From: Balneolaceae bacterium
GTDB lineage: Bacteria; Bacteroidota; Rhodothermia; Balneolales; Balneolaceae
Length of the DNA: 47,429 bases
Direction of reading: 5' to 3'
NCBI GenBank assembly: GCA_003559375.1
Contig: PWLN01000274.1
Coordinates: 1-47,429, forward strand
Shown here: piece after piece, positions 1 to 47,429 of the stretch
How positions within the stretch are numbered: the first letter of the stretch is position 1
How the letters are laid out: the number at the start of each line of letters is the position of its first letter
The notes under the pieces: generated by a model
What the model was told of the DNA's origin: nothing
Database searches by the model: none
Seen by the model: only the letters and a program-made list of their open reading frames with translations
Position numbers and translations under genes: made by a program

Positions 1-184
1 ATCAAGGTTCGTATTTACAGTTTATATCTTATTATCTTCCCCTGAAACAGATGTATTTTTTTAAAAGGCATCTTTTTACAAGATGTACTTTCACTCGTTT
101 ATTCATCAGGCTCACTGTAAGATCTTTCAGTTTTTCAAAAAAATAATGATCAAATAAAGACAAAATTTATCAATAAAAGTAAGT

Positions 185-1576
185 ATGGCATCAATAAACA
201 ATGCATTAAAAAATTGCCTGATACTATTCATTGTATCAGTAATGTTCTCACAGTTCCTGGTTTCATGTACTGGCAGTGAAGCTGATTATTCAGAAACGCG
301 AACGGTTTTTTTGCCACCCGAATGGGCTGTGAATGCCAATATCTATGAAGTGAATATTCGCCAATATACTCCGGAAGGTACTTTCAGAGCATTTGCAGAA
401 GACATTCCGCGTTTACAGGATATGGGAGTTAGAATCCTGTGGTTTATGCCCATTCACCCGATTGGTGAAAAAGAAAGAAAAGGTACACTTGGCAGTTATT
501 ACAGTATCAGGGACTATACAGCTATTAATCCGGAATTTGGAGACAAAGACGATTTCAGGTTTGTCGTAAACAAGGCGAAAGAACATGGTATGAGAGTTAT
601 CATCGATTGGGTAGCCAATCATACTGCCTGGGATGCAGTTTGGACAGAAACTAATCCGGAGTTTTATCTTACTGATGAGAATGGAAATTTCTTCCCTCCT
701 GTAGATGACTGGAGTGATGTGATTCAGCTTGATGTTAACAATCGTGACATGTGGAGAGAAATGATCGCTGCGATGGAGTACTGGGTGCGTGAGTACGATA
801 TTGACGGCTTCAGGGCGGATGTTGCCTATATGGTGCCTGTTGAATTCTGGATTCAGGCAAGAGAACAGCTTGAAGAGATAAAGCCACTGTTCATGCTGGC
901 CGAAGCCGAGGATCCTGAATTACACTTTGCTTTCGATATGACATATGCCTGGGATTACGCACAAACAATCCGTGATATGGGTGCCGGTCGGGCAACCACG
1001 GCTGATCTTGATAATGCTCTGACCCGCAATTTTGAAAGGTTTGAGAAGAAACATTACAGAATGTTTTTCACTACCAATCATGATGAAAATTCATGGCAGG
1101 GGAGTGATCCGGACTTATATGGAGATAATTTTAAAAATTTTGCCGTTCTTTCTGCTACGGTTTGGGGTATGCCCCTTATTTATAACGGTCAGGAATCAGG
1201 GCTGAACAAACAACTTGAATTTTTTGAAAAAGACGAGATTGAATGGCGGGATTATCCATATCAGGATTTTTACACTACACTTCTCGACCTGAATACACGA
1301 AATCAGGCTCTTTTTAATGGTGAGATTGGCGGTGATTTCAGAAAGATGCCAACCGATAATGATGAAAATATTTTTGCCTATAAACGGATCGGACATCATG
1401 AACAGGTAATGGTAATTATAAATTTCTCTGACAACCAGGAAAATTTTACATTCAATGATGGCCACATGGCTACATGGAACGATGTCTTTACTGGTGGCGA
1501 ATTTGAAATCGGCGAAGAAAACACCATAGCCGCGAACAGCTTCTATCTTCTTGAACGAATTTACATGAGCCACTAA
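185..1576 (+). CDS. GH13 alpha-amylase family lipoprotein
   Basis: Predicted alpha-glucan hydrolase (maltodextrin/starch breakdown) anchored in the envelope as a lipoprotein. The N-terminus is a signal peptide ending in a lipobox (LVSC, Cys28). The catalytic barrel shows the four GH13 regions: D141-H146 (DWVANH), GFRAD with nucleophile Asp212, LAE with general acid Glu240, and NHD with Asp300. All three catalytic carboxylates are therefore present. At 463 aa it is a compact single-domain enzyme with a short C-terminal beta domain and no carbohydrate-binding module. The permease gene starts 23 bp downstream on the same strand, so the pair probably forms a maltodextrin operon. The 184 bases before the start show no recognisable operator. 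Exact specificity (amylase, neopullulanase or glucosidase) cannot be read from the motifs. Confidence 0.93.
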   Translation: MASINNALKNCLILFIVSVMFSQFLVSCTGSEADYSETRTVFLPPEWAVNANIYEVNIRQYTPEGTFRAFAEDIPRLQDMGVRILWFMPIHPIGEKERKGTLGSYYSIRDYTAINPEFGDKDDFRFVVNKAKEHGMRVIIDWVANHTAWDAVWTETNPEFYLTDENGNFFPPVDDWSDVIQLDVNNRDMWREMIAAMEYWVREYDIDGFRADVAYMVPVEFWIQAREQLEEIKPLFMLAEAEDPELHFAFDMTYAWDYAQTIRDMGAGRATTADLDNALTRNFERFEKKHYRMFFTTNHDENSWQGSDPDLYGDNFKNFAVLSATVWGMPLIYNGQESGLNKQLEFFEKDEIEWRDYPYQDFYTTLLDLNTRNQALFNGEIGGDFRKMPTDNDENIFAYKRIGHHEQVMVIINFSDNQENFTFNDGHMATWNDVFTGGEFEIGEENTIAANSFYLLERIYMSH

Positions 1577-1599
1577 CCCTATATCCAAACAGGCACTTC

Positions 1600-3144
1600 A
1601 TGAGCATAAATCCACAACAGCGGCCAAGACTCAGTTTCTGGCAGATCTGGAACATGAGTTTTGGATTTCTTGGAATCCAGTTTGGATTTGCTTTACAAAA
1701 TGCAAATGTCAGTAGAATATTTGAAACTCTTGGGGCAAATGTTGACACCATTCCAATACTGTGGCTTGCGGCACCTGTAACAGGACTAGTGGTACAGCCC
1801 ATTGTCGGTTATTTCAGTGACCGTACATGGACCCGCCTAGGCCGACGCAGGCCTTATTTTTTATGGGGTGCAATTTTTGCATCAGTTGCACTTGTAATTA
1901 TGCCAAATTCTCCGGTTCTGTGGGTTGCAGCAGGAATGCTGTGGATTCTTGATGCATCGATTAATATATCAATGGAACCTTTCCGGGCCTATGTTGGAGA
2001 TATGCTTCCATCCGAACAGAGGACAAAAGGTTTCGCCATGCAGAGCTTTTTTATCGGAACCGGTGCCGTTGTAGCCTCTGCACTTCCATGGATGATGACG
2101 AATCTTCTTGGAATTCCCAATACTGCACCGGAAGGTATGATTCCACCTTCAGTTAAATGGTCATTTTATATAGGGGCATCCGTTTTCTTTCTTGCGGTTT
2201 TATGGACTGTTTTGCGTTCAAGGGAATATTCGCCGGAAGAGCTTGAGGCATTCGAAAAATATGAGAATAGTTTGCTTGATGATCCCGAAGAGGTAAAACG
2301 TGATATTCCAATTGAAGCGGGTAAAGGGAAAAATAAAATCACATCGGGTTATATTTTTACAATTTCCGGTATCGCAGCAACAGCCATCATTTTTTTCGGT
2401 AACTATGATGCAGAGCTCTATGTGATCTCTGCCGGACTCATACTGGCCGGTATTATCTCCCTGACAGCAGGATTTCTTCAGCGATCGGGCAAAACGGAAC
2501 AAGGCCTGGTAATCGTAGTCCATGATTTTCTTACCATGCCCAAAACCATGATACAACTTGCAGTTGTACAATTTTTTACCTGGTTCGCACTTTTTGCTAT
2601 GTGGATTTATACTACTGCTGCTGTGACCTCTCACATATATGGCACCAGTGATCCGACTTCACTTTTATACAACGAAGGCGCCGACTGGGTTGGGATTTTA
2701 TTTGCTATCTATAATGGTTTTGCTGCTCTTATTGCATTTGCCTTGGCACCACTGGCCAGGGCAACAAGCCGAAAAACTGTGCATGGTATCGCTTTGGCTA
2801 CAGGCGGATTATCATTGTTCTCCATTTATTTTATACCCTCACCCAGTCTTTTGATTATCCCCATGATTGGAGTGGGACTCGCATGGGCAAGTATTTTAGC
2901 AATGCCTTATGCCATTCTTGCCGGTTCTTTGCCTGCAAAAAAAATGGGTTTGTATATGGGGATCTTCAACTTTTTTATAGTGATACCCCAGATTATTGCT
3001 GCCAGTATGTTAGGTTTTATCACAAGAAACTGGTTTAATGGTGAAGCCATTTTTTCATTGATGCTTGGGGGAGGAGCGATGATAATTGCCGCGCTATCCA
3101 TGTTTTTAGTAGATGATGTTGATGAAGTAAAAGATCCGTTATAG
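1600..3144 (+). CDS. MFS sugar permease, SLC45/maltose-transporter-like
   Basis: Inner-membrane transporter of the major facilitator superfamily, 514 aa with about 12 hydrophobic segments. The loop between the second and third segments (residues about 71-90) reads GYFSDRTWTRLGRRRPYF, the form of the MFS motif typical of SLC45/sucrose-maltose carriers and the bacterial permeases found beside amylases. A charged cytoplasmic loop at about residues 210-245 separates the two halves. It lies 23 bp after the GH13 lipoprotein gene, so the natural reading is proton-coupled import of maltose or maltodextrins released by that enzyme. Substrate assignment is inferred from context. Confidence 0.88.
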   Translation: MSINPQQRPRLSFWQIWNMSFGFLGIQFGFALQNANVSRIFETLGANVDTIPILWLAAPVTGLVVQPIVGYFSDRTWTRLGRRRPYFLWGAIFASVALVIMPNSPVLWVAAGMLWILDASINISMEPFRAYVGDMLPSEQRTKGFAMQSFFIGTGAVVASALPWMMTNLLGIPNTAPEGMIPPSVKWSFYIGASVFFLAVLWTVLRSREYSPEELEAFEKYENSLLDDPEEVKRDIPIEAGKGKNKITSGYIFTISGIAATAIIFFGNYDAELYVISAGLILAGIISLTAGFLQRSGKTEQGLVIVVHDFLTMPKTMIQLAVVQFFTWFALFAMWIYTTAAVTSHIYGTSDPTSLLYNEGADWVGILFAIYNGFAALIAFALAPLARATSRKTVHGIALATGGLSLFSIYFIPSPSLLIIPMIGVGLAWASILAMPYAILAGSLPAKKMGLYMGIFNFFIVIPQIIAASMLGFITRNWFNGEAIFSLMLGGGAMIIAALSMFLVDDVDEVKDPL

Positions 3145-3268
3145 CCCTGATTTATGACCATAAATTACCTGATAATTGATGGGATTGTAGATCACTCAGA
3201 TATTAAGAGTACATCAATTTGGGTCTGTATGATATGCTATTGCAAATTGAATAAGGAAGAAATGTAAC

Positions 3269-3802
3269 ATGAGAATTGCCCAGAAATATTTTAACCTTTT
3301 TATCATCATTTGTGCTGCGATAGCAGTTATCGTTATCGCACTCACCACTATACGGTATTCTCAAAAACAGGTGCTGGAATTCAAAAACAATTTATCTGAA
3401 ATTGATTTAAACACTATTGCATTCAGAACATATCTGCAAGCGGATTCACTTCGAATTTCAGAGCTGGCAGGGAGTCCTGTTGTAATTCAGTTTTGGGCTA
3501 CATGGTCAGGCAAATCGGGCCAGGTAAATCACTTTTTGAATGAATATCAGAAAGCTCATCCGGATTTGACTGTTGTTGCTGCTGCTGTGCGGGATGGGGA
3601 AGAGCAGATTATGGAATACATACAAGAAAATAATTTCCATTTTGATTTTGTTGAGGGCACTGTTTTTTACCAGCAAATTTATGTACCTGGAATTCCGGCA
3701 CAAATCTTGATTGGCAGGGATGGTGAGCTTTTTGACACACATATAGGTGATGAAATACAGGTATTGAAAAATAAATTAAACCATTTGATAATTCATGAAT
3801 GA
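3269..3802 (+). CDS. Thioredoxin-fold (TlpA/ResA-like) protein lacking the CxxC cysteines
   Basis: A membrane-anchored thioredoxin-fold protein, 177 aa, with one N-terminal transmembrane segment (residues about 8-28) and a periplasmic domain. The strand and active-site helix are clear (VVIQFWATWSGKSGQVNHF), but the usual WCxxC is WSGKS: both redox cysteines are serines (Ser80, Ser83). The cis-proline region (PGIPAQILIGRDGE) is kept. Disulfide exchange by the standard mechanism is therefore not expected, and a binding or chaperone role is possible. The TCA and TCG serine codons are each more than one change from a Cys codon, so this is not a recent mutation. It overlaps the next gene (pabC) by 8 bases. 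Confidence 0.82.
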   Translation: MRIAQKYFNLFIIICAAIAVIVIALTTIRYSQKQVLEFKNNLSEIDLNTIAFRTYLQADSLRISELAGSPVVIQFWATWSGKSGQVNHFLNEYQKAHPDLTVVAAAVRDGEEQIMEYIQENNFHFDFVEGTVFYQQIYVPGIPAQILIGRDGELFDTHIGDEIQVLKNKLNHLIIHE

Positions 3803-4667
3803 TAGCCGGTGGGTTTGGTTAAACGGTGAAATTATTAGAGAAACGGAAGCAATGATACCTGCAGTACAATCCGGACTATTTTATGGAGCAGGCTGTTTTG
3901 AAACCATGGTATCCGAAAAAGGATTTATTTTCCGTTACAATGAGCACCTGGAAAGAATGTTTGGTGCATTAAGGTATCTCGGTTTATCAGAGATTCATTT
4001 TCCTGATAAAGGCGATATACTGAAGCAGATTCATAAACTGATATTGCATAGCGGATTCGATAATGATCGCGTCAGAGTTAGAATTCAGGCTTCACTAAAC
4101 GAGAATTATGGATATGACTCAAATGAACCGACTGATATAGTAACATTGATAACTGTATCGCCAGTTACCAATAAGACGAACCCTGCCAGATTGTTTCAGA
4201 CAAAAACAAGAGTAGTTCCCGATGTATGCCGTCCGGCGCATTTTAAACTAAGTAACATGCTTCACTATCGAAATGCTTTCAGAAAAGCAAAACGAGAAGG
4301 TGCCGATGATGCACTTATGCTAACTACGAATGGCTTCATTGCTGAAACGGCAACTGCGAACGTATTCTGGAAAAAGGGAAATACGATTTATACCTCATCA
4401 GGATTATGCGATATTCTGCCTGGAATTATGAGGGAGGCCGTCATTGAAATCATTGAAAGCGATGACATATACAGTTTGAAAGAAGGGAAATTTTTCACAA
4501 ATCATCTGATGAATGCTGATTCAATCTGGCTCACAAACAGTGTGATAGAAATTAGGGAGGTTCAATCAATTAATGGTAATATCATTCCGGTTGACAAACA
4601 TTTCATAGATCATTTGAGAGATCAATTAAATAAATTAAAAGAAGTTGAAAGATTCAGTGGCAAGTAA
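3795..4667 (+). CDS. pabC: Class IV aminotransferase, probable aminodeoxychorismate lyase
   Basis: PLP enzyme of fold type IV, 290 aa. Visible family marks are SGLFYGAGCFETM near residues 26-38, the PLP lysine in FKLSN (Lys151), and the TTNGFIAETATANVFW block with the cofactor-contacting Glu184. The family also contains branched-chain and D-amino-acid aminotransferases. Length and sequence alone do not separate these, but the gene is followed by and overlaps folC, which favours aminodeoxychorismate lyase making p-aminobenzoate for folate. It starts inside the last codons of the preceding thioredoxin-fold gene, so the three genes are probably cotranscribed. Confidence 0.78.
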   Translation: MNDSRWVWLNGEIIRETEAMIPAVQSGLFYGAGCFETMVSEKGFIFRYNEHLERMFGALRYLGLSEIHFPDKGDILKQIHKLILHSGFDNDRVRVRIQASLNENYGYDSNEPTDIVTLITVSPVTNKTNPARLFQTKTRVVPDVCRPAHFKLSNMLHYRNAFRKAKREGADDALMLTTNGFIAETATANVFWKKGNTIYTSSGLCDILPGIMREAVIEIIESDDIYSLKEGKFFTNHLMNADSIWLTNSVIEIREVQSINGNIIPVDKHFIDHLRDQLNKLKEVERFSGK

Positions 4668-5961
4668 TTTTCAGTCTTTTTTGGATGTAGAAGATTTTCT
4701 GAATTCCATTCCGATGTTTAGCCAAAGAGGAACAAAAGCTGCAAATTTTAATCTGGACCGGATGAAAGAATTCTGCAGGGCATTGGGAGATCCGCAGATA
4801 AACTTCAAATCGATACACGTTGCCGGTACAAATGGAAAAGGAACTGTGTGCCGAATGCTGGCATCGGTGTATCAAACTGCCGGTTTTAAAACGGGAATGT
4901 ATACGTCACCGCATCTGGTCAACTTCAGGGAACGATTCATGATTAATGGAAACATGATTGATGAATGTGATCTCATTGATTTTTTTAATTTGCATGCGAA
5001 ACACATCAGAGGGCAAGCTTATACTTATTTTGAAATTACTACAGCAATCGCATTCTGGTACTTCAGCAAGAATAAGGTCGATATTGCGATCATAGAAACC
5101 GGACTTGGAGGCAGGCTTGATGCCACGAATGTAATATTTCCGGAGATATCTGTTATAACATCCATTGGTATGGATCATACCGACCTGCTTGGCACCACTC
5201 TTGAATCTATTGCAGGGGAGAAGGCCGGTATTATTAAACCTCAAATTCCGGTTGTAGTTGGTAATTTATTACCAGAAGCAAAAAATGTGATTAAAAAAAT
5301 TGCAGATAAACATGAAAGCAAACTCACTGAGGCTGAGAAGTATCAACCCCGATATTTGAATGGTTCTATTGTGTTAATGGATGGTGATACGGAAATCAGA
5401 CTAAAAAAAACATTCCTAAAAAAGATTGATGCAGTAAATGTTGCTGTTTCGTATGATATAACAAGAATATTGAGTGACAGATTATTTATTGCGCCCGAAA
5501 AGTTTATTTCCTGAATTGAACAAATGGCGCAGAATTATCAAAGAAGGGGTACTTTTGAAAAACTGGCCCAAAACAAAGAATGGTATTTTGATGGGGCGCA
5601 TAATACTGAAGCTATTGAACAGCTCATAAGCCACCTTGAAGAAATAGCACCACCAAATTGCTGGACAGCTGTTTTAAGTTTTATGAAAGATAAGCTTAAT
5701 CCAGAAATCGCAAGCTTATGGAGCAGATTTCCAAATATCAAATTGGCTGGAATGAAATTTGAACGAGCGGCAACTTTAGCTGAAATGAAACAATTTTTTC
5801 CACATGCAACAGAATTGATTTTGAATGAAAAAAACAGAAAAAATGATTTTGAAACAGAATTAGTAATTTTTACAGGAAGTTTTTACTTTTATAATGAAGT
5901 CTGCAAATGGATGGGTACCATACTTGCTATAGAAGATAATCTTTCCGCACTCAAAGAATAA
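4645..5961 (+). pseudogene. folC: Folylpolyglutamate/dihydrofolate synthase, interrupted by an in-frame TGA
   Basis: Mur-ligase-family ATP enzyme that makes dihydrofolate and adds glutamates to folates. Family landmarks are in order: P-loop GTNGKGT (residues 61-67), TSPHLVNFRERF, the GLGGRLDATN block, and HTDLLG...GEKAGIIKP in the first part. EWYFDGAHN and the C-terminal domain are in the second. The reading frame is continuous from a TTG at 4645 (GTG at 4657 is an alternative) to 5961, 438 codons, the normal family length, except for TGA at 5512-5514 (codon 290). The local pattern FIS-stop-IEQMAQNYQRRG suggests Gly (GGA) was there. The usually conserved Arg of the GRFE motif just downstream is Thr. 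Folate synthesis is normally essential, so error, readthrough or a second copy must be considered. Confidence 0.88.
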
Positions 5962-6032
5962 CCCCACAGCGTACTACTACAATTTGGTTGTTCGCTTTTC
6001 TACAGGAATGAACTTAAGAACTAATATTTACT

Positions 6033-7532
6033 ATGTCGGAGAATCAAACCGATAACGATCTGAATATTGACCTGGATACGTTACATCAAAAGACTGTAAA
6101 CGATTTAAAAACCATTGCGAAGGCGATTGGAATAAAAGGAATATCCACGCTTAAAAAGCAGGATCTAATTAACCGGATAAAAGAAGGTTCAAAGCCTGAA
6201 AAGTCAGAAGAAAATGGATTGGCCCTTCAGGATGCTGAATATGGAAAGAAAGATCATATTCAAACTTATGATATGCCGGACTCAGATGATGGGGATGGAA
6301 AACGAAGGCATCGCCATCCACAAAAAAAACAGAATAAAAAACATGTTAGCAACGTGCTGCCAGAATCTGATGCAGCAACCCTTGATGAACGCCTTGCTGA
6401 TATAATACCCAAACTTGGAAAGTTTCTTATTAATGAAGGGACACTGGAAATTTTGCCTGACGGATACGGTTTTTTGCGTTCCGTAAATTACAATTATAAA
6501 GCCAGTCCCGATGATATTTACGTATCACCATCGCAAATAAAACGATTCAGGTTAAAACAGGGAGATTGTGTAATTGGAATTATACGGCCGCCAAAAGTTG
6601 GTGAGCGTTATTTTGCTCTTTTGAGGGTGGAAGGGGTTAATGGAAAAATTCCACGTGATATGGATAATCGCCAGGATTTTGAAGATTTGCTTCCGATTTA
6701 CCCTGAATCAAGATTTAAACTTGAGAATAGTTTTGCGGAGTACTCTACACGTATCATGGATCTTTTCACTCCAATTGGAAAGGGACAACGCGGGCTTATT
6801 GTTGCTCAGCCCAAGACAGGGAAAACTACCATTCTTAGAAATGTGGCAAATGCTGTAACCAAAAACCATCCGGAAACAAAAATCATCATCCTGCTGGTTG
6901 ATGAACGTCCCGAAGAAGTAACCGAAATGCAACGTACAGTCCCCAGAGCCGAGGTTGTTGCCTCTACTTTCGATGAGAAACCCGAGAACCACATCGGGCT
7001 GTCTGAAATTGTATTTGAAAAGGCAAAACGCCTGGTTGAAAGCGGCCATGATGTTTTATTGTTGATGGATTCAATTACACGATTGGCCAGGGCTTACAAC
7101 GTTGCAGGCGGGAGTTCAGGGCGAACGATGACCGGTGGTGTTGATTCTGAGGCGCTTAAAGCCCCGCGGCAGTTATTCAGTTCAGCAAGAAATATTGAAA
7201 ATGGAGGAAGCCTTACTATCATTGCAACTGCCCTGGTCGAAACCGGTTCGCGAATGGACGATGTGATATTTGAAGAATTTAAAGGCACTGGAAACATGGA
7301 GCTTGTACTGGACCGCAGATTAGCTGAAAGAAGAATTTTCCCGGCAATCGATGTATTCAAGAGCGGCACACGCCGGGAAGAGCTGATCGTTTCTGAAGAA
7401 GAAAGAGAGAAAGTAGTGCTACTAAGGCGTTACCTCAATAACCACAATGCCTATGAAGCCATGGAATTTCTTCTCGACAAAATGAAAGGAACACGGTCGA
7501 ATGAGGAATTTCTGATTTCGATGAATAAATAA
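6033..7532 (+). CDS. rho: Transcription termination factor Rho
   Basis: Hexameric RNA-dependent ATPase that terminates transcripts. The 499-aa protein has an N-terminal SAP-like Rho_N helix domain (residues about 15-51), then an acidic and lysine-rich linker (about 52-115), an extension common in Bacteroidota. A cold-shock RNA-binding domain follows ([13 protein letters not shown], 138-150), then the RecA-like motor. Walker A is QPKTGKTT with Lys264, and Walker B lies in [15 protein letters not shown]. The Q-loop region ([15 protein letters not shown]) and the R-loop region ([12 protein letters not shown]) are intact. It sits alone, 71 bases after folC, and converges on the DUF2784 gene. Confidence 0.98.
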
Positions 7533-7683
7533 TTGTTTTTGGGGTGAATGAAATAGGTTGAGATTTCATGGTGTTTTTCACACTTTTCTTCATTTAAGAT
7601 ATTTTCGTTTTTCCCAGATAATGATAAATATGGCTATTCCCAAATCCATCAGGTAACAGGAAATCTGAGGCCCCAACTCTTGA

Positions 7684-8049
7684 TCATTTTTTCACTGACC
7701 TGTATATGATGATTCCGTACAGAATCAGGTTGATGATAATAACCCCAATACCTAAGAAGATCTGAATCTCACGTGTTAACCCAGATGGGTAGATAACCGG
7801 AAGGAGATAGTGTTCAATGAAGCCGCCATCATATCCGCTCTGTCCGGCGGCGCGACGCAGTCGGTTTTCAAGTGGTGTTAACGGACAAATCCAGCCCTGA
7901 AACATGATCAGCGCACCCCAGAAAGCTGCAATCAAATGGATATATACCAAACGCCGCCATTTCAGCACCAATAATGCGCCGACTACCACAAATACAATAA
8001 ACAAAAAGTGAACGGCGATCACTACATCAGCCAGAATACTGTAAATCAT
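7684..8049 (-). CDS. DUF2784 family membrane protein
   Basis: Small integral membrane protein, 121 aa, with about four hydrophobic helices (residues 5-27, 34-53 and 93-116 are clearest). It carries the family block CPLTPLENRLRRAAGQSGYDGG followed by FIEHYL and the YP.GLTR segment, which matches DUF2784 closely. The function of that family is unknown. It is the last gene of a minus-strand run (sppA, MBL hydrolase, this gene) with only 27 bases before it, so it is probably cotranscribed. Confidence 0.85.
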   Translation of the reverse strand: MIYSILADVVIAVHFLFIVFVVVGALLVLKWRRLVYIHLIAAFWGALIMFQGWICPLTPLENRLRRAAGQSGYDGGFIEHYLLPVIYPSGLTREIQIFLGIGVIIINLILYGIIIYRSVKK

Positions 8050-8076
8050 GTTGAGTAAGTTGTGATTGGCTGATTA

Positions 8077-8922
8077 TCAAATCTCATTCAGAACAAATTG
8101 TTCTTTCTCATTCAGGGATAACTTTCCTGCTTTTCTATAAAGGGAATGATAAAAAAATAGTACCGCCTTTTCGTTATAAGCCCTGTTAAGAATCCGGGTT
8201 TTCATTTTTTTAGCACGAATGGGATCTGAATCCTCCACTGGGCTGGAGGATTGATTCAGTTGGTTTTCTGAGGGAATTAGATCCCCGGTATACCATGCAG
8301 TATTTCCATAGTCATGAATCCGGATTGCCAGGTGCCCGGGTGTATGACCACCGGTATGAATAAGCTCCAGGCCTCTTACAGGAAAATAGATTTCTCTGTC
8401 AATAAATCGAAATCTGTTATCTGCAGCGAGCTTATATAGTTCATCAATCTTGTACATTTCTCCATAAGAACCTGATTTTTGTTCAATTTGTGAAATTGCA
8501 AACTCCCACTCCAACCTGTGAACAATATAACGGGCATTAGGAAATGTAGGGTTTGTTTTGATCTCATCTGAAACAAATGTACAGCCAGCGGAGTGGTCAA
8601 AATGAAGATGTGTCAAAACAACAAAATCAATATCTTCGGGGCGAATACCAAATATGTCGAGATTGGTTTTAACATTCGAAGTATCCTTAAAACGGCTTTT
8701 AAAATCGAGTCCCCAGCCAAGGCCAGGATCTACGATGATATTCATCTCATAACCGGAAATAAACAGCGGGTCGATTCCCACAGCCTGCGTGCTTTTTAAT
8801 TGTTCTGCCTGATTCTGATCAGTATCAATGGCTGCGGGACTGGTTTTTTGTATTGTTCCATCTTTGAAAACCTCAAAAAAGCCCTCACTTAATTGTTCAA
8901 CGATGAAACTTCCGATTTGCAT
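8077..8922 (-). CDS. MBL-fold metallo-hydrolase
   Basis: Metallo-beta-lactamase superfamily hydrolase, 281 aa, cytoplasmic (no signal peptide). The binuclear metal site is visible: HLHFDH (His105, His107, Asp109, His110), GGHTPGH (His193), YTGD (Asp214) and a C-terminal His near residue 259 (FFYHSLYR). The arrangement is that of the lactonase/hydrolase branch, but the substrate cannot be identified. It starts 4 bases after the end of sppA on the same strand and ends 27 bases before the DUF2784 gene. Confidence 0.9.
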   Translation of the reverse strand: MQIGSFIVEQLSEGFFEVFKDGTIQKTSPAAIDTDQNQAEQLKSTQAVGIDPLFISGYEMNIIVDPGLGWGLDFKSRFKDTSNVKTNLDIFGIRPEDIDFVVLTHLHFDHSAGCTFVSDEIKTNPTFPNARYIVHRLEWEFAISQIEQKSGSYGEMYKIDELYKLAADNRFRFIDREIYFPVRGLELIHTGGHTPGHLAIRIHDYGNTAWYTGDLIPSENQLNQSSSPVEDSDPIRAKKMKTRILNRAYNEKAVLFFYHSLYRKAGKLSLNEKEQFVLNEI

Positions 8923-8926
8923 AAAC

Positions 8927-10714
8927 CTAATCGATTTGTATAGAAAATGGCATTAATTTCCATGCTGTAAGATCACGATGTGTAATCATTTGATTGACGG
9001 TATTTGCATCGTTACGTAAATTTTCGGGCAGCCAGCCAAACAGCATATTTCTCATTTTAGCCTCTGCGGAGCCAAAAAGCTGCTGAAAAAAATCTTCACG
9101 TTTGGGGAATACATCGATCTTATAGGCGTCAATCTCTGCCATTTCTGCGGCAATCTCAATGGCAGTATCAAGATCACCCAATATATCCACCAGTCCAAGT
9201 TCAAAGGCACGTGCACCAGTATATACCCGGCCCTGGGCAATTTCATGTGCTTCATCCCTTGTCATACCACGTGATTCGGCTACGACTTCGAGAAACCGCT
9301 CATAAAAGTTATCCATACGTTGATTTAGTATTTCGGTTTCTTGAGAAGTTAGTGGCCTTGAAAGATCAAAAAGATCGGAGAATTCATGGGTTTTAATAGT
9401 TTCAAATTTCAATCCAAGTTTATCCGATAATAATTCCTCAGCACTAAAGAACTGGAAAGCCACACCAATAGAACCGGTGATTGTGTTATTTTGAGCAACG
9501 ATGGTATCAGCGGCTGCGGCCATATAGTAGCCCGCTGAAGCTGCTACGGTACCCATGGATGCCACAAGAGGTTTTTTGTTGGCAGCGCGCCTCATATGGT
9601 TCCAAACAAGGTCGGAGGTGGTTGCAACACCGCCGGGACTGTTGATATGAACAACAATAGCTTTGATGTCATCATCTTCAAGAGCAGCATCAATCTGTTT
9701 TTTGAAATTCTCGGATGTAATGTTTCCGGTTTGGCCAAAAGGGGATTCAGCTATTTGAGGCAGAAACATTCCCGATGCATAAATAACCGCAATTTTGTTG
9801 GAAGTTGTAGTTTCAGTAATGCCTGCACGTCTGTTTGATACCCTGGAATATCGTCCATGTGATACTGTTCTGAATTGTGCATCATCACTGATTCCCATCC
9901 GGTTTTTGATAGCTTTTTCTACATCGTCCTGATATCCGAGTACATCAATTAGCCCTTTCTCATAGGCTTGCAGAGTTCTGTTGACAGGAGGTGTATTCAT
10001 AAACTCATTCACTTCAGCCTCAGTCATTCCGGTTCTTTCCATAACCGATTGTATAAAAGTAGTTGTGTAAGCTTCCAGAATCTCATCAATCTGCACACGG
10101 AGCTCATCAGATATTGTTTCTCTCATAAATGGATCGGCAACACCTTTATAATCACCTGCCTGAAATATATCAGGTTGAATGCCAATTTTGTCGAGCATTC
10201 CCTTATACATCGTTATCTGGGCAACAAAGCCTTCCATAAAAAACATGGTTTCGGGATTGTAAAATATCGAATCGGCTACACTTGCAAGCATGTATGCTTT
10301 TTCATTCATTCCAAGATCATCTGTACTGAAATAGAGAAATTTTCCGCTTTCCCTGTATTCCTGTAATGCATTGTATACCGATTCAAGATCAGCCCATGAT
10401 GCAGTGACCTGATTTGCAGTTACCCAGACTCCTGCGATATTATCATGAGATGCTGCTTTTTTCAGGTTGCTTTTTAAGGATTCTACAGAAACACGTGCAC
10501 CCAGGCGGGGATTTAACAACTCCTGCAATGGGTCAACTGCAGCTCTGGCAGGAATATCACCTGACAAATTTATTGTGAGCACCGTATTGGGCCGGATGTA
10601 AGGTTCCGGTTCGGATGAACTGCTCACCAACGCTGCCACAAGAATAACAATGAGCAGCATTATGCCGAGTATGGTTCCTAACAGTGAGGCAAAAAAGGTT
10701 TTTAAAAATTGCAT
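8927..10714 (-). CDS. sppA: Signal peptide peptidase SppA, 67K type
   Basis: Membrane-bound serine/lysine protease that degrades cleaved signal peptides in the cytoplasmic membrane. At 595 aa it is the long tandem-domain form. An N-terminal transmembrane anchor (about residues 8-30) is followed by two ClpP/crotonase-like repeats. The catalytic Lys is in GDYKG (Lys190, first domain) and the nucleophile Ser393 is in AASAGYY (second domain), the same split arrangement as E. coli SppA. HINSPGG forms the oxyanion region. First gene of a three-gene minus-strand operon, divergent from the oxidoreductase gene at 11129. Confidence 0.95.
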   Translation of the reverse strand: MQFLKTFFASLLGTILGIMLLIVILVAALVSSSSEPEPYIRPNTVLTINLSGDIPARAAVDPLQELLNPRLGARVSVESLKSNLKKAASHDNIAGVWVTANQVTASWADLESVYNALQEYRESGKFLYFSTDDLGMNEKAYMLASVADSIFYNPETMFFMEGFVAQITMYKGMLDKIGIQPDIFQAGDYKGVADPFMRETISDELRVQIDEILEAYTTTFIQSVMERTGMTEAEVNEFMNTPPVNRTLQAYEKGLIDVLGYQDDVEKAIKNRMGISDDAQFRTVSHGRYSRVSNRRAGITETTTSNKIAVIYASGMFLPQIAESPFGQTGNITSENFKKQIDAALEDDDIKAIVVHINSPGGVATTSDLVWNHMRRAANKKPLVASMGTVAASAGYYMAAAADTIVAQNNTITGSIGVAFQFFSAEELLSDKLGLKFETIKTHEFSDLFDLSRPLTSQETEILNQRMDNFYERFLEVVAESRGMTRDEAHEIAQGRVYTGARAFELGLVDILGDLDTAIEIAAEMAEIDAYKIDVFPKREDFFQQLFGSAEAKMRNMLFGWLPENLRNDANTVNQMITHRDLTAWKLMPFSIQID

Positions 10715-11128
10715 TTTGATAGTTGTTACTTAGTATTTTACAATGTCTGGATGATTGTTAAAAAGGTACCCTTTTCTGCTTATTAGAGAAAGGGGTTTTG
10801 AGTCTATTGTTAAAAAATGGCTACAATCTTCATTTGTTCAGTTTATAATTCAGTCAATTAGAAATAGATACTGGTTGCTGGGTACAGGTATCGAAAACAA
10901 TTTTTACTATCCGATTCAAAGTAACGAATACATACAGTTTGTTTAAACGTGTTATTGATCCGTAAACCAGCATCTTGCATCCAGTATCCATAACTCATAT
11001 TTAATCATCAAAGTGCCAAAAATATCATCAAATTCATTAATTATATATTGTCATGAATGAGTCAGCCGGATTTCATGTTAAACCAGTTCTGAAATAAACA
11101 GAATTCCAATACCTATCTGTTACGTAGT
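10715..11128. other. Divergent intergenic region, no gene seen
   Basis: This 414-base AT-rich region lies between the divergent sppA and oxidoreductase genes and should hold both promoters. I could not identify a convincing promoter or operator. A weak imperfect hairpin (CCCTTTTCT...AGAAAGGGG, about 10769-10795) is present. A 63-codon open frame at 10755-10946 has no recognisable family and looks like chance. The phrase CATCCAGTATCCA near 10979 resembles one near 28422 (TGTATCCAGTATC). Confidence 0.5.
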
Positions 11129-12733
11129 ATGAAAGAATTTGATGCAATAATTATAGGATCAGGCCACAACGGCTTGGTAACTGCTTGCTACCTGGCCAAA
11201 GCAGGGATGAAAGTCGGGGTTATAGAGCGCAGGGAAACTATAGGCGGGGCAGTTTGTACTGAAACCATGTTTCAAACAGATGAAAACCCGAACGGTTTCA
11301 GGATGGATGTTGGATCATCCGTACACATTATGATTCACCAGACCGGTATTATTGAAGAGCTGGGGCTTACAAATTACGGGTTGGAATATATCGAAATGGA
11401 TCCATTTATGAGTTATCCTCTTCCGGATAAAAAAGGGGTTATTCATTTCCATAAAGATCTTAATCAGACCCTTGAGTCCATTGCCCGAACTGTTCCTGAA
11501 GATGTTGATAATTACCGGAATTTCATTGAGTTCTGGGAAAGGATAAACAAAGGTGTTTTAAAGGCGTTCATGGTGCCGCCATCCGGCAGGAATATTTTTA
11601 TGGAGATGGCAAAGGGGCAGATACGGGACGGGTCCATGTTTAAAAAAGGAGAACAGCTTACCGGGCTCCAAAAAATATTTGGCAGCTATGGCAATGTTGT
11701 TAAAAATGCATTTTCAAGCCCATATTTACAGGCTGCACTGATATGGTTTGCCGCACAATCCGGCCCGCTTCCCGACCAGGCCGCTACCGGAGATTTTGTG
11801 GGTTGGCAATCCATGCTTCATCAAAGCGGAGCAAAACATCCTAAAGGAGGCAGCGGGATGCTTACCCAGGCCATGAAAAAATTCGTTGAGGCGCATGGAG
11901 GTGAAGTGATTGCAGATAGCCCGGTTAAGAGTATAGATATCGCAGATGGAATTGCCAGGGGGGTGATAACAGATAATGATGATTATTATAAGGCCGGCAT
12001 TATCGTATCTAATGCACATGTTCAGACAACAATGCTAAAATTGGTTGGAAGAAAGCATCTGGATGATTCCATGCTGGTGAAAGTTAAAAATATTCAGGTG
12101 GGTAATGGTTTTGGGATGGTTATCAGGTGCGCTGTTGAAGAATTGCCGCAGTACACTGCTGCACCGGGCGATCCTTTGATTCATAATGGAATGCAGCTTT
12201 TAGCTCCATCATTGGATTATATGAACCGAGCAATTGCAGACTATATGAAAGGTAATCCGCCGGAAGAGCCTGCAGTTTTGGCTATGACCTTTTCTAAAAT
12301 TGATCCCGAAGTGGCAAAAGATGGCAAACATACACTATTTGCATGGGCGCAGTGGCATCCCTATGAGCTTGCGAATGGAAAAAAATGGGATGATATCCGG
12401 GTGCGGGAAGCTGAAAAAATCTACAGTGTAGTTGAACGGTATGCTCCCAATATGAAGGGAAAATTGATTGACTGGTATATTCAGTCGCCACTTGATATTG
12501 AACGTAAACACGGATTATTAAGGGGGAATGTGATGCATGTGGAAATGAATTTTGACCAAATGTTTATGTTTCGCCCAATACCTGAACTCAGCAACTACGA
12601 AACACCAATTAAAAATCTCTATCTTTCCAGCGCATCTTGCCATCCGGGTGGAGGTGTTTTTGGCGCTGCCGGTTATAATGCTGCCCATGTGATATTGAAA
12701 AAAAGAAAAAAATTATTCGGAGGTTATCGTTGA
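11129..12733 (+). CDS. FAD-dependent phytoene dehydrogenase-like oxidoreductase
   Basis: Flavin amine-oxidase/phytoene desaturase superfamily protein, 534 aa. The N-terminal Rossmann motif is complete (IIGSGHNGLVTACYLAKAG, Gly10, Gly12, Gly15) and the FAD-ribose Glu follows in VIERRE. The C-terminal flavin motif is present as SSASCHPGGGVFGAAGYNAA. The overall pattern (HNGLV, and PGGGV near the end) matches the CrtI-related PYROXD2-like group, not true carotenoid desaturases, so no pathway is assigned. Its stop codon overlaps the TTG start of the alanine racemase gene (TTGA), indicating translational coupling. Confidence 0.88.
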   Translation: MKEFDAIIIGSGHNGLVTACYLAKAGMKVGVIERRETIGGAVCTETMFQTDENPNGFRMDVGSSVHIMIHQTGIIEELGLTNYGLEYIEMDPFMSYPLPDKKGVIHFHKDLNQTLESIARTVPEDVDNYRNFIEFWERINKGVLKAFMVPPSGRNIFMEMAKGQIRDGSMFKKGEQLTGLQKIFGSYGNVVKNAFSSPYLQAALIWFAAQSGPLPDQAATGDFVGWQSMLHQSGAKHPKGGSGMLTQAMKKFVEAHGGEVIADSPVKSIDIADGIARGVITDNDDYYKAGIIVSNAHVQTTMLKLVGRKHLDDSMLVKVKNIQVGNGFGMVIRCAVEELPQYTAAPGDPLIHNGMQLLAPSLDYMNRAIADYMKGNPPEEPAVLAMTFSKIDPEVAKDGKHTLFAWAQWHPYELANGKKWDDIRVREAEKIYSVVERYAPNMKGKLIDWYIQSPLDIERKHGLLRGNVMHVEMNFDQMFMFRPIPELSNYETPIKNLYLSSASCHPGGGVFGAAGYNAAHVILKKRKKLFGGYR

Positions 12734-13797
12734 GGAATCATTTTCCAATCTCCATTGCCGAGATCCAATTAGAAACGATCAGAAAAAATCTCAGCCTTAT
12801 TAAAGAAAAAGCATCAGCTAAACGGGTACTTGCAGTTGTGAAATGTAATGCCTACAGGCATGGGGCTGTTAAGGTTTCAAGGTTTATTGAAAATTTTGTT
12901 GATTGGTTTGCAGTAGCAACGGTTGATGAAGGGATAGAGCTGAGAATGGGTGGGATAAAAAAACCGATTCTTGTTTTTGGTGTGCCTACCTATGAAAATG
13001 CGGCGGCCTATCAAACTCATAATCTTACGGCTACCATCAGTGATCTTTCACATTTTTCTGTTTTAGTAGATGGCACTACTTATCATCTCAATTTTGATAC
13101 GGGTATGGGCAGGCTGGGTTTTTCCCCTGCTCAGGCAAGTGAGGTTAGGCAATATGCTGTTGCCAGTCAAAGGTTGCTTTGCAGCGGCATCTATTCCCAT
13201 TATGCCACAGCAGATGATCCCGGTTCAGATTACGTATACATACAACATCAAAGATTCAAACATATACTGGCTCATTTTACTGAAGTACCGTTAGTGCACA
13301 TGAGTAATACAGGTGCCGCGACAAACTATTCAGATATCGATCAATTTGGCATGATTCGCACCGGCCTGGGTATGATGGGATATAATGCCGGGTATACCCG
13401 GCATTCGTGGTTATCACCGGCTTTGACATGGAAAACAAAAGCAGCCCAGGTACGACCGATCAGAAAAGGCGATGTAGTGAGTTACTCGTCAACCTGGGTA
13501 TGCCCGGAAGATGGTTTCCTTGCAACATTACCGGTTGGATATGCAGATGGGGTTCCACGTTCATTAAGCAATAAATTGCAGGTTTTGATTAGTAACAGGT
13601 TTTACCGGCAGGTGGGAAATGTTACGATGGATATGACGATGATATACCTCGGGGGGGATAAAATAGAAGAGAGGTGTGAGGTTACACTTCTCGGCGGAGC
13701 AGCTTGGAACGCCTATGAATGGGCAGAACACGGGCAGACCAACGTGCATGAAATACTGACCAATATTACCTCAAGAGTCGAAAAATTATATATTTAA
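12730..13797 (+). CDS. alr: Alanine racemase
   Basis: PLP fold-type-III racemase that supplies D-alanine for peptidoglycan. The 355-aa protein starts at TTG, overlapping the upstream stop. The PLP lysine motif appears as VVKCNAYRHG (Lys38, usually VKANAYGHG). The second catalytic residue is probably Tyr252 in VVSYSSTW, from the C-terminal barrel domain. The MSNTGA and RTGLGMMGYN blocks match conserved phosphate-site and substrate regions. It ends six bases before the convergent FKBP gene. Confidence 0.92.
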   Translation: MRNHFPISIAEIQLETIRKNLSLIKEKASAKRVLAVVKCNAYRHGAVKVSRFIENFVDWFAVATVDEGIELRMGGIKKPILVFGVPTYENAAAYQTHNLTATISDLSHFSVLVDGTTYHLNFDTGMGRLGFSPAQASEVRQYAVASQRLLCSGIYSHYATADDPGSDYVYIQHQRFKHILAHFTEVPLVHMSNTGAATNYSDIDQFGMIRTGLGMMGYNAGYTRHSWLSPALTWKTKAAQVRPIRKGDVVSYSSTWVCPEDGFLATLPVGYADGVPRSLSNKLQVLISNRFYRQVGNVTMDMTMIYLGGDKIEERCEVTLLGGAAWNAYEWAEHGQTNVHEILTNITSRVEKLYI

Positions 13798-13802
13798 CTC
13801 AT

Positions 13803-14348
13803 TTAACTGGGTTCAATGCGGGCAACGCGAATGTCGTATATAAGAGTGCTATTTCTGTATGCTGCATTCATGCTGCTTGAAGGCACATTTGCAAAGCCCT
13901 GTTCCGGCTGTACCACAATTGTTCGTTTTTCTCCCTCTCTCATTCCAAGCATTCCGGCTTTAAAACCTGGATTATAACCGAGCAGTATAGTAAAATTAAA
14001 AACATTCTGATAACTACCGGCAATACTCATGGAAATCGGTATCGGGTCCACCCGGCTATCTGAGAAAGTGCTGTATATGATATCTCCCTCGTCTGTGCGT
14101 AGTGTTTTGTAAATCCAGACTTCATCTCTTGCGGTTACATAATATGGCCCAAAACCATCTTCATGGATAAAAATCTGTACTCCAGGAATAACCTCAACAG
14201 GTTGAAGGTTCTGCAAATCAAAAGGTGCAGGTACTGTTGAGAGGTCTGGCGGAGGTATTCTGAACGGATCATCCGTATTACATCCTGTTCCAAGGATGAA
14301 AAAAGTGACTAAAACAACTATATATTTGTATACTGATCTAAACATCAA
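13803..14348 (-). CDS. FKBP-type peptidyl-prolyl isomerase lipoprotein
   Basis: Envelope lipoprotein, 181 aa, with a signal peptide and lipobox ending at Cys23 (LGTGC). After a proline-rich linker, the C-terminal domain (about residues 75-178) has the FKBP pattern: GYNPGFKAGMLGMREGEKRT, then IVVQPEQGFAN, and a final IYDIRVARIE strand. It would assist folding of exported proteins. A hairpin-plus-T-tract separates it from tatC upstream, so it may have its own promoter. Several binding-pocket aromatics cannot be confirmed by eye. Confidence 0.82.
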   Translation of the reverse strand: MMFRSVYKYIVVLVTFFILGTGCNTDDPFRIPPPDLSTVPAPFDLQNLQPVEVIPGVQIFIHEDGFGPYYVTARDEVWIYKTLRTDEGDIIYSTFSDSRVDPIPISMSIAGSYQNVFNFTILLGYNPGFKAGMLGMREGEKRTIVVQPEQGFANVPSSSMNAAYRNSTLIYDIRVARIEPS

Positions 14349-14363
14349 AAATGAATCATTCTG

Positions 14364-14393
14364 ATTAAAAAAGCCTGATTTTTTCAGCCTTAA
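14364..14393 (-). terminator. Probable intrinsic terminator after tatC
   Basis: On the minus strand, AAGGCTGA and TCAGGCTT can pair over seven of eight positions around an A-rich loop and are followed by TTTTTTAATC. It lies about 50-80 bases after the tatC stop and just before the FKBP start. Confidence 0.5.
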
Positions 14394-14444
14394 AGTTACG
14401 GTTCATTCTCCACAATAACAGCATCATTATTGTAAACATTATTT

Positions 14445-15305
14445 TCAACTATCTGTAAACGCAGCTTCCAGTTCTTTCTTGCGTCTTTTTACGGCAATCT
14501 TGCTGAGGAATATAGCGAATTGGTAGAGTACGATCAGCGGAACTGCGATCATTATTTGTGAGACGGGATCTGGAGGGGTGAGGAATGCGGCAAGTATCAT
14601 TGCACCTACAATGGCGTGACGCCGATATGTTCTCATACCTTCCGGCGTAACAAGGCCTACTTTAGACAAAAACCAGCTCACAACGGGCACCTGGAAAACA
14701 ATGCCGCATGCAAGAGTCCATACAGCAACTTTAATAAAATACTCATGGATATCAAATTCGTTACTGATAATGTCTGAAATGATGAACTGAGTAAAAAACT
14801 GAACAGCAAATGGAACAAGAATAAAGTAACCAAAAGAGATCCCGAGCAGAAAGAAAACGTTGATAAACATTGCATTTAAAAATGTCTTTACTTTTTCTCC
14901 CGCTTCAAGGGCAGGTTCAATAAATGCCCACAATTGATATATGAAGTATGGTGAGCCGATTATGGTGCCAATAATGATAAGGGTTCCCCAATAAGTAAAG
15001 AATTGTCCTGTAAGACGTCTCGAAATCAGGGAAAGGTCAACAGCGTTGATTGGCATTATCTGGTACATAAAAAAATCTGACCGGGCCGGTCCAAGAATAA
15101 ACTCCTGAATAAAAAAGTCTGAAAATATAAATGCGACAATAATTCCTGCTAAAATACCCGCAAGCCCTTTTAAAATTCTCCATCGCAACTCTTCAAGGTG
15201 ATCGAGAAATGACATTGAAGCGGAAGGGTCTATTTTTGGTTTTTTAGCCCTGGGCAGGATAGCTCCCATTATACTTCGCTTGGTGGTGCTTGTTGTTTCG
15301 CTCAT
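14445..15305 (-). CDS. tatC: Sec-independent protein translocase TatC
   Basis: Core multispanning subunit of the twin-arginine translocase, which exports folded proteins. The 286-aa protein has about six hydrophobic helices and the N-terminal family signature MSFLDHLEELRWRI (residues 29-42), whose conserved HLEELR contacts the signal peptide. AFLTPPDPVSQ near the last helices is also typical. No tatA/tatB is present in the window. It follows glyA by 83 bases on the same strand. Confidence 0.97.
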   Translation of the reverse strand: MSETTSTTKRSIMGAILPRAKKPKIDPSASMSFLDHLEELRWRILKGLAGILAGIIVAFIFSDFFIQEFILGPARSDFFMYQIMPINAVDLSLISRRLTGQFFTYWGTLIIIGTIIGSPYFIYQLWAFIEPALEAGEKVKTFLNAMFINVFFLLGISFGYFILVPFAVQFFTQFIISDIISNEFDIHEYFIKVAVWTLACGIVFQVPVVSWFLSKVGLVTPEGMRTYRRHAIVGAMILAAFLTPPDPVSQIMIAVPLIVLYQFAIFLSKIAVKRRKKELEAAFTDS

Positions 15306-15388
15306 TGACTATCAGAACCGCTTACATTGGTCTTTATTATAAATATTTTAGTACTTCTGCTGATGATACTATCAGTAATGGATATAGA

Positions 15389-16690
15389 TCAGGATACTGT
15401 TACAAAATCATATAAAGGAAATTGTTCACACATTAAACGCACTTCATTCTTAACGGATTCAATAACCTTTTCATCTTCAGGATTTCGAAGAACGGTATCT
15501 ATCAGTCTCACAACTTCTACAAATTCGTTTTCTTTAAAGCCCCTTGTAGTTAATGCCGGTGTACCAATTCGGATTCCGGAAGTGATAAATGGGCTTTCGG
15601 TATCATAAGGTACCATGTTTTTGTTTACTGTGATTCCGGCACGGTCTAATGATTCTTCAGCAATTTTTCCATTTAGGCCCTTATTTCTCAGATCTACAAG
15701 GATCAGGTGATTGTCAGTGCCACTGCTCACAAGATTATACCCGAGTGTTAAGAATTCTTCTGCCATTTTTTTGGCATTCAACTTAACCTGTTGTTGGTAA
15801 TCTTTAAAAGCGGGTTTCAATGCTTCGCCAAATGAAACGGCTTTTGCTGCAATCACGTGCATGAGTGGCCCGCCCTGTGTTCCGGGAAATACAGCAGAAT
15901 CAAGAACTTCTCCAATTGTTTTAACCCTGCCCGATTTGGGTGCAACTACTCCAAGTTTGTTTTCAGAATTTTTTCCAACCAAGATCATGCCGCCACGTGG
16001 TCCACGCAGGGTTTTATGGGTTGTGGTTGTAACAACATCACAGTAGGGCAGCGGGTCGTTCAGCTCATTAACAGCAATAAGGCCTGCTGTATGCGCCATA
16101 TCCATCCATAAGAAAGCACCCACTTCATCTGCAATTTCACGGAATGAAGCATAATCGAAATCACGGGAATAAGCACTGGCACCAATAGAGATCATGCGTG
16201 GCTTAACTTCTATTGCCTTTTCCCGAACTTTGTCCAGATTAATTCGCCCGGTTTCTTTATCTACACCATAAAACGTTGCGTTGTATGTAATTCCGGAAAA
16301 ATTTACCGGAGATCCATGGGTAAGATGGCCTCCATGTGCCAAATCAAGCCCTAAGAGGGTATCTCCCGGATTCATAAATGCCAGGTAGACTGCTGCGTTG
16401 GCACTTGCCCCGGAATGCGGTTGAACATTTACCCATTCGGCACCAAACAAGTTTTTGGCACGCTCTCTTGCGAGTTCTTCGGCACCATCAACATATTCAC
16501 AACCGCCATAATATCTCTTACCTGGATAGCCTTCAGCATATTTATTTGTAAGAACAGACCCCATAGCTTCGATGGTTGCCCTTGAGGCAAAATTCTCAGA
16601 AGCGATCAGTTCAAAATTGAGATTTTGACGTTGTTTCTCGAGTTCGAGGATTTCGAAAATTTCGGGGTCCTGTTCATGTAATGGCTGCAT
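15389..16690 (-). CDS. glyA: Serine hydroxymethyltransferase
   Basis: PLP enzyme converting serine and tetrahydrofolate to glycine and methylenetetrahydrofolate. The 433-aa length is normal. Conserved blocks include [29 protein letters not shown], the PLP lysine in [15 protein letters not shown] (Lys226), and the C-terminal [15 protein letters not shown]. The start codon overlaps the stop of rpiB (TAATG), so translation is probably coupled. Confidence 0.99.
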
Positions 16691-17139
16691 TAAATACTCT
16701 GTTTTTCTGTTAAAGTCTGAATTTTTTCTACCCGTCTTTCATGTCTTCCGCCATCAAATGAAGTGGAAAAAAAGACTTTTAAGACTGCTTCGATCTGATC
16801 GCTGTTCAATTCTTTGCCGGGCAGGCATATGATGTTCGCATTATTATGTTTTCTTGACATTGAGGCTACATCCATTGAATATACCAGTGCTGCTCTCACA
16901 TTCGGATATTTGTTGGCAGTCATACACATGCCTTGTCCGCTTCCACAAATCAGAACACCAAAATCGTGTTCACCGGCATTAACCTTTTTCGCTACCTGTA
17001 CAGCAAATTCGGGATAATCGACCGATTCTGGTGAATGTGTACCGAAATCAATTGGCATATAACCAAGTTTTTCAATCGCTTTCTTTGCAGCTTCTTTTGC
17101 ATCGTAACCGGCATGGTCACTTGCAATCGGTATGATCAT
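16690..17139 (-). CDS. rpiB: Ribose-5-phosphate isomerase B
   Basis: LacAB/RpiB sugar-phosphate isomerase of the pentose phosphate pathway, 149 aa. Family marks are [11 protein letters not shown] with Asp8-His9, the catalytic-base cysteine in [15 protein letters not shown] (Cys65), and [14 protein letters not shown]. The one-base overlap with glyA (TAATG) indicates an rpiB-glyA operon. The 222 bases upstream separate it from the alpha/beta hydrolase gene on the same strand and show no clear signal. Confidence 0.96.
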
Positions 17140-17361
17140 GGTATTTTTCCTGAAAAGTTTGACAATATCAAATATCTCGAAAAAATCAGTGCAGAAAAAA
17201 CGTTTTATCCGGGTTTTTTAAATTTAATTGTTCAAGCGGAGCAGATAGTTTTAAAAAGGCGATTCGACTACCGGAAAAAAATTTGCTGAAGAAAATAATG
17301 GTGGTCAATAAGTTGATTTGAGAAACAATTACAATGAAATCTGCCTTAACCTCTATAGTTT

Positions 17362-18171
17362 TCATGCTGTTTGTGGCACTCGTGCTCTGTGTTTGGCCAG
17401 GTAGTTGAGTGAAATCCTGTTGAACTCATCGGGTTTATCAACATTCACAACGTGCCCGCTTCCTTCCACGATTTCAAGACTCGAATGCTTAAAATCTTTC
17501 ACAATTTTTTGAACATGAGGAAGAAACATGTGGTCTTCTTCACCCATTATGTAAAGTGTGGGTGCTCTCATTTCCGTTTCCTTGAAACGCCGCAAGAGCG
17601 GATTTACATCATATGTTAGCCTGAACCATTTTAAAAATTCTTTCCTGGCAAGATTTTTTGCATCATTTACAAACATTAGCCTCGATTCCTCATGATTTTT
17701 CTTAGGCATAATGATCCATGCAAACAATTTATAAAGCCACATGAATGGGACAATTTTCTTAAAAGCATTACCCAGCCACACAAGAACCCGCGAACGGACG
17801 TCCATCTTGGTGATTGCTCCGCACATTACCGCTGAGATTACCCTGTCTGGCTCCATATCTGCAACCATTCTGATAAGTATGGTTCCCAGAGAAACTCCAA
17901 CAAAATGTGCCCTATCAATACCATTTTGGTTCAGGGCTTCGATAATATCCCTGCTCACAGTTTTAAATGTATACTTTTCTTTATAGTACTCTTTTAATGT
18001 ACTCATCTCCCTGGATTTCCCATGCCCGCGAAGATCTACAAGAAGTACATTAAATTCTTCGGTATAAGCTTTCAATTGCCTGTACCATATATTCGAGGAA
18101 CCGCCGGCACCATGTACAAATACAACCCAGTCGCTTTCAGGAGAATGATGATATGTGCGGGTAAATAACAT
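17362..18171 (-). CDS. Alpha/beta hydrolase
   Basis: Soluble alpha/beta-hydrolase-fold protein, 269 aa, without signal peptide. It has the oxyanion HGAGGSSNIWY, nucleophile Ser94 in GVSLG, an acid probably at Asp213 (MGEEDHMF), and His240 in GSGHVV. The fold and complete triad are clear, but family members include esterases, lactonases and C-C hydrolases, so the substrate is unknown. It is divergent from the PlsC gene at 18383. Confidence 0.88.
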   Translation of the reverse strand: MLFTRTYHHSPESDWVVFVHGAGGSSNIWYRQLKAYTEEFNVLLVDLRGHGKSREMSTLKEYYKEKYTFKTVSRDIIEALNQNGIDRAHFVGVSLGTILIRMVADMEPDRVISAVMCGAITKMDVRSRVLVWLGNAFKKIVPFMWLYKLFAWIIMPKKNHEESRLMFVNDAKNLARKEFLKWFRLTYDVNPLLRRFKETEMRAPTLYIMGEEDHMFLPHVQKIVKDFKHSSLEIVEGSGHVVNVDKPDEFNRISLNYLAKHRARVPQTA

Positions 18172-18382
18172 TTAGTGGATTACAAATTTGTATAATGTAA
18201 ATAGAATTTTAAGGCGAAGGTACAGGAGTTTTATTTTGAATACTTTAAATATCCAGCATATATATCATCATCTAAATTGTTATGCTTACATTTCACAAAC
18301 AAAAGAAAATAACAATAAGATTCCCAAATATCGCAGGTGAATTCATAATCAAAGAAAAATAAAAACAGAAAAATAGCAGAGT

Positions 18383-19177
18383 ATGTATCGTCTTGTTGTT
18401 GTTATGAAAATCATTCTATTACTGGCTAATACATTCGCATTGTATACGCTTTATGCTTTTGTTCTGATATTTTTGATAATATTTCGGCTGCGATATGAGC
18501 CATGGCGCAATATCATAATGGAATGGTGGGGTAAAGGGATTGCAAAAATACTTTCAATGGAAATAAAAGTTGAAGGAACGCCGCCAGAACCGCCTTTTTT
18601 TCTTGTAAGCAATCATCTTAGTTATATTGATGTTCCCGTCTATTCATCTCTGCTGAAAACCACATATGTTTCGAAAATGGAAGTGAAACACTGGCCATTA
18701 ATTGGATTTATGGCCAGCACACTTGGCATCATTTTTATTGACCGCAGGAAAAAAAGAGATGTTGCCCGGGTAAACAGGGAAATATCAGAACAGTTAAATG
18801 AACATCAGGGTGTTGTACTTTTTCCCGAAGGAATGACTTCTCCCGGATTAGAAGTACTTCAATTTCGTCCTCCACTACTTGAACATGCCGCTTCAGAGAA
18901 TATTGAAGTATCCTATTCTGCTATTCGTTATCGGGCTCTGAAGGGAAAGGAACCGGCGTACAAATCAGTAAGCTGGTGGGGTGGAACTCCTCTGCATAAA
19001 CATTTGTATTTATTGGCATCGAATAAAAAAATCATGGTTACTATTCGTTTTGGCGACGACCGTCTCAGCAATGCCGACCGTAAAATCCTCGCTGAAAAAC
19101 TTTATCAAAAAGTTAGCGGCATTTTTTTGCCAATGGCTAAAGTTCTTGATGAAGAATTTGTACCTCCTGATTTTTAA
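18383..19177 (+). CDS. 1-acyl-glycerol-3-phosphate acyltransferase family (PlsC-like)
   Basis: Membrane-bound glycerophospholipid acyltransferase, 264 aa. An N-terminal transmembrane segment (about residues 9-34) is followed by the HX4D motif in SNHLSYIDVP (His78, Asp83) and the acceptor-binding FPEGMTS (Glu149). It probably acylates lysophosphatidate or a related lysolipid at the inner membrane. Met8 is an alternative start. The pseudo-hydrolase/DedA fusion gene begins 22 bases downstream, suggesting joint expression and a membrane-lipid theme. Confidence 0.88.
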   Translation: MYRLVVVMKIILLLANTFALYTLYAFVLIFLIIFRLRYEPWRNIIMEWWGKGIAKILSMEIKVEGTPPEPPFFLVSNHLSYIDVPVYSSLLKTTYVSKMEVKHWPLIGFMASTLGIIFIDRRKKRDVARVNREISEQLNEHQGVVLFPEGMTSPGLEVLQFRPPLLEHAASENIEVSYSAIRYRALKGKEPAYKSVSWWGGTPLHKHLYLLASNKKIMVTIRFGDDRLSNADRKILAEKLYQKVSGIFLPMAKVLDEEFVPPDF

Positions 19178-19199
19178 TACAGTTAAATAGAGCCTGCTG

Positions 19200-20801
19200 A
19201 TGATAAAAAAATGGCACATTTTTGTCTTGTTCTATTTTATTCTTTTAGGATTATCCTGGTTAGTTCAAGATCGTTTACCATTTGTTAGCAAGTTATTTTC
19301 AGGGGAAGAATCTGTATTCATTACATATGATGAAGCGACAGTACCTATCAATTATATTCGTTTTCAAACCGGAAATAATAATAGTGAAGTTGTTTTATTA
19401 CCCGATATTTATTTTGGCCCTGAATTTCTGATTCCTTTTGGATCACATATACATAATGAACTCAAAAAAAATGTGATCATTCCATTTTACCCTGAAAAAA
19501 ACAGCATGGGAAGAAGAATCAGTCATTCAATATCCGGGAGGGCAAATTTTATTGATCAGTTACTCGACTCGCTATCCATTACCGAGGTTGATTTGATCGG
19601 CCATGGATACGGAGGGCTGGTAGCAATAGACCTATCCTCAGGTAATATGAAAGAGAGTACAAAGATGCGAAGTTTAACTTTGTTATCATCGCTTGGTGTA
19701 GTGGAATTACAGTTTCTTGGGAATCATACTTTTAACCGTGCTATTTATTCCTTTCTATATCCAATATCATGGCTTTATAAATGGGCGGTTCCTCATTTTG
19801 GATACTTTGATTTACAGCCTGTAAAAAATTCATACATAAGGGCTTTGCGCCAAAAAGATCAGAGGCCGGTAAGAGAACAGCTTGAGAATATCGATATTCC
19901 GGTACTTATTTTGCACCCGCTAAATGATAATATTGTATCGCTTTCAGTAGCGGAAGAAAATCACCGGTTGCTGCCGCAAAGCTACCTGTTAACACATGAA
20001 GCCAGTGAACATTCTATCTTTAAAAATCCTGAAAAATGGGCTGTGCATCTTCATTGGTTTATAGAAGCAGTAAAAACCAGTGATGTTAACCGCAGGGAAA
20101 ATGCCCACATCTTACGAATTGAATTATCGAACAAAGAATTTGATGCTGCAAGTATGAGATCAATTGGCGGCACAACACTGCTAATCGTGGTGCTGCTACT
20201 GGCGCTCTTTACACTTGTGAGTGAGGATATTGCCTGTATAGCTGGTGGAATTATTGTAGCGACCGGTGTTTTGCCATTCTGGTTCGCAGTTTTTGGTTGT
20301 TTTATCGGGATTATCATTGCAAACATCGGAGTGTATCTGATTGGCCGAAAAGCCGGGAGCCCAATTCTGGACAAAAAACCTGTTAAATGGATCATCAATC
20401 CAGGCGATCTGAAAAAAGCACAGAATATGTTCGAGATGAGAGGAATGGAAATCATATTTGTTACCCGATTCATCCCCGGCACCCGTTTGCCGGCCTATCT
20501 CGCTGCAGGTATATTGAAAACCAGCTTTTTACAGTTTCTTGTCTATTTTCTATTATCGCTTGTTGTATGGATACCCTTAATGGTAGGGGTATCAGCACTC
20601 GTGGGTCAGCCAATGCTGAAGTATATCGAAATATACCAGGATTATGCTTTATGGGTATTTTTCATCATTATTGCATTTATCTATCTGCTGATCAGGCTTT
20701 TTATTCCATTGGCCACAGTAAGCGGCCGCAGGAAACTGGTGGTTCGATGGGGCCGATTCAGAGAGAAATATTTTGGAGCAAATTTTAATCGTCCTCTCTG
20801 A
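19200..20801 (+). CDS. Alpha/beta-hydrolase-like domain fused to a DedA (VTT) membrane domain
   Basis: Two-part membrane protein, 533 aa. Residues 1-25 contain a signal anchor. About 40-290 are an alpha/beta-hydrolase-like domain facing the periplasm, with DLIGHGYGGLVAID in the nucleophile elbow, so Gly136 replaces the catalytic Ser. An Asp in HPLNDN and His271 in SEHS are kept. About 322-520 are a DedA/VTT domain with the hallmark FVTRFIPGTRLPAYLAAG (420-437) and several transmembrane helices. DedA proteins are implicated in undecaprenyl-phosphate or phospholipid flipping. The hydrolase half may bind rather than cleave its ligand. It follows a PlsC acyltransferase. Confidence 0.85.
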   Translation: MIKKWHIFVLFYFILLGLSWLVQDRLPFVSKLFSGEESVFITYDEATVPINYIRFQTGNNNSEVVLLPDIYFGPEFLIPFGSHIHNELKKNVIIPFYPEKNSMGRRISHSISGRANFIDQLLDSLSITEVDLIGHGYGGLVAIDLSSGNMKESTKMRSLTLLSSLGVVELQFLGNHTFNRAIYSFLYPISWLYKWAVPHFGYFDLQPVKNSYIRALRQKDQRPVREQLENIDIPVLILHPLNDNIVSLSVAEENHRLLPQSYLLTHEASEHSIFKNPEKWAVHLHWFIEAVKTSDVNRRENAHILRIELSNKEFDAASMRSIGGTTLLIVVLLLALFTLVSEDIACIAGGIIVATGVLPFWFAVFGCFIGIIIANIGVYLIGRKAGSPILDKKPVKWIINPGDLKKAQNMFEMRGMEIIFVTRFIPGTRLPAYLAAGILKTSFLQFLVYFLLSLVVWIPLMVGVSALVGQPMLKYIEIYQDYALWVFFIIIAFIYLLIRLFIPLATVSGRRKLVVRWGRFREKYFGANFNRPL

Positions 20802-20826
20802 ATGTCTGCGAGGTGAGTATTAAAAT

Positions 20827-21303
20827 TTACCTTCTTTCAGAAAAAAACTGTTTTAATAAAAATTCAGAATCTGTATCCAGTACACCGTGAATGGTTTCAA
20901 CCTGGTGATTTAGCTTTTGATTGTTTATCAGATTAAAAACTGAGCCACATGCACCGGCTTTCTCATCGAGTGCTCCAAAAACCACCCGATCAATTTTTGA
21001 CAAAACTATTGCACCTGCACACATAGGGCAAGGCTCAAGTGTAACATAAAGTGTGCAGCCGCCAAGATATTTATTCTGAAGAGTGGCACAAGCTGCAGAA
21101 ATTGCCAGCATTTCGGCGTGTGCGGTGGGGTCTTTAAGCATTTCCACCTGATTGAATCCCTTGCCGATAATACGCCCCTCATGGACTAAAACCGCGCCAA
21201 CAGGTACTTCATTTTGCCGGTATGCCTGTTCTGCAAGCTTCAACGCCTGAAGCATGAAATTACGGTGCTGTTCAATATGTCCGGTTGATTTACCGTTAAA
21301 CAT
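20827..21303 (-). CDS. tadA: tRNA-specific adenosine deaminase
   Basis: Zinc deaminase converting the wobble adenosine of tRNA-Arg(ACG) to inosine. The zinc/catalytic motif is TAHAEML (His62, Glu64) and the second motif is PCPMCAG (Cys92, Cys95). The open frame extends to 21396, but I chose the Met at 21303 (MFNGKSTGHIEQ). It gives 158 aa, the usual length, while the extra 31 residues have no family counterpart. It converges on the DedA-fusion gene. Confidence 0.93.
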   Translation of the reverse strand: MFNGKSTGHIEQHRNFMLQALKLAEQAYRQNEVPVGAVLVHEGRIIGKGFNQVEMLKDPTAHAEMLAISAACATLQNKYLGGCTLYVTLEPCPMCAGAIVLSKIDRVVFGALDEKAGACGSVFNLINNQKLNHQVETIHGVLDTDSEFLLKQFFSERR

Positions 21304-21444
21304 TCGCTTTAAAATGTTATGTTTATAAATAGGTTGCACTGAAAATTTAATAGAATATACAGTGAAAAGCTGAAACGTTAGCAAAAGTCTATACAATCAT
21401 GTATGGATAGTAAGTAAACAACGAAAAAAAGAAAGTACATTTTC

Positions 21445-21993
21445 ATGAAAATAGAAGAAGTCGAAGAATCAATAAGGCGGATTATTAAAGAAAAAATCCG
21501 GTCAGTAAAAGATTTTCCGAAGCCGGGAATTATTTTTAAAGACATTACACCTGTATTAAATGACAAGCACCTTCTTGAACTTACATCCATATTGCTTGCG
21601 GAACCGTTCAGAGGGTTGAAAGTGGATCATGTTGCAGGGCTCGAATCAAGAGGGTTTTTATTTGGAACAAACCTAGCACAAGACCTGCATGCAGGCTTCA
21701 TACCCATACGGAAGCCTGATAAGCTTCCTTCAGAAAAAGAATCAGTTGATTATGAACTTGAATACGGCAGTGATAAGCTCGAAATACATTTAGATGCTAT
21801 CAAACAGGGTGCTAACGTTATAATACATGACGACCTTATTGCTACCGGTGGCAGTGCACTCGCTGCAACAAAACTTGTACAAAAACTTGGAGGAAATATA
21901 ATCGGATATTCTTTTGTAATGGAAATAGGAGCACTTAAAGGAACATCGGAATTACTGAAGGTTGCTCCTTGTTATTCATTAATAAGGGTGTGA
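21445..21993 (+). CDS. apt: Adenine phosphoribosyltransferase
   Basis: Purine-salvage enzyme joining adenine and PRPP to AMP. The 182-aa protein has FPKPGIIFKDITPVL near the N-terminus, the AGLESRGFLFG loop, RKPDKLP, and the PRPP-binding motif VIIHDDLIATGGSALA (residues 125-140). Two envelope-protein genes follow on the same strand after 58 bases. Confidence 0.97.
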   Translation: MKIEEVEESIRRIIKEKIRSVKDFPKPGIIFKDITPVLNDKHLLELTSILLAEPFRGLKVDHVAGLESRGFLFGTNLAQDLHAGFIPIRKPDKLPSEKESVDYELEYGSDKLEIHLDAIKQGANVIIHDDLIATGGSALAATKLVQKLGGNIIGYSFVMEIGALKGTSELLKVAPCYSLIRV

Positions 21994-22051
21994 TGAAACA
22001 ATTTTTAAGCAGTGGCCTTTAAATAACGAACCAATAACTTTCTGAATAGCT

Positions 22052-22501
22052 ATGAAGAGAACAACTTTTTTACATTCAATCATGATATTAGTTTTAGTTG
22101 CAGGAACACTGGCGTGCGGTACCTCGCTTGTGATTGAAGATGTGGATTATTCACAACCACTTGAAAGTGTACTTGTTCCTGATGCGAATAACCAGGTACA
22201 TGACCAGCGATATGCCATAAAACTTTCCATTACTCCGGTACTACAGGAGGAGGGAATTAGTGGCGTAGATGAAATCCGGCTTATCAGAAACCGGGCAGGT
22301 TTCTACTTTATTACTGCATCCCGGTTTTCACACGTCTATGTATTTGAACCAGACGATGGCGAGCTTAAGCTCAAGAGAAAAATTGAAATTACCGGAGACG
22401 GATTAGGGCAACCCGCATTTAATCAACGTAATACTCATATCGAATTGGTTGATATGGCGAGCGGGCGAACATACAATATTGATCAAAACGGTATACGATA
22501 G
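22052..22501 (+). CDS. Hypothetical lipoprotein
   Basis: I do not recognise a family. The 149-aa product has a signal peptide and lipobox (GTLAC, Cys22), then a mainly beta-strand-like soluble region (FYFITASRFSHVYVFEP, LKRKIEITGDGLGQ) with no obvious catalytic motif. It sits between apt and a coiled-coil membrane protein. Its TAG stop (22499-22501) overlaps the Shine-Dalgarno sequence of that next gene, so the two are probably expressed together and may form an envelope pair. Confidence 0.7.
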   Translation: MKRTTFLHSIMILVLVAGTLACGTSLVIEDVDYSQPLESVLVPDANNQVHDQRYAIKLSITPVLQEEGISGVDEIRLIRNRAGFYFITASRFSHVYVFEPDDGELKLKRKIEITGDGLGQPAFNQRNTHIELVDMASGRTYNIDQNGIR

Positions 22502-22505
22502 GAGG
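22500..22505 (+). promoter_or_regulatory. Strong Shine-Dalgarno sequence
   Basis: A full AGGAGG stands seven bases before the ATG at 22513 and overlaps the TAG stop of the upstream lipoprotein gene. Most starts in this window lack such a site, as is usual in Bacteroidota. It supports the chosen start. Confidence 0.6.
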
Positions 22506-22512
22506 CAAAAAA

Positions 22513-23730
22513 ATGAGAAATCTATATAAAACATACATATCAATTCTGACTCTTTTTTTACTGTTTGCTGCTTCGTCCGTTTATGCTCAGCAATCGGATT
22601 ATCAGATTCAGCAGGATTTCAGAGCTGAGCTTACAGAACTGCTCAGCAGGGTGGAGCTTGCTGTGACAGCTGAAGAGCTTGACGCCATCAATTCTGAAAT
22701 AGATGCGTTGCAACAGCAGTATTCTGAACACTCGGGAATAATTGATGCTGCCCTTTATCCGGAAACCTTTGAAAGCACAATTACCAATATCAGGGAAATC
22801 CGGCTGTCGGCATTTAATAACCTGGCAGTGATTGAGCAGCTGAATGAGCAGATAGAAGGCCTTTCAGCAGAAATGGATCTGTTTCGCAACAGGCTTGCAC
22901 AAATGACCCAGGAAACAACATCCCTGCAGCAACAAATTGAACGTGCAGAAGCCAATGAACGAAGGCAGGCATCCCTTATTCGCCAGTACAGGCAAAATAT
23001 AGAGCAAAGGGACAATTTCGTTTCAGAATTCCTGCAGGAGCTACTGTCAAAATATCAGCGAATGGATTCAGCAACTCAACAAGAGATAGCAGAAGGAATC
23101 GACCGGCTTGATCAGAATCCTCTTGATATGATCAGAACCATAATTACGGAATATATCCAAATTGCTGACCAATCCACCGGATTACAAACTCCGGATTATG
23201 TGGCTATGAGAGCACAGCATGGATACTTCGAAAGTGTTTGGAGCCAGATAGGTGAACGTTTAACAACTACTTTTGCTCCCGACAGCCCGGTTCAGGTGAG
23301 GCAGGAAATCTCTGATATGCTTGCTGCATGGCTTGCATCGGTCGATAACAAACTGTGGGGCTCTCTTACAACCGCATTTAACCAGAACGGAATCAATCTG
23401 CAGCCATTTGCAACACCTGATGATTTTAATACTGCACTGAATACTTTTGTAGACAGGGCCTACGAAATCAGTCTTGAGAGTAATAATGAAGCTGATTATG
23501 AAGTTTTCAGGAATTTCCGTGATTTTTGGAATAATACCGTAAAGGCAAGCTGGGGAGAAGCACTGATAACAGGCAATATACTTTCTCCGGCACAAATAGC
23601 TACTATCGACATAAAGCTGAATGACTGGGGCGAGGCGGCACAACCAACCTCCAACCTTATGTTTATTTTATTTTTGATAAGTATGGCCGTTATTGTACTG
23701 CTTGTTGTATTGTTGATCGTGCGTAAGTAG
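22513..23730 (+). CDS. Exported coiled-coil protein with C-terminal membrane anchor
   Basis: I do not recognise a family. The 405-aa product has a cleavable signal peptide (to about Ala25, VYAQQ), a glutamine/glutamate-rich helical region with heptad-like spacing (about residues 95-165, suggestive of a coiled coil), and a single hydrophobic segment at the very C-terminus (about 381-402, LMFILFLISMAVIVLLVVLL) ending in RK. The predicted topology is periplasmic with a C-terminal inner-membrane anchor. Its neighbour is a small lipoprotein. Confidence 0.75.
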   Translation: MRNLYKTYISILTLFLLFAASSVYAQQSDYQIQQDFRAELTELLSRVELAVTAEELDAINSEIDALQQQYSEHSGIIDAALYPETFESTITNIREIRLSAFNNLAVIEQLNEQIEGLSAEMDLFRNRLAQMTQETTSLQQQIERAEANERRQASLIRQYRQNIEQRDNFVSEFLQELLSKYQRMDSATQQEIAEGIDRLDQNPLDMIRTIITEYIQIADQSTGLQTPDYVAMRAQHGYFESVWSQIGERLTTTFAPDSPVQVRQEISDMLAAWLASVDNKLWGSLTTAFNQNGINLQPFATPDDFNTALNTFVDRAYEISLESNNEADYEVFRNFRDFWNNTVKASWGEALITGNILSPAQIATIDIKLNDWGEAAQPTSNLMFILFLISMAVIVLLVVLLIVRK

Positions 23731-24029
23731 TATTAATGAAATACGGTATTTCTGTCAGCAGTAGTATCTGACGAATCTTCGCAAGCTGATGTGGTAAAAG
23801 CGTTCTTGCTGCAATGACAGAGATACCCTGTTTAAGATGTGGAATAGGGTTGTTGAAACATCCTGTGTTTGTACCTGCTCCGTAGATTTAGAGGTATTGA
23901 AAAAGAGATCAGGGGTTCATAGCAGCAAATCATCGAAGAAAAATACCATGTCCAGAAGTGAGGTAAACTTTTTGAAAACTCCGCTTATACCTTTTGTTGA
24001 ACAGTCCACTTTTCTGTATCATTTTCTGT
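23731..24029. other. Intergenic region before dnaG, no gene seen
   Basis: About 300 bases without a supported gene. A hyphenated palindrome GAAATAC-G-GTATTTC lies near 23738-23752. The stretch around 23770-23825, read on the minus strand (GTCATTGCAGCAAGAACGC ... CTTGCGAAGATTCG), resembles a degraded copy of the GTCATTGCGAGC-type intergenic repeat common in Bacteroidota. That resemblance is from memory. An open frame at 23837-24040 looks spurious. Confidence 0.35.
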
Positions 24030-26033
24030 ATGATGAATGAAGATAAAAAAGAGGAAGTCCGGGCTGCAGCAGATATCGTAGAAGTAGTTGGAGACTACGT
24101 AAAGCTGAAGAAATCAGGCAGCGGATTTATCGGCCTATGTCCATTTCATCAGGAAAAAACACCATCATTTCATGTAACTCCCCGGTTGGGTATCTATAAA
24201 TGCTTTGGCTGTGGTGAAAGCGGAGATATTTTCAGTTTTGTGATGCGAATGGAAGGTGTCGGTTTTCCGGAATCCCTTAAAACACTCGCCGATCGCTATG
24301 GAATAGAGCTACCCGATGAACATGCGGAGGGAGAGGATGAACGCACAAGGAAAAGGGAGGGGATTTATCATGCCCTGAAATTTGCAGGATTATTTTTTCA
24401 TCGTCAGCTTCTTGAAAACGAAGAAGCAGAGATCGCAAGATTATATCTTGAGAAAAGGGGGTACGACACAAAAATATGGCGCTCTTTTGGCTTGGGTTAT
24501 GCCCCATCGAATTCAGCACTGTTAAAAGCAGCTAAAGATGAAGGTATTGGTGAGGAATACCTTCATGAAGCCGACCTCATCAAACCGGGTACCCGTAATG
24601 ACGACTATTATGACACGTTCCGCAAGAGGCTCATATTTCCGATTTTCAATCCCTCGGGGAAAGTAATCGCGTTTGCAGGACGTGTTTTGGACGATAAGTT
24701 AAAAACAGCCAAGTATATTAATTCCTCACAAACGCCGGTCTATAACAAGAGCGAAGTTGTTTATGGGGTTAACTTTGCAAAAAACGATATCAGGAAAGAA
24801 GAAGAAGTGATATTGGTAGAAGGTTATACCGATGTGATTACGTTGAATATGTTCGGAATCAAAAATGTGGTGGCATCCAGTGGCACATCACTCACACCGG
24901 GACAAATAAGGATATTACAAAGATATGCTAACCGGATTGTGATGGTATATGATGCAGATTCCGCAGGACAGGCTGCCATGGAGCGTGGCATGGATATTGC
25001 CCTTGAGCAGGGCATGGAGGTTAGGCTGATGGAACTGCCTGATGGAGAAGATCCTGATTCATTTGTTAAAAAATTCGGAAAGGAATCGTTTATTGCCTAT
25101 AAAAAAGAACATGCTGAAGACTTTGTTTCATTTTCGTTTCATAAAGCTGAAAAAAATGGGAAGATGAATTCCCCTGCAGGCAGGTCAGCATCCATTAAAA
25201 AAATCCTGGTGAGCATTGCAAACATTCCAGATGAGCTTGACAGACAGTTTTATGTTCAGGATCTGCATCAAAAAACACAAATGTACCGCAAAGGTTCCGA
25301 CCGGGAATTATTTAAACAATTAGATATCATTCGTAGTGAACAAAAAAATCAGGAAAGATACAGGGAGCGAATGAGAGTACAGGCACCAGGGCCTGCTGAA
25401 GCATATGAAGAAAGGCCTCCATCATCAGAAAATAATGAGAGAGCTGACAATACCCGGAAAAGGATCTCATCAAAAAAAAGGCCTCATTATGAAATGGAAA
25501 TCATTCGCTTATTGCTGCAATATGGTGAAAATATGAGGCGGTTTATTGGACATAATATCGGTGAGGATCATTTTGATGATGAAGATATCCGAATGTTTTA
25601 CAGTGATATCATGAGGCGGCATATAGGGGGTGAAGAGATCACAATAGAACATTATATGAGAAGGGAAAGCCCATATCCGTCATTACTTGGAGATATTTTG
25701 TTTGAACGATATACAGTGAGCGAGGGCCTTGCAAGGCGAACTGGGGGTGCATTTAAAAAGGACAGAAATCCCATTTTAACAGCCAAATCAACAATGAAAC
25801 CGTTGCGCCTGAATTATCTCGAAACCAAAAGAACGGAATTGGCAGGAAAAATTAAAAATTCTGACCCGGAAAAGAAGTCAAAATTTATTGATGCACTTAC
25901 AAAGGTTCAGAAAGAGATTACCCGCATTCAAAAAACAGCTTCAGATGACCTTTTTGATGATCCCGATTTCTTAAAGAGTGGGGCTGTAAAAGCACCAAAA
26001 AAATTCGAATATAAAATGAAACACGAAAAATAG
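24030..26033 (+). CDS. dnaG: DNA primase
   Basis: Makes RNA primers at the replication fork. From the ATG at 24030 the protein has 667 aa; ATG at 24033 is equally plausible. The longer frame from 23994 adds only unconserved residues. The N-terminal zinc site is C-P-F-H with a second pair in YKCFGCG (Cys37, His40, Cys58, Cys61). The toprim core includes ILVEGYTDVITL and VMVYDADSAG. The C-terminal helicase-binding region is poorly conserved, as usual. The inositol-monophosphatase-family gene starts 12 bases later. Confidence 0.97.
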   Translation: MMNEDKKEEVRAAADIVEVVGDYVKLKKSGSGFIGLCPFHQEKTPSFHVTPRLGIYKCFGCGESGDIFSFVMRMEGVGFPESLKTLADRYGIELPDEHAEGEDERTRKREGIYHALKFAGLFFHRQLLENEEAEIARLYLEKRGYDTKIWRSFGLGYAPSNSALLKAAKDEGIGEEYLHEADLIKPGTRNDDYYDTFRKRLIFPIFNPSGKVIAFAGRVLDDKLKTAKYINSSQTPVYNKSEVVYGVNFAKNDIRKEEEVILVEGYTDVITLNMFGIKNVVASSGTSLTPGQIRILQRYANRIVMVYDADSAGQAAMERGMDIALEQGMEVRLMELPDGEDPDSFVKKFGKESFIAYKKEHAEDFVSFSFHKAEKNGKMNSPAGRSASIKKILVSIANIPDELDRQFYVQDLHQKTQMYRKGSDRELFKQLDIIRSEQKNQERYRERMRVQAPGPAEAYEERPPSSENNERADNTRKRISSKKRPHYEMEIIRLLLQYGENMRRFIGHNIGEDHFDDEDIRMFYSDIMRRHIGGEEITIEHYMRRESPYPSLLGDILFERYTVSEGLARRTGGAFKKDRNPILTAKSTMKPLRLNYLETKRTELAGKIKNSDPEKKSKFIDALTKVQKEITRIQKTASDDLFDDPDFLKSGAVKAPKKFEYKMKHEK

Positions 26034-26045
26034 AAGATTGTATTT

Positions 26046-26852
26046 ATGAACAATGATTTAGAAATTGCACGAAAAGCAGCAAGAGAGGGTGTCAGAGTTA
26101 TTAAAGAGTATAAAAAGAACGGTATCAAAGTGAAAGAAAAAGGGTTTCATGACCTGGTTACCGATGCTGATATTGCTGCTGAGAACGCAATCCTCAGGAT
26201 TTTAAAACAGCATTTTCCCGATGATGAAATCCTCGCTGAGGAATCAGCAAACCATGATTCAATGAGTAAAAACCGTACGTGGATTATAGACCCGATCGAT
26301 GGTACAACGAATTTTGCAAACGACTTTCCGGTTTACTGTGTTTCAGTTGCTTTATGGGAAAACAGGAGTGCTAAAGTGGGTGTTGTAATAGAAGTAAACC
26401 GGAATGAAGAGTTCACTGGAATTGCCGGAGAAGGAGCATGGCTGAATGGAAGTCCAATACATGTATCCAGGACTGCAAATCCCAGAAATGGTTTTGTGGC
26501 AACCGGATTTCCATACAATGACCTCTCACTTATTGAGCCATATCTGGATCTTTTTCGTGTATTAATGAAAGAACTTCAGGGGATACGGCGTCCGGGTGCA
26601 GCATCATACGATCTGTGTAATGTTGCATGCGGCAGATTCGATGCTTTTTATGAGTATTCGCTTCATATCTGGGATGTGGCAGCTGCGGCTCTTATCATCA
26701 GGGAAGCCGGAGGAGTTGTAACCGACTGGAATGGTGAGGATGGTTGGCCATTTGGCCAAAGATTGGTTGCTGGTAACGAAAAGATGCATGAGTATTTGCT
26801 GGGCAAAATTTTTGAACACATTCCGGAATCAGCAAGGAATAACGTTGGATGA
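26046..26852 (+). CDS. Inositol monophosphatase family protein
   Basis: Magnesium-dependent phosphatase of the IMPase/SuhB/CysQ superfamily, 268 aa. All metal ligands are visible: LAEES (Glu65/66), WIIDPIDGTTNF (Asp82, Asp85) and IWDVAAAALI (Asp210). The WIIDPIDGTTNF form favours the SuhB-like inositol-phosphatase branch, though the physiological substrate is not determined by sequence. It is closely linked to dnaG. Confidence 0.9.
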   Translation: MNNDLEIARKAAREGVRVIKEYKKNGIKVKEKGFHDLVTDADIAAENAILRILKQHFPDDEILAEESANHDSMSKNRTWIIDPIDGTTNFANDFPVYCVSVALWENRSAKVGVVIEVNRNEEFTGIAGEGAWLNGSPIHVSRTANPRNGFVATGFPYNDLSLIEPYLDLFRVLMKELQGIRRPGAASYDLCNVACGRFDAFYEYSLHIWDVAAAALIIREAGGVVTDWNGEDGWPFGQRLVAGNEKMHEYLLGKIFEHIPESARNNVG

Positions 26853-27047
26853 TTCTGCCAGTAATTGAGCCCATTGGATTCGACAGGCTTTCGAGTAAAA
26901 TTTAACTACATAGATCGTACTTCTGCATTGCGCTATGCGCTTAGTGCCAAGCGTGTTTAATAACAACTAATTCAAGTATCAATTAGCTAAATGCGTTCTC
27001 AGGGAGTATACATTCACACAACAAAACCATAGTAAAAGTTAGCCATT

Positions 27048-28352
27048 ATGAATAAGATCGGGATTCGTCATGAAGACAAATACGCCCTTGAGCGAAGAAC
27101 TCCGCTTGTGCCATCCGATGTCGGGGAACTGGTACAAGAACATGGAATAGAAGTAACTGTTCAAAGCTGTGGAAAAAGGATTTTCACAGACAATGAATTT
27201 GAAATGGCAGGAGCTTTAATATCATCCAATCTTGATGATTGTGATGTGATACTGGGTGTTAAAGAGATGCCTCAACATTATTTTGTTAAGGATAAAGCCT
27301 ATTTGTTTTTTTCGCATGTAATCAAAGGCCAGCCTTATAACATGCCGATGCTTGGCAACCTGCTTCGAGCAGGGAGTACGCTGATTGATTATGAAAAAAT
27401 TGAACGCCCGGCCGGACGCCGGCTGATATTTTTTGGACGATATGCCGGACTTGCGGGCATGATTAATACGTTTTGGACAATGGGGCAGAGGTTTAAAAAG
27501 CTTGGACTGGATACCCCATTTGAGTCAATTAAACAGGCTTATCGATATTCATCACTCGAAGAGGCGAAGAATGAGATTTTTGCAGCGGGTGAACGGATCA
27601 CTGAAGGGGAGCTTCCTTCGGAAATACAACCATTGGTAATCGCTGTTACAGGAGATGGGAATGTATCACGCGGTGCGCTTGAAATACTTGATTTGGTTCC
27701 TGCTATTGAAGTAAGCGCTAACCAACTAAGAAATGGCGACATACCTGAAACGGGTATTGTAAAAGTGAACATTATTCCAAAAGACTATATGTCTGGCAAG
27801 GATGGCAGGGTATTTGAACTGAATGATTATATTGAAAATCCGGAGGAATACAACTCAGAAATTGAGTATTATTTGAGTAATATAAATGTTTTTGTAAACG
27901 GGATATATTGGGATGAACGGTATCCAAGGCTTATCAAAAAAAACTGGCTGCGCAGACTGAGCAATAACAGTAATTTAAAATTGCAAGTAATCGGGGATAT
28001 TACCTGTGATGTACATGGGTCTATTGAGTGTACCGAAAAAGCCACAGAAATTGAGGATCCTGTTTTTGTTTATAATCCACGTACAGATTCATATTTGATG
28101 GGTTTTGATGGAGAGGGTATCGCGGTAATGGCTGTTGATATCTTGCCAAGCGAATTACCGGCAGAAGCATCCGAACATTTTAGTTCTGCACTGAAACCAT
28201 TCATCAAAGACCTGGTGATGGCTGATTTTTCGAAAGATTTTGATGACCTGGATTTGCCATTGCCGTTAAAAAATGCAGTAATTGCACACAAAGGGGAGTT
28301 AACAGAGGGATATAAATATCTGAGTAAGTATGTAGATGGGGGTGAGGTTTAA
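27048..28352 (+). CDS. LOR/SDH family (lysine-ketoglutarate reductase/saccharopine dehydrogenase-like) protein
   Basis: A 434-aa protein whose N-terminus (GIRHEDKYALERRTPLVP) and ILGVKEMP, FFSHVIKGQPYNMPML blocks match the alanine-dehydrogenase/PNT-type N-terminal domain of lysine-ketoglutarate reductase, as found in stand-alone bacterial homologues. VIAVTGDGNVSRGALEIL is the nucleotide-binding region of the second domain. Members catalyse NAD(P)H-dependent saccharopine metabolism in lysine breakdown, but the bacterial single-domain group is poorly characterised, so the activity is tentative. It stands alone between 195-base and 293-base spacers. Confidence 0.8.
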   Translation: MNKIGIRHEDKYALERRTPLVPSDVGELVQEHGIEVTVQSCGKRIFTDNEFEMAGALISSNLDDCDVILGVKEMPQHYFVKDKAYLFFSHVIKGQPYNMPMLGNLLRAGSTLIDYEKIERPAGRRLIFFGRYAGLAGMINTFWTMGQRFKKLGLDTPFESIKQAYRYSSLEEAKNEIFAAGERITEGELPSEIQPLVIAVTGDGNVSRGALEILDLVPAIEVSANQLRNGDIPETGIVKVNIIPKDYMSGKDGRVFELNDYIENPEEYNSEIEYYLSNINVFVNGIYWDERYPRLIKKNWLRRLSNNSNLKLQVIGDITCDVHGSIECTEKATEIEDPVFVYNPRTDSYLMGFDGEGIAVMAVDILPSELPAEASEHFSSALKPFIKDLVMADFSKDFDDLDLPLPLKNAVIAHKGELTEGYKYLSKYVDGGEV

Positions 28353-28645
28353 GGTTTCAGATTCCAGGTTTGTGGTTTGGGATAGAATTAAGTATCCCGT
28401 ATTGAGCATTACCGCCATCCTGTATCCAGTATCAAACACATTGTCTAATAAAGTTCAGACATTAGTTTGTCAGATTCTGGATTAAAAAAAAAGATGAAAC
28501 CATCCAAAATTTTTACAAACAAACTATTGATTTACATCTCATTTTTGCTGATATTAATGTAAGCGCTTACAGTAAGCGCTTACAAGTTACATGTAAATTG
28601 TTGTTATTAAATCATTAATAAAAATTAAAAAAAGCGAGTAAGAAT
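28353..28645. other. Control region of the starch locus
   Basis: This 293-base spacer contains the two operators at 28558-28584 and, at 28410-28430, spacer-like phrases (ATCCTGTATCCAGTATC). No gene is visible. The operators lie about 60-90 bases before the SusE/F-like start. Confidence 0.6.
28558..28584 (+). promoter_or_regulatory. Two abutting LacI-family operators
   Basis: TGTAAGCGCTTACA (28558-28571) is a perfect palindrome, and a second GTAAGCGCTTAC follows at 28572-28583. The CG-centred AAGCGCTT core is the classical LacI/GalR-family half-site pair. It lies upstream of the SusE/F-like gene and a LacI regulator is encoded at 29983, so it is probably that regulator's binding site. Two dyads centred 13-14 bases apart could bind two dimers on nearly opposite faces of the helix, or alternatively one. 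Confidence 0.8.
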
Positions 28646-29800
28646 ATGAAAAAGTATGCTATAATACTGTTTTCAGTTTTCGTTGCCTTTGCCATGATAT
28701 CTTGCAGCGATGACAGTATACCCATTATCGATGTGCCAAATGGCGATGACAATGGTGACGATAATGGTGATGACCTGGGAACAGTATATTCAATTATATT
28801 CAATGTAGATGGTGGAGGTACATTTACCTTTTCTGTAGACATGGATGGAGCCACCATTGAAGGTGAAGATCTGCCGGATGATTTCACCGGAGATGTGTTC
28901 ACTTTTAATCCGAATAATCACAGAGTATTTATTGCGGGTTCATTTGTAGACTGGCCACAGCCAGGATCACAGGCAAATCTTCAATTAAGCAGGTCAGGTG
29001 CAGAGCCAGGCATAACAGTAGCAGAAGGCCCAGAGCAATTTAAATTCTTTATTGTGCCTGGAAATGATGCCACATGGGATTATGGCGAATGGGAAGGTGA
29101 CCCGAACCGTACCGTTGATATTACCTCAGGTGGAGACTATTTCAGTGCTTGGGGCGATCAGTCTATGATTGAAGAACCAGAACCACCTGCATTTGAAGAG
29201 CTGTTTATGATTGGAGATGCAGTAGGAGGATGGGACTGGGACGAGGTAAATCTTCCAATGATACCCGTAGCTGAAAAACCCGATCTGTTCTGGAAAATTG
29301 TATGGATTGATGCCGAAGGTGGATTCAAATTTGCACCTCAAAGAGCATGGCAAGACGATTTCGGTTATGACGGAAACGATCCGGTTGATGAAATCTACAG
29401 TTTCGGTGGCGATAATGTTCCAGCGCCAGGCGAAGCAGGTTACTATATGGTTGTTGTAAATGTGGATACTCAGGAAATCGCTGTAACAGCACCACTGGTT
29501 TATCTGATCGGAGAAACAGTTGGTTCATGGGATACAGCTATCGAAGATGCACTTTTCGAGGTTGACAATGAGAATGAAGTTATTACCATTACCAGAGAAC
29601 TTGCAGCTGAAGAGCTCAGAATGTATGCCTGGTTTGATAAAGGCTGGTTTACCGACTGGTGGCAATCAGAATTCATTATACTCGATAATGAGATTGAATT
29701 CAGAGGAGCTGGAGGTGAGCAGGAGCGTGTAAATCTTGAAGAAGCAAGAGAATATACGATTGACCTGAACTTCAGGACTGGTGAAGGCTTCATCAACTGA
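28646..29800 (+). CDS. SusE/SusF-like surface starch-binding lipoprotein
   Basis: Outer-membrane lipoprotein, 384 aa, lipobox ending at Cys20 (MISC), followed by a low-complexity acidic GDDNGDDNGDD linker (about residues 31-43) typical of surface-exposed lipoproteins. Later segments have the SusE/SusF style of carbohydrate-binding beta domains (FIAGSFVDWP near 104, LFMIGDAVGGWDWDEVNLPM near 186, VYLIGETVGSWD near 285), each rich in Trp. It probably holds alpha-glucan for the amylase encoded downstream. Unusually it is the first gene after the operators, with no susC/susD directly before it. Confidence 0.82.
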   Translation: MKKYAIILFSVFVAFAMISCSDDSIPIIDVPNGDDNGDDNGDDLGTVYSIIFNVDGGGTFTFSVDMDGATIEGEDLPDDFTGDVFTFNPNNHRVFIAGSFVDWPQPGSQANLQLSRSGAEPGITVAEGPEQFKFFIVPGNDATWDYGEWEGDPNRTVDITSGGDYFSAWGDQSMIEEPEPPAFEELFMIGDAVGGWDWDEVNLPMIPVAEKPDLFWKIVWIDAEGGFKFAPQRAWQDDFGYDGNDPVDEIYSFGGDNVPAPGEAGYYMVVVNVDTQEIAVTAPLVYLIGETVGSWDTAIEDALFEVDNENEVITITRELAAEELRMYAWFDKGWFTDWWQSEFIILDNEIEFRGAGGEQERVNLEEAREYTIDLNFRTGEGFIN

Positions 29801-29830
29801 TTTTTCATGACCAGTCATAAATAATATAAA

Positions 29831-29870
29831 AACCCACTCGCTCTCTTCTGAGTGGGTGGGTTTTTTATTT
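29831..29870 (+). terminator. Intrinsic terminator after the SusE/F-like gene
   Basis: ACCCACTC and GAGTGGGT pair around a ten-base loop (29832-29857), followed by GGG and TTTTTTATTTT. It lies 31 bases after the stop and isolates the lipoprotein transcript from the regulator gene. Confidence 0.88.
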
Positions 29871-29982
29871 TAAATCAATAATCAGGCAGACAAGTAGTTG
29901 TAACTTTTTTCTGATGTTGAATAACTTTATATACCTTTCGCAAAATCTGTCTTTCATAATTTCATAACTAATCCCGTCTGAT

Positions 29983-30975
29983 TTGCCAAAAACCATCTAT
30001 GATATTGCCAAAGCAGCTAATGTAAGTATTGCGACTGTTTCAAGGGTATTTAACAGTTCGAATACGGTAAAGGAAGCTACAAAAAAAAGAGTTCTCAGAA
30101 TTGCCGATGAGATGGGGTATCATCCTCAGGCTTATGCACAAAGACTTGCCAGCAGAAGAAAAAACAGTATTATGATGCTGGTACCAGTAATGTCGAACCA
30201 CTTTTTTACTGAAATCCTCAAAGGTACCCAGGATATTCTTGTTGATTTAAATATCGAACTAACCATCCAAAACATAAATCAGGAGCTGGGTGTTTTCAGG
30301 CAAGTTGAACAAATCCTGAAGCGGCAGTGGGCCGATGGCTATTTACTGGTATCGCTTCATCTAAGTGAACAGGAGTTAAAGAAACTGAAACGCTTTAATG
30401 TACCCCTCAGTTTGCTTGATGATGTTTCACCCACCTTTGATTCTGTGGGTTTCGATAATGTGGCCGGAGGTTACAAAGCAACTACATACCTGCTGGAAAA
30501 AGGATACAGAGATATCGCATTCCTATCCGGGAAGGTATCTTCAAAACCGGTTAAAGAGAGGCTTCAGGGATATAAAAAAGCACTGATGGAGCACCAGATT
30601 CCATTTTCTGATGAAAGGATTTTCCTTGGTGATACGATGGACAGAGACGGTTTTACAGAAAAAAGCGGCTATCAGGCCATGTTAAAAATTTTGTCAAACT
30701 ACCCTGTTCCGGATGCTGTATTTTGTTCATCAGATATTAAAGCCATTGGGGCCCTTAAAGCAATAAAAGACCTTAATGTCAAACTGCCAATGGTTAGTTA
30801 TGACAACCTTTCAATATCAGAATATACCGGGCTAAGCACGATTCACCAGCCTATGTATGAAATGGGATATCATGCAACCAAGCATTTGATTGAAAGGATT
30901 AATAATCCTGAGGCACCCATTTGTGATCACGTACACGACCCGGAACTGATCATCCGGAGTTCTTCTGAAATTTAA
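29983..30975 (+). CDS. LacI-family transcriptional regulator
   Basis: DNA-binding repressor or activator, 330 aa, starting at TTG (MPKTIYDIAK). The N-terminal helix-turn-helix (IYDIAKAANVSIATVSRVF, residues 5-23) and hinge are canonical. The rest is a periplasmic-binding-protein-like sensor domain for a sugar effector. It lies between the SusE/F-like lipoprotein and the secreted amylase, so it most likely controls both through the AAGCGCTT operators upstream. The effector is probably maltose or a derivative, by analogy with MalR-type regulators. Confidence 0.92.
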   Translation: MPKTIYDIAKAANVSIATVSRVFNSSNTVKEATKKRVLRIADEMGYHPQAYAQRLASRRKNSIMMLVPVMSNHFFTEILKGTQDILVDLNIELTIQNINQELGVFRQVEQILKRQWADGYLLVSLHLSEQELKKLKRFNVPLSLLDDVSPTFDSVGFDNVAGGYKATTYLLEKGYRDIAFLSGKVSSKPVKERLQGYKKALMEHQIPFSDERIFLGDTMDRDGFTEKSGYQAMLKILSNYPVPDAVFCSSDIKAIGALKAIKDLNVKLPMVSYDNLSISEYTGLSTIHQPMYEMGYHATKHLIERINNPEAPICDHVHDPELIIRSSSEI

Positions 30976-31043
30976 AATTTACAATGAAACTCTGACCAAT
31001 TCTGAACGTTTCTTAACGCAATTAATTTGCATATTCCATTTAC

Positions 31044-33947
31044 ATGAAATCAATTAAGGCTATTTTTCTCATATCAATAATTTTGCTTTTTCCTGCAGAT
31101 TTATTTTCTCAGGAAACTATTGATGTTACGTTCCGATACACCCCCAACGAAAACGCCATTCGCAGTTTCGTGCCCGGTTCATTCAATAACTGGGGAAACA
31201 ATAGTAATGGCAGAATTGATGTTAATGATGGTTCTTTATTGTCTGTTGATGAAGAATACGGTTTCAGCTATCAGGTAATTCCTCTTGTTGTAGGTGGAGG
31301 TTCATTGAGTCATGAAGGTGCTTCGGGTTACGGATATAAATTTCACGAACACTACAACCAAAGCGGAACAGAATGGCAGTGGTTTACCGATCCAATCAAC
31401 CCGATAGCGATCGGGGCTAACAACGATTCTTTCATCGAGGTAACACATCCACTCATTTTTCAGGTTGAACCTTCATCAGGCAGTGTTCAGCGTGATGCCC
31501 CTCCGGGGATTATTGCTGCGATAGCTGCTGTTTCAAGCGATCCAATTGATGTGACTGAATCACATATAATGCTGAACGGATCGATTGCCGGCACGTTTGA
31601 AGGGTTCTATGAAACAGAAAGACAATTGTTGATTATCCCGTCTATCCAGGAATTTGATGTTAGCCCAATGATTGGTGAAAACAGCCTCACGATAGTTGCT
31701 GTAACAAATGAGGGAGTAAGAAAAGAGTTGTCGGTTACATTTACCTATATTGCGACTCCCGATGTAACAGACGCTCCAAGGCCAACCGGTCTTGAAGACG
31801 GGATTACCTATTATGATGATGATCCTTCGAAAGTCAGCTTTTCAATTTTTGCACCACATAAAGAATTTGTGCATATCATTGGTGACCACAGCGACTGGCA
31901 GGTACGTGAAGAATACCTCATGAAGAGAGACGCGCCACGTGCCGACAGTGTACATTACTGGATTACCATTGACGATTTTACACCCGGCGAAACCTATCGT
32001 TTCCAATACCTGATTGATGGGGAAATCCGCGTTGCCGACCTCTTCTCGGAACTGGTGCTTCATCCCACACGAGATCAGCAGATATCCTCATCAGTATATC
32101 CTAACATGCCGCCATATCCGCATGGCCTTACAACGGAATATGTGAGTGTAATCGAACCTGGAACAGAGGCCTATCAATGGAGGGTGCCGGAGTTTGAACG
32201 CAGGCCTGTGGAAGAATTGATCATCTATGAACTGCTGCTGCGCGACTTCGTAGAGCATAGCACCTATGTAACCCTTCGGGATACACTCGATTATCTTGAA
32301 CGCCTGGGTATAAATGCCATAGAACTAATGCCAGTACAAGAATTTGACGGGAATCTTAGCTGGGGGTACAATCCGGTTTTTCACGGAGCTTTGGATAAAT
32401 CGTATGGTACCCGCAGGGCATTTAAGGAGTTTATTGACGAAGCTCACAGCCGGGGTATTGCTGTAATTCTGGATGTGGTGTATAACCATGCTCAAGATGA
32501 TTCCCCGCTAATTCGAACATTTGGAACAAACCGAACCGGAAGTTTTTCTACCGGCAACCCGCTGCTTGGTCCGGGTCATGCCTATAACGTGTTTTTTCAT
32601 TTAAATCATGATCATCCTTATATCAAATACTGGCTGGACCGTATGAACCGCTATTGGTTGGAAACCTATAATATTGACGGTTATCGTTTTGATCTTACAA
32701 AAGGTTTTGCATCCAATGTAAGCAACCGCTCTTTGCTGGATGGGAACAACCCGCAAAGAATCAGAAATCTTAAACGGATGTATGGTGCCATAAGAGAGTA
32801 TGACAAAGACGCCTATATTATACTGGAACATTTTGCTGCTAACAGTGAGGAACGTGAACTTGAGTTGCATGTCATGCTCCTCTGGGGTAATCATAACCAT
32901 AATTACTCAGAAGGGGTAATGGGGTGGAATCAGGGTGGGAACTCTGATATGTCTGGTATTTATTTCAGGAACCGGCAATTTCAGAACCCACATCTTGTGG
33001 GTTATATGTAGAGCCATGATGAACAATGGCTGATGCATAAAGCCCGCAATTTTGGAAACCAAAACAACCGTGATTTTCACGATGTGCGAGATCTCGATAC
33101 TGCACTGCAAAGAATGAAACTTGCCGGAGCATTCTTTTTTACCATTCCCGGGCCAAAAATGCTGTGGCAGTTCGGTGAGCTTGGTTATGGATGGAATGAC
33201 GGTGAATGTGTAAAACCTGGTGATGGCAGTGATGGTGATTGCAGACCTCAGGATCCAGGGCGTACTGCAGAAAAACCGGTTCGATGGGATTACTACGAGG
33301 ATGAGAACCGATTCCGGCTTTACCGTTCCTGGGGAGAACTGATTCGGTTGAGAAATACCAGCCCGGTATTTACGAGTAGTGAAACAGAATTCAGCTCATC
33401 ATTAAGAGGTGATACCAAATGGATACGGCTGGAGCATGATGATATGGATGTACTGATCGTGGGTAATTTTGGGGTGGATGTTCATGAGCTTAATGCAGTG
33501 TTACCTTATGCCGGTGAGTGGTATGAATTCATTACCGGAAAGTCTGAACAGTTCAATGAATCATCGGTTACATTCAGCCTGGCACCGGCTGAATTCAGAA
33601 TATATACATCTGACCCGGTGGAACCTGCTGAAGCGAATGTGTTCTTTAAGCCAGGTGAAGATGGCTTCACAGGCCTTCCCGAGCGTTTTGAACTGCGGCC
33701 AAACTATCCAAATCCATTCAATCCAAGTACAAACCTGACTTACGAAATTCCTGCTGAAGCCAGTGTGAGAATTAATGTTTACGATATTCTTGGCCGGCAG
33801 GTGGCAACACTCGTTAATGAAGACGCTCACCGCCCTGGCATTTTTACTATCACATTCGATGCAAATTCACTCAGCAGCGGTGTATATCTTGCCCGTCTTA
33901 TTAGCGGAAGTACCTCCATCATTCAAAAGATGACGTTTGTTAAATGA
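31044..33947 (+). pseudogene. Secreted GH13 alpha-amylase with T9SS sorting domain, interrupted by TAG
   Basis: Extracellular starch-degrading enzyme, 967 codons. It has a signal peptide (to about LFSQ, residue 23), beta domains including an E-set/CBM48-like module (about 260-370), and a GH13 barrel with Asp477-His482 (DVVYNH), nucleophile Asp550 (GYRFD), acid Glu595 (ILEHF) and Asp659 (SHD). A C-terminal type IX secretion sorting domain spans about 880-967 (PNYPNPFNPST; IYDILGR-like VYDILGRQ). The frame is open throughout except TAG at 33009-33011 (codon 656), giving GYM-stop-SHDEQ. The family pattern ESHDE predicts Glu (GAG). If the stop is real, the product loses Asp659, the beta-sandwich domain and the export signal, and would be inactive. 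Confidence 0.9.
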
Positions 33948-34194
33948 CGTTATTCTGAATGTTGAGAAACTAATTATTACGTCATTTCAATACAGGTGCA
34001 TCATCCTGAGGAATCGGTAGTGGATAATTGTACCCGAACACTATCTGATGAATCGCAAATAAGCATGCGGAAATATTTGAAAAGCATCCATTAACACTCT
34101 TCTCATTTGCATTATATTTTCCGACATTTACGCTGAGATTTTCACAAACTTCCTATTGAAAGTTCTGCATCAATTAAAATACAGTACCTTATTT

Positions 34195-34329
34195 AACCCG
34201 GATTACGCATTAGACTTCCGAAGTCTTACGGAGTATCGAAAGGAACCTTCATCGGTTAACATATTGAAGATTTAAAAAAAACTTGAAAGACTTCGGAAGT
34301 CTTTTTGGTCGTATGCGTAATTTGGGTTT
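34195..34329. repeat. 135-bp inverted-repeat (REP/BIME-like) element
   Basis: Two 15-base hyphenated palindromes face each other: AGACTTC-C-GAAGTCT at 34212-34226 and AGACTTC-G-GAAGTCT at 34288-34302. They are flanked by outer complementary arms ATTACGCAT (34202-34210) with ATGCGTAAT (34313-34321), and AACCC (34195-34199) with GGGTT (34324-34328). The whole could fold into one long stem with a roughly 60-base apical loop, or into two hairpins. It ends 25 bases before the TonB-receptor start. It resembles paired REP elements or a small non-autonomous mobile element. The rest of the 407-base spacer (from 33948) shows no gene. Confidence 0.75.
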
Positions 34330-34354
34330 AATCAATTATTGAAACAGTTTTTTT

Positions 34355-37135
34355 ATGAGCTACTCTGTGAAATTAAATACTGGCAGCACGGTTTCAGGCC
34401 ATTTTCGAAATTGGTTATTGTTCTTCTTATTCCTTCTTTTAATCTTTTCACCGGTAGTTTTAGCCCAAAACACCGGCACAATTAGCGGTGTGGTTACAGA
34501 TAATCATGGAAATGTATTGCCGAGTGCGGCAATATTACTTGCCGGTACCGAAACCGGTACATCAACAGATGCTGATGGAAATTTCTCATTCAATGTGTTA
34601 CCAGGCGAATATACACTTCAGGTAAGTTTTATAGGTTATCAGACTTACAGAAATGTAGTTCTGGTGGTAGGTGGTGATATACTGGATGTTCACATAGTAC
34701 TACGATCTGTAATTATTGGCGGAGATGAAGTGGTAATTCTTGGATCCCGCAGAGGGGATGGACGTTCTATCACACAATCTCCTGTTCCGGTTGATGTTAT
34801 AACTGCCCGGGAAATTCAGACAACAGGTTTAACACAAACAACGCAGATTATCCGGGCTCTTATTCCCTCGTTCAATTCACCGGAGTCGACTGTTACTGAT
34901 GGCAGCGACCATGTGCGGCCAGCTACACTCAGGGGGTTAGGCCCTGACCAGAGCCTTATTCTCATCAATGGTAAACGGCGCCATACGAGTTCTATCCTTC
35001 ATATTAATGCAACGGTTGGAAGGGGCTCAACAGGTGTTGACCTGAATGCCATACCTGCCAATATGATTGATCGGATAGAAGTGCTTCGTGATGGAGCGGC
35101 TGCACAATATGGCTCGGATGCCATTGCGGGTGTGATAAACATTGTTCTTAAAGAAAGTACCGGTTTTGATGCATCCTTTTCGTATGGCCAGTACGCGAGC
35201 TATCAGGAAAGGGGATATGCTCCGAATCAGGCGCTACCGGCAACCGGAGTTAATTCAGAAACAGCTGCCTTCCAAAGTTTACCCTTTTATCCCGGAGTGG
35301 AAAATGTATGGAGACTGGATGGAAAAACAATCAACCTGCACGCAGGTTATGGTTTTGAACTGCCTAATAATGGTAGACTGTATACAGCAGTTCAGTATCG
35401 GGATAAAGGCAGAACCAATCGCGCAGGCCTTGACCCAAGATTAAATTATCCTACACTGGAAGATGGCTCACCCGATCCGCGAGAATTTTCCTTTAACAGA
35501 GATAATCATCGTTACGGTTCCAGTGAACTGCTTGATGTGAGCGGTTTCTTTAACGGTTTTATGGAAGTTGCCGAAAATTTAAGTTTTTACGCTTTTGGCG
35601 GAGTAAGTTTAAGAAATGGTGTATCCGGAGGCTTTTATCGCCCGGCTCGTGATAACAGAAACCTGCCCGAATTTTACCCAGACGGGTTTCTGCCATTGAT
35701 AACTACTGATATTTATGATGGTTCGGTTGCAGTGGGATTTAATGGAATGTTGGGAATATGGAAATTTGATCTGAGTCAGGTTTATGGACACAATTCAATC
35801 GAATATGGAGTAACAAATTCACTAAACAGATCGATGGGTATAAGCAGCCCCACCACTTTCAGGGCGGGAACATTGGCTTTTGATCAGGCAACCACAAATT
35901 TCGATCTTGTACGTACTGCCAATATTGGAACAGCCCAGCCGCTAAGTATTGCTTTAGGTGCAGAATACCGTTACGAACTCTACAGGATAATTCGTGGTGA
36001 AGCAGCTTCCTATGCTGATGGTGGGATGGGAGGCGCACCGGGTTCGCAGGTTTTTCCGGGATATTCACCAAGAAATGAACAGAATGAAAACCGTTTCAGT
36101 ATTGCTGCTTATGCCGATCTTGAGACTGATATTGTTGAGCAGTGGACGGTAGGCCTCGCAGGGCGTTTCGAAAGTTATAGTGACTTTGGTAATACTTTAA
36201 CCGGAAAATTCAGTACACGGTTTGAAATTCTTAATGGGTTGGCTTTGAGAGGCGCAGCAAGTACCGGATTCAGGGCGCCTTCTCTGGCACAATCTTATTT
36301 CACTTCAATTGCAACTACATTCAGAGAAGGAATAGCCTATGAAGTAGGCACCTTTCCTGTTAACTCCCCACCGGCCATTGCACTGGGAGCTGAGCCCCTT
36401 GACGCTGAAACATCTGTAAATTTAAGTGCAGGAGTAACATTTGAAAGAGGTAATTTTTTACTCACTGCTGATCTATATACTATATCCATCAAGGATAGAA
36501 TTGTGATGACAGAAAATTTCCTTGGAGGGGGAATTCCTGCATTTCTAGAATCACAGGGAATTAATGCCACTGGTGGGAGGTATTTTACAAACGCTGTAAA
36601 TTCTCAAACAAAAGGAATCGATATTATTGCTCGATACGGACTGAACTTTTCAGCACAATCCACATTGGTATTTACTCTTGGTATGAATTTTAATCAGACT
36701 GAAATAACCAACACGGACGAAATTCAGACACCATCTGTACTTCGTGAATTCACAGAAACACCACTTTTTGGAAGGGTGGAAGTCGGGCGGTTTGAAGTGG
36801 GTCAGCCCAGAAGTACGATCAATTTTATGGCTGCATACACATTGAATAGCTGGAATGTACTAACAAGAATCACACAATTTGGTGAAATAGAAGCTTTGCG
36901 GAGAAACGAGGATAATGACCAGGTATTTGGGGCGAAGATTTTAACTGATTTCGAAATTTCTTACAATATCAGCGATCATGTTACCCTGGCTTTTGGCGGT
37001 AATAATATTTTTGATATTTATCCTGATAAAACTTTTCAAAGTGAAAGTAATAATGGAATATTTCAGTATTATTCGTTTTCACCATCAGGATTTGATGGAA
37101 GGTTTCTATATTCAAGGATTCGCGTGAACATATAA
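34355..37135 (+). CDS. TonB-dependent outer-membrane receptor
   Basis: Energy-driven outer-membrane importer, 926 aa. It has a signal peptide (cleavage near residue 38, VLAQ), a CarboxypepD_reg-like beta domain (about 42-120, GTISGVVTDNHGNVLPSA), a plug domain with RGLGPDQSLILINGKRRH and IEVLRDGAAAQYGSDAIAGVIN (about 140-265), and a long beta barrel. It lacks SusC-type length (about 1000 aa) and has no SusD partner, so it belongs with the ordinary siderophore/cofactor/peptide-type receptors. Its TAA stop directly abuts the ATG of the DAACS symporter (TAAATG), which suggests both import the same compound across successive membranes. Confidence 0.93.
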   Translation: MSYSVKLNTGSTVSGHFRNWLLFFLFLLLIFSPVVLAQNTGTISGVVTDNHGNVLPSAAILLAGTETGTSTDADGNFSFNVLPGEYTLQVSFIGYQTYRNVVLVVGGDILDVHIVLRSVIIGGDEVVILGSRRGDGRSITQSPVPVDVITAREIQTTGLTQTTQIIRALIPSFNSPESTVTDGSDHVRPATLRGLGPDQSLILINGKRRHTSSILHINATVGRGSTGVDLNAIPANMIDRIEVLRDGAAAQYGSDAIAGVINIVLKESTGFDASFSYGQYASYQERGYAPNQALPATGVNSETAAFQSLPFYPGVENVWRLDGKTINLHAGYGFELPNNGRLYTAVQYRDKGRTNRAGLDPRLNYPTLEDGSPDPREFSFNRDNHRYGSSELLDVSGFFNGFMEVAENLSFYAFGGVSLRNGVSGGFYRPARDNRNLPEFYPDGFLPLITTDIYDGSVAVGFNGMLGIWKFDLSQVYGHNSIEYGVTNSLNRSMGISSPTTFRAGTLAFDQATTNFDLVRTANIGTAQPLSIALGAEYRYELYRIIRGEAASYADGGMGGAPGSQVFPGYSPRNEQNENRFSIAAYADLETDIVEQWTVGLAGRFESYSDFGNTLTGKFSTRFEILNGLALRGAASTGFRAPSLAQSYFTSIATTFREGIAYEVGTFPVNSPPAIALGAEPLDAETSVNLSAGVTFERGNFLLTADLYTISIKDRIVMTENFLGGGIPAFLESQGINATGGRYFTNAVNSQTKGIDIIARYGLNFSAQSTLVFTLGMNFNQTEITNTDEIQTPSVLREFTETPLFGRVEVGRFEVGQPRSTINFMAAYTLNSWNVLTRITQFGEIEALRRNEDNDQVFGAKILTDFEISYNISDHVTLAFGGNNIFDIYPDKTFQSESNNGIFQYYSFSPSGFDGRFLYSRIRVNI

Positions 37136-38428
37136 ATGAACACAATCAAGCTCCCCAAAAATTATTTGCTGGTCGGTTCGCTTGGTGCAATGTTGGTTGG
37201 TCTTACAGCAGGTGTAGTTGCTCAACAAGGCGATTTCAAGTTTTTATTCTCCTTGTCATCATTTCTTGAACCCATTGGTGCCCTTTGGATTAATTCATTA
37301 AGGATGCTGGTTTTGCCGCTGCTCATATCCTACATTATAATGGCAGTAGCGTCGTTCTCTGAAGTAAAATCAACATTCCGTGTTGGTGGAGGTGCCATAT
37401 TTGCACACCTGATCTATCTTTGCATGGGGATTGCTGTTATGCTAATTATTGTACCTCCGCTGGTTGCACAATTCGAAATTACACCGGCAATCAGGGAAGC
37501 CCTTCAAAGCCAGAATATTCAAACACCAACGGTTTCAAGTGATGCAGATCCATCTGCTGGTTTAGGTGGAATTATCAGCCACATTATTCCGAGTAATATC
37601 TTCAGGGCTGCAGCAAATGAAGATATACTTCCAATTTTTGCAGCAACGCTTCTTTTTGCATTGGCATTATCACGCGTATCCGAAACCCATAGAAAACCTA
37701 TACTCGATCTTTTTAAGGCTGTCATCGAAACTCTTCATGTTTTGATCCGATGGATTTTGCTTGCGATGCCTTATGCAGTTTTTATTCTTGTATTTTCTAT
37801 GGCCACACGCGCAGGACTGGATTTATTCGCAGCTTTGGCTTATTTCGTGATATTGTTCTGTGGTTTACTGATTATACTCACACTATTTTTATACATTGTA
37901 ACACCAATTTTGGGTGGAGTTTCCATATCACGTTTTGCCCGGGCAGCTGCTCCTGCTCAGGTTATGGCTGTGGGCACAAGATCATCAATGGTGTGTCTGC
38001 CAGCACTGATTGAGGGTGCCCGCGACCGGCTTGGGCTTCCGCCAGGAGTGGTTGGAATTGTAATGCCTCTATCAGTTTCCATGTTTAAAATAAATAAAGC
38101 CGTATCCGGTCCCCTGCAAATATTCTTTCTTTCACATTTGTATGGCATCCCGCTTGAACCATTAGCTATTGCAGCTTTTTTTATGGCATATATTCCCACA
38201 AGTTTTAGTTCGCCCGGCATACCAAGCGGCGGTTTTTTTGTATCTCTACCACTCTATATTGCCTTGGGGTTACCGATTGAGGGTGTGGTACTATTACGTA
38301 CGGTAGATGCGATTCCTGATATTTTCAAAACACTTGCAAATGTAACTGAAGATATGAGTGTAGCCACACTCGTTTCACGTTTTTCACCGGAGTCTGCTAT
38401 TGCAGCAACTTCTTCCGTAGTTCAGTAG
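37136..38428 (+). CDS. SLC1/DAACS-type symporter with altered cation-site motif
   Basis: Inner-membrane dicarboxylate/amino-acid:cation symporter-family protein, 430 aa. Recognisable blocks are TRSSMVCLP (281-289, usually TSSSATLP), the re-entrant-loop PG rich segment, and DIFKTLANVTED (395-406) equivalent to DMGRTxxNVTGD. The family's NMDGT sodium-site motif is FKINK here (317-321), and the substrate-binding Arg of the last helix is Lys398. Substrate and coupling ion therefore probably differ from glutamate/Na+. It is translated directly after the TonB receptor with zero spacing. Confidence 0.88.
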   Translation: MNTIKLPKNYLLVGSLGAMLVGLTAGVVAQQGDFKFLFSLSSFLEPIGALWINSLRMLVLPLLISYIIMAVASFSEVKSTFRVGGGAIFAHLIYLCMGIAVMLIIVPPLVAQFEITPAIREALQSQNIQTPTVSSDADPSAGLGGIISHIIPSNIFRAAANEDILPIFAATLLFALALSRVSETHRKPILDLFKAVIETLHVLIRWILLAMPYAVFILVFSMATRAGLDLFAALAYFVILFCGLLIILTLFLYIVTPILGGVSISRFARAAAPAQVMAVGTRSSMVCLPALIEGARDRLGLPPGVVGIVMPLSVSMFKINKAVSGPLQIFFLSHLYGIPLEPLAIAAFFMAYIPTSFSSPGIPSGGFFVSLPLYIALGLPIEGVVLLRTVDAIPDIFKTLANVTEDMSVATLVSRFSPESAIAATSSVVQ

Positions 38429-38474
38429 AAATGGGAAATTATTTAATACTTCTATCCGCAACATTTTAATCAAT

Positions 38475-39608
38475 ATGATCAATTTTATTGTTCCATGGGA
38501 CCAAAAGTGGATTTTTGAAAATTTGGTGAATCGTGTATCTGCCGAAAACTCATCAATTTTAAAGATTATCACATATCATGATCTTAGCAGGCAGGACAAA
38601 CTATTAGCCGGTATCTATATTTTAACAGGATATGGAGTACTTACCAAAATTCAGAAAGAGGCAGCTGTTCAGGTGAGCAACCTGCTTGAAAGCGGCGGTT
38701 CAGAATTTATGATTATGAACCACCCCGGCAGGGTATTGGAACGGTATATGCTGCTTAAAACACTTCATCAGCGAGGCATTAATCAATTCAGGGCATTCAG
38801 GATTAATGAAATCCAGGATAATAGTATAAAACTGCATTTTCCGGTTTTTATCAGAGAAGAAGGAAAGCATTCCGGAAGCCTGACCGGAATACTGAACAAT
38901 TCTGATGAATTAACTCAGGCTATAAACCAACTGAAAAATGACCGATATCGAATGAATGAACTTTTGGTTGTATAGTTTGTTGATACGTCAGGCGAGAATG
39001 GACTTTTCAGGAAATATTCAGCTTTCAGGGTAGGAGATGCCATAATCCCAAGATATTTAAGCCTGAGTTATCACTGGGTTGTAAAAGAACATGCTACCGA
39101 TCCGTCCGGATCAACCTTATACACTGATGAATTGATAGAGGAAGAGTTTTCTTACATACAAAACAACCCTCATCAGAAAGAACTCAGAGACATATTTGAT
39201 ATAGCTAATATTGAATATGGGCGTATTGATTATGGGTTTAACGATGGCAAACTGCAGGTGTGGGAAATTAATACACTGCCTGTAATTGGGCGCTATCCGG
39301 GTTTGCAAAATGAGGGTGAACAAATTTCAAAAAAAATTGCCGAAAGAAAGGAAAAACGAACTCCTGTAAAAGAACTATTTCATACTCTGATGGATGAAGC
39401 CATCAGTGATATGATTCCGGAGAAATCTGATTCATCTATTGCGCTCACTTTTACGAAAGAACTTCGCCGAGGTATACTCATAGAGAAATCAAAACACAGA
39501 TTAACAAATACGATATTGGAAAGCGGCAGCCGACTTCCAAAATTGAATTTTATTCAACCTCTCAGGTCAACGATTAAAAAGTGTTTAAGAAAATTGATTT
39601 ATTCATAG
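38475..39608 (+). pseudogene. ATP-grasp-like protein, interrupted by TAG
   Basis: A 377-codon frame with no specific family name I can give. The C-terminal part (YGRIDYGFNDGKLQVWEINTLP) is a typical ATP-grasp metal/ATP-binding end, and the middle (FPVFIREEGKHSGSLTG) resembles its lysine-containing ATP lid. The frame is open except TAG at 38973-38975 (codon 167), giving LLVV-stop-FVDTSG. A Glu (GAG) is expected there from the EFVDT/EFID pattern. The two pieces are 38475-38975 and 39132-39608, the latter counted from its first ATG. The intervening codons still encode family-like sequence (GLFRKYSAFRVGD). It follows the symporter by 46 bases and is the first of three successive broken genes. Confidence 0.72.
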
Positions 39609-39713
39609 CATGATTTCCTGATACAACTGTTTCAGGAAAATGTGCTTGCCATGAAACAAATAAATACCATTTCGTATCGGTAATTAGACATTGAACAAAT
39701 CGATTACCGAACC

Positions 39714-40018
39714 ATGCTTACTTTTTTTATTATCTGTCTGATTTCTATTCATACATGTTCAATACAAAATTGTACTGAATTCAAAAAAAAACAGTGATCA
39801 TGAGTACACGGATAGAGTTCGTTACGGAGCTATTAATGTACCTGAAGATCATAACCATCCTGATGGAAAGATTAACGAACGGGCACCTGTTTATTCTCGA
39901 TGAAGGAGGGCATGGTGAAGGAAATTTGGAATGCAAGATTGAGGTGATTCGAAGTTTTTTTGATAACTCTGAAAATCGACCCGGTTCCGGTTGCCTGAAT
40001 ATTATTGATGTGTATTAG
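39714..40018 (+). pseudogene. Deletion remnant of an S33-type alpha/beta-hydrolase lipoprotein
   Basis: Three pieces of one degraded gene are visible. From ATG 39714 there is a lipoprotein-like signal peptide (LISIHTC). After a frame change at an A tract (39783-39791) the next frame gives EYTDRVRYGAINVPEDHNHPDGK, the N-terminal signature of tripeptidyl-aminopeptidase-like S33 hydrolases. From about 39895 a third frame gives GGHGEGNLECKIEVIRSFF and then GSGCLNI, matching the C-terminal catalytic-His and paired-Cys end. Most of the catalytic domain (several hundred codons, including the Ser nucleophile) is gone, so it cannot be functional. Confidence 0.6.
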
Positions 40019-40234
40019 TTTGAAATTGGAAACTGATATTCTTTTATAGATTTACAAATATCATCACAGACAATATAATAATATCAATAAGTTACCATAG
40101 AATTATGCCTTTAGGTCAAGATTTGTTAAATATGTATAAATTCAATTAAAACATCTCGCTGTATCGTTAATTTCATTCTGCTTGAGTTTTAAATAGCAGT
40201 TTGTAATAGATTTAATTGATATAGGTGATTTGTT

Positions 40235-41851
40235 ATGAGTAGGACGAAACTGCTGGTATTCGTTTCTGTTTTAATTGTTTTAGCAGTTGTTGTGATTTTT
40301 CAAATATTGAATAATCAGGATCATTTCTTTCCCGGTTATGATGATATCCTTCAGGATCCTTATTTGCTTCATGGACAGGAACTTTCGCTGATTTATTGCG
40401 GCAGTTGTCATGTTTATCCTGATCCATCTTTGTTGCCAAAAACCACATGGCGTTTTGAGACTCTGCCAGCAATTGCACCCTTTTTAGGTGTTGATCCTTT
40501 TTCAGGCGAGGGTATACAGGATGCCCGCAGAACCAACCCCTATGTTCCCGATCATATCTATCCCTCCGAGCCGATGGTTACAGCCTCAGAATGGCAAAAT
40601 ATCGTGGACTTTTATTGGCATACGGCTCCTGATGAACTGGTCAGAGAAATATCTGTGCCGGAGATTATTATTGATTCCCTCTTTTTTTCTTCTCAGATTC
40701 CTGTTTTTGAAACTGAAGCTGAGCCTGTAGTGACTTCGGTAACGTTTGATGAGCAATCAGGCTACATTTTTGTGAGCAATTCTTCAGATTTAGGTTTATA
40801 CATCTTTGACCGGAATCTGGAAAAAGTGAATCATACGATACTTGAATCGCCTATTTCGGATATTACTTTAATAAAAGGTGAGGCTGACTGTGACACAAAT
40901 GTTTTTTTGGCGACTTTTATCGGTAATTTATTTCCATCTGATGCTCCATATGGATCAGTGAGAAAGGGGATATTTGACCCGATCCGTTCAACGGCTGATT
41001 TTGATTCCCTAATATATGGTAATCTTGCCAGGCCCGTTGCCAGTCAGATTGCTGATGTAAATGGTGACGGAATAGATGAGATCATCATCAACGAATTCGG
41101 CCACAGGGATGGCAGTGTATTCTTGCTTGAGAAGGATGATGAAAACAATTCCCTGCAAAAAGAAATACTGATTCAGACACCCGGTTGCATCCAGTCGTAT
41201 GTTTTGGATTTTACCGGGAATGGTATGAATGATATTGTTTCACTTTGTACACAGACTGATCAGGCAATTTACCTATTTGAAAATAAAGGGAATAACCAGT
41301 TTGAAAGATCTACACTATTGCAATTTGAAATCACGGCAGGCTCAAGTTCTTTCGAACTTGTAGATTTTAATGATGATGGATATTTTGACATCCTTTACAC
41401 CAGCGGTGACAATGCCGATTTCTCCAAGATCTTTAAACCCTATCATGGTGTATACATTTTTGGAAATAATGGAGTAAACCGCTTTGATGAAAAGTGGTTT
41501 TATCCGTTGCATGGAGCTTACAATGCGAAGGCGAGAGATTTTACAGGAAATGGAGAACCGGATATCGCTGTTATTTCATACTTTGCAGATTATGAAAATT
41601 CACCGTAAGAAGGGTTTGTTTTTTTCAGGAATGATGGAGGTTTGAATTTTACACCTTATCATCATCCCTCCACAACAGTCGGGCGCTGGCTGACGATGGA
41701 TGTAGCTGACTGGACGGGTAATGGCAGGTATGATATTTTGCTGGGTAATGCGTCAGCCGGTGTATTTGGCCCGTCTGATGTAAATCAGGAACTGTTAAAT
41801 AGATGGCAAAACAGCCCATTGTTTATGCTGCTTGAGAATCATTGGAATTAA
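40235..41851 (+). pseudogene. Cytochrome c/FG-GAP repeat protein, interrupted by TAA
   Basis: Membrane-anchored periplasmic protein, 538 codons. An N-terminal signal anchor (residues 5-25) is followed by one c-type heme motif (CGSCH, Cys55, Cys58, His59) and a propeller-like region of FG-GAP/VCBS repeats with calcium-binding-style loops (DVNGDGIDEI, DFNDDGYFDILY, DFTGNGEPDIAV, DWTGNGRYDILL). This architecture is known in Bacteroidota proteins of uncertain role. The frame is open from 40235 to 41851 except TAA at 41606-41608 (codon 458), giving ENSP-stop-EGFVFFRNDGG. Glu (GAA) is expected. The stop removes the last propeller repeats. Confidence 0.82.
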
Positions 41852-41888
41852 TAGGGTATCTAATTTTTTGGATAATGTGATTAGATCG

Positions 41889-41919
41889 AAAAAAAAGAGG
41901 CACGCATAAGCGTGCCTCT
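41889..41919 (-). terminator. Strong intrinsic terminator of the susCD operon
   Basis: AGAGGCACGC-ATAA-GCGTGCCTCT is a perfect ten-pair hairpin (41896-41919). Read on the minus strand it is followed by a run of eight T, 30 bases after the SusD stop. The opposite side lacks a T tract, so it serves mainly the minus-strand transcript. Confidence 0.92.
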
Positions 41920-41949
41920 CGTTATAACCAGGGGAACAGTATGGCTTGC

Positions 41950-43863
41950 TTAGTAACCCTGATTTTGTGTCAACTGAGGTACACCGCCCACAGTACTCAG
42001 GTCGATCTGACGCTGAGGAATAGGGAAGTATTCATTTTTGTTGGTTGAAAACCTTCCTTCGTTAAGGTATGAGGCTGGGAAGAACGCGCCTTCATAGTCC
42101 ATAAATCTGTTGATTTCGGTTTGTGCAATACCCCATCTGTTCAGATCGAAGAAACGGTGACCTTCAAGTGCCAGTTCAAGTTTGCGCTCGAAACGTACAA
42201 TTGCTCTTGCCTGTGCCTGGCTGCCCAGGTCGTTGTAGAGTGAAATCTCGTAATTAGGAACTGTATATTCGTTCCAGTTTGCAATATCTGTAGTGCCACC
42301 ACCCAGATAAACAAACGTGGTTCCGGTATCATTACGTACAACCCAGCTTCCTGATGTAATATCCAGTGCAAGCATTTCTGCCTGGCTGTCTACAACTGCA
42401 AAGGCAAATTCCTCATTGAACTCATTGCGAATCCACCCTGCCGGATCAGCAGCACGCGCACGCACACGATTGATATACTGCAATGCCTGTCCAAGGCTGC
42501 CTGCTTCAATTTCAGCCTCAGCGGCCATTAGCAATACATCTGCAAAGCGGATAATCGGGATGTTGTATGAAGTACCTGGTGCCCATTGGCTTGGATTGTT
42601 AACATCCTGGTCATCTTTTCTCCACCATATGTGCTTTTTGGCTGCATATGGTCCTGAATAAGCCTGGTCGCGTATCCATCGTTCGCCGGGGTGTGGACCC
42701 CAATCGTGAAACGGTACACCACGACGGCCTACGGTCCAGTCGAGACGCGGATCGAGCGTGCCTTCATGTGGTGTAAACTGAACATTTGACAAGATTCCAT
42801 TATCCCATCTCACACTGGTTGCCAAATGATTGTCAACCATCGGGAGGCCGTCAACAGTCTGATAAGCATTCACCAGGAACTGTGTAGGCTGGTAAAAACC
42901 GCAGCATCGGAACGGGCTGTTATACGGATAGTTCAACATCATTCCCGGGTTTGCATTCTGGATACCGCCGGTTCCGTCACTTGCTGATGCCTGAATCGCA
43001 AATACAGACTCTGCATGGTTTTTGTAAACCGGATTGTGTACCTGATCCAGGGTTACCAGATCGTATGGCAAGCCATTAGAGGTGCGACCGTTAGGTATGA
43101 TCTGATCATACAGGGTTTTAGCTTCTGAAAACTTCTGCTGGTACATATATGCCTTCGCAAGGTAGGATGCAGCTGCCCATTTATTTGGACGCCCAACCTG
43201 AGCCATGGTTTCCGGAAGGTTTTCGTATGCAAACCTGAAGTCTGCTTCGATCATCGGCCAGATTTCCTGGTCGTTTGGCTGCGGGGTAATGGCATCGGTA
43301 TTCTCATCGATCCATGGTACCCGGTTAAAGAACCTTCTCAGTTCAAAGTAGAAGTGGCCACGGATAAACCGGGCTTCTCCTTCGATCCGGGCTCTGTCGG
43401 CTTCTGAAAACACACCTTCGGCAAGAGGTACATTTGGTAATACACTTAATACCGAGTTGGCACGTGAAATACCTTCATACAGACCACGCCATTTCAGGTT
43501 AATGAAACCTGTTGTGGCTGATACATTCATGCCGCCAAGCGTGTTCATTTGTGGCTGGTCGCCAGCATCACTGCCTTTGTGTGCTTCCGTACCCAATACA
43601 CTGCCGTAGAGCCAGTTTGATGGACATACAATCCAGGCGCCGTCGCCGGGAAGCCCGTCGCCCCAACCCTGGTTACCGGTCTGGCTCAGAGCGCCATAAG
43701 CGCCAATCAGAAGAGCATTCACACCGGTACGGTCGGCAAGCACCTGCTCATCAAGAGAACCAAAGGCCGGGCGGGTGAGAAAGTCGTCCCCGCAGGCTTT
43801 GGTAAAGACGCCTGCCGTCATTAATAGTACAAGTATTAAAATAATATTTCTTGAGTTCTTCAT
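41950..43863 (-). CDS. SusD/RagB-family nutrient-binding lipoprotein
   Basis: Outer-membrane surface lipoprotein that caps a SusC channel and captures glycans. The 637-aa protein has a lipobox ending at Cys24 (TKAC), the N-terminal LTRPAFGSLDEQVLADRTG and LLIGAYGAL segments, the TPR-like helical core (WAAASYLAKAYMYQQKF), and the C-terminal RFERKLELALEGHRFFDLNRWG and FPIPQRQIDL hallmarks. It starts 15 bases after the end of the SusC gene, forming a classical pair. Substrate is not predictable, since no glycoside hydrolase gene adjoins it within the window. Confidence 0.97.
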   Translation of the reverse strand: MKNSRNIILILVLLMTAGVFTKACGDDFLTRPAFGSLDEQVLADRTGVNALLIGAYGALSQTGNQGWGDGLPGDGAWIVCPSNWLYGSVLGTEAHKGSDAGDQPQMNTLGGMNVSATTGFINLKWRGLYEGISRANSVLSVLPNVPLAEGVFSEADRARIEGEARFIRGHFYFELRRFFNRVPWIDENTDAITPQPNDQEIWPMIEADFRFAYENLPETMAQVGRPNKWAAASYLAKAYMYQQKFSEAKTLYDQIIPNGRTSNGLPYDLVTLDQVHNPVYKNHAESVFAIQASASDGTGGIQNANPGMMLNYPYNSPFRCCGFYQPTQFLVNAYQTVDGLPMVDNHLATSVRWDNGILSNVQFTPHEGTLDPRLDWTVGRRGVPFHDWGPHPGERWIRDQAYSGPYAAKKHIWWRKDDQDVNNPSQWAPGTSYNIPIIRFADVLLMAAEAEIEAGSLGQALQYINRVRARAADPAGWIRNEFNEEFAFAVVDSQAEMLALDITSGSWVVRNDTGTTFVYLGGGTTDIANWNEYTVPNYEISLYNDLGSQAQARAIVRFERKLELALEGHRFFDLNRWGIAQTEINRFMDYEGAFFPASYLNEGRFSTNKNEYFPIPQRQIDLSTVGGVPQLTQNQGY

Positions 43864-43878
43864 AGTAGACCTCTGTAA

Positions 43879-46800
43879 TTAAAATCCAAGGTTGATTCCG
43901 AACAGGAACTGCCTTGATGTTGGATAAGCTCCCTCATCCACACCAAAGCTCGTGGTGCTGGCATTGGCAGACTGGGTGTTGCCAATTTCAGGATCCGGGC
44001 CGGAATATCCGGTTATTGTAAACAGGTTCTGTGCCTGAACATATACTCTTAGCTGGTTCAGCCCAATACGCTGCAGCATGTCAACCGGCAGTGAATAACC
44101 AAGCTGCACAGTTCTCAATCTCAGGTATGAACCATCTTCCACATAGTAGGAGTTTGGTACAAGGTTTGTTGCTGTTGAACCTGCATTCTCCTGGATTGGC
44201 GCGGTTGCATTGGTTCTTTCCGGTGTCCATGAATCATAAAGAGCAGTTCTGCTCTTCGCTCCCTGGAATGACGGATAGAAATCTGTCCACCACTTCACTT
44301 GATTCCAGATATCATTGCCCTGTGAGCCGTAGAAGAATGCACTGAAATCGAAGCTCCTGTAATTCACATTAATATCCAAACCATATGTAAAGTCAGGATG
44401 CGGATCTCCAAGATTTGTACGGTCATCTGCAGTTACACGTCCGTCGCCGGTTATATCGGCATAACGGAAACGTCCCGGTGCAGCTTCTGACTGATATACA
44501 CCACCCGGTGCTGATGCATTGGCTGCATCAATTTCAGCCTGACTGTTCCAGAAACCTTCGATCTGATAACCGAAGAATGTAGAGATTGGCCAGCCTACCT
44601 GGTTACGGATAATCGGGTTTCCACCGCCAAATCGCCTTCCTGTACCGTCAAAGTTTTCAACACCTTCAGCAATTTTAATGATTTCGTTGTTATAGGTGGT
44701 GAAGTTAACAGTTGCACTCATGTTAAAGTCGTGGCTGAAGCTTCGTCGGCCGGTTACAGAAATGTCAAGCCCGGTATTTCGAACATTACCCACGTTAATG
44801 AATGGTTGTGCTGCAAGGCCTGCCTGTCCGGGAAGTTCCGGGTTGTAAAGCAGGTCGCGAACGTCATTTCTGTAATAATCCATATCAATTTCGATTGCGG
44901 CATCAAACAACATGGCATTGAAACCGATATTCATGCTATGGGCTTCTTCCCAGCGGGCATACGGGTTTCCAATTCTGCTTTGGAAGAATCCTTCAAAGAT
45001 GCTTGGGCCACCGGTAATCGGATAGTATGATGACAGCCTGTTCGCTGCAAATAATGAAAATGCGTTTTCCGGAGCAACGTTAAGCTGATTACCCATTACA
45101 CCATAGCCTGCACGAACCTGTAAGTTGGCGAGCCAGTCAACATCCTGCATGAAAGATTCCTGGGAGATACGCCAGCCAATACTTGCTGAAGGGAAAGTAC
45201 CCCAGCGGTTTTCCATGAACCTGGATGAACCGTCACGCCTCAGGGTTGCATTGAACAGGTAACGGTTGTCAAAATTATATTCGACTCGACCAAAATATGA
45301 GAAGAGTGCGTTTTCATATTTCCAGCTGTAGTTTGTTGGTGTGCCTGCACCTGTGCTAAGGTTTACATAGTTAGGATTAAATGAGAAATAGTCGGTACGT
45401 GTGCCGCCTCTTTCCCTGCCTGAGCTTTCAAATGCTTCTGTACCCACAACAATGTTAACGTTATGAACACCGGCTAAAAGATTGGTGTAGGACAGAGTAT
45501 TTGTCCAGGTCCAATCAGCGCCGTTCCATGCACCATCACCATACAGGTTGATAACTGCATTTTCAGCTCTTTCATATTCCGGGAACTGGAACCAGCTCCA
45601 GTTGCTTGTTCCGTAGCTTCCACCGAAGTTGGTTCGGAAAGTAACGGTTTCATGAAGGTCAAGCTCAGCAAAAACATTACCAAAAATACGGTTGTTTTCA
45701 CCGGTGTTGTTCATGGTACGTTCACGCTGTGCAACCGGGTTGGCTGAGTTTCCAAGTGGTGCGCCAAAGTTGCCCGCAAAGTTGCCTGCAATATCATAAA
45801 CCGGGATAATTGGCTGCTGCCGGTAAACCATACCGGTTGCGGATCCTTCTTGAAGTGATCCTGTCTGTGGGTTGTACCATAGTGCTAAAGAAGCATTCTG
45901 GCCAATACGGATATTATCTGTAAGGTTGAATTGCGTATTAACACGAAGAGCATAACGCTCATTGTACGTTCTCAACAGGGTGCCTTCCTGGTTCACATAG
46001 TTCAATGATAGCATATAGGTCGCATCATCTGTACCACCGCTCACTGAAAGGTTGCTGTTTGTGGTCCATGCCGGCTGGAAGATTTCCTGGAACCAGTTGG
46101 TGCCTTGTTGGTTTGCAGGGGTAATTCTGTAGAAACTTGCAAGGTCTGCCGTACTGGTATAGAACGGATTCACATAGTAATCATCATGATTCACCTGGCC
46201 GATCATTGCGCCTGCCGGAGCTATATAATCGGGTAGCCTTGGTGATGCACCACTTCCGTATAACGGGGAAGAAGGTGTAAGGCCAGAGTTCCTGAATGCA
46301 AGCCATTCCAGCTCCGCATGCTCCATAGGAGAAGCAATGTTGTACGGGTTTCCGTGATGGCGGGGTGTTTCATAACCCACATAAGAGTCGAACTGTACGG
46401 ATAAGCCCGGGCGGCCACGTTTGGTGGTGATAATCACAACACCATTAGAGGCACGTGCACCGTAGATGGATGCAGCAGATGCATCTTTCAGCACCTGAAG
46501 CGATTCTACGTCGCGAGGGTTCAGGTCACGAATACTTCCGGTAGGTACGCCGTCAACTATATATAAAGGACTTACGTTACCGAAGTTAGCAACACCACGG
46601 ATTCGAACGGAGGGTTCGTCGCCTGGCTGACCTGACTGAGTCACCGTAACACCGGAAACCTGTCCCTGTAATTGTCTTGTAACGGTTGATTCCGCTATTC
46701 TTTGCATTTGCGGAACATTCGCAACACTGATTGAACCTGTGAGGTCAATTCTTCTTTGTGCTGAATATCCTGTTACTACCAGGTCTTCACCAAGAATCGC

Positions 46801-47148
46801 GGATGCCTGCATGATTACGTCAAGCGTTGAACGGCCGTCAACTGCGATGGTTTGGGTAGTATATCCTATATATGAAAAGCGTAGCTGAACATCAGGGCCT
46901 GGAAGAACAAGTGAATATCGTCCATTCAGGTCGGTAGTGGTACCCATTGTGGTTCCCACAATCAGGATATTTACACCAATGAGGGTTTCACCGGTAAACT
47001 CGTCTGTAACGGTCCCGGATACTTCAAAATCCTGCCCGTAAGCAACACTGCTTACGGATAATAGAAGTAACATACACATCCCTGCTGTCGTGAAATAGCG
47101 AAGAGGCGCCCTCCAGGATAAAAGCGTATTGTATAATAATTTTATCAT
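43879..47148 (-). CDS. SusC/RagA-family TonB-linked outer-membrane transporter
   Basis: Outer-membrane oligosaccharide or peptide importer, 1089 aa, the typical SusC length. It has a signal peptide (cleavage near residue 38, VAYGQ), a CarboxypepD_reg-like domain (FEVSGTVTDEFTGETLIGVNI), a plug with the SusC signatures VRIRGVANFGNVSPLYIVDGVP (family block, about residues 178-199) and DVESLQVLKDASAASIYGARASNGVV, a large barrel, and a C-terminal aromatic end (FLFGINLGF). It is upstream of and paired with the SusD gene. The upstream 281 bases contain no AAGCGCTT operator, so it is probably not under the same LacI control as the starch locus. Confidence 0.97.
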   Translation of the reverse strand: MIKLLYNTLLSWRAPLRYFTTAGMCMLLLLSVSSVAYGQDFEVSGTVTDEFTGETLIGVNILIVGTTMGTTTDLNGRYSLVLPGPDVQLRFSYIGYTTQTIAVDGRSTLDVIMQASAILGEDLVVTGYSAQRRIDLTGSISVANVPQMQRIAESTVTRQLQGQVSGVTVTQSGQPGDEPSVRIRGVANFGNVSPLYIVDGVPTGSIRDLNPRDVESLQVLKDASAASIYGARASNGVVIITTKRGRPGLSVQFDSYVGYETPRHHGNPYNIASPMEHAELEWLAFRNSGLTPSSPLYGSGASPRLPDYIAPAGAMIGQVNHDDYYVNPFYTSTADLASFYRITPANQQGTNWFQEIFQPAWTTNSNLSVSGGTDDATYMLSLNYVNQEGTLLRTYNERYALRVNTQFNLTDNIRIGQNASLALWYNPQTGSLQEGSATGMVYRQQPIIPVYDIAGNFAGNFGAPLGNSANPVAQRERTMNNTGENNRIFGNVFAELDLHETVTFRTNFGGSYGTSNWSWFQFPEYERAENAVINLYGDGAWNGADWTWTNTLSYTNLLAGVHNVNIVVGTEAFESSGRERGGTRTDYFSFNPNYVNLSTGAGTPTNYSWKYENALFSYFGRVEYNFDNRYLFNATLRRDGSSRFMENRWGTFPSASIGWRISQESFMQDVDWLANLQVRAGYGVMGNQLNVAPENAFSLFAANRLSSYYPITGGPSIFEGFFQSRIGNPYARWEEAHSMNIGFNAMLFDAAIEIDMDYYRNDVRDLLYNPELPGQAGLAAQPFINVGNVRNTGLDISVTGRRSFSHDFNMSATVNFTTYNNEIIKIAEGVENFDGTGRRFGGGNPIIRNQVGWPISTFFGYQIEGFWNSQAEIDAANASAPGGVYQSEAAPGRFRYADITGDGRVTADDRTNLGDPHPDFTYGLDINVNYRSFDFSAFFYGSQGNDIWNQVKWWTDFYPSFQGAKSRTALYDSWTPERTNATAPIQENAGSTATNLVPNSYYVEDGSYLRLRTVQLGYSLPVDMLQRIGLNQLRVYVQAQNLFTITGYSGPDPEIGNTQSANASTTSFGVDEGAYPTSRQFLFGINLGF

Positions 47149-47429
47149 GGTATACCTTCTTTTTATGATTATTTAAGCATTCACCATTTTCAGGGAGTAT
47201 AAAAAGACCTGCATAACATTTTTCTCCCGCGACAATTCACAGTAATTTGTGATCGTCTAAGTACAGAATAGGAAGTATTGAAATCGTATCTTTCTATGTC
47301 AATAAATCAGCTATCGTAATTATGGGGGAAAAGTCGTTAAAAACGCGAATTATCAGATATTTTATAAGTGTTTTAACTGTGATCCCGTCAACTGAGATAC
47401 ACCTCATCCTGAAAATGAATGATCCTATA
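47149..47429. other. Upstream region of susC, no gene seen
   Basis: The window ends in 281 AT-rich bases preceding susC. They should hold its promoter and possibly the site for an ECF-sigma or HTCS regulator, but I found no confident promoter, operator or open frame. Confidence 0.4.

Follow-up and report, generated by a model that had tools for sequence, protein, structure and literature searches.

A clade of SDF-fold transporters with an invariant positive charge in place of the sodium motif, and its conserved coupling to a predicted ATP-grasp ligase gene

In transporters of the SDF family, the ligands of the third sodium site (Na3) have been described (PMC5110648, PMC12668577), and Met311 of the NMDGT motif has been found in contact with both Na2 and the substrate (PMC8431971). 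A change at this residue alone is no proof of uncoupling, since the M311C and M311S mutants of GltTk retain 3:1 Na+ coupling (PMC8431971). There are also Na+-uncoupled SDF transporters, whose genes are often located beside those of amino-acid enzymes, the Ext-Int clade so described being one of Firmicutes (PMC12668577). The loss of ion coupling in SLC1-fold carriers and the possible drive by adjoining enzymes are questions already raised by Reddy et al. 2025. Elsewhere, in sodium-independent BasC and ApcT, a lysine occupies the site equivalent to Na2 (PMC6472337). We describe here a clade that is an extreme natural case, in which an invariant positive charge has taken the place of the sodium motif itself and the same operon encodes a candidate enzyme.

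The stretch of DNA analysed (the window) comprises 47,429 nucleotides of contig PWLN01000274.1 from a Balneolaceae bacterium (assembly GCA_003559375.1), and its relevant features are collected in Table 1. An earlier note, made from the sequence alone, had seen a TonB receptor and a symporter joined end to start, and its coordinates were exact: the receptor stop codon occupies 37133-37135 and the SDF gene begins with ATG at 37136. The receptor has Pfam matches to Plug, TonB_dep_Rec and CarboxypepD_reg. The transporter matches Pfam SDF (PF00375) with 225 bits against a cut-off of 27.9, covering 382 of 387 positions, and is thus a member of the DAACS/SDF family. Its AF2 model (pLDDT 83.7) shows the elevator fold with a discontinuous TM7 and two hairpins, and Foldseek matched this model to GltTk with an E value of 2.1e-14 and a TM score of 0.80. 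A dN/dS of about 0.07 against the nearest relative, with synonymous sites near saturation, indicates purifying selection and rules out a pseudogene.

Table 1. Positions of the genes and diagnostic sites in the window
Feature	Position	Strand	Basis and remarks
TonB-dependent receptor (Plug + barrel + CarboxypepD_reg domain)	34355..37135	+	Pfam, ORF; lineage-specific upstream neighbour
TAA/ATG stop/start, receptor abutting transporter	37133..37138	+	Sequence
SDF/DAACS-fold transporter of the variant clade without Na+-site residues, 430 aa	37136..38428	+	Pfam SDF, clade tree, AF2, Foldseek to GltPh/GltTk
TM3 H91, Y94, L95 in place of Na3-site side chains Y89, T92, S93	37406..37420	+	Alignment; Na3 ligands per PMC5110648, PMC12668577
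FKINK (F317-K321) replacing NMDGT; K318 at the Met311 position	38084..38098	+	MAFFT, AF2
TM8 ligand block D391-D395-K398-T399-N402-D406 (GltPh D390, D394, R397 to K, T398, N401, D405)	38306..38353	+	Alignment
Predicted ATP-grasp-type ligase gene, conserved downstream partner, one in-frame TAG	38475..39608	+	Profile match; fold from orthologue L005
In-frame TAG where every homologue has Glu (E169, L005 numbering)	38973..38975	+	Homologue comparison

The residue register was taken from a MAFFT alignment to GltPh, which is consistent with the PDB alignment. F317-K318-I319-N320-K321 of the transporter align on N310-M311-D312-G313-T314 of GltPh, K398 falls on R397, and the equivalents of D390, D394, T398, N401 and D405 are kept. 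The earlier reading of FKINK for NMDGT, of Lys for Arg397 and of retained Asp394, Asn401 and Asp405 equivalents is thus borne out. None of the five Na3 side chains (Y89, T92, S93, N310, D312) is preserved, their places being taken by H, Y, L, F and I; the loss of those in TM3 had not been mentioned before. TM7 of the model breaks at residues 317-320, where a break is expected, which supports the register. An alignment shift as the source of FKINK is ruled out, the MAFFT alignment, 22 relatives and the break in TM7 being concordant.

Phylogenetically, the transporter is one of 22 sequences, from Balneolota, Bacteroidota, Gemmatimonadota, Acidobacteriota and Planctomycetota, that form a clade with full support (100/100), with all 40 other sequences of the tree, including GltPh, GltP, DctA, SstT and TcyP and no Ext-Int sequences, on the opposite side of the branch. 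All 22 members lack the Na3 site, including the T92/S93 pair, as well as NMDGT, and all carry Phe-Lys/Arg at 310-311. In canonical SDF proteins sampled from the phylum, by contrast, NMDGT is present as such or nearly so, and this includes the product of a second SDF gene of the host (L001). Judged by this comparison, FKINK is not a product of chance or local error. Position 397 is Lys in 21 of the 22 members and Arg in one. Na1 is likewise weakened as read from the residues, because N310 is Phe throughout the clade and D405 is gone in several lineages that share K/R311.

Since the motif is missing from every member of the clade, and not just from a single aberrant gene, there are good grounds for altered or absent Na+ coupling, and to this extent the different coupling ion proposed in the earlier note stands. 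We propose that the transporter works as an elevator carrier of the SLC1/DAACS fold which would no longer use sodium, and in which the tethered cation of Lys/Arg311 may take over the structural role of a bound Na+, as the lysine does at Na2 of sodium-independent LeuT-fold amino-acid transporters. With the tethered charge standing in for Na+, a high-affinity site could form without ions. The Na2 site is built mostly from main chain and may therefore persist as far as sequence can tell, and where D405 is retained, as in the window and in other members, one cation site (for Na+ or H+) could still exist.

The presence of D405, together with a titratable Lys311, would also suit a transporter coupled to H+ or to a single cation, which would act as a concentrative amino-acid importer with any enzyme encoded next to it a mere metabolic neighbour. 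The window keeps D394 as well as D405, H+-coupled SDF relatives are known (GltP, DctA), and lysines at Na2-like positions can be proton-linked. However, the signature of the H+-coupled Ext-H subgroup (GltP, DctA, GltTBc), namely T92 to A/L/I/V/M/F, M311L, D405N and putatively S279E (PMC12668577), is absent from the window, which has Tyr, Lys, Asp and Met at these positions, and the K/R311 lineages devoid of D405 also speak against this explanation, which we regard as unlikely though worth keeping in mind.

The earlier note had further suggested a non-dicarboxylate substrate, which is possible. D394 and N401, which bind the amino and carboxylate groups of the substrate, are both kept, and the Lys at 397 is still a cation, so that an acidic or other carboxylate may also be the substrate.

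The note had also taken receptor and transporter together as an import system across both membranes. The two genes are abutting and intact in the window and in a single close relative (L034/G336), where the transporter is 81% identical and the junction is a TAATG overlap. However, four other Balneolaceae (G266, G235, G211, G403) carry orthologues of the receptor, at 54-70% identity, with no SDF gene beside them, and our neighbourhood survey found no receptor beside the other variant transporter loci or in G356. The receptor linkage is thus not conserved among homologues and was rejected as a defining feature, and a dedicated two-membrane system is distinctly improbable. What is conserved lies downstream. 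In the window's lineage, the receptor placed before the unit would probably admit the transporter's substrate through the outer membrane.

The conserved neighbour is the gene of a predicted ATP-grasp-type ligase of about 360 amino acids, which in the window starts 46 bp downstream of the transporter in the same direction (profile match 38475-39599 with one TAG, E 9.6e-112). This third gene was overlooked in the earlier note on account of the in-frame TAG. Recoding of TAG or TGA as the cause of split genes is not favoured: both codons are used as ordinary stops here too, and recoding would have to yield both Glu and Gly. Among 19 loci collected by a transporter scan blind to neighbours, the ligase gene directly follows the transporter in 14, mostly with a 4-bp overlap. 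In reverse searches from the ligase profile, a variant transporter adjoined the gene in five of six genomes across Bacteroidota and in two of four of Gemmatimonadota; three of the ten ligase-family genes from the profile searches (L073, L104, L106) had no SDF neighbour. The search of the order Cytophagales gave one weak partial match only (L099/L107), again with no SDF neighbour. Pairwise distances of transporters and ligases are correlated (Mantel r 0.86, 0 of 9999 permutations). In other loci the variant transporter is paired with a PP-loop protein (twice in L038, and in L043) or a 2-hydroxyacid dehydrogenase (L041, L042). The PP-loop family search in Acidobacteriota gave one further genome, with no SDF gene adjoining, and PDB sequence searches with the PP-loop protein and with the ligase returned nothing useful.

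No significant Pfam or NCBIfam match was obtained for the ligase. The model of orthologue L005 (pLDDT 88.4) has the ATP-grasp fold, matching Ddl in Foldseek (E 2.2e-10) and reaching VIA Z scores of 17.1 to RimK and 16.4 to LysX, so that a RimK/LysX-like ligase is predicted. The metal-site Asp and ExN residues (D254, E266, N268) are identical in 12 of 12 paired ligases. In all members R129 aligns with K141 of RimK, the usual strand-2 Lys by the rule of PMC4431377, in an hhalign comparison with E. coli RimK whose score is not significant but which places P125-R129, E169 and E-I-N on the expected motifs; R94 probably replaces the linker Lys. Given these Arg residues, catalysis by the predicted ligase is not assured. 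The partner defines an ATP-grasp-like family unusual in these Lys-to-Arg changes, and our literature search found no SDF and ATP-grasp operon.

We favour, with somewhat less than even confidence, an Na+-independent elevator carrier with Lys/Arg311 as tethered cation, in which the co-translated ligase, by consuming the substrate, would drive net uptake. Transport itself would proceed by facilitated diffusion or by exchange, or would be linked to protons should the Lys titrate, and the cytoplasmic ligase would spend ATP on joining the imported molecule, a small carboxylate or amine and probably an amino acid, to an acceptor. More tentatively, sodium may have been replaced by Lys/Arg across the clade, and the driving force may have shifted from an ion gradient to a ligase without a family name, whose place is taken in other phyla by a PP-loop enzyme or a dehydrogenase. 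The stop codon in the window's own ligase gene counts against our favoured explanation. The operon of transporter and enzyme also occurs in a cultured species, Rhodohalobacter sulfatireducens WB101 (L037), where the pair is intact (transporter at 8001-9305, ligase at 9309-10325), which makes both ideas directly testable.

Export of the ligase product would fit the locus as well. The transporter would then operate as an exporter or exchanger that releases a dipeptide or an amino-acid conjugate, and the window's receptor would be unrelated or retrieve the product. Uncoupled elevator carriers are reversible, AncInt acting as an exchanger (PMC12668577), a biosynthetic ligase with a transporter is a common layout, and among the orphan ligase genes one overlaps an ABC transporter gene (L106) and another lies within a glycosyltransferase cluster (L073). 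However, the conserved D394/N401 ligands are easier to reconcile with a free amino acid than with a bulky product, and most loci have no surrounding biosynthetic cluster, which leaves export improbable. It is very improbable indeed that the clade has given up nutrient transport and serves, like a sensor or scaffold, to regulate or localise the ligase; the disappearance of all coupling residues and the tight translational overlap with the enzyme would fit such a role, but D394, T398 and N401 are conserved along with the HP1/HP2 architecture and point to retained substrate handling.

Compared with the Na+-coupled aspartate transporters GltPh and GltTk, the variant transporter shares the fold (TM 0.75-0.84 in Foldseek against inward-facing forms), HP1/HP2, the broken TM7, D390, D394, T398 and N401, but it differs in lacking NMDGT and the Na3 side chains, in having Lys/Arg at 311 and Lys at 397, and in an HP2 that reads SFxxPGxP instead of SIGTAGVP. 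The H+-coupled GltP and DctA, of the same superfamily, also have changed Na+ residues, yet combine NLDG with D405N, whereas the window combines FKINK with a retained D405. RimK, LysX, ArgX and Ddl, as ATP-grasp carboxylate-amine ligases, resemble the partner in predicted fold and in the D/E/N metal-site pattern; the partner is set apart by falling outside Pfam and NCBIfam, by R129 and probably R94 in place of lysines, and by the pairing of its gene with a transporter. BasC and ApcT, of unrelated fold, offer no more than an analogy, for the notion that a lysine where Na2 once sat can stand in for Na+ (PMC6472337). In a PDB sequence search the transporter matched AncInt (9bgz) best, and the AncInt/Ext-Int proteins likewise have poorly conserved Na+-site residues and genes adjoining amino-acid enzymes (Reddy et al. 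2025, PMC12668577). However, AncInt keeps NMD and R397 and is uncoupled by allosteric changes, whereas in the clade described here the motif itself has become F-[K/R].

Profile and fold both place the window transporter, a protein of 430 residues, in the SDF/SLC1 superfamily; its AF2 model (pLDDT 83.7) groups in Foldseek with GltTk and GltPh (TM 0.75-0.84 for inward-facing forms). When aligned with GltPh, N310-M311-D312-G313-T314 corresponds to F317-K318-I319-N320-K321 and R397 to K398, while the equivalents of D390, D394, T398, N401 and D405 are kept. On TM3, the Na3-site residues Y89/T92/S93 have become H/Y/L. The TM7 break of the model falls exactly at residues 317-320, and with the alignment and the Foldseek grouping this bears out the earlier note, which had read FKINK for NMDGT and Lys for R397. 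The transporter fails the signatures tested for the Na+-coupled subgroup and those tested for the H+-coupled one. Compared with its nearest relative, the gene is under strong purifying selection, with a dN/dS of about 0.07 computed with synonymous sites near saturation. Besides this variant, the host genome encodes an ordinary SDF protein that has NMDGT (L001).

Loss of the motif is the mark of a whole clade. Four clade members served as query in a scan of 84,980 species genomes that was blind to gene neighbours. It returned 19 loci; these and the locus L074 of genome G356 gave 22 alignable sequences, the window's among them, the Eisenbacteria locus L043, matched in two frames, being excluded. 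The 22 variants belong to Balneolota, Bacteroidota, Gemmatimonadota, Acidobacteriota and Planctomycetota. Maximum-likelihood analysis of 62 proteins yields a tree in which a branch with 100/100 support divides them from GltPh, E. coli GltP, DctA, SstT, TcyP and canonical Bacteroidota proteins. All carry Phe-[Lys/Arg] at 310-311 and none has T92/S93; position 397 is Lys in 21 and Arg in one. D405 is retained in Balneolaceae and a few others and lost elsewhere.

The conserved partner of the transporter is the downstream gene, not the receptor. A gene for a protein of about 360 residues directly follows the transporter in 14 of the 19 loci (L046, a distant match with E 6e-5, is counted as probable), mostly with a 4-bp stop/start overlap. 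In reverse searches with the partner profile, it was present in 6 of 395 Bacteroidota-wide genomes, five times adjoining a variant transporter, and in 4 of 249 Gemmatimonadota genomes, twice so. Across 12 pairs, transporter distances are correlated with partner distances (Mantel r 0.86, reached in 0 of 9999 permutations), a correlation to which shared species history contributes. The receptor lies upstream of the transporter only in the window and in L034, whose transporter is 81% identical (L034 and G336:C300 are apparently one contig, judged by coordinates), and receptor orthologues at 67-70% (G266, G235, G211) and 54% identity (G403) have no SDF neighbour. Linkage to the receptor is thus not conserved, the outcome that the earlier note had itself named as refuting its proposal that receptor and transporter may define an import system.

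Features of the window and of related loci
Feature	Locus	Positions	Remark
TonB-dependent receptor	window	34355-37135	TAA touches next gene's ATG
SDF-family transporter	window	37136-38428	ATG adjoins receptor TAA
ATP-grasp-type ligase gene	window	38475-39608	one in-frame TAG at 38973-38975
folC-like gene, in-frame stop	window	5512-5514	TGA
alpha-amylase-like gene, in-frame stop	window	33009-33011	TAG
LacI-type regulator and amylase genes	window	29983-33947	one side of transporter locus
SusC/SusD-like pair	window	41950-47148	other side of transporter locus
PP-loop protein and variant SDF	L038	4172-9239	Acidobacteriota; two tandem copies
PP-loop protein and variant SDF	L043	6904-9259	Eisenbacteria
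Transporter and dehydrogenase	L041, L042	8001-10153	Gemmatimonadaceae
Doubled variant transporters	L044	7923-11420	Cytophagales-type
Doubled variant transporters	L045		Cytophagales-type
Doubled variant transporters	L048	2680-6238	Cytophagales-type
Doubled variant transporters	L049	7938-12842	Cytophagales-type
PP-loop-like protein by ligase-family gene	L073	6458-8206	TGGWDST motif

The partner has no match in Pfam or NCBIfam. The model of its Rhodohalobacter orthologue L005 (AF2, pLDDT 88.4) matches the ATP-grasp ligases Ddl, ArgX, RimK and L-amino-acid ligase in Foldseek, with Z of 17.1 for RimK and 16.4 for LysX in VIA-align, and the 12 paired ligases all share the metal-site residues D254, E266 and N268. 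A conserved strand-2 Lys has been described for the superfamily (PMC4431377). In contrast, the partner family has an invariant Arg (R129 in the Rhodohalobacter pairs L005/L037), placed opposite RimK K141 in an alignment that is itself non-significant, and R94, also invariant, probably stands in for the linker Lys. The predicted ATP-grasp activity is likely on the whole.

The window ligase gene seemed two short ORFs because of its in-frame TAG, where homologues have Glu. Three window genes each contain a single in-frame stop; at the amylase site the corresponding residue in L034 is Glu, and the residue at the folC-like site is presumably Gly. Since all three are explicable as G-to-T changes, DNA damage or assembly error is suggested rather than decay. 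The transporter locus apparently sits within an alpha-glucan utilisation region, and an amylase gene also lies upstream in L034.

In Cytophagales-type genomes the ligase is preceded by a tandem of two divergent variant transporters, or two transporter-ligase pairs stand one after the other; mixed assemblies of the transporters could result. In L041 and L042, whose transporters branch earliest among the variants in the midpoint-rooted tree, a D-2-hydroxyacid dehydrogenase gene takes the place of the ligase. In L038 and L043 a PP-loop (SGGVDS) protein, of a family with no significant Pfam or PDB sequence match, is encoded directly upstream of the transporter; one more homologue from Acidobacteriota (G1038, L112) lacks an adjacent SDF gene. 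Ligase-family genes also occur without a transporter, after a DNA-ligase-D-like gene (L104), overlapping an ABC transporter gene (L106), and in a glycosyltransferase cluster beside a small protein whose TGGWDST motif resembles a PP-loop (L073); this last setting hints at involvement in modifying surface polymers.

Met311 lies between the Na2 ion and the substrate and aids cooperativity (PMC8431971), and the arrangement of all three sodium sites depends on the NMD loop (PMC12668577, PMC5110648). Because an invariant Lys/Arg occupies the Met311 place and the Na3 side chains are lost, the sequences suggest a tethered cation in place of sodium, with which the high-affinity state would form without the ion. 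Residue 311 alone is not decisive for uncoupling, since GltTk M311C/S variants retain 3:1 coupling (PMC8431971); the case rests on the joint loss of N310, D312, T92 and S93 together with the new charge. In the scheme we infer, which covers ion independence, transport direction, substrate and ligase activity alike, the predicted ATP-dependent ligase would consume the cargo of the carrier and so maintain an inward gradient. Among the papers searched, none describes an operon of SDF and ATP-grasp genes. As Reddy et al. demonstrated, an SDF ancestor can lack Na+ coupling; uncoupled relatives tend to adjoin amino-acid enzymes, and enzymatic use is proposed to keep up the inward gradient (PMC12668577), a proposal that the transporter-ligase operon fits. 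Sodium-independent BasC and ApcT have a Lys at the Na2-equivalent site (PMC6472337), the same Lys-for-sodium device as proposed here, in an unrelated fold.
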